Below the pieces are notes generated by a model. The model was not told the DNA's origin, searched no databases, and saw only the letters and a list, made by a program, of their open reading frames with translations. From positions 248,001 to 312,000 of the forward strand of contig NADL03000094.1 of the NCBI GenBank assembly GCA_002205965.3: a DNA stretch of 64,000 nucleotides, read 5' to 3'. This DNA comes from Kappaphycus alvarezii (taxonomy: Eukaryota > Rhodophyta > Florideophyceae > Gigartinales > Solieriaceae). Below, piece by piece: positions 1 to 64,000 of the stretch (within the stretch, counting starts at the first letter, position 1; every line of letters starts with the position of its first letter). A program made the position numbers and the translations under genes.

Positions 1-3000
1 TTTACACCTCAAAATCCTCTTCGATGTTCAGATAATACATGTCTCCCCTGCTGCCTAGCATTGTTAGCTTGTTTCTGCTATTAAATAACAAGTACTGTCT
101 ATTTACAACCGATAATCGGATCCATCTTCCGATAGACTCAGAACCACTTGGAAATATATTTTACATTTTCGAGAATATCGGGTTACTCAAAACCTTTGGG
201 GTTAGAATTAAAGGTTACGCGCCATTTTTTCTTCCATATTATCCTTGTTAATGCCTATTTCAGATTAAAGGTCATCTTGACAGCCTCTTCAGTTACGTTT
301 TTATTAATAAAAGATTTACAAAAATCTTTTATTTTCAGGGTCGATGCAATTCTCTCATTACTAATGTAGAATAATCGCGGCGGAGAAGTTGTACATGTGC
401 TTAAAATAGCACTATATGTGGTAGGTAATTTCTTGGAGGCTGTTAGCTCGGGAAGTTGTACAGTTGGTGGGGTAAGTAGCTTCCTTTGGCGCGCTCCTGA
501 ATACTTGGGAGTTTTGGTGGCAGTAGACGGAGCGGAACCGATTCCGTCTAGGTCCTCAATCTGGAGCAAGCTGACAATTTTTGTGGAGTTTCACGAGGAT
601 CGAAGGCGTTCTTTATGGGGGGATATGGGTCTAATAAAGTCTTCGGGGTAGTATTTTCTTTTCTCAAAAGGGACTGGGAACGGCAAAGAAATAAGGGTGG
701 AGATTTTAATGCAAGGATAGTCTTCACTGTCGAATTTTGAAAGGGAATAAGGTTCATTCATGGTTGAATCAGTAGGCTGTAACATGAAAGGCTGTGAAAG
801 TTCTCAGAGAATGAAGGGGAGTGTATATTGAGCATCTTTGGAATATAAATTAAACAGAATGAAAATTCTCTATCGGAGATAAAAAGAACAAACTGAGAAT
901 GGAAAGAACCTTATTTTGAAGCGACTATACCACAGATATGGGCAATAACATTCGCGCAGATTCAAAAACCGTTTTTAATGGATGGCTTCCTCTAAAATAA
1001 ATTGACAACGACTGGCATTTTTACAGGCAACTTGGACCAGATCTTCGTAAAATTTAAAAGCAACACACATAGGTACTTTGTGTTAGATATCTAAAGAGAT
1101 GTTTCTTTGGAAAAATGTGTTAAAGGATAGATGACGTTAAATTAAAAGTATTGGATGACGAATATTGGTTATTCAGCAGCTTAAGCATTACTTTGTTTCC
1201 TATGAACTGCCCGAATACGCTGGTACGTTGATTTTGTTCTAGTTTCTAATGAAAATATAGTAATTAAAAGCAGCCAGTAGCTTCTATAGGCATCTAAAAC
1301 TGAACAGAAAAACGTAATTATTCTTAAATATGAATGGGCAGATTTATGCTGCATGCAAAGATTTTGGAGATAGAGAGGTACAGAAAAGATATTCCAAAGT
1401 AATTTGAAGGGCCTTAGACTGATCAAAGTGCACAATTGTTGAGTTCACCACAATAACACTTATCAAATTCGATTAGAAGGTGGAAAAGAGCCCATATAAA
1501 CTTCGTTTGGGTCATCATTGCTATTATAATTAATGTGTTTTATAACAGAAGATTTTCATCCTATGATAAACGTTTAATTATATTGTATCAAAATCAACAT
1601 CAATATTTTCTATATGAATTTGTATCAAGCTGTGTACTTGAAAATGACCATTCAGCGACAAGATAGAAAAATAATGTGTGTATATTGAGTAAGATGAAAA
1701 GATTCCACTCAATGACTATTCTAAAACCGTATGGGAATGTAAGGACTTGAAATTTCTTTTTGAGTAATAGAACTCAGTATCATATGTAAAGGAGATAAAA
1801 ATAAGGTCATTATTTATGTCAGCAGCCTTTTTGCACAGTAATGTTCGTCAAACAATGATACGTTTTTTGATTCAAAAAGGATTTCTATTGAGTTTCATTT
1901 GTTTAAAGTTTCGCTAGAAATTTCAGTAATATTAATGATAAGAAAGTTTAAAGGAAAGCAATGCAACAGTGCTATCTCTAAATATATTTGGGTCGACAAC
2001 TAATTAGTGATAAATTTACTAAAGTTTTTTATTGGTGCGAATGTTCTTTTTGAAGTTAAGACACTGCACAGTTGCCCATATTCAGAGACATACAATTAAT
2101 AAACCTCAAATGGTGTGAAATTGTGTAAAGGAGTCTAAGTGTGTTATGGTAATAAATGTAAATGTTCTACCTGAAATGTGTACATTTTGCTTATTATCAA
2201 AGAGAAATTAACGTACAAAATATTTAAGAAAGATACTAACATAAATTTAAGACATGAGACTTATCATATGTGGATTGAATTATCAAGAAAACATATTGAA
2301 ATAGAAGCCAGTAAGCTCATTTAGTGGAATTTGTGATGCCAAAGAATTCCCCAGAATTCCATATTATCAAATTCTTTGAGTAAAGTTCAAAAAGAAAGGA
2401 ACAAGAGCTAGGGATAAAATGGGGGAATTGGGAGTATAATGTCTTGCGATACTGCCTCAATGTGAGTCTATATTCCATGAGAAAAGGTTTTACGGCTAAT
2501 TTTTCGAATCAAATCAATTTTTCGCTTTTTGGAGAGTTTGTTTAAAATCAACTGCCTGTATCTTAGAAAAAAGAAAAACACCAAATAAATATGTTGAAAG
2601 CTTAAATTTCATTACCAGACGAAGTAATACTTAAGACATAGTAAGTACATACACCTTTCATTTTGTGTAGTTCAATATGTTTATTATAATGTTGTACAAT
2701 ATTACCGTAAAGGTATGGTTTTCGCTCTAGTAATATTTTTTTGTATGGACCATTATCCGAATACCCTTACAAATAGTTTGAGTATAGCTCTATGGTAATT
2801 ATACATTTGAACTTTTTTAAGTAATCCAGGTATATCCGTTTTTTATGAATACTGAGAACAGCACTGCACATTTCTATTAATTATATAATTACTCCACCAC
2901 GAACAACTTAAAGATTTTTGCCGCTCAATTTGTACATATTTTTCAGCACGACCTTATCAATAATGGGTAGAGAAAAATTCGAGTCGTACGTGAAAAAGTG

Positions 3001-6000
3001 GCTTAAGCATTTAATGATTTGATTAGTTCAGCAGTAGTTGGATATATTACTTTAATCAACGTCAACATAGCCAGAACAAAAGTGTAAGGTAAAACAGGTG
3101 TCATTGCTTAATTCATTTTCATAAGTCCAAGCTTAAAAATAAATGAAATATCACATCCGGTACTACCTCTATGTTCTTCAGGCTTTCTTATCAAATTATC
3201 ATGTTGCGCTCATAAAATGATTATCTCCGCAAACGAAATTAGAAACAAATTTTTCTCTATCTCTTCAATCCAATCTGTGCATCCCGTTATAGCTTTAGCG
3301 AAACTGTTCTTGGTGAAATTTCAACCTCTTTTGTTACAATTCAAGAAAGCATATTCTACTGGAATGACGGACGTCTTCGAGTAGAGACAAGCATCCAGAA
3401 GCTATCTTGGTTTAAATATGTCTGGTCTTGTGAAATTTCACAACATTATCAAGGAAACGATATAATAGAAACTCATTTACTCAGGGTACATAAAATATTG
3501 CAGAGATAGTTTAAGGCAATACAATGTCTTATATAAAAAATAACTCATATTTTTGCCGTTGACAAATTCTACACAATTTCAAGCGGTGTTTCGATATTAT
3601 ATGCGGCAGGAATTATGCTAAAAGCTTAGTTATTGATAACCACCTTGGATTTATTGATTACAGAATTTTTGGTATCATGTGGATGGTACATAACTAAATA
3701 GAATGCGTCACATTAAACATTAATAGGAGAAAACAAGCAGAAATAGGAGGAAAATACTTTATTCGGTTGGTAATATGTCCATTCATAAAGTCTAAAGGAG
3801 CAATGATGTCGTCATTGGAATTTCGAACAAATCTATATAAAAATTTTGATTAACATCCATAAAAACCATGAAAAATATTGATTAATATTTATAATTAGAT
3901 ATGTTTCGTAACAATCGTGATTTTGTGGAGTTCGTTTTCCACTAATCCTATTTGATAACTAATTTGAAGATTACGGAAAGATTTGGATACGAAATTGTGA
4001 GTGCAGTTGGAATAGTATTTAAAGTGCTTTAGAAATAACATTTTATACGGATATTTAAACATAATTGGTGCCTAGGGGAGCTGTATTTCAGTATGGTATA
4101 TTTTTGTGGCTTTACGTCTTCCGAAAAAGCTTGAGTACCTATAATCGAACAATACTGTGACGTTCTATGCGTCTTCCTCCATCTATGAAATATTGCTCGA
4201 GCATTAAAAATGATTGAGTAAGTTAAATTTTGCGTCAGGAGTAATTACGGGGGTATTTAGATACACTAAATATCCTCTGAAGTGATGCAATTTTTGGCTT
4301 TAGTCAGTCAAAATTCAGTGGCAAAAACATTTCAAAAACCTTTTAGGGGGAGCCAAAAATATTTCAACTAGCCATTTTCTCTCAAAAAGCGCATAAACTT
4401 TCTAAAAATGTGAGTTTACATATTTGACTGAGTGTAATTATTAAGGAAAAGTTTCTAATTCTAGAATCAGGCCATTTCTATTCTCCCTACTGGAAAAGAT
4501 GCGAGGTTAGGTTTTTACCTTTATCTTCTTTCAAAAGATTTATTTTCTGTTGTTCCAGTTTAAATGGATTTTCTCGACATTGGTGCGCTGTAACTGTCTT
4601 CGACAGCCCACCGCTCAGCAAAATAAGCCCATTTTGCCCATTTATACTTCTATCTAAAAGCGTTTTCAGAAACTTCCCTTTCTCGCATTGACATCTCCAC
4701 CTTTCTCCTGAATTTTGGTTCAATCCGTCTTGCAATGTTTTCAGGAAATAGAACACCTTACCCGATACTTTCATCATATTAAATATTTTTCTGCTAGTTT
4801 CTGCTCTTAATATTCACTGAAGTCCTTCTTATTTTTCTACAAGTCGATACGCTTTTCTGAATTGATGATTTAAAACTTTTCTGCCTTTCTCATTACCATT
4901 ACCATGCTTTAATTTCATTTTTCACTGTATTCTACTACTCAAAAAACCTTAAGTATCATTGTATCAGTATCGAATACTTTTGACAGTAATGAATAGGAAA
5001 AGGTCTTTTCGTATATATGAAAGTGTCGATGAGTTAAAGTTCTTCTTCGATTTTTCCCCAAACCGGGTGAAACGGCTCTAGAAGTCTCGAATTATATCTT
5101 AATTACGACCTTGTTCCATATTACAAAATTAATACCATATTCGGGCTCTTTCGTGGAATAAATGAACTGTGGGCCTAATAGGGATGGATTTACAACAATC
5201 AAAATTCTAACTACCGAATTGTTAGCTATTAACGGATACTTTGAAAAGAATATGGGAAGCATAATGGAGATTTGAGGTTTTTTTTGATAAAATACCGTCA
5301 ATATTGAAGTACAAAAAGTAAAATACGTAACATTGGATCTCTTCTTGTCTCTTAAATTAGGTAACAAAAATTACATACAAGAATACTAAATATTTGAACG
5401 CAGGACGCATTTTAAATAGCTAGAATATTTTCAGTAAAATAAATATTCTGCTAAATGATTTTATGGTGGAGTTCTGAAATCTTTTGCTTTTCAGAAAAAT
5501 TTTCAAAAATTTTTGCTATATTTATTTTATAATTCCTTTGCCTGAATTATCAAATATATCTTATGAAATTTCAGTTTTGTTTGGAGCCAGAATTTTTTCA
5601 ATTAAAATATTTTTGCGTTATGGTGCACTTAAGTTTCATAAAATAGTCGTTATTGGAGAGTTGAATTTCCGTGAATATAACTGAAGATATATATGTGATC
5701 GATTTTGAGATGAAAAATAATAAATTTGCAATACTTGAAACATTTAAAAATAAACGTTGAAGTATCAGAGATACCATTTCGACTAAATGTAAGATTCGGA
5801 AGAAACAATCAAAAGGTATATCAAGATAAGAGTCTTGAACTCCAGACAGATTATATTTATGAAAATCATGAAAATCTTCTATAAACAAGTCAATTTTAAT
5901 GATCGCGAAGTTCTTGTTATATATTTGAGAAACGCGCACTTCCTTGGAGAGCTTATATTGCAAATTTCGTCAAATAAACAACAAACATTAATGCACAAAC

Positions 6001-7340
6001 TATGTTAACAGTTCTTGAGACTGTAATGATACCTTTTGGAAGTGAGATGTTCTATGTTACTTAAGGCATTCATCCCCTCAAATGCGTTATGAAAAACAAG
6101 GATGATTTTTACAGATTTCTACTTACGTATAGCTTACCGCTTGAGTCTGTAGTAGAATTAAACTGTTTAAATATATGTCTACAACTGCATTCAGGGTTAC
6201 CCCCATACCTGTTCACTTCGCCTATCTTTCTCGTCCTTCCTCGCTGACACAACGCTTCCTAGAGTTGTATGCCCAGGGAAATTTCGAGAAAGTTTTCAGA
6301 TGTGATGACAAATCTGATATTTGAACCGGATAGGGATCTTTTTTCCACGGAAAAAGAAGGTTGCGACTTGGGTTGACTTAATACCTTCCGCTGCAGATAA
6401 TGGAGAAAGAGGTATTCAAGACGTTCAACTCACCTAGATATCAGCCATACCATCAGGTTTTCGCCAAGCTCACCAGAATCCTATGGGCGAATCACAATAA
6501 CAAGGAAGGATAGAATACAAGCAGGACAACCAATTTAGACCTGGAAAAGAGATTTTGGACATGATCGCTTAAATTAATTTCATCGTCGAGAGTACCCATC
6601 TGATTGAATCTTAAGAAAACCTTTCCAAGCGTGAGAGCAATGATTTTTTGAGCTTTCATGTGTCATTGGTCGGCGCACTTGCCGTCTCATAACTGACCAA
6701 ACCAGAATCGACATGTCAGTCTCAAATCGAAGACCCACTGGAAGTTATCTTGCCCTGTAAAACCCATTTCTCTGAAATTCTACTTACTAATTCCCAGCTC
6801 CGAAATATTGGAATGGCAGAGGAACGATGGAAGGAGAGCGATAATTTTGGAAAAAGATTTACGTTGACTTTGGAAGAGGCAAAGATGATATCCATAAGTA
6901 ATAGAAAACTTGCTGTTCTGAGCGGACGATCCTCTTAGAGTTCTAATTATACCAGGTAACTGTCGATCAGAAAAACTATTAGATGTTTTGGAGAGGTACT
7001 ATGACACGTGTCCTCCAATTGATCGCCAAAAAGATGCAGTTAAGATAAACTCGGAATTGAGAAGAAACTCGAAGTGAAAGAATAGTCGCTCATGGTCAAT
7101 TTTTCTCTTTTATCAATCACAATAGTTGATTAATGGTTACTTTACAAACATTTTTTCGGCGCAAGACGTTTGTTATCACTGTCTCATTTTATGAGATTCT
7201 CGCTGAGGAGCTCATTGAAAACAAGTTTGATTCAATATCCCGTTGAGCATCTAATTGAATAGGAGATGATGATGGTGACACGTCTATGGATCCTTCTGAC
7301 GGTACTGGTACCTATCTTGCAGTGAAAAAAAGAGGAGGAA
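1..7340. other. AT-rich stretch without recognisable genes
   Basis: The sequence is AT-rich with only short, low-complexity frames. The longest, 5598-5963 on the minus strand (121 codons), is Ile/Phe/Ser-rich and shows no motif I recognise. Another short frame at 4487-4777 (minus) also lacks a recognisable domain. I see no RNA gene, no long terminal repeats and no clear tandem repeat. The most likely content is old, unrecognisable mobile-element debris. Confidence 0.5.
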
Positions 7341-7344
7341 GCTA

Positions 7345-8130
7345 GGTAATGGTGAGTACAGCAACGCATCTTACCTTGGTCGCTGACAGGTCAGTGAGGT
7401 CAGTGAGGGGAACCTTATTTGCTCTAAATACCACAAATATGTCTTTGTCTATATTTTTATCTATCATGCGTGCACAAAATGTTGTTGCTTTATGGATAAA
7501 TTGCGCGCAGATCACTATATGAATCTTAACTAGGATACAAGGGTGAAGGAATTTAGTCTGTACTCTCTTAAGTAAAAGTAGAAATTGGTCTGGGTTCTAT
7601 TTCTATGGCCCTTTACTTTTTTCAGCTGCGTTATACTACGTGCAAAGCTAGCTGCTGTCTAATGCGTACCGAATCATCCCGTTACGAGATGTCACCGTAT
7701 TCTGTCTCATTTTTAAGAGGAAGCATAATGGCGCACTAAAAAAGCAACTTTTTGACATTAGTCGAGTTTCTAACGCAGTTTTCGGTCCAATTACAATAAC
7801 CCATTGAGAGCTGAACCCTTAATCTTTTGGCAGCAACCTACGATTCGCACCATACGTCAACATCCCAGTGATGGATGGATGAAGTTTTCATGAGTTATTT
7901 AAAGTTCAATGCTATTGCATCTTACTAAGGAGGGTAGAAACTAGAGATGAGGTGTATGCTGTAACTAGTACTCTTCGTGCTAATGTTTTTTAGTACAAAA
8001 TATAGGGCCTTAAAAAATTGACTACTACAGTATATTACTGCAAAAAATAAAGTTTAGCCCCGTATGGGGTCAAAAATTTCTTCATATGAGGACAACATTA
8101 TGATGAATAGACGCTAGCTAATACAACGGT
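7345..8130. repeat. Diverged dispersed repeat, copy 1 (about 0.8 kb)
   Basis: This segment aligns by eye, with gaps, to 16365-17130. Shared landmarks in the same order are a 'TGGTCGCTG' block, 'ATGGATAA.TTGCG', 'GCAAAGCT.GCTGCTGTC', a 'GTCGAGTTT' block, a 'GAGAxxTGAAC' block and 'AAAACATTATGA..GATAGAC.C'. Both copies lie in the same orientation. The copies differ at many positions, so this is an old family. No terminal inverted repeats or target duplications were seen. Confidence 0.55.
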
Positions 8131-11100
8131 AGAAGAGAACAGGATTTTTGATACAGGTATAATCGCATTGAACAGAAAATAAGAAGAAGAAAGTGTTATC
8201 TGAAGTCTTACATAATTGAAATGAATCATGCAATTACTTCTATTTAAACAATTTTTTAGTTGATGGTAACCATGAATAGAGCAAAAACATAAGTTACTTC
8301 ACGAAATTTCCGGAAGTGGTCTTCTGTGTGAGAACAAGTCTTCTATTTTCGTGTCCGTCAAATACTGAAATCTACAAGTGAGTATTGCATTCCTTAAAGC
8401 GTTTGAATGGAACGCTTTTGAAATTATGGTTTTGAAAGAATATGTGGCCATTATTTACAATTGAATAAAACTGTTATGTAAGCAATTTGTTTTGATAAGG
8501 AATGATATTCTATCGAATTCAGGCAAAATATTTTTAAAACTAGTTCTAAATCGAATAAGTTCATTCGAATATTGAAATAGTCAACAAGAATCGTTCAAAA
8601 TGATATTCCTTCACCTTCCGTATAAATTATGCAATTAAGCCCGGGTGATATTTTTTTATTTACTTCAAGAGAAAATCCCTTAAAATACAAACACTTCCGT
8701 TAATGTTCAGTTCGACAATTCAAATTTAATTCTTTTAAATTTTAACTATTTATCATTTAAAAAATACTTTTCATATTTCCGCTGTGGCGTTTCTGCTCCA
8801 GTTACTACTATATTCACTTAGTTTAGTATTCAAATGAAAAGTTGCAACACATTTCGAATATTTCATGTAAAGAAAGAAAGTTTTATTATTTTTTTGTTCC
8901 GCTTTAAGGAATAAATACAAATTCAAGCTTTTGTTGCAAAACGTTTTTAGACATAAGAAAATGCATTCTTTCAATCAAGGAAAAATGAAAAATTGATGGA
9001 GATATGTTCAGGTGTAATTTTCGTTTCAGAACATTTTTGTTGCTGTTCAATACTAGAGCGATTCAAAAAGGATATATATGTATAGATTTGGCCATCTGGA
9101 TACCTGAAAAATGCTTATACTGCTTGTTAAAAGCTAGTGAAGTTGGTAAAAATTTTGGAAAGACTCCATACTGTATTTGAAATGAAGTTCTACCTACTTT
9201 ATAAGTACTATACTTCGGATTTAGGCGCGTACTGGGGAAGAATGCAACCAAAAATTCTTTTCAATGGGCCAGGCCCATTCGAGGTTCTATTTATAGCTCC
9301 CACGTACAGAGTCTATTCCCGCGTAAGGTCGTAATTGATTTTAACACCCAAAAAATTAAGCTGATAACAAAGGTCCCAAAAAGTTCCTTTCTACAACTGA
9401 AGGAGTAGTGAGAATATGTTCTTAATGTGAAAAATGTAAAACGGGTCTATTAAGTTACAATGAAGAGCTAGAACTATGTGGAAACTGAGGAAATTTATAC
9501 GAGTGCATTCCTCACATTTTCTATAACTATCGTAGGCAACGTGGCTTTTCTTTATTCTTCCGAAAAATATATTTTGAATTGGATTTCAGAAACAACATAA
9601 GAGAAATTCTTTGTGAAACATCATGGTCTGACCAGAAAGTTTCAATTTTATTTCGAACTTCTACTCTGCCAGTAAATACAATTTATTGATTCTCCTAAAC
9701 TCTCCTATCTCAATTTAGTCAATAAAAATAATATCGGACTAGTTATGCCGCCGCTACAATTCCTTTTTACTATAATACATTATCATAAAGTTCTGTAAGC
9801 TTCTTTCCTTCTTTTCCAGAAATCACTGAAAGAAAAAAAATAAGGTCAAATTTGCTGATGTAAAAATCAGCAGAAATACAGGAGGGTCTCAATGGCTTGT
9901 TTGAAGTGATGATGATCCTACATTATTATCAGTAGGAGCGGTGAAAATCAGAACCAGCTTTATTATTTTTTGAAATATCACTACCATTAATTTTGGCCTT
10001 AGAATATGAGCGGAGATCCTATAGAATGCGATGTGACTGTGTAGTGCTTAAACGGAATTTAAATCAGTAGGTGAGCTAAATGCTGGAAGTTGGAGCGGTC
10101 TTTCACTCGATGCATATCTACACTAATATCATGTGATACCTGGGTAATTTACAGTTTTTGGCTATCATTTTGGAGGTTTGAAGCAAACAAAGCTAAATGA
10201 ATCATTGACCAGTTAAGAGGCAAAGTTACTCGCAATATTTTTGCTAAGAAATGGAACTGGAGCTCAGCTTTACATTCAAATTTGCATCCGAGGCTTTTTC
10301 TATCGAAATGGGAAGTCATTTTTGTAATTTAATTGCAACATTACCTATTTTCATTTAATATTCAAATGATGATAAAATTTTCAAAAGGTGCTTTTCCGTA
10401 ACTCATCAAGCCACGTTCAGTTGATACAGAGCTATTCGCAAGAATCCCAACATTGGGAAAGATGATCGGAGACATATTCTACAAGACAGCTCCGTTTAGA
10501 TTTATTTTCTGCTAATCTTCTTGACAAATTACTGAATGATTTTCGCGCAGTAAAAGCTGTAATGGAGATGCCAAGGATTGATTCAGAATAGCTTCGCCCT
10601 AAGTTATAGATTAATACCGGAAAAGTGTACTCAAGTCACAAATTTATGGGACAAAAACTTATTTATCAATGTTAAGATTTTGAAAGGGTATAGGAAGAAT
10701 ACCGCTAGCAGCCGAATTGCTGCATATTATGCGTTTATCGAGGAAAGAGTATAGGAAAAAATAGTCAGCACTTCGAAATTGATCAAGTTTGAGTCTCACA
10801 TTCAACTGTCCCACTTTAAACAACGCCATGAGGCATGAATGCTCAAGATATGATTACAAAGTTATTTCTCAGATACACTGATGAATTTGGAATTCTTCCG
10901 GAAGGGATCTCAGCTCTATACTTATTCGTTCTAAATTTCCTCGCGATTCGCATTCCATGTGGATCACATCAGAGCATTCATGATATTCTCAATATCTTCT
11001 CCAATTTTCGCATGACCGATGTAACTTTTCCAATATTATGCCTGTTTGTAAGTATAAATGAATTAAAATCCATTATCTGAAATTTAAGCAGATGTGGAGG

Positions 11101-14100
11101 TATTTATTCGTCATTAGTGGAGATAATTCGGTTGCCAACATATCTCTTACAGATATCTCCAGCTAAATTTTTCTGCATGATAAAAACTAGACTGATAATT
11201 AATAACTGTCGGAAACACCTCAGGGCTTGTACAGCATGCAAAATAGTTGAAAGAATGACAGGCACTGATCTATCTCTTTTAAGCTTGAAAAACCCTAATC
11301 CCGCAATATGTAACTTTGATGACCGAAGTTTCGTGCGAGATCGTGACTCAATGAGAGAGCATACATAGATTCTTTCGCTTTCTTATATTTCGTATAAAAT
11401 AAAAGAAAACGAGTTGAAGTAAAGAACAGTAATGCACTTTTCAGGATGTGAAGGATAAAACTGTAATTTGGAATCCCTTCAGCGATTGAATTTCATTGCT
11501 GGGTTTTACATTTCTTTTAAAGTCTCCAACATCTGAAATTTGCATCCTATATGGTCAAGTAAGCCCCGCAAAAAATGAGGCGAACAAAAACATATTTTAT
11601 TTCCTTACTCATAAATCGCCGTTGCTTAGAGACAGGAAAAGACAAAATCTTCATGAGAAGCGCATATAAAGCAACTAGACCAGACCAACTAGCTTCTCAA
11701 ACGATCTCTATATATTTTGCACCCCTTCTTCCAGTAACAGCGAGGTTTTTTGATATTTTTAAGTAATCTAGAATATAATCGCGAGGATTTCTTCGTATTT
11801 TCTACTTTTGATGTATCTTTCTTGCTGTAAAACACGTACTTGTTGTTTTGGTTTTGATCATTTCTTCCCAGCCTACTCAGCGCTTCACCTTCTTGAAAAA
11901 ATGAAACCATATCAAAAGCTCTTGATCTAATATAATTTGTACGCCCATTTAATTGTTTTTATCCGTTCTTTACTTCCAACGGGGAACCAAGCGGAACATA
12001 TCTCCCCTTTTCCTCGTACCTTGACAATCCCACGCCCTCTTACAGGTGTTCAGAAGTTCTGATTTTATCTACTCGCAGAGCGAATTGCCCTAATGTACAA
12101 TGTACAAGGTTGCTACGTCCAATAAAACAGAGACGATAAAATATCGCGAGACTGAAATCGCGCGACACGGCCTCAAATTATTTTGGGTCACGGCACGACA
12201 TGAAAAAATAACGGACTACAGCACTCGACCACTACCACATTTTGGTTCCCGCTAGTCTCCCATCTTCCCGTGGAACCCACAAGCACGCCACAAACTCCTC
12301 AGCTACCGTCTGGTTAGCGACCAATCGGCCGACTAGCGGCCAATATACACCCGAAGATGCAATTTACTTTACCTTCCAACAACCTTATCTCGAAGTGGTG
12401 TCCCCTTTCCTCCAACAATTGTTCGTACCGAGCAGCTAGCCTTTTTGAGCACTGGTGGGCGTGGCCCTCGCAATAATATCGCATGAGAGGCCACGCGAGT
12501 TTCCCGCGGTGGGAAGAGACCCTCTACAGTACCAATTTCGGACATTATGCGCCTACTGGCGGAACGAACGTCTATTAAAAAGCTGCTTTTCCTCAGTAGG
12601 GAGAATCGGACTCCTTACACTATCCATAACGATTCTCTTGGGATTTCTTCGCATCTCGTATCGCATCAGGAGTCCCCTGATCTCTTCGGAACCCATATCA
12701 AGGATTACGTAACCCACTGCGTTGGTGACGAAATCACTGGAGAGGACGACTTCCAACTTGGTCGTACAGAGTCTCAACATGATTCTCGCGCCCATGCTTC
12801 AGCATGGAGAAGAATAGGCCATCAGCACCTTTCGCTGGGATTAGAACACTAAAACCTATCGAAGGGTTGATATGGACAGTGAAGGAGAGTATCTAATCAT
12901 GTTCTATATTTTAGCATTCCCCAGTCCCCAAGAACCTGGTGGCCACTCAATCTCCTGTCGGGTTAGGCTCTCTTTAGTATGAAAACCTCCAAACAGCTCT
13001 GCCTCAAGCGTTCATAATTGGTTCCAACCTCATCCTGGCCGTTCCCTTCGGCTTTTCTCAATTCTTTCGGCAGAGCCACGTTATTTTCTAGATTCTTTTC
13101 TGGTATCACTGCACACCGAAGTCACATTCCGCGATGTAGCTGATTTTGCATCAGGTTATAGATCTCAAATACGGTCTAAACGCTGGGTGCTCATTATATG
13201 GAATATAGTGGTTTAAATACTATAAAGTGATAATCGAGCTTCAATGGCCTATATTAAGCGCAAGATACGCATTACGAGCCTTTGGGATGCTCAAAATTAT
13301 GCTTTTACGTGTCATTACTTCTCTATCAAGTCTGGAGTATTAATTTAGACCTAAATAAGACGTTAAAACGTCATGTCAGTATTAGCTTTCTGAATATCCA
13401 GGGCTCTTGCGGGTGCAACGTGTGTTTAGACGAGCATCTAGACCCGTCAAATCTGAGTTCCGTATAAATCCTGTCCTGTGACACTTTAATTTTCAAGATC
13501 TCCGTGATTTTATTGGCCGTAATTCTTCATTCGTCTCGTTTTTGAGGTCTGAAAGGCGGTGCTCGCGAATTTAAGGAAGCTCATAAGAGACGTCATGGTC
13601 GTAACTACTTTTTTACTCAGTAGCGCAGGCGGAGGAGGCAGTAGCGCTGCTCTCTACTTACTCAGGATTCAAAGCTTCACTCAAAAGTTTTATTGATACC
13701 TCTCAGTGCTTCTTTAGTACTGAACCTTCTTCGGCGAATTCTTCTCGGTCATTGTACTTCGAGCTATTCGATATCAAATTATACTTCTCTTACTTCATTG
13801 ATTTTTCAGCTTTTCTTAGATGATTAAATTGGCAAGTCTTTTCGTATAAAGCTAGATTCGGTGCGAATTGATTCCATTCAGCGTAACGCCACCAGTAGCG
13901 ACATGATCTCTTAGCCTGGGTGGGTAGAATTAATCACACGGCATGGCCCGTAGTAAATAAAATTCGAAGGCTGACAAATTGCGCTTGTTTTCAGTAGCCG
14001 CCCATCTCCGTGTGCCACCAAAACGTAGTCTTCAAATTCGAACCCTTGAAGGTTTCCGCTGGCCTTAAGGGGTCGGTTATACTTCTATACAACAGCATCT

Positions 14101-14555
14101 CGTGTTGCGGAACCTGCAAGGGTATCTATATGCCGATGTAGGGGGCCCACATCATTGAGAAATGTTAAAAAATTTCTGGCTAGCATCCTCAGATTGTTCT
14201 CATACATCAGTCGAGAAGGGGAAGGGTCCTCACTTCAGTCGCATCTGCAGATAACCATATAGAACTGTAGGAAGGACTTCTGCCCAGATACTCGCACCGC
14301 TAAGGACCGACCTCTTGATTGTATGATTGATAGTTATCATCATTATCTCCGAGCGACCGTTTTTCATCAGTGAGTTAGGAAGCATCGCCTTTCAATCGAC
14401 TTTTTCTTTTTCATTAAACTCTTGCACCGAACCCACCATAAACGCCATCGCACTAACTGAGACGAACATTTAACGGTCCGAACGGTAAAATTATCTCTCC
14501 TTTGATGAATCTCATCTCTCTTTGGCATACAAATCCGCTGTAGCCCCAACCCTGC
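8131..14555. other. No recognised genes; mobile-element debris likely
   Basis: Most of 8.1-12.0 kb is AT-rich with short frames only. From about 12.0 to 14.5 kb the composition is more GC-rich. An 80-codon minus-strand frame at 12553-12795 overlaps a 101-codon plus-strand frame at 12547-12852; neither shows a motif I recognise. The compositional change at about 12 kb may mark the edge of an inserted element, but I found no boundary repeats. Confidence 0.35.
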
Positions 14556-14560
14556 TACAT

Positions 14561-15415
14561 TCAGTTATATACGCAAAAAAACCGAACATGCGACGGAACG
14601 ATGTAATACAGGCAATTTCAGCCCCTTCGAACAAGTTCGAAAAGAAAAACTTGCCACTGACAAGAAGTACACTAGAAAAGATATACCCATCGCAGTGTTC
14701 GTCTTGTCCTAGTTATTTCTCGTTTATACCAACTCATTCAATTCCCTTGATGCGGAGGGTTTCGATTTGAGTCTTCGAAAGACGTAAGAAAAGCATCCGT
14801 TCAGTTTTTAAATACATTGATCCCAAACATACTCGACCGCCAAAGTTTCGAAGTCGATTTCATTGTTAATGGTGCGCATTTTTCCTTAGGGAACAATATA
14901 AACCGTATTTAAATGATCAAAACAGGTCCAAAAAGTGGAGCTGAAAAACCTATAAGGGAATCAAAAAGATATTCAACATCATGAAAGTGTTCTGTATGAT
15001 GGTAACAGCCTTGAAATCTCGGCCACTCCAAGAATAACCAAGTTAGTTATTGCATGCATTCGAGTCCATTAAGGGAGGGACGAGAAGGGAAGTCTTTCTG
15101 AAGAGAGAGAATTTTTACCAATTTCTTGTTGGCCGGGCGTTTATTGCAGTATGCTGCGGTATTTTCGGAAATTAATCTTTGGCATGGCCCGATTGGAAAA
15201 AAATCAGCGGTGAAACTTTTTGGCCAGAAAAATAGTCTAGTTATGGTCTTGGAATTAATGTGTTTCAAGAGATGCTTTCAATACACTACAATGGCATGAT
15301 TGGCAGAAAACGCTACATCTCTCCGATTTCATGCTCCAGCTCGAGTTGTGGCTACAGTGGATGGACTTCTGGTGTGCAATTTTCTGCAAAAATGTGTACC
15401 TTAGGATGACATGAA
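14561..15415 (+). pseudogene. OrsD-finger/tyrosine-recombinase element, fragment (copy D)
   Basis: The fragment starts with the plus-strand peptide KPNMRRNDVIQAISAP, which matches QPNMRRNDILQAVSAP in the intact-looking copy at 55.2-58.1 kb. Downstream DNA continues to match 35.05-35.9 kb through the region encoding the PRL-EGR, LAGLAYIAGCCGIL and HSPNAGLGIN segments, but with frameshifts and stops. It lacks the N-terminal fingers and the C-terminal catalytic residues, so it is a truncated relic. A degenerate 34-bp palindrome (14871-14904) sits where copies B and C have a palindrome inside the coding sequence. The right end abuts a Ty3 integrase fragment. Identification is by direct comparison with the other copies in this window. 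Confidence 0.7.
14871..14904. repeat. Degenerate 34-bp palindromic site (copy D)
   Basis: The 34 bases begin GGTGC and keep TTTCC, GGGAACA and a final ACC in register with the strong palindrome at 56319-56352. It lies at the homologous position within the recombinase coding relic. On its own it would be unconvincing; the positional match to the other copies carries the call. Confidence 0.5.
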
Positions 15416-15418
15416 GGG

Positions 15419-15990
15419 TTGCGTTCGATGAACATATCTGTTTTACAGCAGGCAGTCGCTTACTTGCATTATGTTCTGGAAACGGACATTGCAGACAATC
15501 GTTGTGCGGTTCGAGTAGCTGGATTGTCGGGTAAGATTCCAAATTTCATTATAGGGGCTATGTTTTGGTTGCGCGAGAATACTTTGCAGCTGGCGAAAAG
15601 CTACACCTTTGTTGGAGAGGCACATGCCGTGTAGTATGGCTGCAATCAAACTACATCTTTCTGATGAAAGATCTTGGAAACATCTCACAGCAAGAAGTTC
15701 ATGGCTCTCGAATGATGTATTTCGCAGACTGCTTCTTGAATGCGACTGCCATAATGTCGCACTTCCCTTCAACGGAGACTGGTATACCGTTAGCTTTCTT
15801 GATGATAATAATTGCAGACGATATCCAGCTCAAAGTTACATCCGATGGAAAGGACCTGCCGCATCAGAGGACACCATGAAACCGATTCACCACGTTTTTC
15901 AAATACGTGTCCGACTTACTTCTTCGGCTCTTTGATCGCAAGAACAACCCCCGAAGTCTTGTAGAGAAAGGCTGCGAGATCTTGTATCTT
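15419..15990 (+). pseudogene. Ty3/gypsy integrase C-terminus with chromodomain, frameshifted
   Basis: Three overlapping plus-strand frames give consecutive pieces of one retroelement protein. The first ends in IPNFIIG; the second gives AREYFAAGEKLHLCWRG-CRVVWLQSNYIF, the GPY/F-like part after the integrase core, followed by VHGSRMMYFADCFLNAT. The third gives WYTVSFLDDNNCRRYPAQS and YIRWKGPAASEDTMKPI, a chromodomain pattern (aromatic residues, W-K-G, S-E-D-T followed by a P). Chromodomains at this place are known from Ty3/gypsy chromoviruses, where they direct insertion to modified chromatin. At least two frameshifts make it inactive. The integrase core and reverse transcriptase are absent here, so it is a truncated end. 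Confidence 0.72.
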
Positions 15991-16364
15991 TGAGAGAGTT
16001 TTTGGTAACACATGAACTTTATTGTACAGTGCTAACCTACAGAATCGGTTGATTAAATTAAATCAGTATATGATTTAATTGGATCATTTCTTCGGATAAA
16101 TACTGTGCAGCCAAATGGTTGACAATGTTTCGCCGCCGCAAGTTTCTGTGTGTAATGCGGTCGGCGTCGAGTTCTCTAAAACTCTAGAACTTTGGGTATT
16201 TCAGTCCAACTTTTATGAAATACTGGCTGGATAACTAATTGACAATAGTTTTGATTCCATATATCGAAGTTCATCTCGATGCGTAGAAGACTAAATGGAA
16301 AGTAGCAAGCAAAATTTCAGTCGCTGGAGTTTTAATCCATCTTAGGATGACCAATTAGAGGAGA
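15991..16364. other. No gene seen
   Basis: AT-rich sequence downstream of the chromodomain relic. A retroelement 3' untranslated region or LTR would be expected here, but I could not identify LTR boundaries or a second LTR copy. Confidence 0.4.
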
Positions 16365-17130
16365 AATTAGGTATCGGCAATATTATATCGCTTGGGCACC
16401 ATGGTCGCTGTCGGTTTTATAAGGGTAGTAGGTCCAAATTTTCTTTGCTCCACTTGTCGTGACAACGGACTTAGTGATATTTATATATATCACCCAAGCA
16501 TTAATAGGTGCTTCTTCATGGATAATTTGCGTGAAAAGAATCAATTAAATTTTATTAAGGATATAAAATTGAAAAAAATAGTGTGATTTTATTGTGTAAT
16601 TGGTAATAGTTGAGGTTAATTCCATGTTCTATTGCCCCTTACCGGTTTTGCTTGCGTTTTTAAACTTGCAAAGCTTGCTGCTGTCCATAGTACTAAATTA
16701 TCCCTCTATGATATGTCACCTGACTCTTTTTCATGTTCAAGTGGATGCCTAAAAGCGTACTGTGGCAACATCTTGTTCACAGCCAGTCGAGTTTGCGGTG
16801 AAATATTCGGTTTACTGAGAGAAGCCTGCCGAGAATTGAACTCTCGATCTTTGAGTCAGCATCCTGGTATTTGCAGCACAAGACACTGCCTCGGCGATGG
16901 GAGATGAGAGATAGTATGAGGTATTTGAAAGAAGGTGCTGTAGTGGGGAATGAAGTGAATCGACACATTGTTGCATCAATAAATTGTGGTGAAGGACTTA
17001 CAGCACACTATGTTCTAGAATAGTTTCACGACCAAAACTTTTTTTGTTCAGTGCAATCTAGTTTGAGCCATATTCTGTCCTCGTATGAGTAAAACATTAT
17101 GACGGATAGACACTTGCCAATGATAAAATC
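16365..17130. repeat. Diverged dispersed repeat, copy 2 (about 0.8 kb)
   Basis: This is the partner of 7345-8130 (shared blocks listed there). In this copy, read on the minus strand, about 16808-16885 looks tRNA-like: a TTCAATT T-loop inside a perfect CGAGA/TCTCG stem, preceded by a GCAG/CTGC stem in the D-arm position. The acceptor stem does not pair, so this is at best a tRNA-derived relic, and the resemblance may be chance. A 91-codon plus-strand frame (16632-16907) crosses the repeat without a recognised domain. Confidence 0.55.
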
Positions 17131-17639
17131 ATTTTGAGAGCACTATTTGCGGGCTAGTATGGTGCTAATAATTGTTGATGCCAGAAACTACACGTCGCGA
17201 TATCATGCTGGTTGGAACGATGTGGACCGCTCTTCGTGGAAGCGTAGAGGTAGAGGCCCAGTTGATCTCAGTCGCACGGTGGAGGGCAGTGTAGTTCTAG
17301 ATTGCGATGGTCGTTGAATTCTAGAATATGTATAGAGTACGGGTTTGCTTGTGTAAAAGATAGTTGGAGCAGTCGTCAATGTTTTGAAGAGGAGCATACT
17401 GAGACCCACGTATGGTAATTTTGTCGAAATTTAAATACTGGCACGCTCGTAGAAGGTCGATGGCTACTATATTCTAAACCCTGCATTACTCTGCAATGCG
17501 TGAATCTTCCCTAGTAAACGCAGTACGCGTCCCAGTGGCGAGAACCACCCTCAAACCTTGACGATCACGACGGAATAGAACTATATGTGACATCACATAG
17601 CACTTCGCTTTGCGTCTGAACTTCTCTGAAATTTCCTTC

Positions 17640-19500
17640 CTATGCAAGGTCTTCAGGTATGCTTGGATGTGACGTAGTCCTTCCTGTTATTTTTTCCACA
17701 CTTGTATTAATCTCGATCTTCGCTACTATATCATCGCCACTCTTCGCCTTTTCCAAGTATTTTTCAATCCTTGACCTGTTCATAATTTCATCATCGGCAG
17801 CCTGTTGCGCCTCTTGCACCCCTGCTCTGGACATATAATCCGCTGCATCGTTCTCTTTTCCCGGCTAGGGGCCAACCTCAAACTGTAATTCCGCCATCAA
17901 TTTCGGCCAATGGACCAATCTTCCATTCATATCCGTCTTCTTGAAAGCATCCCTCGATTAATGGTTTTCGCTGTAAGTATTGAATGGTCCAAACAGCATG
18001 TAATGTCGAAACTTTTCCAGTGAGGAGACACCACCAGTGTTTCGAGCTGGTACGTAATGTAATTAAGTTCTGATAGCTGCAGCGTACGACTAATTAGCTG
18101 AAATGGATTATCGTAGACATACTCATCCATCTTTGAAAGTACCGCCACCACCGTCGTCCCAATGCATCAATGTGAACCACAAAAGGTCTATTCCCATGTG
18201 GCATGCAAAACTAGGTGCAATTCCCACCCTTTTCTTCAGTTCTTGGAAAGCCTACTGGGCTTCCTTACCCCATTAAAAATGTGTCTATGGACTTGTACGT
18301 TTATGCCAAGGACTGTATACTTCTGCGTAGTTCCTTATGAATCTTCGTTAGTAAGAAGCCATTGTTAGGAAAGATTATGGTTCCTTTTTTTATTTCAGTG
18401 ATAGTTTCCTGACAACGGCACCCATCCTCTTTGGGTCTGTTCGTGCGCCCTTTCAACGTAATTTGTGCAAGAGCATTTCGACCCCATATATATTATGAAG
18501 TGGAACTTGGACAATTCCAATTTGAATCCAACGCTTCTCAAGTGCATAAACACAACTTCGGTGTGCTTCATGTGCTCCCCAACTCTGGGACATAAAAACT
18601 GTGTCTTCAATTCATAAAACGACAAATAGCATATCTTCAAACGAAATCGCTGTCATTTTTGAGATTCTGAGAGGAACATTTTTCACGCTAAATGGTATGA
18701 CACGGAAGAAATACGCTCCATACTTGCAGAAAAATATCACCAGCTCCTGTACATCCTCTTAGAGTCAAATGTTCTAATATGAACTAACATTTCCAACTTG
18801 GTGAAGACTTTCTAACTTTTCATTTCATCAACAAGCTCCTCAATGTTCGGTACCTTCCATTTATCTGCCTTCATGCGCTGATTCAGGGTTTTAGTTCAAC
18901 ACTAAAACCCTTGGTTTTACATCCTTCTTCTTTGCGATCACTACAGCAAAATCCCACGGTGACTGCGACGGATTCATGATAAACGGCTGTGGAATTCTCT
19001 CCTCTTCATATTTTAGAACTTCATTATGCGATTTCGGCATCCTTCTGACTCGCTCGCAGATTTGGGTGTACTCTTCGAGCTCGAACTTATTAAGTAACGG
19101 AACCTTGCTTAGCGTTATGTCATAAACCATCCATAGTAAGATAGGTTCCTATGTATCATCAAGCAGCATCTTCGTCAGTTCCTTCTGGAACCCTGCCTGC
19201 ATGCCCCTAATTTCATTGCCCAAGACCATTTCTCTGTCGTCCAAGAGCAACTAAGCTTGAGGAAGTCCCAGGATGGGATCCCGATCCAATCGATTCTGAG
19301 CGTTGACACGCTGCACTTCAAACAGTTTATTCACCTCTATCGCCTCCTAGTGGACAAGATAGACAAATTCCTCTTCTTCTGAAACGGCGTTTTTTCTGGG
19401 CTCCAATCCCATTCATGAACAGTTCCTCGGGCACCTCATTGTCTGACTCACTGCCGTCGCTCGAGAACTCTGCACTCATCTCCATAACATTTTTATTCCC
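17640..19500 (-). pseudogene. Ty3/gypsy pol: reverse transcriptase and RNase H, broken
   Basis: Reading the minus strand from about 19.1 kb down, the pieces occur in pol order. First comes SQSPWDFAVVIAKKKDVKPR, then after a frameshift LNQRMKADKWKVPNIEEL, the N-terminal RT region. Next is a finger-palm piece (VIPFSVKNVP, usually MPFGLKNAP). The YxDD active site appears as stop-I-E-D, so both the Tyr and the first Asp are altered. HMKHTEVVFMHLRSVGFKLE follows as the end of RT. RNase H follows with ISRTLQLSELNYITYQLE and finally PGKENDAADYMSR just above 17.8 kb. Frameshifts and stops separate most pieces. A retroelement of this class reverse-transcribes its RNA into DNA; this one cannot. Upstream sequence (19.1-19.5 kb) is coding-like but not identified. 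Confidence 0.8.
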
Positions 19501-19789
19501 TCATTCCACAAGCGAAGCTGGTACTAATGTATCCGCTTCAAATATGTAGTGGGACCGTATGGCGTCGGATGTATATCTCTGCACGCAAGAAATCTGTGGC
19601 TGGCTCATCAAGTAACAAATCAAATGGGATTTCGAAAAGTAAAGGGAAGTCAAGCGGCACTGTGATGGGTCCAAATGACATTCAAATGCCCACTACCTCT
19701 CCTGTGACCCACGCCGCGCCTCAATCAGCGACGGTAATCATTCAAACCGTTAAGGAGGGGGTCAAAGGTAAGCGATGAAACAGAGCCTG

Positions 19790-21060
19790 GGAAATAATAT
19801 TTTTCAGCGCCCCCGTCTCTAGAAGGGCACAGAAGCGGCTTTAATATAGCCTCTGTTGCACTATTTTTAACCGTATCTTGCTACTTTCCGCTCGGACCGC
19901 TCGGCTTCGCACTATTACTTACTGTATAATTTCTTGACCGTCTTCTACTCCCTAGTCATCATCCCCGTAATCATCGCTGGGAATTTAACTAGGAGTCTCA
20001 TGAACTACAGCTACCGTCCCCGGAACATTTCGCAACATCTTTCGAAGTGCCTTCTCGGAGTTCTTCGCGTCTCTCTGCCAAAGTACGCCAAAGCTAAACC
20101 CATAATTTGCTTCGAAGTCCCGCAACCACATCACAGTAACCAAAGAATCCCTTGAATTGTCGAGTAGTTGTCTTCCATTTAGTCTTTTCTTGTTCCCATG
20201 CTTGCGCAGTTCTTAATGCGGTTCAGTCTTCACACTTTTGTTTCCCGACTCAGAGCTAAGGAGGTTAGAAATCATTATATGTCAATTGCTGCCAGAGAAC
20301 TTCTTCGGAAATGCCTTACCGTTTCGTCCCTCCTCATTGCATTGAATTTTACCCTTTGATTATCTCTACGTTTTCCTCCTCATTGATAACGGTGACCTGT
20401 ACTGAATTTCTTTTCATCTGGTTCACGAAGAGAGGTATCATTAATATCATCAACGATAGGAATCCTTTGCTTCGTTCAACAATACAATGCGGTGTGTACC
20501 TTCTTACCGCAGAATCAGAAGCTCGATTCAATTTCTCCTTTCTTTTCTTCTTGAAACATATTGATTCAACAAGACCGAACTTCCGGCAATAAAATCAGTT
20601 CTGCATTTCTGCACGTTTACTGACGAAGAGTCTCGCACGATTTACTTTCTATTTTTGGCTTCCCTCGGAATACGAGAGCTTCTTCGCAAGCAGCGATAAC
20701 TCCGCCAGCTGCGGGCACAAATCATCTACTATGGTTTCAGCCGAAGGTTACCCAAGCGACTTGAGCTCGCTCCATAAGATATAATCCTTCCCTTTGATGA
20801 AGTGAGACCGGAGGTGGTAAAGTTACTGAACCAATAGAAAATCGACTTCATGAAAACGTATAGTCGAGAAGAAAAAGACTTAAGATTCTCATAAATTTTG
20901 GAGCGTGTAACCAGAGAAATCTTTTGGTATCCGGAATCGCTACCGTTGCTTTGGTGAAGAGGTACAATTTTTCTCTCTAATAAATCCAGCTCGTACGCCA
21001 AACCAGCATCTTCGAAAAACCTTTTAAGATCCATCTTCAGCATAATTTGAGGGGACTACA
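19790..21060 (-). other. Possible gag-side region of the Ty3 element
   Basis: This lies upstream of the reverse transcriptase on the same strand, where gag would be expected. A 104-codon minus frame at 20729-21043 has a charged, helical N-terminal half, but no CCHC knuckle or other gag motif is visible. The assignment rests on position only. Confidence 0.25.
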
Positions 21061-22890
21061 CAGTTTCAACAGCACTTCTTGCCTCTTCCGTCTATGCGCG
21101 CACTTCCTGTAGATTCTTGTTCACGACCTTATATTTTTTTCGTCATCCGACAGTCTTCTTTTCAAATCAAACATTTTGAGGTAGAATTCGAACGCGTCTC
21201 CATTGGAAATATGATTACAGTCCTCACCTTCTTCTCGCTGGGCCATCTGGGCTAGTCATTTTCTCAACGGAAAATATAATATACTATATATCTTATCCTC
21301 TTACCCCGTCAAAGGTAACTATGCTATAAACCCGGTAACGACATTTTTTATTACCTCGACTGGAGTAACCGATATGGGTCCCAGTAGGTTCCTTTTCAAA
21401 ACATTGACAGCTACCCCCACTCTCTTTAGGTAAGCAGACCCGTACTCTAAATAGACTCTAAAATTCAACGGCCATCAGATTCGAGCCCTCCACTACGCGA
21501 CTGAGGTTAGCCACGCTTCCACCTCCACCCCACGCTTCCGCAAGCGGCGGTTCAAGTAACATAACATCGCCACGCGTATTCAATGGCGTCAACACGAATT
21601 AGGTGAGAAACGAGGGTTGTTTTGAAGGTATAGAGAGTGGGGCCAGTTGTTTCCCTGGGGGATTAAGTGGCATGGGAACAATCTTAAAACTAACGTATCC
21701 GTTTGAAGCTGTGGTCAAGCTGGATAAATGGCTGAAGGCCAATGTGTAAGTGGGAGACAACGACAACTGGTGCTGAAAGGAGACGACTCAGATACAGTGC
21801 AGAACTGAGGCTCATTCTACACAGAACATTTCGGAGTATGCATTGCATGTGTACACATTAATTCCTCTCAATGGTTGGCTAACGGCTTTCTGTAAGTAAA
21901 CCGCTTATATGCTGTGCATATATGCCGGTAACTTCCGCCGACGCTTCTCGGAGGTTTAGGGCGTGCATAAACAGTTTTCTTTAGTTTCCAGCCATTCAAA
22001 AATAAGCTTGCCGTACCCTCTGCCGTTTTCCCCGGCGTTGTTCTGCTAGGTCCCACGAATCTCCGAAATGCCCTCTCAGCTGGCGCACGTTGCCTTTGCC
22101 CTCCACTATGCCCTTATTACCTCTTCCTCGTTCCTTTCCCCCCCTGAGCTAGCTATTTCTTTCTGCCGAGAGGTTGCGATATCTCCAAACCTCCACCATT
22201 CGAACAACAGCCACCGGCTTGGCGTACACACACGCAGTCACACACTACTCGCAAAAACCCACCTGCTCATTTCTCGCGTTTCGTGAACTGTCCTCTGTCT
22301 GAGACATTTCAAAGCCAACAACTTATCAAATTGTTAAGCTGTACAATAGATTTCTGTGTACACGGCAAAACATAATTTCCGGCCACGATATTAGGATATC
22401 ACCAGAAGGTTTAATCATCAATGGGAACAACACGTTTATTGAAAAGCAACTTAGTAGTCTTTTTTCGCTCCCCATCTCTTCAAGTATTAGGTTTACATGT
22501 AGTTGCATGAAACACACAGGTTGGTCATTTAGACATGGAAGCACTTGCATTTGGTCACAGCGAGGCACTATCAATATCAAATGCATCGTCCTCACAACAT
22601 TTGTTGTGTGAAGGTGATTACTTCAGCAATACCCTAGAGCTAGTGATTTAGAACTGTATATATGTGGGTTGAAATATCCAAACTCACTGAACTAAAAGTA
22701 ACGAGTAAGAATTACTCAGTTTGAAATCTAAGATCTACGCGACCAAGACTAGTACCTTGGTCTTCGAAAATTTCGCCCCTGGACTTACCACCAGTTTTGG
22801 TTCAAACCATACCAAAAATCTCACAATAAAATTGCGCACAGCGCTTTGACATGATGTTAAGAAGCTTTTTGATCAAGTTTTGATCATTTT
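21061..22890. other. No recognised genes
   Basis: Short overlapping frames in both directions; the longest is an 89-codon minus frame at 22326-22595 without a recognised motif. The right part lies just downstream (minus strand) of the Tc1/mariner transposase relic and may hold the untranslated end of that transposon. I could not find its terminal inverted repeats. Confidence 0.35.
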
Positions 22891-22899
22891 TAACCCTTT

Positions 22900-23609
22900 A
22901 GTCAGCACAGCTTTTTATGCCCTTCATTTGTGCATAACTTCCAATTGTTAGCTTACAATGACCTCGCAGGTATTCCCCAGACATTTTCTCTGGGATTAAA
23001 CTCGAAGGAACTCGCTGGCCACGCAATTACGTTGCTCAAATTTTCTTGCGTCCATTCTCCCGACACATGTGGTGTGCCAGTCGATGAATTATCTTCCATA
23101 AAGTTTCTGCAAATGGGCATGAACTACTCTGTGTAGCGCAGCAGGTAGTTCTCTAGAATACTGTAATACTTGATAGATTCTTGATTGCCTTGTAGAATTG
23201 CTAAATCTGAAAAACCGTACTGGGGAAAGAAGCCCACTCCATCACTCCCCCACTTCCAACCCTACGCTTAGTTAAAACGACTTCAGATTTCCTTAGGTCA
23301 TGCCAATAATGTCCAAATCTATCTGGTTCGTCTACATTACACTTTTTCTCGTTAGACCACACAATACGCCCCATTCTTGAGCGCATTTGTTATGATTGGC
23401 TCTTGTCTACTCTATGCGAGTATTTCGTGATCGGTAGTCAGTGGTGCTGATTTCCTGACTTTGCTACAGATTAAGTGCTTAGATGAAGAAAGTATATGCT
23501 GCACTCGAAAATATTCGACTCGAAAACTGAATTCTCTTCTCAATTGAGAAGCCGATGCTCCTTTATTTGACGCCGACCTTACTAAAGCTCTTGTCGCTGT
23601 GGGAGTCAT
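22900..23609 (-). pseudogene. Tc1/mariner transposase, inactive
   Basis: On the minus strand the N-terminal piece (23609-23412) contains RALVRSASNKGASASQLRRE, the paired-type helix-turn-helix start of Tc1 transposases. The next piece (23386-23201) gives IVWSNEKK followed by FGHYWHDLR, matching the family pattern of SDEKKF then YWHDLR, and then VMEWASF for the usual VMVWGAF. Further down are MEDNSS for QDNAPCH and SSFEFNPRENVWG for SPDLNPIENLWG. The family uses a DD(D/E) catalytic triad. Here the first Asp reads as Asn, the second is kept, and the third Asp reads as Glu. Several frameshifts also break the gene. It is a cut-and-paste transposase relic. Confidence 0.82.
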
Positions 23610-23639
23610 TTTTTTAATGTTTCTTGTACTGTAGTTGTT

Positions 23640-24900
23640 TCCTTAACCCTCCTGATTCCTCAAAAACTTTTTAATGACATTCTTGTCTCTTTTTATCCGC
23701 TTACTGAAAGTTCAGATGCTCAGTCCTTCTCCCTTTAATGATACAAGTACACCCTTTTCCTTGTCCCTCAACTGCCTCCCATTAACCATTTTCCGTGCCC
23801 AAGTTACTGTAGCTGAGCCTATTGTTGTCTCCATAGATAGTTCAGATCGCGTATATATGTTTAAGGACTTTGCACTGGGCTTAAAAGCTGTCTAAAAGTA
23901 CTGGTTCTATTTTAATTTCATCTCTGTAAATTTACGTGTCTCCGTAACACCTAACTCCGTAAGCCAATTAATTTAGCTCTTTATACCCTTTAAATAACTC
24001 GATATTGCGATTCAAAGAAAGTGCGGATTATCGAGAATGGTAATGTCTTCGTCCTAGAACGGTAGTTTTGAGGGGTGCTGTTGTAATTTCGCGGATTGTA
24101 GTTGCATTCAAAACCAAATTGCATGTATGCTCTATATGTACATTACAGTGTACCATTTTCATGTACATGTACAGTGCTGTGCACAAATGTGACACACATG
24201 TCTGCGAACATCGCTTCAACCGCGATATCATTGCGCACGGTATCCTATCTCCTGCAGGACTGGTCATCCAAATAACAGTCCTGTAGGCCAGCAGAAAAGC
24301 TGGCTTTTGTTTCGCACACGTGTCCACAGAGGGCATCTTGCAGCCAGTTGATGGCACTGGTGAGGGCTTTTCTGGTGCCAGCATACCGGATACAACTACT
24401 GTAGGCCTGAATAATAACGGAAAAATTATCTGGGCGGAATTGAGATCGTCGAGTTCAATGAAGAATCTGGCGAAACTGTGCAAGTCGATCGTTGCAAACC
24501 GAATTTGGATTACTTGCGCCGGTGCCAGTGAAGGTGGTGAGTGAGAAGGAAACGGGTGCAGTACAGTATTATATCTGAGCGCAGTTGCGTTGACGCGCGA
24601 AAACGGGTGACACAAGGAACGGCGACACAACTTTTGGGGTTCCTAGGGGAGCGCGCCGACGCGTCGAGAGCTTGCTGAGAAATAATAGTCAAGTCAAGAA
24701 GAACTTGAGGCTGCGAGCGGGGAGCATTGAGGGGGCGAGGTTCTGAGGCGGGTTGGGAAAGGAGGGGGGAATGACTCCTTAGTGTGAAAGGGAACCAACT
24801 CCCTAAGCATTGTCCTTTAAACCTGGGATTGCGAATGTTCGGGCATTGTCGTCAAGCATGCCGCAGGCCGTCTCCAAACGGAGATCACCTGCTCACTGCT
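23640..24900. other. No recognised genes; base composition rises towards GC-rich
   Basis: A 200-codon minus frame (24028-24630) overlaps 70-codon plus frames. Its Pro/Ser/His-rich translation, lack of any motif and rich opposite-strand frames suggest it is open by chance in GC-rich DNA. Two neighbouring short hairpins occur at about 24258-24303: CAGGACTG/CAGTCCTG with a 13-base loop, and GCCAGC/GCTGGC with a 6-base loop. Their role is unknown. Confidence 0.35.
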
Positions 24901-24906
24901 TCTTCA

Positions 24907-25551
24907 CTACAACGTACATTCCCTTTGTTGTCGGAAAGTACTTTTCGACAAATAGCTCAGACACACACAATTGGCCCGCTCGATGAACTTGTAGTACTCG
25001 TCCTTCTTGTGCTCAAACGAATTGATGCGAATGGAGATCAGCGCTAACCCGCCCACGCGCAAATGGCCTAGGACAGGCAGCAGCGCCTCCGGCCCACAGT
25101 GACCCTCCAGAAACACTCCGCTGCACAGCACAAAGTCTGCGCTTCCATTCGGAACCGCACTCTGTTCAAAAAAGTCGCCCACGTGCAACTCGTCAAAAAC
25201 CTGTTTCTTTCGGGCTTCCTCCAACATGCCCGGGCTCAGGTCATATCCGATGAGCCGAATTGGCAGCGACTCCGTGTCTGCGAGCTCGCGCAACTTTCGC
25301 GCAGGAGCGCCCGTACCGCACCCGGCGTCTACAACAACGGGCACCTCCCCATCTTTGCGGTTGCTTTTGATGAGATCCAGCATTTTACAACTCACCACAT
25401 CCCAAAGCGGGTTGCCTTCCTTCAAGAGATCCTCATCGTACGTGGGAGCCCATTTGTCAAAGGCAGCGGTTTTCTTTTTCGTCGACGCAAACGATGTGAC
25501 GACGTGGTGCAGCTCGTGCTCCATCCGGAACTGTTCGACATTTTCGGCCAT
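24907..25551 (-). CDS. SAM-dependent methyltransferase, METTL27/WBSCR27-like
   Basis: Class I S-adenosylmethionine methyltransferase; the substrate is unknown. I take the ATG at 25551 (GAACATGG context) over an upstream non-ATG extension, giving 214 residues. FDKWAPTYDEDL (31-42) is typical of the METTL27 group. VVVDAGCGTGAP (72-83) is the SAM-binding glycine loop (motif I). IGYDLSPGMLEEA (101-113) is the acidic strand end and helix that follow. FVLCSGVFLEGHC (140-152) and RVGGLALISIR (165-175) match the later strands. After KKDEYYKFIERAN (about 194) the sequence no longer looks like the family, which usually runs about 20-30 residues further to a final strand. A small intron starting near the GTGTGT at that point, a frameshift or a true truncation could explain this. 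It is the only good host-gene candidate in the window, isolated among transposons. Confidence 0.78.
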   Translation of the reverse strand: MAENVEQFRMEHELHHVVTSFASTKKKTAAFDKWAPTYDEDLLKEGNPLWDVVSCKMLDLIKSNRKDGEVPVVVDAGCGTGAPARKLRELADTESLPIRLIGYDLSPGMLEEARKKQVFDELHVGDFFEQSAVPNGSADFVLCSGVFLEGHCGPEALLPVLGHLRVGGLALISIRINSFEHKKDEYYKFIERANCVCLSYLSKSTFRQQRECTL

Positions 25552-25602
25552 GTTCCCTTGTTCTTTGCGTATATGATTGGATGGTCGAATTGCGGCAAAC
25601 AC

Positions 25603-26880
25603 TCTGTCACTTAGTTTGAGAGGCGCTCTTCAAATTGGGACTGGATACTGTGCTGGGGGCCACAAGCCAAATGGACAAGCTGGCGCGGGGTAGCCGGCGC
25701 GAAATGCGTGAACGCACGGAATTAAACGAAATCAGTTGTCACAAAGTCAACAGGCAGAAGCAATGCAGCTGTTCTAATCCGGTGAAGATGATGGTACCTC
25801 CGCACCCTGCCAGGCTCGAGTGGATTTATATAAGGAACGGGTGGTGGTGCACCTGGAAGAAAGACCTTGGACCGAGGCGCATATCGATCGGCCGGATCAG
25901 ATGGGACTGAGGATGCATCTTCACCGGTCGACCTGTTGGAAGACAGGGGATCATATCGGAATCGATCTCTCTTTCGCGAGAGCCACGAAGCCCTTGGCCG
26001 TCCAATGCCACGCGGACAAAGATTCGCCCCGGCGTGCGGCCAGTAGCCACCAGGGTTGTGCTGGCTGGAGCTACCTCGCGCTCTCGCGACCAGGTGGGTC
26101 TGCTGGGAGGATGGAACGGGGGCCGTTGAATCAACTATATTCACGGCGACTACTGTAGTTACGTAATTTCATTGTTGAAACTCTCACTCGCATAGGCACT
26201 GGGCAATAGGCACTGGTTACGGAGTGAGAAGCTTAATGAATTCAGTCGGCGAGTTTTCCAGTCATCAAAACGACGCAACGATTTGATTGGCTGAAGGAAC
26301 ACGACGCAGATACTTCTGTAGGAATAAAAGGAAAAGTGGAACGCGAGGAATGGTGGAACGAGACCTTCATTCCACCACCCAACACAACGCTGTGCAAACA
26401 GGGACTCCTGTGCTTTGAGGAGTGCCCTCAAAAAGCAGTCTCGAAAGGACAGTATGTAATTCAACGCAGAGCCTTGCGCTCCAGACAAGGCGCTTTGCGC
26501 AAGGATACTGGTGGCAGTAGATCTTTACGCGTTGTAGATCCGCAACGAGTGGTGGAATCTCTTACAAGAAACTAAAGCACCTAGGTATGCAATAAGCGAC
26601 AGCGAGAACCGGTGCCTGCCTGGGAATCCCAAGAGAGGACGCGCTGTCCAACGCATCCACCGAGATGCGCTGCTGTGCTGTAGGACCCCGCCTGAACCCT
26701 CTCACTGCCGAGCAGCGTGATTTACGACCTCATTGAGAAAAAAAATGAACGTGCTCCCAGTCACGCTCTTTGAAGTGCGAAATGCACTTGAATGAAAATT
26801 AACTCCGTTTCTTGGTTCCCCCATGCCGACCACTTGTACCAATTATTTGATGCGCTTTGGAACGCAGGCTAACCTATTTT
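25603..26880. other. GC-rich flank of the methyltransferase; no recognised gene
   Basis: Overlapping frames run on both strands: 25722-26144 and 25826-26134 minus, 25820-26158 plus, and 26159-26488 minus. All are Arg/Pro/Ser-rich and none carries a motif I can name. In GC-rich DNA such frames stay open by chance. The upstream promoter of the methyltransferase should lie in the first few hundred bases, but no specific element is visible. Confidence 0.35.
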
Positions 26881-26888
26881 TCAATCAT

Positions 26889-26910
26889 TAAAACACCCCA
26901 ATTTTTCCCC
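26889..26910 (-). repeat. MITE-like end motif (right-end orientation)
   Basis: TTAAAACACCCC followed by A/T and TTTTTCCCC is the reverse complement of the end motif found at 27042 and 27311. It may be the right end of an element lying to its left. Confidence 0.45.
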
Positions 26911-27041
26911 TTGAATGAAAATCCATCTTTGGTACTAGGCAATAGCCACCCTGGGGTCGCGATGATACAAACTACTGTCCGTGACATTTGCTCCACGACT
27001 GGTAGCGTCGATCGCCCGCAGCTACACACTGCTATCGAGGA

Positions 27042-27075
27042 GGGGAGAAGGTTTGGGTGTTTTACTTTAAAAGAT
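27042..27075 (+). repeat. MITE-like end motif (left-end orientation)
   Basis: It starts GGGGAGAAG, continues GTTTGGGTGTTTTAC and ends in TTTAAAAGATG. The core is identical to the left arm of the inverted repeat at 27311-27507, so it is probably the left end of a related, partly lost element. Confidence 0.5.
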
Positions 27076-27189
27076 GCTTCGGCCATCGGTATACTGTATA
27101 TATTTAATATGACATTCAGACTTACAACTCCCGGGTTCCAGCCAATCCATACATCTCAATAAAGAAACCCCCTTTTTCTCCTTCTGAAA

Positions 27190-27225
27190 GGTGTATCCGA
27201 TCTATCTATGTATCTATCTACCATT
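27190..27225. repeat. Short ATCT microsatellite
   Basis: Imperfect repeats of ATCT (GATCTATCTATGTATCTATCTACC). Small and of no obvious function. Confidence 0.6.
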
Positions 27226-27310
27226 GCTATCCGCCGAGCACGCACACCTTCCATCCTTCACCGAGGCAAAAATTACAGTACGTACGACGACTATGCTTTA
27301 CAATTCTATT

Positions 27311-27507
27311 GGGGAAACGTTTGGGTGTTTTACTGTTGGAAGATATTTCTATTGAAACGTGTCACCTCAACTTGGAATAGAGAAAATGTTCCGAACTCAG
27401 TCGTAAGCCATTTTGCTTTGGTGAACAGCATTCTACATACAATTGAGGGCACGTCAGTCTTAAGGCACGATGAATCTTCCAAAAGTAAAACACCCAAACC
27501 TTTCCCC
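27311..27507. mobile_element. MITE-like element with 34-bp terminal inverted repeats
   Basis: The arms 27311-27344 and 27474-27507 are inverted copies: GGGGAAA, then GTTTGGGTGTTTTAC, then TTTGGAAGAT at the inner end, with only two differences over 34 bases. They enclose about 130 bp without coding potential. This is the architecture of a non-autonomous DNA transposon. I could not find a clear target-site duplication (flanks are TTCTATT and CTTGGTT). Two further copies of the same end motif lie at 26889 and 27042, so at least two related elements are nested or clustered here. Confidence 0.65.
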
Positions 27508-27514
27508 CTTGGTT

Positions 27515-30190
27515 ATGTTGAGCGGGGTTGACACGTACAGGGAGGCCAAGTACGATTGGCCTACAAAAAATCACAACTATTTCTTGGGCAGCTGAAAGGG
27601 ATCCCCAGTTGAGTCGCCCGAGGGGGACGGCAGGAATTAAAAGGGAAGTATTGGCGCGTTGCGTGCGCGCGATGGAGGCGCGTGGAGGGAAAGGAAGGCG
27701 CCGGGGTAGAGGCGTCGGTAGGGCTGAGGTATGGTATAGTCGCGACGCGAGTAGCGGCGTTGGGTAGGAAAGGCGGAAGGAAAGCGAGAGTGTCGCGTTG
27801 GGTGGCGATTTGCAGTTGTTGGGATGGTTTTCTTGCATATCGCCCGGCGGCTTGGTGGGGAGATGGTTTTAATACTCGAAAAGAAACTAGTGAAAATGGG
27901 GGGTTAATTTACTGTGGTAGATATGTGGGTTTGTACCCAGTAAATTTGTACCGGAGCGTAGATACCGTATATTGGCCAAGCCATTTGCGAAACCGTACAA
28001 TCCATCGAAAGCTGTAGAGAAACTTATCATTGAGTATCGATCGTGTACTGTACACTGCACGACTGACTACAGTGCAAAATAGTCTCAATTCATTAACACG
28101 TGTATCTAAAATGCTATTTATTCCAAATAATACCCGCCTTCAAGCAAAGTGCGGCCCTGCCGCTTGCGCATATTACCACTACCATATGTCCCAAACTTGC
28201 CGACAAGCCCGGCACAGTCTCCCCATCGCTCAACGCACCACGCCCAGAATCCTCATTCTTCAGCGCTCATTTCGGTCCCACGTTTTCCATCTTGCTTGCG
28301 CGGTTCCCCTTTGTGTCGCGCCTGTGGAAAATGGAACGAAGATTCACCACAGTTGAATGACAGGCCACCTACACCCAGAGGCTTTACCCTTTCTACCCTC
28401 GATCTTTCTCCCCTCTCAACAGCTTTTTCACTGCTACAATAAAAAATTTGACGAGTGTCAAGGACGAAATAGGTCGCGAATCGTTCTTCTGAGGGTCGAC
28501 GGCAAGGGCTCCGATACAGCTTGCAACGAGAGCGGTCAGTCGATCTCATAAGTATAAGTATCTAAAGCACGTTGCATGTCGAAAAGAGGCTGGACGCCTT
28601 CCCAACTTCAGGGTGCGAAGGAATCACATCTCCAACAAGTACGAAGTAAGTTTCCCCGAGTTCATACGCACGAAATGCGACAACTGATGGATGAATGATT
28701 TAGATTCACGCACAACCTCAAATGAAGCCATCATGAAGCGTGACTGGTTCGCCGAGGGTACGGTGCAATTCTTTTGCCTTGAATTCGGTCGTGTGAGGAT
28801 CGTACACTCATTTAAAGAGTACTAGGAAGAAATCAACGGAGTGATGGAGATCGAGGAATATCACTGCCGTCCAGTAGTGTTTGAGTTCGTAATGTATGAT
28901 TTGTTCAAATTTCTAGGGCGTCATATTCATCTTTTTCTCTCTTGGTCGGGTTCGGGCAACTCAGGGACTTCCCATCTATGGAAAGATGATTTGTATCGTC
29001 TAAGTCTAGACATTTCTGTACTCGAGGATAAGCACGGGAAATTCAAGGAACAGAACGGGATTATTTCCAAGATCAAATTTTTCCTTCGGCCACCGGGTCC
29101 ATTTCCGATCAAGCCCTTAGTTTCTATGGGGCGAGTTCCGACGAAGAAGAGTACCAGTTAGACCTGTAAACATTGGTATTTGAGATCTATTCCTCTCCGG
29201 ACACCGCTCCTAATTTTTTAATTCTCTCAACGAATGCGTACAAGTGCGAAAGTCATACTTTCCCTGCACAATTGGTGCAAGGACAACCCGGGCACATGGA
29301 TGATAATTCATGGCCCCCATTCCTGCGCTTTATTCTCGTTGGTCTCGGCTAACTTCTTGCCCGAAAACGTTCTCTTCCGTGGCTATGAGGGCTGCTGTAT
29401 GTGTACCGCGCTTGAAGTTGAGATCCTTCCTACCGCTTGTCCGGAGTTAGCACAAGCATTTCGGTAAAACTAAAGTGAGGTAGAGCATAAGATTTTCTTC
29501 CCCGTTATCTTGATTCTCGATCATATGCGAAGAATTTGAACCAAAACTATCCTGCACTTTCAGCTTGTCGCGCTTAAGACCATCGCAAGAAGTCACACCT
29601 CAACCGATCTCACGTCCCAAATTGAACCACTGAGCAAATGTTGGTGTACATCTCTGAATGGAACTGCCTGAAAATCGAGAGACGGAAAAAGTTTTTGTGC
29701 TCTCAGTTGTGGATACCAGCGCCGCGAACCACGCGATCCGTTTTGATGCTCGGGGATCTCCAGATAGGATAAACGAATGTGCAAAGAGGAAAACGATGCG
29801 CTTCAATCGACCTGAAGTACTTTCCATATGCTGTCCATCTCCAAACAAGAAATAGTTTTCATACTTCGACGATGTGCATGACGTCTGCCCTGTGTTACGG
29901 GCGTCGGGAATCCATCGTAGTGCGAATCTTCTGATGCAGAAGCGGAGGCGTCGAGGGCTTGATTAGCGTCCTACGGTGAGTAGTGATACTTACCGAATTC
30001 CTGGATAATTCTACTTGATACGAGTATCGATAAATGAATGACTCTTATTTGAACTTGTACATCATGAAAATTGATTCCAACATCGTTCAACACTTAGACG
30101 AGGTTATGCATAAAAGAATAGGTAAAATTGAGAGGTGTCATCTCAGGGACGAGATTAGGTTCATGACCGTTTCCCAATTAGTTTTTCTCC
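27515..30190. other. Mixed GC-rich DNA; no recognised genes
   Basis: Frames of 60-158 codons overlap on both strands, the longest being 27362-27838 minus. None has a domain I recognise. The part nearest 30.2 kb lies downstream (minus strand) of the Ty3 integrase relic and may hold its LTR, which I could not delimit. Confidence 0.3.
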
Positions 30191-30198
30191 TTCCGCAC

Positions 30199-31255
30199 CT
30201 AGTATCTTATCAGACGACTAGAGCAAATTTCTTCGCAAGTTCTGCGTCCAGAACGAGAATCCAAACTATAGCGCGGATGCTTTGTTACTACAAAAGGACC
30301 GTTGTAGCGAGAATTAACGGCTGGCTCCTTGACATTTGAGCTCACCGAAGCGCCTTTGAAGACTAGGACTGAGTCCCCGACTTCAAATTTGCTATCGGTG
30401 ACTTCATAGGGGAGCTGACAGAGTAGGTAACGATACGCTTGAATGTTAGAAATATCCAACAATTCCGTACCGCGATGTATGTCTGAAGTATCTCCGCTGA
30501 AAGAGAGTCCAGACTCGAATGCCATCCGCGGCGGTACTACATACAGTATCTCGAAAGGATTTGTTTTTATTCTACTCATGTGACGGCGACGGTAACCGTA
30601 AAATATCCAAGGAAGAGCTTTGTCCCAATCTTCTGGCTTGGAGAGAGTCATCTTCGTTAGAGATTTCTTAATTGTTCCAGCCCTTCGCTCTGCCCCTCCG
30701 TTCGACACTGGAGCGTAAGAAAGTACCGTTTTCCATTCTATCCCATGCGCTTGAATGAATATTTCTAAGGCCCCTGCGGTGAGACAAGGAGCATTATCAG
30801 AAACAACCTACTTCGGGACCGAAAGAATGTATTAGCTCTGTGCTGAAGAATTAGATTAGGGCGTTGTCTTTAGCTTCTTTGGTAGGTTTTTTTTCGGCCA
30901 TCTTGTCAGGTTCTTGATGCCAATGAGAATGTACCGGTTCCCACTCTATGATTCCGGGAGCGGACTCGCGAATTCGATAAAGAAGACATCAAAGAAAGAA
31001 GATAACGGAGAAAGAAGGCTCGTCTTATAATTCGGTAGCGGGGAAGGGTTCTAGAAATCGTTACAGGTCTTATCATAATCGTGGAGTTCACGGTGCATGC
31101 CAGGCCACCATAAACGAGAAGAGACGAAGTGTCTGGTGGAATCTGCGTTCCAGTGTCCTATAGCTATTCCAAGGTCGGGGATAAGTCCGACATCACAGTA
31201 AATAATGAAAAGAGCACATTCAGAGGGGGAACGTTTCATTGCCGCTCAGCAAAAT
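30199..31255 (-). pseudogene. Ty3/gypsy integrase, broken
   Basis: Reading the minus strand from 31.24 kb, GHWNADSTRHFVSSRLWWPG then DKTCNDF is the H2C2 zinc-binding N-terminus; the last zinc Cys is missing. FDVFFIEFA-PLPESESGNR follows, with the first core Asp, then VVSDNAPCLTAGAL with the second, then SYAPVSNGGAERRAGT with the catalytic Glu. YGYRRRHMS and PPRMAF follow. The end, SRYNGPFVVTKHPRYSL with SRLIRY, is a GPY/F-type module. A TAG directly before VVSDN (30808-30810) and frameshifts near 30.9-31.05 kb inactivate it. Integrase joins retroelement DNA to the host genome. No RT lies upstream: the relic stops where element A begins, which suggests A, or a rearrangement with it, truncated it. 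The wording of the motifs resembles oomycete and red-algal Ty3 elements. Confidence 0.85.
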
Positions 31256-32909
31256 ATTCCTGGATTCTACTGAAATTTAATCTTTTTTCGTTACTGTACA
31301 AATATGTTCCTATTACTGTTCCGCTTGATCTGCACGTCCAATCTTCATAAAATGAATACAAAATAAATGCAAAAGGAACTTCGAGGTCAACAATTCTGAC
31401 TTGAATCGCGACTTATGATTTATTGTTATTTTTTCGCTGGACGTGCAGATCTCAGGTAGTTTTTTGATTAAAATTCCTTGTCCCTGCAGGTCATTGCATT
31501 ACGCAAACTCAGTTGGTAGTTTTTCCAATTAAATTTTTCCGTATGCAACCTTAACAAATTTCACATGATGATATCTACGCAGCAATCCTCGAAATGACGG
31601 GTACGATTTTTTTACCCGTTCGCAATTAGTACTGACATTTTTATTGTTAACTATATTCATGCTAGATATTCTGTGCCGAATCCAGCAAGCAAACTTAGCT
31701 CAGCTGGGAGGCCAATATACTTGACGATGAAAGTTCATTAGCGAGTATCCAAGAAGTATTTCTCGACAGGAAAGGTGAGAACAGAGAATGCAACTTGTAG
31801 GGATACATTCAATTTTACACAAATCATATAGGATTCACTTGCGATGTATATTGTTTCTATTCGGTTTGAGCGAGTTTCCAACAATGAATTTGAACCACTT
31901 CAAACCTTTAGCTACTTTGAAATGCCGATATAACTCCATTGATAATATTAAAAGCCCAGTACCGACGTTATAGACTGGTGCTGATTGTTCCTCGTAGAAA
32001 AAACGACACTAGGAAATAACGTGACCAAATCTCATATGTTTGCATTGAAAAGCTTTCTGCAAATGAAAATATCACAAACCTTTGTTCGTATAACAAAGCA
32101 CGTTAAAAATGTAAAAAAGATAAGTGATGCATCCGTTCGTATATTCAAAAAATTTTGGAAAGATGCAACAATATATATATGAGAAAGTGTTATCATATCA
32201 GATGAGGAAAACAGATTGAATTAATTTTCCTGGAAAGGGCATTCTTCCGGTGTTAAATAGGCAGGCTGATGTTGAATATGGACGGGAAAAGTACAGGTAA
32301 AAGCGGTTATCGTTGATTGTTAGTCGGTCACTATACGAAATTTGCGAGGAGACACTAAATAATGGTATCGTGACGCAAACCGGTGATTTGTTGTACCATT
32401 TAGGTCAAAAAATTATCTCAAAATGCAAATTATTGGTCATTCACATGATTGTGTCAGGGGAATTGGTGCTGGTTTCTGAGCTCGATTGAGATTAGAAGGA
32501 AAACACTAAACCAATTAGATCGGCATCACACAGAAAAACCTAAGCCGAACAACAGAAAGAGTAACACTTAATTCGGTTATCTTTCTTCTATAAATATGGA
32601 TATCATAGAAACAACCACTTCGACCGGCATGAAATACGAGTCCGTTCACTTCTCGTCAGTCCAAACGAGTTTTTTCACCCATATTCTTGTTCCTCATCAT
32701 CCTTAGACCTCATTTCCTTTCAATTTACTCCAGCATATTTCTGCTTGTTCCCTTCTGGCTTTCAAACTGGTCGAGACACAAGATCTGCTAGGAGCAACTT
32801 TTACAAGCTTGTGGCATCATATTTGATTCCATTGATCGCAAAGTCATTGGACACGTGAATTATTATCGACATTGGATATTATTGATCGAGACAGGTGAAG
32901 GGATGTTTC
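31256..32909. other. Left region of decayed element A
   Basis: This stretch has no convincing gene; two plus frames (31788-31973, 31985-32182) are AT-rich and unrecognised. It matches unit B at 53.18-53.37 kb through short GATCTGCA-type motifs: GATCTGCACGTCC near 31330, GGACGTGCAGATC near 31440 and GTCCCTGCAGGTC near 31484. I take it as the upstream part of element A. Confidence 0.45.
31327..31500. repeat. Inverted GATCTGCA-type motifs, element A
   Basis: Three 13-base motifs lie here: one reads GATCTGCACGTCC, followed by its inverted form GGACGTGCAGATC and by GTCCCTGCAGGTC, the last two preceded by TTCGCT and CTTG. The same arrangement occurs at 53184-53352 in unit B. The motif shares GATCTGCA with one arm of the 34-bp palindromes. 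Possible protein-binding sites; inferred only. Confidence 0.5.
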
Positions 32910-32943
32910 GGTGAATTTGGTTCCACGAGGAACAGTTTGCACC
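32910..32943. repeat. 34-bp palindromic site, element A upstream
   Basis: The 34 bases start GGTG, have GGTTCC-ACGA-GGAAC at the centre and end TTTGCACC, in register with the palindromes of unit B. It lies just before the small decayed frame at 33008-33415. Confidence 0.6.
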
Positions 32944-33007
32944 AACCTGGATTTTTTAGTCAAAAACTAGATATTATCCCGTTGAATTCCAAAATCCAAA
33001 CATTTTT

Positions 33008-33415
33008 GATGAAGCAAAGTATCAATCAATGGAGAAAGCCTGGAAAAGTATCACAAAGGAAATTGTCAATGCCCGTATTCGTGGATTGGATATTAGCCAT
33101 ATAGACGTTGATTGTAAAGACCAGTATGACAAAATCAGAATGGTACTTTTGCAAAACGGCTAAACGACTAGTGCAGTTGACAAGTCCCGACTTACATTGG
33201 CAGTCTGGCTACTGTTCAATCAAATTGAGCCTAAAACTACCATCCGGGATATTGAAGAGGGGCTTGAGAATGAAGTTGGGACTTTGGATATGAACTGCTT
33301 GGAATTGGTAAATTTGACAGAACGAAATCCGACATTAGTAAGGATCTGCTATGAAGCATTTCAAAGCACACGTCGCCAAATGAATATTTCGAGCATATTT
33401 GGAAAATTTCTGTAG
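33008..33415 (+). pseudogene. Unrecognised small gene in element A, one internal stop
   Basis: A single plus-strand frame of 135 codons is open except for one TAA (after KIRMVLLQNG). The peptide looks like a real helical protein: MEKAWKSITKEIVNARIRG, then LTLAVWLLFNQIEPKT and GLENEVGTLDMNCLELVNL, then RICYEAFQSTRRQMNISSIF. I do not recognise the family. It begins about 65 bp after a 34-bp palindrome, as the recombinase gene does in units B and C. I see no equivalent at the matching place in unit B. A degraded accessory gene of element A is the simplest reading; a 5' exon of the recombinase gene is another. Confidence 0.45.
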
Positions 33416-34129
33416 ATCCATAAATGATCTTATTTAAATCCTTTTGGCAGATCATTGATCTTAACGATTTATAATTTTTAGCTCTTGAATTTGGATTGAA
33501 TGAGGGTACAACCACAGACATATTTTGGCCGGAGTATTCGGAACAGTAATTGAAATCTTTATTTTGAATCTTTCCCTCTTCTTCCGGGAGATAAGCTCCG
33601 TGAACCAATATAAAAGGATCTTGCCGAATAGAATAATGTAGGGAATGACGAGGTGATAGAATTGCAGCGGAGAAAAGAGGATCTTTACCATTCTGTTCTC
33701 TCGGTGAACACACAATACCAAAACTTCGATTGCAATCGATCTTCTGCAATTAAAATTTTGCGCAAATTGAGCAGTGAAGGCTTCCTACATGTTCTTCTAC
33801 TAATTTCTTTTTTGGTCGGACGCGATTGGAAATATTTTTTTATTTGAACTGCGGTTTCAGAGAGTAAGTGTTCTGGTGGAAGATTTTTTAGACTATTCCT
33901 CGGTAATGAACAAGATCTTTGATCCAATCCAAAGAGAGATCAAGTTTGAATCACAATCAATATCCTGGAAGAGAAGTAAGTCGTGTAAAAACACTGCGTT
34001 TGCCTACTTCAAGAAACATATTCAAGTCCTGCTGTTTTGCAATAACTGTGAAGCGTTCTACGGTAAGCTAAAGCCTGTATTGTTCCATTACATTCAGCTG
34101 TATCAAAACATAAAAATACTCAAATCGTT
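33416..34129. other. Element A spacer with an unrecognised 86-codon frame
   Basis: Plus frame 33876-34136 (MEDFLDYSSVMNKIFDPIQR and on to FCNNCEAFYGKLKPV) is coding-like and includes a C-x2-C pair, but no family is recognised. A 170-codon minus frame at 33237-33749 overlaps the better plus frame at 33008-33415 and is probably its shadow. Confidence 0.3.
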
Positions 34130-34163
34130 AGTGTAGTTAGATCCACGACGAAATATCTGCACC
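34130..34163. repeat. Degenerate 34-bp palindromic site before recombinase gene A
   Basis: It keeps GTG.AGTT.G.TCC in the left arm and ATCTGCACC at the right end, 34 bases long, about 40-70 bp upstream of the first in-frame codons of the recombinase relic. This is the same position as the pair of palindromes at 55018-55123. Confidence 0.55.
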
Positions 34164-34204
34164 AAACTTGGATCTCGGCTCTCTGGACAATCTGGTATCT
34201 CGTA

Positions 34205-37123
34205 GTGAATACAGGCAACAGTTTTGATTCAGGTTACAAGAATATGAAACCAACAGCGAAAGAAGACCGGGAAGATTTCATAAGAAGATCAGATGTACAC
34301 ATCATTACGCATGCAAATTTTATAATTTGTGGGATATGTGAAGGTGGAATTGAGTCAGATGAACCGAATTTCATACGCCACATGCGCAGGGAGCGTGGAG
34401 ACAGTACTATCAGTGCACGAAAATTGTTTTAAAGTGTAATGAACAAAATTTCCAAGTTGAAAGTCAATCCCGAGCTTGAATCAAGGTAAAAGGAAAAGAA
34501 GTAACAACCAAGCACTTACAGCTACTTCATAAGCTTCCTGCCCTGCAGGTGGCAAAATGTTGTGAAATTCATCTTCTGCAACTATGTTTGCAAATTTCAC
34601 AGAATATAAGCTCGTCATATTCGGGAAAGTGAAAATCGTGATGAGCTTGACAGATACGTAGAAATATCTGAAATTACAGTTCTGAATGGCCAGTCGCTTT
34701 GGCGTGGAACCAAGCAGAGATTCTATTTTGCAATTGAGGATAATTAAATGGATATGATTGAAAAATCGAGCAATGGCGATTTCTCTGCTGATAATTCCCT
34801 GGAAAGTGCTCTTCGTCAGGTAATAAATGCACAAAATCAAAGAATTTCAAATATTGAAGATATAGGTGTCATAAAAATGCACACCCTTGCAGCCATGACG
34901 CGACTGGATTTGTATTTGTTGAACTTTGGAATAACCTGGGATAATTGCTGTCGGTCTTGTTGCTGGCCTATGAAGGGTCTCCAAAGATGTCTAAAAGAGA
35001 GAGAAAATAATGAAGGTGGATAATGAAATCAAAATTTGCTTCCAGGATCTTTTCAGTCTCTCACATTCCAACGCAAAAAAACCCAACATCCGATGGAACG
35101 ATATAATGCAGGCAGTTTCAGCCCCCGGAACTTTCTCGAAAAAAACTTTCAGCACTGCTAAGAGAGCAAAGAAGAAAGATATGCCCGTCAAGGTGTTCGT
35201 CTTGTCCTAATGGTTTTTCGTTTATGCCGATTCATTGATATATCTGGATGCGAAGAGTTTGAATTTGAGTAAGGAAAGAATCCGTTCTGTTCTTCAAGAC
35301 CTTAGTCCCGGAAACACTCGACCACCAAGATTTGGAAGCCGATTTCATTACTAGTAGTGCGGGTCGTTCCTCGAGGTACAATCTACTCCGTAAATGCGCA
35401 ACCGAAACAGGTCCAGATAGTGGATCTGAAAAAAAGTATGAGGAAATGAAAAAGGATTTCAACCTCATGAAAAGTGTTGTGTATGAAGAGAACAGCCCTG
35501 AAAGCTCCGTCACTCCAACAGCACCCAATGTATTCATTGCATGCCTTGGAATCTACGAGGGAAGAGGCGAGAAGGCATGTTTCTCTGAAGGGAGGGAAAG
35601 TTTACCAATTCTTGCTGGTCTGGCATTTATTGGTGGATGTTGCGGTATTTTGGAAATTGATTTTTGGCACGGTTCGATTGGAAAAAAAAGCGCTTGAAAT
35701 TTTTGGCCAGAAACATAGTCCAAATGCTGGTCTTGGGATCAACGTTCTTCAAGAGATACTTGCAAAAACAAAAATAACAATATCCGCAGAAAACACTAGA
35801 TCCCTTTGGGTGCCATGCTACGATCCGTGTCACGTCAACTGTGGGTGGGCTTCTGGTATGCACATTTCTGCAACAGATGTTGGCGTTAGTATGAGAAATA
35901 CAAGAAGATATTCGTAAACTGGTTTTCGGAGTAGAAGGCATATTTCGAGGTGTAATGATTCCAATGGATATCGAGAATCAATTAGGATCACTGTGCAATG
36001 ACGTTAGTGAGAAGAAATTCGGTTATTGCTTCATGTGCCACCACGCCAATGCAATGTTCACTGTTCAATATCGTAACTTCGTCACAAGAGCCGTCGAATC
36101 AATATCGATGATATCTGCTACCGAAAGGGCCAATGAAATACGAAAGAAACTCAAAGTCATTGAAGAAGTTGCGCGACTGATGACAGCTCTGATATATTTA
36201 TCGAACTACAACCCTCCGCGTGGAACTGAAATAGGGCTGCATCTTGTTGCCAACTGAGCGGTTGCTCCTCGACACTTCATGTTTTTCAACGAGAGATTGA
36301 CTTGTATTCCAGGTTATGGAAAGACATGAGCGATTCGAGTTTTCGAAGTAAAGTCGTAAGCAGTCATCCAGATATTACCACCAGTAATATATTCAAGATA
36401 TTTGTGGCAGTCGTGATGGAAATGCGAGCAGTCATGAGGCTGCAGCTTTTAGGGAATCAAACTTCTCTTGCTGCCAAAGAGGAAGTCATGGAGATGAATT
36501 TTGTTCTGGATTCCGACATGTAGCGCAATAGTTCCACTGAAATAATTGGAAAGATTTTTTCTAAATATGGAATTCAGTGAACAGTACGAAACTATCGTCA
36601 GTGGATTGGTGGCTACTGTAATGACAAGTCCGTGAAAGACACCTCAATGAGATATGCTGTGGAAGATGAAAACGTCCTTGAGTCTCACGATGTCGACGAA
36701 GACCACGAATCCGTTCAGAACATTGGACATGTGATGCAAATTCAAGGTGGCCATAGCCGGAGAACAGCAGAGAACCACTACGGCAGGGCGATGACAGGAG
36801 TTGTTATTAAGTTTCCGGATATAATTTATTCGCATATTGATCAGCGATCGATTTCGTTGTACCTAAAAGCCGCAATTTTTTGGATTAACGACTGCCGGAT
36901 TGCAGAAAATATGAACTTTTCAAGCCTTTTGAAGAATAGGGCGCAAGGAGTCCAGATTTCTAGCAATAAATAATTGTACGGCTGAGAAGAGGACATCATC
37001 AATGGGCAAGGAGACGAAGAGCAAGGGGGAAGGTGTTGCAAGCGCTGCCGCTTCGACATCCAAGCAGCATTACAATAATGAAGTTTTGGAAAGTCAGAAG
37101 AGTGCACAAACCGAATCAGACTA
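34205..37123 (+). pseudogene. OrsD-finger/tyrosine-recombinase element gene, copy A
   Basis: This matches the unit B protein almost end to end but is broken by many stops and frameshifts. FIICGICEGGIESDEPNFIR is the first finger. A TAA at 34430 replaces the Gln of the motif ELFQC. ARHIRES and NGQSLWRGTK follow; the second finger itself is lost. SFSRTSA-type middle segments include KPNIRWNDIMQAVSAPGT, then AGLGINVLQEILAKTKI and NCGWASGMHIS. At 35807 it has TGG (Trp) where copies B and C have TGA. The recombinase part shows NPPRGTEIGLHL (first Arg), RNYRQWIGGYCND (second Arg), QGGHSRRTAENHYGRAM (His and Tyr). After that the C-terminus differs from B and runs on in another frame to a TAA at 37121-37123. 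It is an older, independently diverged relative, not a recent duplicate. Confidence 0.85.
35356..35389. repeat. Degenerate 34-bp palindromic site inside copy A coding relic
   Basis: Aligned with the palindrome inside the coding sequence of unit B, 22 of 34 positions agree, including GTGC, GTTCC and ATCT. It lies at the same place in the reading frame. Confidence 0.5.
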
Positions 37124-37204
37124 AGCCTACGCGGAAGATGGGACAGCGGGCGAGTATCATTCAGCCACACGGACGGTTCCGCCTTGTGAGTACCGGAACT
37201 AGTT

Positions 37205-37440
37205 TCGGTTGAAGAACTAATAGTTGAATGGGAACATTGTAACTGGACTTGACCTGGAGATCGTGGTGTATATGTGTTGAAAATGGGGGTATTTACGCAC
37301 TTTGGGATCTGAATTTCGAGATTCATTCTTTTAGTGTTTCAAGTCCTTTTTGGAATGCTAAAGAAGTTGGTATTATCATTTCTTGTTCGAGGTTTACTTT
37401 TGAAGATACAGTATTAAAGGTTATTTGGGTTGAATAAGGG
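37205..37440 (+). repeat. Direct repeat, first copy, downstream of element A
   Basis: It shares GAATGGGAACATTGTAACTG, GACTTGACCTGG, GATCGTG.TGTATATGTGTT, TATTTACGCACTTT and TTTTGAAGATA with 37735-37960. The two copies are about 525 bp apart in the same orientation, with the G-rich stretch between them. They could be LTR-like ends of a small element or a local duplication. Confidence 0.6.
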
Positions 37441-37492
37441 GGGGTTTGAGGAGATAGGGGGTACTTAGGGATTAGGGGTTTGCTACTGGGTT
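37437..37492 (+). repeat. G-rich telomere-like tract after element A
   Basis: A run of seven G, then GAGATAGGGGGTACTTAGGG and ATTAGGGGTTT. It is a degraded version of the TTTAGGGGA-type array that ends unit B (58040-58112). Confidence 0.45.
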
Positions 37493-37734
37493 GTTCTTTT
37501 TGAGAATATTGATGGTTCTGCGGGTTCTGGAGGTGTAATTTTGTAGCGGGGATTCCTTTTTCTGTTGATATTATTGTTTGGTACTGAACTTTCTTTGGTA
37601 CTGCGATTTAACTCTGCGGGATCAGTTTGGAAGTGCCAGTTGGAGTAAATTTAAGTCTTGCAGAACTTTACAAAAGGTGCGCGTTCTTTATTAATCGATT
37701 TAACATGTTTTGGAACTAATTGATGGGTTTGGAA

Positions 37735-37960
37735 CTAGTTGTCGAATGGGAACATTGTAACTGGACTTGACCTGGGGATCGTGCTGTATATGTGTTAAGA
37801 TGGAGGTATTTACGCACTTTTGGACATGAAAATCGAGATTTATTTTTTTGTGTTATCGGGTCTTTGTTGGCATGCTTGAGCGTGCGGAAGAACTAGTTTT
37901 TAAAAAGTGGTTTAGTTTTGAAGATAATACAAATTTCCCATTTTGTTGAAATGGCCAAAA
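37735..37960 (+). repeat. Direct repeat, second copy, downstream of element A
   Basis: Partner of 37205-37440. The sequence between the two copies (37.5-37.7 kb) is T/G-rich and has no gene. Confidence 0.6.
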
Positions 37961-38111
37961 TGCGGTCATTTAGAGGGTTGGAGTTGCGATGTATACATAT
38001 TTATACAGAAGGTCTAGATTCTTTATTAGTAGTTTTGGTACCCTGGCCTCTTTTCTCAATATAATTTCCAGATTCTCCACGTCCACCAAGCTTGGACTTT
38101 GTGGAGATCGT

Positions 38112-38149
38112 ACACGTGTCTATCTCTCGGTCTCGAAATAGACATGTGT
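38112..38149. repeat. ACACGTGT hairpin, R copy 1
   Basis: A 38-base imperfect inverted repeat, ACACGTGTCTATCTCTCG facing CGAAATAGACATGTGT, the counterpart of the better hairpin at 46829-46866. Confidence 0.55.
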
Positions 38150-38965
38150 CTTGCTCCCGCTCGGCAGGGAGACATCTGAGTAGTCTAGAAATGTAATTCC
38201 CACCAAAGTAATTCCTCTAACACCAAGCAGAGCTATTTGAAGCACTATAAAGTAAAGAGAACTTGCAAATTTTACTTCCTTCAGATTCGAGAGCCATGCT
38301 CGCAAAATTGTTTCAACTTTCCGAAGCGGACAATTCAGTAAAGCCAGTAGATCAATACTTCAACAAAAACTGACACCATTTGCTAAGTTGGTTTCACAGA
38401 GTTCCAAATAGATCTGTTTGATATAAGGGAGATTAATTTGATGTAAATATCATTTCCAGGCTCCCCAGATGTCTCCCCCTGGCGAAAGGGAACTAGACAC
38501 GTGTATCCGAAATGAATTCAAGCCGAGCCAGGTTCCAACCCGCCAGAGGTTCCCATCAGGGAACTATTCAGTAACCAACCATGAGAAAATTTGTCAATCT
38601 TGTACGCGGGAACTTCTGCGAATGGCACGTCTTTGTATCCTACCCGGGAGCAATCCACAAACGACAAGATTTCGCCTCGAATTTAAATTTTTCTCTACAA
38701 GAAATGCAGCTTTCCCTCCTACCGATAGAGGAGGTAGATACAGCCGCCGGTGCGGGGGCGCGCCTCGAAGGCAGGGAGAGGTCACTCGATAGTCTCCCAT
38801 CCGGGAGCTGTGCACGAACGACACGTTGCTGTCAATTTTAAAGCTTTTACTGTTCAAAATTCGTAGGGGTTCCAACTGCGCAGTAGGAGTCTGTTCTAAC
38901 ATTTATGCATTGTTACGGCACAGTGCTTAACACAACCAACCAGAGAAACACCCACTTCCATCATT

Positions 38966-39850
38966 TTGGAACATATCAATCAGCAAAGATCTTATTACTT
39001 CTGGTCGAAAAACCACAGAGAAAGAATACACTTATCATTCTCTGCCTACAGCATTGCGTCATATATTGTGTTCAGCTCATCGAATTGCTTCCAGGGAGTA
39101 ATACCGTTCAAGTCACGGCACAATCTAGTTTTCAGAAACTCTTTGTCGAAAACATCACCACTGAATTCCTTCGACGAAATCAGCACCGTGGCAAACCGCT
39201 GCGCACTTTACGTCCAAACGAATCTTGCAGTCTCACTTACTTCTAACCCAGCAATGGCCTTCAAAACATCGTATAAAATGGTTTTTCTCCTTGTTCAGTT
39301 CCAAGATTTAATGCAGCTGGCACAGCGCACAACTCCTGGTCTTCTTCGCGGTATTTTCAATGGTTCAATCGCAGTAATCAAAGAATCGATGCAAAAAAAT
39401 TTCTCATCAGAAAAGTTCGGGAGGCCGACTCTCGATTTGAGGGGTGATATGGAAGAGTTCAATGGTCATCTTTCCGCACGCAGAGAAAATGAAAAAAGCG
39501 AGATCATTGTTCAGGGGACTATTCCAGGATCGGATGTCTTTCCTCTTCTAGCTTTTAAGAGCAGCGTAATCCTTGAGAAGATTGATTTTATCGACGGAAA
39601 GCATAGTAAAATTGCCGCCAAACAGGCGTCCCCGGAGTTCTCAACAGGAAGCTACCTGGTTATCTGTGACATTACGAATATGTGTTCCTACGATGACATG
39701 AAGCAGTACGCGTATGCGCATTCCCAAGGAGCCGCAACTGTCGACAAATGCTTCATAGATGTTTTCTGCTCGGTACGGGAAGACCAGGGCAATGGCATAT
39801 TTGCTAATATCTGTAAGGAAAATATGGTATCAAGTCTTTTTCTGCTCTAG
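38966..39850 (+). CDS. Unrecognised 294-codon frame in repeat R
   Basis: The longest single open frame in repeat R. The first third is rich in Ser/Phe and may be open by chance. The part from about 39255 (MAFKTSYKMVFLLVQFQDLM) reads more like protein: LLRGIFNGSIAVIKESMQ, then RRENEKSEIIVQGTIPGSDV, then GSYLVICDITNMCSYDDMKQ. I recognise no domain. The second R copy does not keep this frame open. It is followed after about 180 bp by another frame on the same strand (40033-40536), so both may be exons or broken pieces of one larger R-encoded protein. Confidence 0.35.
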   Translation: MEHINQQRSYYFWSKNHRERIHLSFSAYSIASYIVFSSSNCFQGVIPFKSRHNLVFRNSLSKTSPLNSFDEISTVANRCALYVQTNLAVSLTSNPAMAFKTSYKMVFLLVQFQDLMQLAQRTTPGLLRGIFNGSIAVIKESMQKNFSSEKFGRPTLDLRGDMEEFNGHLSARRENEKSEIIVQGTIPGSDVFPLLAFKSSVILEKIDFIDGKHSKIAAKQASPEFSTGSYLVICDITNMCSYDDMKQYAYAHSQGAATVDKCFIDVFCSVREDQGNGIFANICKENMVSSLFLL

Positions 39851-40032
39851 AAAAACTGACTCGGTAGCGAAGAAATCTTTTTCAAAGCTCTTGTCGTATT
39901 ATTACCCAAAAAGGTCATGTAGTGTTTTCTGTGAATGTCGTAGCTAGAAAAAGTGTCCGGAAGTTTGCGACATTAATGACGGAGTTTGGTACATTTTAGT
40001 TTAGGGGCACTCGGCATACTTATCGTGAGCTC

Positions 40033-40536
40033 TTGACGTACAAACAATTGGAAGTGAAGGAGCATATCCAGAATATGCAGATATGTGTTTGCAATGGATT
40101 AATGGAAAGGGAGGAGGACATAGCGTCTGCTCGGTTGCTTATGGCCTCTTCTTTCTTCAATGCATTAGATGAAAAAAATCATCCAATACTCAGAGGTGAA
40201 GTGTTGGGGATTTCAATGTTTCGAATGACTCAAAAGGTATGTGCTGAGCTTAGTATAGGCTTGAAAACTATTTCCGAGATTCTCCGGGATTCTACAGCTT
40301 TCTGTGTGGCTAATAGTTCTGTATTCAGAATTGGTAACGAAATCACATCTGGACTCATTGAAGGTATCGAAAATTCTATTTGCAACTCCTCTGCTGAATC
40401 ATTTCACTCGAAAGAGCTTCTAAGCTTCGATAAAATAGATTCAGATCCGAAGAAATCGGGGCAGAACATGAACAAAAGCGAATTGTCCATGAGAAAACAA
40501 ACAGAAGCGATTCTGATAGCGACAATCACGAAATAA
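40033..40536 (+). CDS. Unrecognised 167-codon frame in repeat R
   Basis: A helical, charged protein-like frame: KQLEVKEHIQNMQICVCNGL, EREEDIASARLLMASSFFNA, VCAELSIGLKTISEILRDST, and a Ser/Lys-rich tail with FHSKELLSFDKIDSD. No family is recognised. It sits between the 294-codon frame and the decayed frames from 40.6 kb onward on the same strand. The Lys/Ser/Glu-rich linker that follows (40.54-40.9 kb) suggests continuity with them through a frameshift. Confidence 0.35.
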   Translation: MTYKQLEVKEHIQNMQICVCNGLMEREEDIASARLLMASSFFNALDEKNHPILRGEVLGISMFRMTQKVCAELSIGLKTISEILRDSTAFCVANSSVFRIGNEITSGLIEGIENSICNSSAESFHSKELLSFDKIDSDPKKSGQNMNKSELSMRKQTEAILIATITK

Positions 40537-40537
40537 T

Positions 40538-42407
40538 GGGACAAAAAAAGGACTCAGAGAAGGATTCAGGTCTGGTGTCTGAACCTGAACCTACAACTCT
40601 GAATGAAAGCAAAATTTCGGAGTCCGTTAAGGTTGTAACTTTACGTGAGGAATATTTCAAATCATTCGTCTCTGGCGCTGAAATTTAAGTCAGCAGAAGA
40701 TGATGACGTAGGCGAGAATTCTCCTTGTTTGCTGAGAAGCCAGAAAAACCCAGTACAGATTATTTTTCGAGGATGCGCCCCTAATATTGAATCTGTAGAA
40801 AATAAAAACGAGACACTAGATCAACGATCATCAATGACGGGCTACCACTCAGTGCTCAGACGAAATCATTTGTGATGATGAAAAGGATCTTTCATTTTTT
40901 TCTGTGCCCAGCTCTCTTATCAATGTTCTAATAGCGGAAGTCCACAAAAATCTCCTAAGCCCCATTATAACCTTCAGAACAGATCAGAAATAATTTCAAC
41001 CTGAAAGAAACCAAAACGAGGCTTAAAGCGAAAATGGAAAAGTTCTGAAGACATTGAGTATGTCAATCGCAGAGGCAAGCGAAGGAATGTAACGAGTAAA
41101 TCTACTCATGAACATCAAATGGTCTGCAGGAAGAAAGCTGAGTGTGCTCTCAGGTGTGTTATATCTTCTCATCGAAAGCTTGAAAAGTTCTCATCTCGTC
41201 GGTTCTTGGTAGATAGTAAAACTATCGAGAATATACAGGAGACACAAGATGATCAGCAAGCAGCTTTTTTCGTTGATGAGCCGAGCTTACCGGCTTTGGA
41301 GTCAGCTTTGAACAACTTTAAAAGAAAAGTGGTACGGCATCTTCTCCGTTACGATTATATCCGAGAAAAAATCGAAGATTCTATAGTCCCGCAGAACTTC
41401 CCTTTGCGAAAAAGGTTTAGATACACTATATACAAGGGGAAAAATTATTCGTCATTAGACAATGTTTCTGAGGGAAGGAGAATATTGCCTACTATCTAAT
41501 AGAGAATATTTTCTCTCCAGATCATCCACGTCGGCACAAGTAGAAGCATTCTCGTTTGGAGGTATCCTTGAAATTATCTCTTCATTAGCAAAAAAGAATG
41601 TTGTAATATTCGATTTCACTCAATGCATGCCTGGGCTTCTCCTTAGGAAAACGATTCAGCGCAGTGATGAACTGATGGGTCAGTTTCTGAGAATATATTC
41701 AGAAACCGATGAAAACAAGGACGAAATGAAGTAGTTTGATATCATTCGAGATAAAATACTATCGAAATGTAACTGTGGTGGACACGCGATAATTACAGAA
41801 GAGAACGAAGATTCCTTGAATAAATCAGAGTAACCAAATCTAAACAAAGCTCACGATGGACCACACATTTCTCTTGAGGCAGGCGACGAAGATCAGTTAG
41901 AAATGAATGTGTTTGTTCACAACAGCATCTTAATCTCGACGAATTTGAATAACGAACACCTAGCTTCGTGAATGATGGGGAGAAAATGTGCAGAGTCTCG
42001 CATCCAGAGTGCGGAACGCGTTTTCATGGTGAATTTTCATAAAATGCTCAGAATATTCTAGGATTATGAATCATCCTGATCAAGAACCGCTTCCTATGGT
42101 GTATCCTGGGTCTTTCCTTGTCGACTACGGAACCAAGGTTAGTTACTTGGAGAACGAGATATCCCCTTTCGAGATGAGCGATCTTTACATCTCTGGACTG
42201 ACACATCGGAAGCTCTACTTCTATTGGAATACTAATAGTGTAGCTTCAATGGTGAATGAAGATCCAGAAACTGACATCAACTTCCATCCTGCATATAGTG
42301 ACGAACAGATTCTGATCAGGTTGTATGAGAAAGGCACGGGAGAATTGAAAAAGGAAAAATGGCTTTGGTTTGCCTCTATATCGAACCGGCAAAAATGTCT
42401 CTTCTGA
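40538..42407 (+). pseudogene. Unrecognised R-family protein, copy 1, frameshifted
   Basis: Pieces in order: an acidic/Ser-rich linker; KKAECALRCVISSHRKLEKF and AAFFVDEPSLPALESALNNF; FLREGEYCLLSNREYFLSRS, VEAFSFGGILEIISSLAKKN and VVIFDFTQCMPGLLLRKTIQ; a CNCGGHAII segment; and finally PLPMVYPGSFLVDYGTKVSY to KWLWFASISNRQKC. A frameshift lies near 41.47 kb and several stops between 41.73 and 42.06 kb. The same segments occur in the same order at 49.0-51.0 kb with independent damage, which shows it was one protein. The KC-CGGH and later Cys/His clusters could bind zinc. I do not recognise the family. Confidence 0.5.
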
Positions 42408-42550
42408 ACACGAAAGGGAAGAAATGCGAGAATTGTGATTCAGTGGAGCTATTTAGTCACTACGGAGACGAACATTCTCATCGATAATAGATTGAGAAAA
42501 TTATTGGGATTCCTATTGCTAGGATTCGGGACTAGGGGAGTGTAGGATAT

Positions 42551-43503
42551 ATTGCAATACTGTTCCTCTAGGGTTTAAGCATGATTTTAGGAGTTTTAGT
42601 GATTGGAATATGTGCTGTAATGACTAAAACTATATAGCAAAGAAATCCGGCTTAACTCATCTTTCGGCATCTGGACATGCTCATCTACGCTTAATTGGAA
42701 GACGATAGGGAAGAACCAGAACTCCGGTCAAAGTCTAGCTCGCCCCGAAAGCTTCACACGAGTGACACATGTTAGTTACCCACCCGGGATGTTAAAACGT
42801 ACGACACGTATAGAACCCCACAACGGGTCTTAATACGGCGGCATATTTTCGAAGTAGGGAGGGTGCTAAAGTATTTTTGTTTTCAACATCAAGGTTAGGA
42901 CAATTTGAGGTAGTAACTGGCTGCACGCCATCACTCACAGATGGCGTTTTTACGAAAACTACCTTGGGTAAGGCACTGTACTCGACATAAATTCATCGGA
43001 TCAAATGAAAAGGATACTGTAAACGTTCAGTATTATACAGATACACATCCGTCCATCCAAGTACCCACTTCCCTCGTTCCATGCCCATCCCGCTCAATAT
43101 ACATTCCCCAACTTTTTCCACCATTTATATTCTGAGGGCGGTATTCAACACAAGTCCAAACCCCGTCGAGTTAAAAAATCACTCTGTTGGCTTGTCAAGC
43201 ATCCATTCCTGAGGTGCACAATTTATTTTGAACTTATAGGCACAGAAAAATATAAGATCTTCTCAGAGCGCCAAAACAATCGCCTTTTTCACACTAATCT
43301 CATTATTTTTCAGTGACGATCTTAATCAGCCTGAACTGTTTCCGTATCCGACGACTGAATCCCCAATACCTGCTCAAACTAAATTCCCATTTATCAGGTG
43401 GACGGCTTCTGAATATCGGAGCGCTCCAGCTCTGTAACCCTTGGAAACTATCTTTTCTTTCTCTTGCTCCAATTTGGCCCTCAATTTTCCGGTTATTTAA
43501 TCT
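42551..43503. other. Spacer without recognised gene
   Basis: It holds the right edge of repeat R and a CCGGGAT...ACGACACGT motif at 42783-42810. Frames are short (at most 68 codons) and unrecognised. Confidence 0.35.
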
Positions 43504-44587
43504 ATGCAACGCTCTGTAACTCTGCTTGGTTTTGAGGAAGCGATTAACAATGGAAAAAAACTCAAAACAACCTCTACCCTCTTAGAATGTCTTTTATTCG
43601 CACAAACTTTCAAGTCGAGAGACAGTCATGTTTTGTTTCTTGGTACAAAGACCCAGTCCACCTCAGGAAGAAGGCGTCCCCCTTCTGTGAATGCACTCGA
43701 CGAGCTCCGCAACTCGGGATGGGTATCGAAAGTGTCGAAGTGTTCAAATGATGCTAGTTTGGAAGGAGCAAGGTAACCTCAAATTTCCCGTGGTATTATT
43801 CAATATGAGTGTGAAAAACTTTACTTGGATGATGACAGCGGCTCCAGAAACTTTCTAGATTATCCGGAATCCTTTGTTTCCATATAAGGTTATTCTCTCA
43901 CTGAATGAGCAGAAGGACAACTATTTCACCAAATTTCGAGTTCCTGTGCTTTCTAACACAGAAATTCATTTCAAAAAGATCGCGGAACTTGGAAACTTGA
44001 GCGATGCGTGGATCGGCCCTCGTTGTTTCTCGGGCAAAGATAACTCTCTTTATGATATGGACATTTAAAAACTATCCGCACTGGAAAATCAATTTACTAT
44101 GGAGTTTCGAGAGCATCCTCAAAGGTTACGGAATCCAGTGAAATGTCTACCAATTTTCTTCTTTTTGTTCAACAGCGAAGCCAAAATCGCTGGAAGAATT
44201 CCTTCAAAGACATCTGGATCACAGATTAGTGAAAAAGAATCTAAGGACATGCTAGAACGCTCTTTTCCACTATAAAAGAGATACTATCGGGTATATCCAC
44301 AGAATGCGTTAATACTGAAAATTTCACTACGCAACAGTTCATTTGATGATTACGGTGGCACCAAGGAGAAAGAACTATGGCATGGTCGTATAGATTTCGG
44401 TCGCAGGGACAAAAATTCGTCTGTGGAGTCCCAGAAGAAAAAGATCGCGGATATCTTTCATTGGACATGCCAACTTTACTCAACTCAAAAGATTCTAAGA
44501 CATAATCAATTGGTTACGGTGACTGGTGTTTCACTGGATGCATTGAAAACACGGAGATCTCATGGTTCCAGACTTCACGAAAAATGA
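43504..44587 (+). pseudogene. Unrecognised gene, two internal stops plus frameshift
   Basis: From 43874 one plus-strand frame runs 238 codons to a TGA near 44587, interrupted only by TAA at 44066 and TAA near 44273. Its peptide is protein-like throughout: NYFTKFRVPVLSNTEIHFKK, NQFTMEFREHPQRLRNPVKC, GSQISEKESKDMLERSFPL, ELWHGRIDFGRRDKNSSVES, then FHWTCQLYSTQKILRHNQLV. A preceding frame 43504-43776 (LLGFEEAINNGKKLKTTSTL) likely belongs to the same gene through a frameshift. No family is recognised. Neighbours are repeat R copies on both sides, so it may be part of a larger element. Confidence 0.45.
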
Positions 44588-44643
44588 AGACCTATTTGAG
44601 CAAAATCGAAGCAAAGGGGCAATGAAAAATATCAGGCTACGGA

Positions 44644-45060
44644 TTGTCCAGAAACAAGCCTATTTACTCATCTCTTATGCTATCCTCTGTCGATAACAAA
44701 TACAAGCTCATTTACGATGCTCCTGACTTCGAGGATATTCTAAACTGTCTGAAACATGGAACGCTACAAGTTCATCGAATAACCGGGAAGAATCTGAATA
44801 TGTATCTGAAGAAGCCGATGTTCAAGGCAAGAAGAGAACGAGGAGTTCAGCATCGGGTCCTAAAGAGGTCACTTTTTCACGGTCCTCTGATTCTAGGACC
44901 GATGCAGAAGACGTGAAATCTAGGAATGGCCCTCCACCACTAAAAAAGTAGTGGAGAGTTGTTACCCAAAAAATCCATCCTGGGAAATCTCAAGTTCCCC
45001 AAGAGGAGCAGTTGTTCGAGTTAGAAGAAGATGCAATTGCCGCCGACTTAAACAGGAATC
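44644..45060 (+). pseudogene. Unrecognised coding remnant, Ser/Glu/Lys-rich
   Basis: Frame 44644-44916 gives MSRNKPIYSSLMLSSVDNKY and EDILNCLKHGTLQVHRITGK. In another frame, 44.78-45.06 kb gives charged low-complexity text such as EEADVQGKKRTRSSASGPKE and PQEEQLFELEEDAIAADLNR. It probably continues the decayed gene at 43.5-44.6 kb. Confidence 0.3.
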
Positions 45061-46225
45061 GAGTTTGAAAGATATTGAGACTCACAAAGTTTCGATAAAA
45101 CACCGGTAATTTTTCCTGAAGCTACAAAACAGCTTGAAATCATTGATTCATTGAGCAATCTACAGATAGCAGACAAGGAGGCTACAAAAAATTCCCAATA
45201 AAGCAGAAACTGCCCATACGAATGCAAAGACATGAAAAATATGAGGAACAGCAAGAATATGACAGGCATCAAAGGAATTCCAAAAAGCATAATCCGATTT
45301 CTTAAGGGCGAGAGAAAGGGGAAAAGTAGCTGCCCAACAAAAAGAGTGTGGGTATGAGTCAAATGTTTGGTTCGTATTTTTCCTGCTAACAGAATGTTCT
45401 CATGGCCTGGAAGCCATGATCGTTTTATGACTTGCACACGCCGCCGTGCTCGCAGTTGGAAACTGCCGGAATTGTTACCGCAACCTTCCAAGACCGCCCG
45501 CTCCAAGAAACGAAGGTACAACTGGTCGGGACCTACATTTCGTAACACAATAGAATTCTGCTCCGCAAAGGTTTGTCCGCATTTGAAAGTTTTGTACGTA
45601 CAACCATTCCTACAATGCCGTCTTCCGAAATGGGAGTTCAACTCTTGTCCGTAGACACACAATGGCCCTTGTGCCGGCCCTCCTCCATCGTGCCCACCAT
45701 TTGTGCTTGTTCCCTTCAAAAGCAAACGAATGTCAGCAGCTGTCGACATTCTGGCGACCAAAGTCCTTCATTTGCTTCATTTCTGTGATACCCCTATGCT
45801 ATCGAGTAGGGTGAGAGAAATATGTATCGAGTTGCTCGTGGAAATGGATGTACATGAACTGCACCTGGGAAGCAGCGGAAGTCAGGGTTTTCCTTGAAAT
45901 TCATGACGTCTTACTGGATCTATATGAGAATTCTTTAAAAAGGATGGCATATCATTGCTCAAAGGCATATTTCCAGCGCGTGTCGCTGAAAGCTATCAAC
46001 ACAATGACATTTTCCTGGTTGATGTCAATTGTCTCCCAAAAGAAATGCGATAGGGCTTGTATGTATTTGAGCTTGCATTATCTACAAACGAGAACAGAGA
46101 TAGAGATATGAGAAAATTATGAAGTTTCTGGATTGCGACTGGATGTGGGAACTCTCGCTGACAATGAAGACGTGACCAGCAGAAAGGGTCCTTATAGGAA
46201 TCAATCTCTTTGAAGCCCAGCTTGG
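45061..46225. other. Overlapping frames, none recognised
   Basis: A 237-codon minus frame (45048-45761) overlaps a 95-codon plus frame (45367-45654) in a locally GC-richer stretch (45.38-45.80 kb). The minus frame ends in a hydrophobic stretch (PLMPVIFLLFLIFFMSLHSY) encoded by AT-rich DNA. Neither shows a motif, and I cannot say which, if either, was coding. Confidence 0.3.
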
Positions 46226-46229
46226 TCCA

Positions 46230-46735
46230 CTTTACTGCGGGCCTGCGGATTGACGGAACTTTTTATACCTACGATGGGATGAGATTTGGCAATTTTTGAG
46301 CCGTTCTGTATTCTTCGACCTTTGGAAGCTCAAGGGCCATTCTATAGATCGTCATTGTGTTGTATCTCAATGGGTAGTTTTGATTGCACATATAAAGAAA
46401 CCCATAGTCGATTACGACGGACAATTTTAATGATATTAGAGCTCTATCGGCCTATTTGCGACATGGCGCGGAGTAAGGACTGACAATGGTCACATCAAGA
46501 CCCGAAGGGTCACGAAAACCCAATTTTGCCGTTTCACAGATTGAAATTTTTTATTCTTACGATGGGATGACAATCACAGCGTATTTGCCCTCTGGGTATT
46601 ACTTCAACCTTCGGTAGCTCAGTCATTCTACACATCAGGCACAGGTAGTATATGTAGTCGCTTATTGTTTCACTTTGCGTAAAATGGAACCCATAGTCGA
46701 TATAAACGGTGTATATGATCAATGACACCTTTGCA
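46230..46735 (-). repeat. Diverged tandem duplication of about 250-300 bp
   Basis: Two neighbouring segments share TACGATGGGATGA, CGACCTTTGGAAGCTCA (second copy CAACCTTCGGTAGCTCA), ATTCTA.A.ATC and ACCCATAGTCGATTA. On the minus strand both encode versions of a peptide with VxIDYGF, then CRMTELPKVEV (second) or YRMALELPKVEEY (first). This suggests a duplicated coding module, now decayed. Confidence 0.5.
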
Positions 46736-46828
46736 AAATCCAGTTACACTAATAGTTTCCTTGGCCCCCTCTCATTAGAACGTCCAGCCTCTCCATGTCC
46801 TAGCAACTTTGGACCTTGTTGAAATCGT

Positions 46829-46866
46829 ACACGTGTCTATCTCCCGGTCGGGAAATAGACACGTGT
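46829..46866. repeat. ACACGTGT hairpin, R copy 2
   Basis: Left arm ACACGTGTCTATCTCCCG (46829-46846), two-base loop GT, right arm CGGGAAATAGACACGTGT (46849-46866): 17 of 18 pairs. It carries two CACGTG palindromes. It is a strong hairpin near the left end of repeat R and could be a protein-binding site or an element end. Confidence 0.75.
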
Positions 46867-47084
46867 CTACTTCCCGCTCGACAGGAGACATCTGAGGAGC
46901 CTGAAATGGTATTACATCAATCTAATCTCTCTAACATCAAGCAGAGCTATTCGAAACTTGAAAATTTAATAGAAATTGCAAATTATACTACCTTAAGATT
47001 CGAGGTCATGTCCCAAATCTTTCGAAGTATTGCCAAGGAGATTGATGGCAATGCTTGAGGACTATTTCCAAGTATTGTTGAATC

Positions 47085-47135
47085 CCTAAAACCTCCAAAA
47101 ATTCCCTAATGCCCTAAAGCCCCCAAAGCCTAGAA
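47085..47135 (-). repeat. Telomere-like relic (CCCTAA-rich)
   Basis: CCCTAAAACC, then ATTCCCTAATGCCCTAAAG and CCCCCAAAGCC: the reverse complement of degenerate TTTAGGG units. It lies at the edge of the element fragment inserted in repeat R. Confidence 0.5.
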
Positions 47136-47189
47136 ACACTACTATTAATTAGAGGATATCATTCGTATCTTCTGGCCTCAGCTTAATAT

Positions 47190-48152
47190 TCATCCTGGCC
47201 TGCTTTAATTTTGAAATAATCGTCGGTACTTGCACCCAATCTCAGAAGATACTTTTTCTAATAGATCATGGTTAGCAGCAGCTTTCCTTTGGATAGCAGC
47301 GAGATCATTCTTCGCATAAGGATATCTTCACTGATTTTCAAGTTTTGATCTGCTTTTTCGTAAAAAACGCCGCTCCACTCTTCCGGGGAACGATTAGGGT
47401 AAAACGGTAGATCTCCACCCTTAAACGGACGAGATTAATGTACACATAAGAATCCGTAAATAGCAACCGTAATTGCTGGAACCAGCGTATCCCGAAGCCT
47501 CAAGCTTGCTTGAAAGTACGAAGTTCTCATTGATAACTATTCTTGCATTTTCATTTCCAAGTAGTCGTTGTCTCCTTTCGTTAGAAAAGCTGTAAATTCG
47601 CTTTTCCTTTGTCCATTAGATGAAAACGTAGTTTGAGGGTCAGAATGTAATGGGGTCCCATTTTCACTCTGGAAACCCAACATATAAGCGAGTAAATCCA
47701 GAAAATGCCCGGAAACACCCGGACGAAATCTATTGTTTCCACTGTTTCCTTTTAGTATTTCCCTTAACCAGTTTGCAAGACACGAGGCTTGGATAGAGGC
47801 CACCACACGAGGAACAGGTTAGTAATGGTTTTTCTGAGGATGTTGCAATGGGGGCGCGTTCGCTGTCCGCAGATCTTTCTTTCCCCTCACGATGTCCAGT
47901 ATCTCGAGGTGATATCGTATAGTGTAACGATAAGAGCCCCGATCCACTCTTTCACAAACAATCTCGAGGCCATATTCTTCTGGATACCTGAAGTGATAGG
48001 ATTCTTCATCTTAAACAAACCTTCTTCGTAAATTGGAACGTAAGCTAGAATCCCTTTCCTTTTCCCGCTCTCCTCAATAGATTTGTTGATTTTTTCATAA
48101 GTAAATGCCAGTTCATACACCTCACCACTTGTAGAGTGAAATCTAACCATTT
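47190..48152 (-). pseudogene. Unrecognised minus-strand element gene, copy 1
   Basis: The ATG at 48150 starts MVRFHSTSGEVYELAFTYEK, INKSIEESGKRKGILAYVPI and NPITSGIQKNMASRLFVKEW, ending at a stop near 47887. A second frame (47806-47537) continues with ANWLREILKGNSGNNRF and KSEFTAFLTKGDNDYLEM. Further down a third frame gives SYVYIN-type text with LPFY. All pieces recur at 52190-53135 and 59130-60075, so one protein is implied, with frameshifts or introns between pieces. No family is recognised; the V-Y-I-N strand faintly recalls BAH domains, which I do not claim. This is the least broken N-terminus of the three copies. Confidence 0.5.
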
Positions 48153-48159
48153 ACCTTCC

Positions 48160-49035
48160 TTATCCCCACACAGTTCCATGTTTAATTTTTTCCATTTCAT
48201 TGCTTGAAAAAATGACAAGAGTCATTCTTTGGAGAATGACTTTACTACATGTTTTGTGCACATAGCGCCTCCAACGAATAAGGGGATTCGAACTCATTCC
48301 CCTCATTTGACGGATTTCATAGCAGAATATCGCCAGCGTACCCATTACCTCAATTATGGCCTCGAACAATCATTCTGGAAACAGGAGATATTCTTAAAAT
48401 GAAACGGGGTCGAGATTAAAAGCAGAATGACAAAAGGGGCTTCAATTTACGTTAAAACAGATCAGCAAAGGTGCTTTAGGAAGTCTTTAGGGATGAAAGC
48501 GTTTGGCTAATGTAGATCCGAGTGAACGTTGCTCGCAGTAGGTATGTACCGCAACGGTTACGTACCACATCAAAAGTAGACGCCTAGAAAATTTATTTGA
48601 GAATTAAATGGCGCAGCTCTTTTCAGTACTGTACATTGTGACATAATAAGGCCAACACGAGTTCCTTCCCACTCAAGTTTTCACACAGGATATATTAAGG
48701 AATCTACCACCACCCACACGTCCACCCGGAGGCTATCCACGAACGACACGTGTTTTTCACCACTTGGATGCAATACACGGAAGACACGTTTCTTAACTCA
48801 TGTAAATTTTACTCTAAAACATACTCGTTATGTGCTTCTGCCGCAGGAGGAGGCTAAATAATCTGACTTTTTTCACCCGGAGACCAACACGATTCACTAT
48901 TTTCCTCGATTCAGTCGCATTCTACCGAGGTTTTCCGAAAATTTTGTGTCACTAATGACAGAATTTGGGATCGTCCCAGTTTAGTCGTACTCAGTTCCAT
49001 CCGGGAACTACTCAGTAACCTACCACAAAAGACAT
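48160..49035. other. Spacer inside R copy 2
   Basis: No gene recognised. It contains a CCGGAGG...ACGACACGTG motif at 48724-48752 and a GGGAACTACTCAGTAACC block shared with R copy 1. Confidence 0.35.
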
Positions 49036-50997
49036 TTGCCTGTCTTTATTCCGGAACCTCTGCGAATGAAATTTTTTGTATCCTACCGGGAGCAATCCAT
49101 GAACGATAGAACCCAGAACTTGTCTGCGAATCAGACCCTACAATATCCAACGAAACAACATTTCTGGGCATGTACAGATGCTAGTGCCGAATCGAATTGC
49201 CACATTATGCCTGAGACGGTTCCTAAGCTTCTTGTATCTAAGGGCGAGGTCTCAACAAAGATGATGACTTCGACAGATATCATCTTCATTCGGAAAAAAC
49301 CGCAAAAAACCTCTCAGTCACTTCTCCCAGGCCATGCAACTGAACCAGAAACTGAAAGGAAAAAAATGTAGATCAACGGTCACCAAAGACAGCAACTATA
49401 CATCGATCAGATGAAATCACTGGTACTATGAAGAGGCTCAGTCTCGCTTCATATCAATATCCCTGATGACGAAATCTTCTAAACTTACCTGAAACTCGAT
49501 ACAACTACGAAAACCCTCAGAAAGAGCTCCAACTGAAAAGAAATCAAAAAGCGGCATAAAGCGTAAACGCAAAAGTTCCCAGATATGGAGCATATCAATT
49601 GCAGAAGAAAGCGAGGAGAGTGAAGGATATATCCACTCAGAACATCAGGAATTATGTAGGAAGAAAGCGAAGTGCGCCCGTAGGAGTGTTTTGGCCTCCC
49701 ATGGAGAACTTGAAAAGTTTCATCCCGTCGGCTCCTAGCAGATAGAACGCTATTGAGAATTTACAGGATGCAGAAGACCATTGCCATGCAGCATTTTTTG
49801 TTGATGAGCGAACTTACCGGATCTAGAGGCAGCTTTAAACATTTTGAAAGAGAAACGGTACGAGATATTCTCGCTCACGATTGTCGCCGACAAATTAAAA
49901 TGATTACCCAATCCCGAGGAAATACTCTTTAAAAGAGAAGTTTTCTTACACGTTACACAAGGAAAAAAATTGTTCGTCGTGAGACTCTGTTTCTGAAGGA
50001 AGGAGAACATTGTCTACTCGCGAATAGAGAAGATTACCTTTCCAGAAATCCAACGCTAGCAGACATAGAAGCATTTTCGTTTGGATCTACCCTGGAAGTT
50101 ATCTCTTCATTTGCAAAAAGTTCGTTATATTCGATTTTACTGAGTTTATGCCTGGTCTCCTCCTTCGGAAAACGTTTCAGCGCAGCAATGACATGATAAG
50201 TCATTTTCTGCGAATCTATGCAGGAAACGATGAGAGCAAGACGAAATGAATATCTAATGTCATACGAGAGAAAATACTATCCAAATGTACCTGTGGTGGG
50301 CACGAGATAATTTCCGCAGAGAACGAAAGTACAGTGAATGAATCAGAGTTCCAAATCTGAACAAAGGGCACGATGGACCAACATTTCTCTTGAGGCAAGC
50401 GCATGATGATAAACTGGAGATGAATGTTTTCACTCACAACAGCATCTCATCTCGAAAAATTTGAAAACGAAACTCCTAGTTTCGTCAATGATAGGTTAAA
50501 ATGTGCAAGTTTCGTATACAGAGTGTGGAACTCGTTTGCATAGTGGATTGTTCATGAAAAGATCAGATTACGCCAATCATGAATAATCCAGGTCAAGAAC
50601 CGCTTCCTTTGGTGTATCCTGGATCATTTCTCGTGGACCACGGAACTAAGGTTAATTACTTGAGAACGAGATATCCCTTTCGAAATGCGCGATCTGTACA
50701 TCTCTGGACTAACACATCGAAAGCTCTACTTCTATTGGAATGCAATATGTGGCTTCAATGATCAATGAAGACGCCGAAGTCGATATTACTTTCACCCAGC
50801 GTACACAGATGAACGTTCCTAGTCAGGTTATACGAAAAGGGCGCTGGAGAGCTGAAAAAGGAAAAAATGGCTTTGATTTGCGTCCATATCGAAAGCAAAA
50901 ATGTCTCTTCTACACAAGAACGGGAAGGAATGCAAGAATTGCGAATTCTGTCGAGCTCTTTGGAGATTACGGAAATGAATACTCTCATCAATACTAG
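49036..50997 (+). pseudogene. Unrecognised R-family protein, copy 2, frameshifted
   Basis: The counterpart of 40538-42407. Conserved pieces are FLKEGEHCLLANREDYLSR, IEAFSFGSTLEVISSFAK, FVIFDFTEFMPGLLLRKTF, KCTCGGHEII and PLPLVYPGSFLVDHGTKVN. Frames change several times and stops are frequent. Comparing the two copies recovers a protein with conserved hydrophobic core segments, but I cannot place it in a family. Confidence 0.5.
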
Positions 50998-51093
50998 AAG
51001 TACACAGATATGTGGATACCTATATGTGAGATATGTGCGGTTGAAGGCTTCTGCTTGCGTTTCGAAATGTGCTTGACAGATAATTCTTCGCCG

Positions 51094-51116
51094 AATGGTA
51101 TTTAGGGGATTTAGTA
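51094..51116 (+). repeat. TTTAGGGGATTTAG tract before unit B
   Basis: A short tract, ATTTAGGGGATTTAGTAAG, like one or two units of the array at 58040-58112. It lies about 80 bp left of the start of unit B, so TTTAGGGGA-like DNA occurs on both sides of the unit. Confidence 0.45.
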
Positions 51117-51199
51117 AGAAGACGCAGACGACAAATAAGCGAAGACTTTTGACGAAACTTTATGTTAAGAATAACTCAGAAATGAAATTTAATTTTACT

Positions 51200-51570
51200 T
51201 AGACCACATCCAGGGTTCAAAGAACGGTAGATGGATAATGTATTTGACGCTTTCCGTCTCCCAAAACAATGTATCATCTTTAATTCGGACCAAAAATTGT
51301 GCACCTTTTTCCTAATAGCCAGCCGTAGCTCACAATAGAATACATTAAACAGCCTTTGTTAGCCATTTCATTTCTGCAATGAGACAGCCCATCCTCTTCG
51401 CAATTAGCAGCAAACCTGTACGGGTTTTGAGAGATACTAGCTCGAGGTATACTAACATCTCGGGTATGGTACGAGCCTCCACTATTTCTGCCCGAGACCA
51501 CTGGCGCACATTGGCCTTGATGCTATTCCATCTCAGTAACGGTATCATGGATATGGGAGCTGTTAGAGGA
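51200..51570 (-). pseudogene. Unrecognised minus-strand coding remnant, unit B
   Basis: Two overlapping minus frames give IKANVRQWSRAEIVEARTIP and LLIAKRMGCLIAEMKW, then in another frame MANKGCLMYSIVSYGWLLGK. The same peptides occur in unit C at 58118-58480. The copies differ here by real insertions (for example about 13-20 bp near 51450/58365), unlike most of the unit. Family unknown. Confidence 0.4.
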
Positions 51571-52185
51571 TAAGTAAATGGATAAAAAGACTATGGAGAG
51601 GAAGAAGAAAGTCTTCTGTTAAATAAGCTCGCATCGGGAGCTAGAAACGACTGCAACGTGTAGACATCCAGCCGGGAGACAAAGCACAGACGACATGTTT
51701 TCGAAGGCGGAGGATGCCAATGTTACATTCTTATCAGAAACCAGGTTTTTAAGACTGGGAGATATTGGGTTGAGCTGCCTATTTTGCACATAGATCTGTA
51801 CTAAACCCTTTCACCTTGGCTGTTATTCACTCCACATATCCTCATTCTTTAACAATGTTCCCGTAACTCACACTTTATTTAAATGCTCTTCCTGATTTCG
51901 GTTTGCAACTCTTACTCCTTAGCCTCTTTCTGATAATGCAGGGAATAAATATGTCCAAGTTTAAATCCTAGGACTGTAACCAAATCTTCATCCAGGCTTT
52001 TGCATTCTGAAACCCTCAAATCTGAAATTCAATGATTTGGTTACGAATTAGAAGAAACTGGTTCTACTAAGTAAGTGACTGCCTCTATGGCGACTTCCAA
52101 GTACCGATGGAGGTTTATAACAATAATATTTAACGAAGGAAGCTATCTGTATATTGAGGGTACGGCAAAAGGTAATCATCGGGGC
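51571..52185. other. Unit B spacer
   Basis: No gene. It contains two CGGGAG...ACG motifs (about 51633-51660 and 51669-51700) similar to those of repeat R. Confidence 0.4.
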
Positions 52186-52189
52186 CTGC

Positions 52190-53135
52190 TTTAATTCTTT
52201 ATGTATTCCTCGGTATCACACCCAATTTCAGAAGATATTTTTTTAAAAGGGCATATTTCTGAGCAGTCTTTCGTTGGATATCCGCGAGATCATTATTTGC
52301 ATAAGAAAAAGACGCACTTATCTTCAGGTTTTGATCCGCTCTTTGGAAATAAATTCCACTCCACTGTTCTGAAGAACGATAAGGTAGAACGGTAGCTCTT
52401 CAGCCTTATACGGCAGGATATTGATATAGACATACGAATCACGCAGGTAGCAGCCGTAATTACTGGAATCAGCGTATCCAGAGGCCTCGCGCTTGCTGGA
52501 GAGTACAAATTTCTCATTGATGACAATCCTTGACTGATTTTGGTTTCCTAGTAGCTCATTTTCTCCTTTCGTTAGAAAAGCTGTAAATTCGCTTTTCTTT
52601 TTGTCTGTTAGATATAAAAAGTAGGTTTATGGTTATACTCCACTGTGTTACCCTTTTTGCTCACTGTAAAACCCACGAAAAAAGAGAGTAAACCCGGAAA
52701 CAACCGGGAACACTCTGACGTAATCTATTGTTGCCTCTGTTTCCTGTTCTAGTATTTTCGTTAACCAAGTTTGCAATACACGAGGTTTGGATAGAGGCTA
52801 CCACACTTAGAATAAGTAACTAAGGCTTCTGTCAGAGGATTCTGTATCGGCGGGCATACTGACCCTTTTCGGCTTTTTCTTTCAAGTTACAATGTCCATG
52901 TGTCTGTACGTTGTATCGTATAATGTAACAATAAGAGCACCAATCTACTCTTAAAGGAGAAATCTCGATGACATAATCTTCTGAATGCTTGTTGTTATAG
53001 GGTTCTTCATTTTATACGAATGTTCTTCGTAAATTGGAACGTAGGCCAGAATCCCTTTTTCCCGGCTCTCCTCAATAGATTTGTTAATTCTGTCATAAGT
53101 AAATACCAGTTCATACACCTAACCACTTGTAGGTT
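52190..53135 (-). pseudogene. Unrecognised minus-strand element gene, copy 2 (unit B)
   Basis: The counterpart of 47190-48152. The N-terminal part reads TVRFQPTSG, stop (TAG replacing the Glu codon of copy 1), VYELVFTYDRINKSIEE and GILAYVPIYEEHSYKMKNPI. Lower pieces are GNRGNNRLRQSVPGCF, FVLSSKREASGYADSSNYG, SYVYINILPYKAEELPFYL and GVEFISKERIKT. Several frames are used, so it is broken, or less likely has introns. It points away from the recombinase gene; the two are separated by about 2 kb that contain the GATCTGCA motifs and the first palindrome. Confidence 0.5.
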
Positions 53136-53183
53136 GGAATCTAACTGTATCATCAATATTAGTCCTATATATAATCCTCTTGA

Positions 53184-53352
53184 TCTGCAGGGCCAAACCT
53201 GGAAATTTTATTGAATAAATATGGTAAATCGATCTGCAGGGCCAGTGTTTCTGGCCTGGAATCGACATGTATGTTTTTTGGATAAATTTTCGCTGACCGT
53301 GCAGGTCAGGTGTAGATTTTCTGATATTTTTTCGTGTCCGTGCAGATCACCT
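53184..53352. repeat. Cluster of four inverted GATCTGCA motifs (unit B)
   Basis: Two motifs read GATCTGCAGGGCCA (near 53191 and 53233). Two lie inverted: GACCGTGCAGGTC (near 53297) and GTCCGTGCAGATC (near 53337), each after a TTCG. The region lies between the divergent genes and is conserved in element A at 31.33-31.50 kb. It may be a control or recombination region. Confidence 0.55.
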
Positions 53353-54203
53353 GTGTGTTCTAACTAGAAGTGAAGTACGAAGTGTGTGCAAATCCTCTAC
53401 ACAACTGTTTCGATAACTGGTCACCATAAATTGGTAGTGGACCGGTAGTTAAGTGTACAACAAAAATAGAGAAGACGGGTTGTTTGCCCTTATTTTTCAT
53501 GTTGGCAGGCTGGCGAGCTAACTGATCTTACTGTTCTTATCGACAGCAGGGTGTACGTAGACACGAACTGAACTGAATTAACTAGCCTGTTTTGTTAAAC
53601 TTGATAGCAGAGATTGTCAGCTCTACGGCATACTATAGCTTAATAAGCGCCGAAATCATTGCGTAGATATCCCCGGCGTTTGTGATATGGAAAAAGATGT
53701 GTTCCTGATTAAAGATGATTGTGATACTCATAGAAGAAGGAGACCACTAGTCGAGGAACGAAGGCGTTCCTCAGAGCCTCAAAACTAAATGGCATGGCTG
53801 GTACTACAGCAAAAGCATCCTTCGGCCGCGAAACGATACCTGTACTGGACTCCAAAAAAAAACGTTAGGCACAAGGAACCCGATAGTAGTTGAAAAGAAA
53901 ATTTCTTGCCGATTAGTAACATAAATTTGCATGGCCGTGTAGGAATTCTTGGAATTCATGGTGTATACTATTCGGAGTTGAACGAACCGCACCATTGTAA
54001 ATTCTTTTTTGTATTCGAATCTTGCTTAGAACCCACTTGACAGAAGATGGTAGTGCCTGTTCTGTGTAATGAGTCATGCTTGGAAATATGTGTAAACGAA
54101 CAGCAGGAGATTCTATCGTGAATAAAAAAATCTTGAACAGAAAAGCGAGTGAAGGTAACATTATTCATGCTTGAAATCTCCTAACTGAATGCTTACAAAT
54201 CTC
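53353..54203. other. Unit B spacer with broken plus-strand frames
   Basis: Plus-strand text from about 53688 (MEKDVFLIKDDCDTHRRRRP, then HGRVGILGIHGVYYSELNEP) is coding-like but carries several stops up to 54176. A minus frame at 53913-54161 overlaps. No family is recognised. Confidence 0.3.
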
Positions 54204-54237
54204 GGTGCACTTTGTTCCGACCGGAGCAATCTGCACC
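54204..54237. repeat. 34-bp palindromic site B1
   Basis: Left arm GGTGCACTTTGTTCC, right arm GGAGCAATCTGCACC, with central GACC. It is the most distal palindrome, 0.99 kb upstream of the recombinase start codon. Confidence 0.8.
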
Positions 54238-55017
54238 ACGGGGCACTGAAAATAGAAACAGGTGTTCGCAATATTTTCGAATTGACAAAACTCGGATGAC
54301 AATGAAAATCGAAAGTGGGAATGAAAGTCAAAACTGAGAACGAACAAAGCGAATTTGTGAAATAAGGAAGTTCGAAGTGGAAATATAGTATATATACCTA
54401 TAAATCGACAATTAGATCTTTGATCGGAACTTGATCGAATTCCACGATCTTTCGGTTGACCGAAACCAAACTTTGAATCATAGAGGTATCTGCAAAAACA
54501 AGATTGGAATGACCAAATTTGGCGGGAAAAACGATACAGATGCAAATCCAAGATAGATTAAATGTTCAGTTTCTTGCCCGTCTGTCGATGCCTTTCAAAG
54601 AAGAAAATCATTAACGTACCTCAGATATTCGTTGCAGCCGCCTATCGACCTCAACACTAAGCCACGAGTGGAATTGTTTTCCTCGAAAGATCCGAACATT
54701 CGAGTCCAGTGTTCTCGCCGTTCCTTCGCAAACGGCATCTAATCGGAGAGTACGTGAGGTGGAGGACCCTATACCTCTCCCCTTGAACGCATAGGAGTTC
54801 TGCGCGTTCGAATTGCTTGGTTGTCGAGGAAGCCCCCTGAATTTTCAGCACCATCTCTGCTTCCCCGCGGATTCCTCATTGGATGGGAGGAGTACTTCGA
54901 AGAACAAGATCACAAATCCAATTTAAGCAAATCTCAACTTCGTATCAGTAATCAATTGTCTCCAGATCAGGAATCCTTTCCAAGGCAGATCAATTCTGCA
55001 CGGCTTTCAAAGACTTT
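54238..55017. other. Spacer upstream of the recombinase gene
   Basis: Several short frames; the plus frame 54821-55138 runs through the next two palindromes and ends 55 bp before the recombinase start. It is probably not a gene. The promoter of the recombinase gene should lie here or in the palindrome pair. Confidence 0.35.
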
Positions 55018-55051
55018 GGTGCACTTTGTTCCGGCTGGAAGGATCTGCACC
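55018..55051. repeat. 34-bp palindromic site B2
   Basis: GGTGCACTTTGTTCC, then GGCT, then GGAAGGATCTGCACC. Exactly 72 bp from site B3 start to start, and 143 bp upstream of the recombinase ATG. Confidence 0.85.
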
Positions 55052-55089
55052 GTAACTTCAGCACCAGCGGAGTATCAGATTCCTAATTT

Positions 55090-55123
55090 GGTGCACTTTG
55101 TTCCGGCTGGAACGATCTGCACC
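55090..55123. repeat. 34-bp palindromic site B3
   Basis: GGTGCACTTTGTTCC, then GGCT, then GGAACGATCTGCACC. It ends 70 bp before the recombinase ATG. A tandem pair of sites just upstream of the gene suits autoregulation by the encoded protein, a proposal rather than a demonstrated function. Confidence 0.85.
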
Positions 55124-55193
55124 GAATTGGGGAAATAGATTTAGTTTCCTAACTCTCTGAACCGTCAGTCTTGTTGGGAAAGGGTTTCTTCAA

Positions 55194-56774
55194 ATGAATA
55201 TCTCCAAGGCTGAAGAGCGACTTCGACTTTCACAAGTATTTGTTGTCCCTCACGCCAATATCATTGTCTGTGGGATATGCGAAGGTGGGATTGAATCAGA
55301 CGAACAGAACTTCATTCGTCATATGCGTCGCGAACATCATGGGAACACGGCATATGCCCGAGAATTGTTTCAATGTGCTATGGAGAAGATCACCGTTGTT
55401 GAAACGAACCGTGAACTTGAAGAACTGTACAAGGAGAAGGACTCGACAAAGAGGAACTTTGGATTACTTCCAAAGCTTCCTGGACTTCCAGTGACGAAGG
55501 TTGTGAAGTGCATGCACTGCAATCACGTATGCAAAGGACACCGCACCCTGGCCCGTCATATTAGGGAGAGTCGACACCATGATGAGATCGATGGCGAAGT
55601 GGACATTTCTGAAGTTCCCCTCATAAATGGACAGTCGCTTTGGCGTGGAACGAAAGCCAAGTTCTACTTTGCAATAGAAGATAAGCACCTCGAGCATGGA
55701 AACGAAGGTAATGGTAGCGGCTCTTCTCGTAGCAATCTTATTGCAGCGTTGGAACATGTCCGCGATTCTGGCAGTCGATTGAAGACTCACCAACCAAAAA
55801 TGAAAGGTGTTGATGTCAGATACCTGCACACGATTGCAGCATTGACGCGACTTGATGTGTACCTAAATAATTTCGGAATTACATGGGAACATGCAGTTCT
55901 GCTCACTGCTGGACCCGGACGGGGTAATGGGGAAGTCGGTGATAGAGGGGAAACAACGAAAGTTGCGGAGGAAATTAAGCATTGTTTCCAAAATATTTGT
56001 CGTCTGTCCCGAATGCATGCATCTCAGCCGAACATGCGAAGAAATGATATCTTGCAAGCTGTTTCGGCTCCAGGAACGACTTCGAAGAAAGTTTTTCAGT
56101 ATTGTCCAGAAAGCACAGAAGAACGTTATGCGCGACACGGAGTAAGGCTAGTGTTGATGACTTTTCGATTGTGTCGATTACTAGATTTCGAAAGGTTCCC
56201 GGGCTTCAACTTTGAATTATCCAGATCGTTGTTGATGATGGCGAAGGAATTTTTTGATTCTCTGAAATCGACACGACCACGGGAGTCAAGTGCAGAATCT
56301 CAAATGGAAAATTTTGATGGTGCAGTTTGTTCCGGCCGGAACGATCTGCACCCAGATTCTGCGCACAAACTATTGCACACCGGTAGTCTTGAGCAGTCCG
56401 ATGGCAGATTGAGGGCACTTTTCAATCTCATCACAGCCATATTGTACGAAAGAAACACACTCGAAAGCCAGATTGCCCCGAATGTGGCAAATGTATTCGT
56501 CGCCTGTCTCGGTGTTTTTCGAAAAAAGAGCGAACAACCACGGCTTGCTGAAGGGAGAGTGATATCTCCAGTTCTAGCTGGTCTTGCGTATATCGCTGGA
56601 TGTTGTGGAATTTTGTCAATTGATCTCTGGCACGGAAAGGGAGGAATACAGAAGGCCTTCGAGCTAGTTATGCAACGGCACTCCCCCAATGCCGGGCTTG
56701 GAATAAACGTGTTCCAAGAAATGCTGGCTAAAACGAAAATAACAAGATCCGCTGAGAACGCCAGGGAGCTCTGA
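55194..56774 (+). CDS. OrsD-type zinc-finger/tyrosine-recombinase protein, N-terminal part
   Basis: 526 codons from ATG to an in-frame TGA. Finger 1 is CGICEGGIESDEQNFIRHMRREHH (C26, C29, H43, H48). Finger 2 is CMHCNHVCKGHRTLARHIRES (C106, C109, H122, H128). Two such fingers with a link ending in GLLPKLPGLPV recall the OrsD/DUF3505 region of fungal mobile-element and RecQ-linked proteins, as I know that family. The middle (residues about 140-526) includes VRYLHTIAALTRLDVYLNNF, QPNMRRNDILQAVSAPGTTS and LAGLAYIAGCCGILSIDLWH, conserved in copies A and D. A 34-bp palindrome lies inside the coding sequence at about residues 376-387. The ATG follows two palindromes. After the TGA the same frame continues for 435 codons, and copy A has Trp there, so this is probably one 961-residue protein with a nonsense codon, or one made by readthrough. 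Confidence 0.75.
   Translation: MNISKAEERLRLSQVFVVPHANIIVCGICEGGIESDEQNFIRHMRREHHGNTAYARELFQCAMEKITVVETNRELEELYKEKDSTKRNFGLLPKLPGLPVTKVVKCMHCNHVCKGHRTLARHIRESRHHDEIDGEVDISEVPLINGQSLWRGTKAKFYFAIEDKHLEHGNEGNGSGSSRSNLIAALEHVRDSGSRLKTHQPKMKGVDVRYLHTIAALTRLDVYLNNFGITWEHAVLLTAGPGRGNGEVGDRGETTKVAEEIKHCFQNICRLSRMHASQPNMRRNDILQAVSAPGTTSKKVFQYCPESTEERYARHGVRLVLMTFRLCRLLDFERFPGFNFELSRSLLMMAKEFFDSLKSTRPRESSAESQMENFDGAVCSGRNDLHPDSAHKLLHTGSLEQSDGRLRALFNLITAILYERNTLESQIAPNVANVFVACLGVFRKKSEQPRLAEGRVISPVLAGLAYIAGCCGILSIDLWHGKGGIQKAFELVMQRHSPNAGLGINVFQEMLAKTKITRSAENAREL
56319..56352. repeat. 34-bp palindromic site B4 inside the coding sequence
   Basis: The most symmetrical copy: outer GGTGCAG/CTGCACC, perfect 14-bp core GTTCCGGCCGGAAC, with only TTT against GAT breaking symmetry. 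It encodes the peptide GAVCSGRNDLH. Degenerate versions lie at the same place in copies A (35356) and D (14871). Confidence 0.9.
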
Positions 56775-56798
56775 GTTCCTTGCTCTGAGCCGACACAT

Positions 56799-58079
56799 AT
56801 GAACTGTGGCTGGGCATCCGGTATTCATATATCAGCTGAGGAAGTAGGGATCACTATACGTAAGATGCAGGAAGATATTTGCGGATTAATATTCGGAAGT
56901 GACGGTATATTTGGAGGTGAAAAGTTTCCTGCGACCCTTGAAGCGGAGCTACTCTCCTTGCGCATTGATGTGACCGAGAGAAAGGTCGGATATTGTTTTT
57001 TGTGTCATCCTGGGAACGAATCATTCGTGGTTGGATGTCGGGGGTTTGTGAACAAAGCAAGTATTTCAATTTCAAAGCTTTCGTCCACTCAAAGAAACCT
57101 CAAATTCCGGAAGATACTACGTGACATCGAGAATGTTGCTAGACTGTTAACAACTGTACTGTATCTTTCAAGTGGAAATCCACCGCGCGGTAGTGAGATT
57201 GGCTTACATCTCGTTCGTAACTCGCAGCTTGCTCCTCGCAACTTCATGCTGTTCAACGAAAGAGTGACTTGCATACCTGGATATGAGAAAACAAGAGTAA
57301 TGCGGGGTGGTAGGAGGAGAGTGGTTAGCCGTCATCCCGATATCACGACCAGTAATTTGTTCAAAATATTCGTTGCATTGTTGATGGAATTCCGAGCTGC
57401 AATACGACTGCAACATGAGCCTGAGAAATCCGCTGGTTGTGACACGCAAAATGCTGTGGAGATGAACTTCATACTTGATTCCGATTTTGATCGTAGAAAT
57501 ACGAGTGAAATAATCGGAAATGTTCTCCAAAAATACGGGCACAGCGTTAGGGTGCGGGATTACCGTCAATGGATTGGCGGATACTGCAACGATAAAGCGT
57601 TGAAGAACACTGCCATGAAATATGCAGTCGAAGATGAAGGCGGAGCTGATGCGATTGATCAGGATGAGGATGGAGATGTTGTTCAAAATATTGGTCAAGT
57701 TATGCAGATACAGGCCGGTCATAGTCGGTCAACCGCTGAGGGTCATTATGGAAAAGCGATGACCGGTATAAGTATTGCGAGACCTGGCACGCTTCCGGCT
57801 CACATTGATCAACGTTCGATTTCTCTGTACCTTGCATCTGCAGATGTGTGGATTGCGGACTGCAAGATAGTCGAGAAGAAGTCATTTTCCGAATTACTCC
57901 GAAAGAGGGAATGGAGCAGATATGCCACAGACAGGACTAAAAACGGGGGGCTCCTTCCAAAGAAAAGGAACCACGGTATTCACGACAGTAGGGCTCTGAG
58001 CGACGGACGATATGGTGCAGATTGTTCCCACCGGAACGATTTAGGGGATTTAGTAGATTTAGGGGATTTAGGGGATTAG
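56799..58079 (+). CDS. Tyrosine-recombinase domain, C-terminal part of the element protein
   Basis: 426 codons in the same frame as 55194-56774, beginning after the TGA (the ATG at 56799 is in-frame; independent initiation is possible). Residue numbers are from that Met. NPPRGSEIGLHL has R130, the expected first catalytic Arg. GYEKTRV may hold the catalytic Lys. VRDYRQWIGGYCND has R256, in the HxxR position with Tyr in place of His. QAGHSRSTAEGHYGKAM has H308 and Y317, the expected third-box His and the nucleophilic Tyr. Such enzymes cut and rejoin DNA through a 3'-phosphotyrosine, and are used by cryptons, DIRS elements and fungal Starships. The last 13 or so residues (repeats of DLG) and the stop are encoded by the telomere-like array, so the natural C-terminus seems to be replaced. 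The assignment is by motif order; no search was run. Confidence 0.72.
   Translation: MNCGWASGIHISAEEVGITIRKMQEDICGLIFGSDGIFGGEKFPATLEAELLSLRIDVTERKVGYCFLCHPGNESFVVGCRGFVNKASISISKLSSTQRNLKFRKILRDIENVARLLTTVLYLSSGNPPRGSEIGLHLVRNSQLAPRNFMLFNERVTCIPGYEKTRVMRGGRRRVVSRHPDITTSNLFKIFVALLMEFRAAIRLQHEPEKSAGCDTQNAVEMNFILDSDFDRRNTSEIIGNVLQKYGHSVRVRDYRQWIGGYCNDKALKNTAMKYAVEDEGGADAIDQDEDGDVVQNIGQVMQIQAGHSRSTAEGHYGKAMTGISIARPGTLPAHIDQRSISLYLASADVWIADCKIVEKKSFSELLRKREWSRYATDRTKNGGLLPKKRNHGIHDSRALSDGRYGADCSHRNDLGDLVDLGDLGD
58014..58041. repeat. Palindromic site B5, cut by the telomere-like array
   Basis: GGTGCAGATTGTTCCCACCG and GAACGAT are kept, then the expected CTGCACC end is replaced by TTAGGGG. The site is therefore complete on the left and fused to the array on the right. 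It encodes GADCSHRNDL, close to the peptide of site B4. Confidence 0.75.
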
Positions 58080-58112
58080 GGGATTTAGGGGTTTATTAGG
58101 GGATTAGGGGTT
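58040..58112 (+). repeat. Telomere-like (TTTAGGGGA)n array at the end of unit B
   Basis: About eight units, mostly GATTTAGGG or GATTAGGGG, with variants (GATTTAGTA, GTTTATTAGGGG). They resemble TTTAGGG/TTAGGG telomere repeats with an extra G and A. The array joins units B and C and contains the recombinase stop codon. Confidence 0.85.
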
Positions 58113-58117
58113 TTTAC

Positions 58118-58480
58118 TTCGACCACATCCAGGGTTCAAAGAACGGTAGATGGGATAATGTATTTGACGCTTTCCGCCTCCTAAAACAATGTATCATTTT
58201 AATTCGGACCAAAAATTGTGCACCTTTTTCCTAGTAGCCAGCCGTAGCTCACAATATAATACATTAAACAGCCTTTGTTAGCCATTTTCATTTCTGCAAT
58301 GAGACAGCCCATCCTCTTCGCAATTAGCAGCAAACCTGTAAGGGTTTTGAGAGATACTAGCAACTCGGGGTATGGTATAGATACTAACATCTCGGTGTAT
58401 GGTACGAGCTTCCACTATTTCTGCCCGAGACCACTGGCGCACATTGGCCTTGATGCTACTTTCCATCTCAGTAACGGTAT
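58118..58480 (-). pseudogene. Unrecognised minus-strand coding remnant, unit C
   Basis: The counterpart of 51200-51570, here with a longer joined frame (LLIAKRMGCLIAEMKMANKG then SYGWLLGK). Together the two copies suggest one original frame. Family unknown. Confidence 0.4.
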
Positions 58481-59125
58481 CATGGATATATGGGAGCTGT
58501 TAGAGGATACGTAAATGGATAAAAAGACTATGGAGAGGAAGAAGAAAGTCTTCTGTTAAAATAAGCTCGCATCGGGAGCTAGAAACGACTGCAACGTGTA
58601 GACATCCAGCCGGGAGACAAAGCACAGACGACATGTTTTCGAAGGCGGAGGATGCCAATGTTACATTCTTATCAGAAACCAGGTTTTTAAGACTGGGAGA
58701 TATTGGGTTGAGCTGCCTATTTTGCACATAGATCTGTACTAAACCCTTTCACCTTGGCTGTTATTCACTCCACATATCCTCATTCTTTAACAATGTTCCC
58801 GTAACTCACACTTTATTTAAATGCTCTTCCTGATTTCGGTTTGCAACTCTTACTCCTTAGCCTCTGTTCTGATAATGCAGGGAATAAATATGTCCAAGTT
58901 TAAATCCTAGGACTGTAACCAAATCTTCATCCAGGCTTTTGCATTCTGAAACCCTCAAATCTGAAATTCAATGATTTGGTTACGAATTAGAAGAAACTGG
59001 TTCTACTAAGTAAGTGACTGCCTCTATGGCGACTTCCAAGTACCGATGGAGGTTTATAACAATAATATTTAACGAAGGAAGCTATCTGTATATTGAGGGT
59101 ACGGCAAAAGGTAATCATCGGGGCC
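58481..59125. other. Unit C spacer
   Basis: The same as 51571-52185; no gene. The short CGGGAG motifs are repeated. Confidence 0.5.
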
Positions 59126-59129
59126 TGCT

Positions 59130-60075
59130 TTAATTCTTTATGTATTCCTCGGTATCACACCCAATTTCAGAAGATATTTTTTTTAAAAGGGCATATTTCT
59201 GAGCAGTCTTTCGTTGGATATCCGCGAGATCATTATTTGCATAAGAAAAAACGCACTTATCTTCAGGTTTTGATCCGCTCTTTGGAAATAAATTCCACTC
59301 CACTGTTCTGAAGAACGATAAGGGTAGAACGGTAGCTCTTCAGCCTTATACGGCAGGATATTGATATAGACATACGAATCACGCAGGTAGCAGCCGTAAT
59401 TACTGGAATCAGCGTATCCAGAGGCCTCGCGCTTGCTGGAGAGTACAAATTTCTCATTGATGACAATCCTTGACTGATTTTGGTTTCCTAGTAGCTCATT
59501 TTCTCCTTTCGTTAGAAAAGCTGTAAATTCGCTTTTCTTTTTGTCTGTTAGATATAAAAAGTAGGTTTATGGGTTATACTCCACTGTGTTACCCTTTTTG
59601 CTCACTGTAAAACCCACGAAAAAAGAGAGTAAACCCGGAAACAACCGGGAACACTCTGACGTAATCTATTGTTGCCTCTGTTTCCTGTTCTAGTATTTTC
59701 GTTAACCAAGTTTGCAATACACGAGGTTTGGATAGAGGCTACCACACTTAGAATAAGTAACTAAGGCTTCTGTCAGAGGATTCTGTATCGGCGGGCATAC
59801 TGACCCTTTTCGGCTTTTTCTTTCAAGTTACAATGTCCATGTGTCTGTACGTTGTATCGTATAATGTAACAATAAGAGCACCAATCTACTCTTAAAGGAG
59901 AAATCTCGATGACATAATCTTCTGAATGCTTGTTGTTATAGGGTTCTTCATTTTATACGAATGTTCTTCGTAAATTGGAACGTAGGCCAGAATCCCTTTT
60001 TTCCCGCTCTCCTCAATAGATTTGTTAATTCTGTCATAAGTAAATACCAGTTCATACACCTAACCACTTGTAGGT
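59130..60075 (-). pseudogene. Unrecognised minus-strand element gene, copy 3 (unit C)
   Basis: Nearly identical to 52190-53135, including the TAG in TSG-stop-VYEL. Small run-length differences open or close individual frames. Confidence 0.5.
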
Positions 60076-60123
60076 TGGAATCTAACTGTATCATCAATAT
60101 TAGTCCTATATATAATCCTCTTG

Positions 60124-60292
60124 ATCTGCAGGGCCAAACCTGGAAATTTTATTGAATAAATATGGTAAATCGATCTGCAGGGCCAGTGTTTCTGGCCTGG
60201 AATCGACATGTATGTTTTTTGGATAAATTTTCGCTGACCGTGCAGGTCAGGTGTAGATTTTCTGATATTTTTTCGTGTCCGTGCAGATCACC
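60124..60292. repeat. Cluster of inverted GATCTGCA motifs (unit C)
   Basis: The copy of 53184-53352, same four motifs and order. Confidence 0.55.
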
Positions 60293-61143
60293 TGTGTGTT
60301 CTAACTAGAAGTGAAGTACGAAGTGTGTGCAAATCCTCTACACAACTGTTTCGATAACTGGTCACCATAAATTGGTAGTGGACCGGTAGTTAAGTGTACA
60401 ACAAAAATAGAGAAGACGGGTTGTTTGCCCTTATTTTTCATGTTGGCAGGCTGGCGAGCTAACTGATCTTACTGTTCTTATCGACAGCAGGGTGTACGTA
60501 GACACGAACTGAACTGAATTAACTAGCCTGTTTTGTTAAACTTGATAGCAGAGATTGTCAGCTCTACGGCATACTATAGCTTAATAAGCGCCGAAATCAT
60601 TGCGTAGATATCCCCGGCGTTTGTGATATGGAAAAAGATGTGTTCCTGATTAAAGATGATTGTGATACTCATAGAAGAAGGAGACCACTAGTCGAGGAAC
60701 GAAGGCGTTCCTCAGAGCCTCAAAACTAAATGGCATGGCTGGTACTACAGCAAAAGCATCCTTCGGCCGCGAAACGATACCTGTACTGGACTCCAAAAAA
60801 AAAGTTAGGCACAAGGAACCCGATAGTAGTTGAAAAGAAAATTTCTTGCCGATTAGTAACATAAATTTGCATGGCCGTGTAGGAATTCTTGGAATTCATG
60901 GTGTATACTATTCGGAGTTGAACGAACCGCACCATTGTAAATTCTTTTTTGTATTCGAATCTTGCTTAGAACCCACTTGACAGAAGATGGTAGTGCCTGT
61001 TCTGTGTAATGAGTCATGCTTGGAAATATGTGTAAACGAACAGCAGGAGATTCTATCGTGAATAAAAAAATCTTGAACAGAAAAGCGAGTGAAGGTAACA
61101 TTATTCATGCTTGAAATCTCCTAACTGAATGCTTACAAATCTC
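60293..61143. other. Unit C spacer
   Basis: The copy of 53353-54203; no recognised gene. Confidence 0.4.
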
Positions 61144-61177
61144 GGTGCACTTTGTTCCGACCGGAGCAATCTGCACC
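61144..61177. repeat. 34-bp palindromic site C1
   Basis: Identical to site B1. Confidence 0.8.
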
Positions 61178-61956
61178 ACGGGGCACTGAAAATAGAAACA
61201 GGTGTTCGCAATATTTTCGAATTGACAAAACTCGGATGACAATGAAAATCGAAAGTGGGAATGAAAGTCAAAACTGAGAACGAACAAAGCGAATTTGTGA
61301 AATAAGGAAGTTCGAAGTGGAAATATAGTATATATACCTATAAATCGACAATTAGATCTTTGATCGGAACTTGATCGAATTCCACGATCTTTCGGTTGAC
61401 CGAAACCAAACTTTGAATCATAGAGGTATCTGCAAAAACAAGATTGGAATGACCAAATTTGGCGGGAAAAACGATACAGATGCAAATCCAAGATAGATTA
61501 AATGTTCAGTTTCTTGCCCGTCTGTCGATGCCTTTCAAAGAAGAAAATCATTAACGTACCTCAGATATTCGTTGCAGCCGCCTATCGACCTCAACACTAA
61601 GCCACGAGTGGAATTGTTTTCCTCGAAAGATCCGAACATTCGAGTCCAGTGTTCTCGCCGTTCCTTCGCAAACGGCATCTAATCGGAGAGTACGTGAGGT
61701 GGAGGACCCTATACCTCTCCCCTTGAACGCATAGGAGTTCTGCGCGTTCGAATTGCTTGGTTGTCGAGGAAGCCCCCTGAATTTTCAGCACCATCTCTGC
61801 TTCCCGCGGATTCCTCATTGGATGGGAGGAGTACTTCGAAGAACAAGATCACAAATCCAATTTAAGCAAATCTCAACTTCGTATCAGTAATCAATTGTCT
61901 CCAGATCAGGAATCCTTTCCAAGGCAGATCAATTCTGCACGGCTTTCAAAGACTTT
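61178..61956. other. Spacer upstream of the unit C recombinase gene
   Basis: The copy of 54238-55017, with one base missing in the CCCC run near 61803. No gene. Confidence 0.4.
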
Positions 61957-61990
61957 GGTGCACTTTGTTCCGGCTGGAAGGATCTGCACC
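61957..61990. repeat. 34-bp palindromic site C2
   Basis: Identical to site B2, 72 bp before site C3. Confidence 0.8.
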
Positions 61991-62028
61991 GTAACTTCAG
62001 CACCAGCGGAGTATCAGATTCCTAATTT

Positions 62029-62062
62029 GGTGCACTTTGTTCCAGCTGGAACGATCTGCACC
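62029..62062. repeat. 34-bp palindromic site C3
   Basis: As site B3 with one change (TTCCAGCTGGA for TTCCGGCTGGA), which leaves the centre a perfect palindrome. Confidence 0.8.
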
Positions 62063-62132
62063 GAATTGGGGAAATAGATTTAGTTTCCTAACTCTCTGAA
62101 CCGTCAGTCTTGTTGGGAAAGGGTTTCTTCAA

Positions 62133-63990
62133 ATGAATATCTCCAAGGCTGAAGAGCGACTTCGACTTTCACAAGTATTTGTTGTCCCTCACGCCAATAT
62201 CATTGTCTGTGGGATATGCGAAGGTGGGATTGAATCAGACGAACAGAACTTCATTCGTCATATGCGTCGCGAACATCATGGGAACACGGCATATGCCCGA
62301 GAATTGTTTCAATGTGCTATGGAGAAGATCACCGTTGTTGAAACGAACCGTGAACTTGAAGAACTGTACAAGGAGAAGGACTCGACAAAGAGGAACTTTG
62401 GATTACTTCCAAAGCTTCCTGGACTTCCAGTGACGAAGGTTGTGAAGTGCATGCACTGCAATCACGTATGCAAAGGACACCGCACCCTGGCCCGTCATAT
62501 TAGGGAGAGTCGACACCATGATGAGATCGATGGCGAAGTGGACATTTCTGAAGTTCCCCTCATAAATGGACAGTCGCTTTGGCGTGGAACGAAAGCCAAG
62601 TTCTACTTTGCAATAGAAGATAAGCACCTCGAGCATGGAAACGAAGGTAATGGTAGCGGCTCTTCTCGTAGCAATCTTATTGCAGCGTTGGAACATGTCC
62701 GCGATTCTGGCAGTCGATTGAAGACTCACCAACCAAAAATGAAAGGTGTTGATGTCAGATACCTGCACACGATTGCAGCATTGACGCGACTTGATGTGTA
62801 CCTAAATAATTTCGGAATTACATGGGAACATGCAGTTCTGCTCACTGCTGGACCCGGACGGGGTAATGGGGAAGTCGGTGATAGAGGGGAAACAACGAAA
62901 GTTGCGGAGGAAATTAAGCATTGTTTCCAAAATATTTGTCGTCTGTCCCGAATGCATGCATCTCAGCCGAACATGCGAAGAAATGATATCTTGCAAGCTG
63001 TTTCGGCTCCAGGAACGACTTCGAAGAAAGTTTTTCAGTATTGTCCAGAAAGCACAGAAGAACGTTATGCGCGACACGGAGTAAGGCTAGTGTTGATGAC
63101 TTTTCGATTGTGTCGATTACTAGATTTCGAAAGGTTCCGGGCTTCAACTTTGAATTATCCAGATCGTTGTTGATGATGGCGAAGGAATTTTTTGATTCTC
63201 TGAAATCGACACGCCACGGGAGTCAAGTGCAGAATCTCAAATGGAAAATTTTGATGGTGCAGTTTGTTCCGGCCGGAACGATCTGCACCCAGATTCTGCG
63301 CACAAACTATTGCACACCGGTAGTCTTGAGCAGTCCGATGGCAGATTGAGGGCACTTTTCAATCTCATCACAGCCATATTGTACGAAAGAAACACCACTC
63401 GAAAGCCAGATTGCCCCGAATGTGGCAAATGTATTCGTCGCCTGTCTCGGTGTTTTTCGAAAAAGAGCGAACAACCACGGCTTGCTGAAGGAGAGTGATA
63501 TCTCCAGTTCTAGCTGGTCTTGCGTATATCGCTGGATGTTGTGGAATTTTGTCAATTGATCTCTGGCACGGAAAGGGAGGAATACAGAAGGCCTTCGAGC
63601 TAGTTTGCAACGGCACTCCCCCAATGCCGGGCTTGGAATAAACGTGTTCCAAGAAATGCGGCTAAAACGAAAATAACAAGATCCGCTGAGAACGCCAGGG
63701 AGCTCTGAGTTCCTTGCTCTGAGCCGACACATATGAACTGTGGCTGGGCATCCGGTATTCATATATCAGCTGAGGAAGTAGGGATCACTATACGTAAGAT
63801 GCAGGAAGATATTTGCGGATTAATATTCGGAAGTGACGGTATATTTGGAGGTGAAAAGTTTCCTGCGACCCTTGAAGCGGAGCTACTCTCCTTGCGCATT
63901 GATGTGACCGAGAGAAAGGTCGGATATTGTTTTTTTGTGTCATCCTGGAACGAATCATTCGTGTTGGATGTCGGGGGTTTGTGAACAAAG
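62133..63990 (+). pseudogene. Zinc-finger/tyrosine-recombinase gene, copy C, partial and frameshifted
   Basis: The first about 330 residues equal copy B, with both C2H2-like fingers. From 63137 on, single-base losses and gains break the frame repeatedly: CCC to CC near 63139, a lost A near 63213, a gained C near 63395, and further lost bases to 63963. The shared TGA is at 63716-63718. The catalytic His and Tyr lie beyond the window. Because substitutions are almost absent while indels cluster near the window end, sequencing or assembly error is a likely cause, and the gene may be as intact as copy B. Confidence 0.7.
63256..63289. repeat. 34-bp palindromic site C4 inside the coding sequence
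   Basis: Identical to site B4. Confidence 0.85.
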
Positions 63991-64000
63991 CAAGTATTTC

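Follow-up and report, generated by a model that had tools for sequence, protein, structure and literature searches.

A family of 34-bp palindromes follows a chromosome-end element with an OrsD–YR-like–RecQ gene in Kappaphycus alvarezii

In the genome of the red alga Kappaphycus alvarezii, a family of 34-bp palindromes marks the copies of a mobile element, holds several of its places in diverged lineages of that element, and does not form its integration junction. As best read from the sequence, each palindrome is a dyad of two 17-bp half-sites, GGTGCANWYYGTTCCRR. We lean toward the proposal that these dyads of a subtelomeric element are put to dimeric use by its own OrsD–YR-like–RecQ protein.

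Palindromes in the array and in the genome

The window, a 64,000-nt stretch of contig NADL03000094.1 (C94), contains part of a tandem array located ~29 kb or less from the telomere-ending end of this contig. Unit B of the array consists of a 2-kb non-element flank, a truncated element, and telomere-like repeats:

51193 to 58111, plus strand: tandem unit B, ~6.94 kb (99.2% over 5,901 bp; the next unit starts at 58112)
53164 to 58041, plus strand: element in unit B, from its inner (left) end, common to 19 loci, to its truncation by telomere-like repeats
58041 to 58112, plus strand: interstitial telomere-like repeats where two units meet

The longest element copies elsewhere are ~16.1 kb, and the fullest carry 16 to 19 palindromes. 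Where seen, the outer end of the element is formed by telomere repeats, which lie distal to the element in nine contigs. In C24 and C651, telomere-repeat tracts are followed by other sequence; C750, C686, C89, C783, and C487 stop before any telomere repeat, and C536 is without one. Contigs that reach their ends terminate in ordinary telomere repeats.

The palindromes of the window, none of which is assigned a strand, are as follows:

53960 to 53993: degenerate palindrome (5 to 6 mismatches among the young copies that were read; C24 has 4)
54204 to 54237: unit B site 1 (dyad scan and young-copy comparison)
55018 to 55051: palindrome with the ATG 176 bp downstream (dyad scan and young-copy comparison)
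55090 to 55123: palindrome with the ATG 104 bp downstream (dyad scan and young-copy comparison)
56319 to 56352: palindrome within the coding region, peptide AVCSGRNDLH (homologous place occupied in C24 and two window relics)
58014 to 58041: palindrome severed by telomere-like repeats after GGAACGAT (comparison with complete copies)
61144 to 61177: palindrome in unit C (dyad scan)
61957 to 61990: palindrome in unit C (dyad scan)
62029 to 62062: palindrome in unit C (dyad scan)
63256 to 63289: palindrome in unit C (dyad scan)
32910 to 32943: older-lineage palindrome with an ACGA centre; the YR part of the relic follows ~2.9 kb downstream
34130 to 34163: older-lineage palindrome, counterpart of 55090 by alignment
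35356 to 35389: older-lineage palindrome with a TCGA centre, counterpart of 56319 by alignment
14871 to 14904: palindrome relic inside the second decayed gene copy (alignment)

The initial annotation described nine 34-bp dyads in units B and C, and all nine coordinates hold dyads of this kind; the description is too strict for the core at 54204 and 55018, which have GGAGC and GGAAG where GGAAC is expected, and for 58014, where only 27 to 28 bases of a palindrome are present because telomere-like repeats remove the right arm. The counterpart of 58014 is complete in 9 of 11 other young copies reaching that place and has a one-base gap in C651 and C783. Measurement bore out two further details of the annotation: the spacing of exactly 72 bp from 55018 to 55090, ahead of the gene, and the symmetrical centre at 56319 (GTTCCGGCCGGAAC; 15 of 17 pairs match). 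The relics at 32910, 34130, 35356, and 14871 and the degenerate site at 53960/60900 had not been listed.

The annotation had also proposed that the palindromes accompany the gene. A genome-wide scan allowing ≤3 mismatches over 22 fixed bases returned 202 matches, compared to 0 for the reversed-pattern control. The stretches examined, 0.29 Mb out of 336 Mb, contain 177 of the 202. All but three of these (174/177) belong to young copies or C24 and fall in the interval from the element's inner end out to the contig end; the three others are in older copies. Four of the 25 sites outside the examined 0.29 Mb were placed later. Sites scattered independently of the gene were thus looked for and not found, with 21/202 sites remaining without a location, and we rejected such scattering. 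Overall, the palindromes are real and not a product of chance, and the results support their association with the element and its gene family.

Among the first places listed by the scans for the palindrome and for the older WCGW-type pattern, from which the older-site offsets are taken, older-lineage palindromes lie ~2.9 kb upstream of YR relics at five loci and ~4.1 kb upstream at three; in six listed older-type contigs, no YR relic was present within 5 kb of the site. Palindromes of this type are absent from fragments of the distant C860/C811/C37 family and from four of five short older-relic pieces. The exact pattern had 0 matches in both viral_contigs and genome_contigs, and the core strings had 0 matches in the literature.

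The inner end of the element

The inner end is precise. At 19 loci with differing flanks, the element begins as CC|TATATATAATCC, with CC directly before TATATA at 18 of them. All 19 inner ends face the nearer contig end, which is no more than ~27 kb away. CC is present in 4/4 empty sites readable across the junction; the C536 and C94 flanks were not counted, since their unoccupied relative is diverged and the alignment ends 10 to 18 bases before the junction. In unit B, the inner end contains the following:

53164 to 53178, plus strand: inner end CC|TATATATAATCC, the integration junction (CC in 4/4 empty sites)
53182 to 53189, minus strand: TGCAGATC, subterminal repeat 1, in common with the palindrome outer arms (inner-end motif comparison, as for the next three)
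53231 to 53238, minus strand: TGCAGATC, subterminal repeat 2
53300 to 53307, plus strand: TGCAGGTC, subterminal repeat 3, a variant
53341 to 53348, plus strand: TGCAGATC, subterminal repeat 4

None of the 19 inner ends carries a palindrome. Because the junction is CC|TATATATAATCC, the palindromes are not a loxP-like integration site, and their reading as integration junctions was rejected; a loxP-like role at the element's ends is likewise not supported. What the inner end and the palindrome outer arm have in common is TGCAGATC, which has three occurrences within the initial 230 bp of the inner end and 0 in positions 1 to 30000 of the window. Two of its places are retained in C165 and in the older C492 copy, and one in C24. 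A full half-site is not distinguishable in these 230 bp, as 59% of shuffles score equally well.

The element protein and the use of the palindromes

The following gene copies in the window share one orientation:

55194 to 58079, plus strand: gene with an OrsD/BED finger and a YR-like part (frame, profile, and copy comparison)
34271 to 36940, plus strand: decayed older gene copy
14561 to 15323, plus strand: second decayed gene copy

The RecQ part is missing from the unit B gene through truncation. In one element copy, a 1,656-codon frame comprises the OrsD finger, YR signature residues, and a RecQ helicase, with profile matches to OrsD (3e-8), DEAD (1e-11), and Helicase_C (7e-11) and a BLM match of 2.5e-21. 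The YR signature residues PPRG[ST]E, YRQ, and GHS..TA...YG recur in a 22%-identical family and are lost in some decayed copies (HHQ in C483, PPHG in C488, PPSG in C811). Pfam and PDB profile searches returned no recombinase match (PDB, 0), PHROGs gave weak matches only, to families of unknown function, and an AlphaFold prediction from a five-row alignment was poor (pLDDT 34). The YR assignment is thus a putative one made at the level of motifs. Three protein searches, in which only candidates sharing words were scored, revealed no close homologue: the OrsD part and the YR region had no relative among these candidates, and the longer stretch matched two BLM-type helicases. No protein relatives were present in viral_contigs, none of the nine scanned open frames encodes a reverse transcriptase, and tRNA and Rfam scans of the window gave 0 matches. 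We also considered read-through or recoding of the single in-frame TGA at 56772 to 56774. Since C595, C24, and the 34-kb relic all encode W there, the TGA appears to be either a nonsense mutation of the C94 array or an error in the sequence.

Comparison of copies suggests what is kept in the palindromes. At five sites aligned between C595 and C24, 17 to 22 of the 22 fixed bases are kept and the flanks are 59 to 73% identical; two of the five are visibly decayed in C24. Only two palindrome sites align in the 34-kb relic, and homology by itself may account for the offsets conserved in older copies. The centre is variable, with 11 versions across 20 site positions, and differs with element lineage, as expected for an element-encoded reader. 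All 10 older-lineage sites used have a CG centre, a result that is partly circular because four of them (C488 twice, C494, and C811) came from a pattern requiring a WCGW centre; the six from centre-free scans all have CG as well. Among five weaker free-scan relics outside this set, CG is present at 31977, L011:2060, and L011:2135 and absent at 14871 (TTAG) and L020:2600 (TTGT). Together, the comparisons support the view that the palindromes behave like sites for an element-specific DNA-binding protein.

Accordingly, the earlier suggestion that the element's recombinase or fingers act on the palindromes in recombination or autoregulation stands insofar as the sites look protein-read, and falls for the loxP-like integration role. 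Under the proposal that we favor, the protein encoded by the element would bind the palindromes as a dimer or multimer, with its finger recognizing the outer arm, whose TGCAGATC-type sequence is found again at the inner end. The two sites lying 104 and 176 bp ahead of the gene could provide autoregulation, and the 16 to 19 sites of the fullest copies could bring copies at different chromosome ends together in a single complex that acts in synapsis or silencing. To move, the element would be joined at one end only, at CC, and the chromosome's own telomere would supply the other end. More tentatively, the element may be a one-ended YR-RecQ transposon for which a single defined end suffices: the recombinase would link the inner end to a CC close to the end of another chromosome, the RecQ part would power copying out to the telomere, and protein on the palindromes would pair copies located at different chromosome ends.

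It is unlikely, in our view, that the palindromes are crossover sites of the element recombinase (loxP-, dif-, or resolvase-like), cut in an RR|YY centre so that copies are exchanged or resolved and occasional broken ends are healed by telomerase. Their size and symmetry, with two inverted arms around a spacer, are suitable. C94 and C24, which represent two lineages, both have telomere-like repeats beginning within one particular palindrome (at C595 coordinates 7941 and 7927, respectively), and a deletion endpoint in C9 falls inside another (12677). In total, 3 of 14 hand-collected rearrangement endpoints lie within palindromes, a modest enrichment that speaks for a role in recombination between internal sites (P about 0.025; the common C595/C651 end was counted once, and the set omits the 10.66- to 10.89-kb cluster as well as the telomere junctions of C745 and C652, which are outside C595-shared sequence). 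However, the 11 other endpoints and all 19 inner ends lie outside palindromes. The five-site cluster at 10.66 to 10.89 kb does vary among copies (parts are lost or gained, one flank is inverted, and the joints coincide with palindrome edges), but these changes are explicable by recombination or replication slippage between 72 to 75% similar repeats. Crossover regions of recombinase sites usually need to match, in contrast to the variable centres seen here, and an element with 16 to 19 active crossover sites would be prone to deletion.

Somewhat less probable still is that the element exploits sites of a host factor linked to replication, heterochromatin, or telomeres. Yeast subtelomeric elements carry host-factor sites, and many well-preserved sites in a chromosome-end element would fit such a role; yet the sites track the element (among the 177, only the three located in older copies fall outside young copies and C24), and the centre changes with its lineage.

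We consider it very improbable that the palindromes are needed as hairpins or cruciforms, whether in replication, at telomere-resolvase-like ends, or in RNA. The 15 of 17 pairs at 56319 and the telomere-like repeats beginning within a palindrome in two lineages would suit this, but the arms pair in 63/120 variable cells compared to 70.8 for shuffled halves [P(≥observed) 0.99; 20 young site positions, with 3866 and 8080 (degenerate) and 10832 (a near-duplicate) omitted]. Therefore, the half-sites are kept and hairpin pairing is not; because the arms do not co-vary, hairpins were rejected. Covalently closed palindromic ends were not found either, telomere-reaching contig ends carrying ordinary repeats without hairpins. 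Equally little speaks for tiny mobile repeats inserted into the element: palindromic in-frame inserts are known from Rickettsia, and the sites are found in non-coding DNA as well as in frame within coding linkers (GADCSGRNDLH-type peptides), but they occupy identical places in young copies and several in diverged copies, and, local tandem gain and loss aside, no target duplication and no site cleanly present in one copy and missing from another were noticed in passing.

The first reading had treated the integration junction and the candidate regulatory or synaptic sites as one thing; the two are now told apart. To our knowledge, subtelomeric RecQ helicases, known for decades, have had no clear job. 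With a RecQ, an OrsD finger, and a recombinase-like part beside a precise inner end, empty sites, and a dyad array, a role as a movement enzyme becomes testable. If the one-ended reading is true, such an element would rebuild, move, and stack chromosome ends alongside telomerase.

Comparison with known systems

The palindromes resemble loxP, FRT, and dif in their ~34-bp length and two inverted arms and differ from them in lying away from element ends, in number (16 to 19 per fullest element), and in their variable centre. HeT-A/TART and Terminons are telomere-attached retroelements that make successive same-orientation additions to chromosome ends and undergo distal truncation. The element stacks and is truncated in the same manner, but it has no reverse transcriptase in the nine frames, an outward coding strand, and a defined inner end.

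Yeast Y′ spreads by homologous recombination; spread of this kind without a fixed inner junction is not what we found, the inner junction here being precise beside unrelated flanks at 19 loci. As far as the cited account describes them, Y′ elements are, like the element studied here, subtelomeric and helicase-encoding, with tandem units split by short telomere repeats (PMC4522978).

Cryptons, YR DNA transposons whose recombination substrates are direct repeats of 4 or 6 bp in the portion of the source cited (PMC3212892), share with the element a short element-end/target identity (CC) and a YR-like signature, which in the element is putative; no terminal inverted repeats were noticed in the element. 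Unlike a Crypton, it has one defined end, the other being telomere repeats, sits at chromosome ends facing outward, carries RecQ, and has a YR-like part without a YR profile match.

A RecQ-like gene and adjoining telomere repeats, which define telomere-linked helicase elements, are both present. A literature search ranked by number of terms found no paper joining "telomere-linked helicase" with "tyrosine recombinase". In the excerpts cited, UTASb of Ustilago maydis is reported to have at least one of two features, a conserved core and an OrsD domain (PMC10532341), and the chromosome ends of Agaricus carry RecQ genes in multiple copies that are in part truncated (PMC7473861). By these partial descriptions rather than by sequence, the fungal TLH genes, UTASa, and UTASb are alike in being subtelomeric, RecQ-like, and adjacent to telomere repeats. 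In contrast to them, the K. alvarezii element joins OrsD, YR-like, and RecQ parts in one reading frame, in a photosynthetic eukaryote, and combines a precise inner end and its empty sites with an array of 34-bp dyads.

Palindromes and the subtelomeric element

The nine 34-bp palindromes that the initial annotation had listed around and inside a candidate recombinase gene are all present, with some details corrected (54204, 55018, and 58014), and its proposal that such sites would coincide with copies of this gene family holds for most of the sites located. When the 336-Mb assembly (884 contigs) was searched with GGTGCANNNNGTTCCNNNNGGAACNNNNTGCACC allowing up to 3 mismatches, 202 occurrences were found, each detected on both strands, versus 0 for the reversed pattern in the same scan. 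Sites were located in 28 stretches fetched around copies and in the window (291,159 bases including overlaps). These hold 177 distinct palindromes, 174 of them between the inner end of a subtelomeric mobile element and the end of its contig and 3 in older copies; of the remaining 25, 4 were found in later fetches (one in contig C463, two in C488, and one in C494) and 21 are unlocated. The window is 248001–312000 of contig C94. A tract of degenerate repeats of the TTTAGGGG/GATTTAGGGG type closes this contig at 328082, so the window sites lie near a chromosome end. The assembly contains light-harvesting genes (PF00504, 22 matches); for the two that were compared, the top solved chains include LHCI-11, LHC protein, ACPI, CAC, and Lhcr1, which are red-lineage names, pointing to a photosynthetic eukaryote and probably to a red alga.

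Other features in the window
24907–25602, minus strand: methyltransferase-like gene (PF13649, 1e-10; METTL27, 2e-9)
30199–30807, minus strand: open frame that we take to resemble a retroelement integrase
38054–38306 and 46821–46880: diverged repeat, with a different dyad, ACGTGTCTATCTCCCGGTCGGGAAATAGACACGT, at 46831

Palindromes are internal to the element. The fullest copies carry 16 to 19 within 3 mismatches (19 in the reference copy C595, 17 in C651, and 16 in C492, its older copy excluded), two of them immediately before the gene; the rest are spread over the coding linkers of the gene and the distal 9 kb. The variable bases of the arms pair in 63 of 120 cells (20 positions) compared to 70.8 expected for randomly combined halves; the symmetry of the palindromes is that of their half-sites.

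The palindromes persist in older copies. Five that could be aligned between C595 and the diverged C24 copy keep 17, 20, 20, 19, and 22 of 22 fixed bases within flanks that are 59 to 73% identical, even though decay is evident in C24 at two of the five. Of the 22, the older copy in C492 retains 16 and 19 at its two covered sites, and the 34-kb relic in the window has two palindromes with 17 of 22 in flanks of 42 to 51% identity, its other positions being unalignable. Young and older palindromes differ together, by lineage: young centers are, for example, GGCC, GACC, and GGCT, with CG in 0 of 20, versus mostly WCGW in the older set, which was partly selected with a WCGW-demanding pattern.

Among the matches listed, with offsets computed by hand, old-type palindromes lie ~2.9 kb upstream of the tyrosine recombinase (YR)–like part of gene relics in C94, C487, C33, C14, and C488; ~4.1 kb upstream in C14, C488, and C540; 1.4 kb upstream in C55; and 1.45 kb past its start in C494. 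No gene relic was found among these matches within 5 kb of palindromes at C124, C502, C669, C686:65988, C168, C811, and C487:271739. Old relics are partly non-subtelomeric: that in C782 is >400 kb from both contig ends, and the C37 relic faces away from its nearer contig end.

The encoded protein and rearrangements at palindromes

In the C89 copy, the gene is one open frame of 1,656 codons (1,565 inside the stretch read). The domain search covered 1,554 residues, and the best solved relatives are BLM (2.5e-21) and RECQ5 (3.5e-20).

Domain matches in the C89 protein
Residues 19–126: OrsD (3e-8)
Residues 1133–1289: DEAD (1e-11)
Residues 1353–1460: Helicase_C (7e-11)

Between OrsD and the helicase domains are PPRGSE, YRQ, and GHS..TA...YG, which resemble the R, R, H, and Y signature residues known from tyrosine recombinases. 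Every profile method used left a YR fold unconfirmed and the structure model was poor, so for the middle segment we infer a recombinase at the level of motifs. Some decayed copies (C483 and C488) no longer have one of these signature residues. A second, 22%-identical family has PPRG/PPRA-type motifs (C860:12300–15000, C811:18800–22400, and C37:586000–587600; stretches L043, L045, and L044), of which C860 and C811 also show the YRQ and GHS motifs followed by the start of a helicase, one motif R being replaced by S in C811; the fragments seen contain no 34-bp palindrome. An in-frame TGA at window 56772–56774 is common to the C94 units, at a codon for W in C595, C24, and the 34-kb relic.

Three of 14 endpoints (telomere joints and other rearrangement joints) fall in palindromes (P ~0.025 given 4.6% coverage): C94 at 7941 and C24 at 7927, which are one and the same palindrome, and C9 at 12677, all in C595 coordinates (window coordinate minus ~50095). 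For telomere joints alone, the count is two of eight (P 0.05). In C9 (L009:6018), a 6.7-kb internal deletion from 5950 to 12677 has fused one arm of a palindrome to the gene, with ~2-bp microhomology at the joint. A five-site cluster comprises one to five palindromes depending on the copy, and one flank is inverted in C487. The endpoint excess and the cluster variation are compatible with a recombinase that acts on symmetrical sites and also with slippage or repair at palindromes. Inverted-flank junctions of the cluster, seen in C487 (L035, ~1010–1050) and in the L036/L029 cluster, possibly arose by palindrome-centered inversion.

Inner junction and outer stops

A query with the palindrome-pair region returned 17 near copies (97 to 100% identical), the diverged C24 copy, and 14 short hits on the internal site. 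The inner end gave 22 matches: the C94 array accounts for 4, young copies elsewhere for 15, and older copies in C165, C492, and C24 for the rest. They represent 19 separate loci, each no more than ~27 kb from a contig end and oriented toward it. Homology begins at the same point in all 19, CC/TATATATAATCC or a close variant, with unrelated flanks; CC precedes the junction in 18, C750 having a single C. Four copies sit in repeat flanks whose unoccupied version spans the junction, with CC present in 4 of 4. For two further flanks, C536 and C94, a diverged unoccupied relative aligns up to 10–18 bases from the junction.

Empty sites in unoccupied flank repeats (slash, junction)
C9: ACAAA/CCTATACAAAAGG
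C651: GGAAA/CCGGGGG
C89: TGACT/CCTGGAG
C492: ATTAA/CCTTACC

A subtelomeric repeat at C745:442400–447998 (L032; also L022, L009, and L031) is tandem in C745 at ~860-bp steps, and copies of this type, or their neighborhood, are the target of the C9 and C89 insertions.

Within the innermost 230 bp of the element there are three occurrences of TGCAGATC, which is the GGTGCAGATC form of the palindrome outer arm (positions 18, 67, and 177). C165 and the older copy in C492 retain positions 18 and 67, and C24 retains one place. With palindromes excluded, the C595 element has it at the inner end only, twice; it was not found in window 1–30000, nor was a complete half-site found in the inner 230 bp.

Outer stops of element copies (C595 coordinates)
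C733: 3957
C463: 4274
C24: 7927
C94: 7941
C493: 8806
C492: 13467
C9: 17719
C595 and C651: 19185

Each of these stops is followed directly, or within ~10 bases, by TTAGGG-type repeats, and in C651 and C24 other sequence lies beyond the telomere-like tract. C745 and C652 meet telomere repeats via sequence absent from C595; C750, C686, C89, C783, and C487 terminate within the element; and the part of C536 that was read has no telomere repeat. The varied stops look like terminal loss healed by telomerase. Telomere repeats are heterogeneous at contig ends such as those of C94, C493, and C733, with mixtures of TTTAGGGG, TTAGGGG, TTTTAGGG, and GATTTAGGGG.

The data show that the palindromes go with the element, that its inner junction is at CC, that the 19 inner ends are terminal and face outward, and that half-sites are kept and persist. 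Beyond this, we suggest that the element’s protein would bind the dyads, its finger reading the TGCAGATC arm, and may thereby repress or time its own gene through the promoter-proximal pair and pair copies residing on different chromosome ends. Transposition would be one-ended: it would start at the CC of the inner end and extend as far as the telomere, with RecQ assisting. The terms “telomere-linked helicase” and “tyrosine recombinase” did not occur together in any paper of the open-access library searched, as judged from the ranking, and this library excludes most subscription papers and bioRxiv preprints; this absence is not proof of novelty.

Decayed older copies lie inward in the window in the same orientation (14.6–15.3 kb and 34.3–36.9 kb), as if chromosome ends had been added successively. 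Ahead of the terminal telomere, C94 has a tandem array whose units each join the truncated element to 2 kb of flank; the element is present four times, and a fifth flank in part. Telomere-like repeats separate the units, and in this the array resembles the tandem Y′ arrays of yeast.
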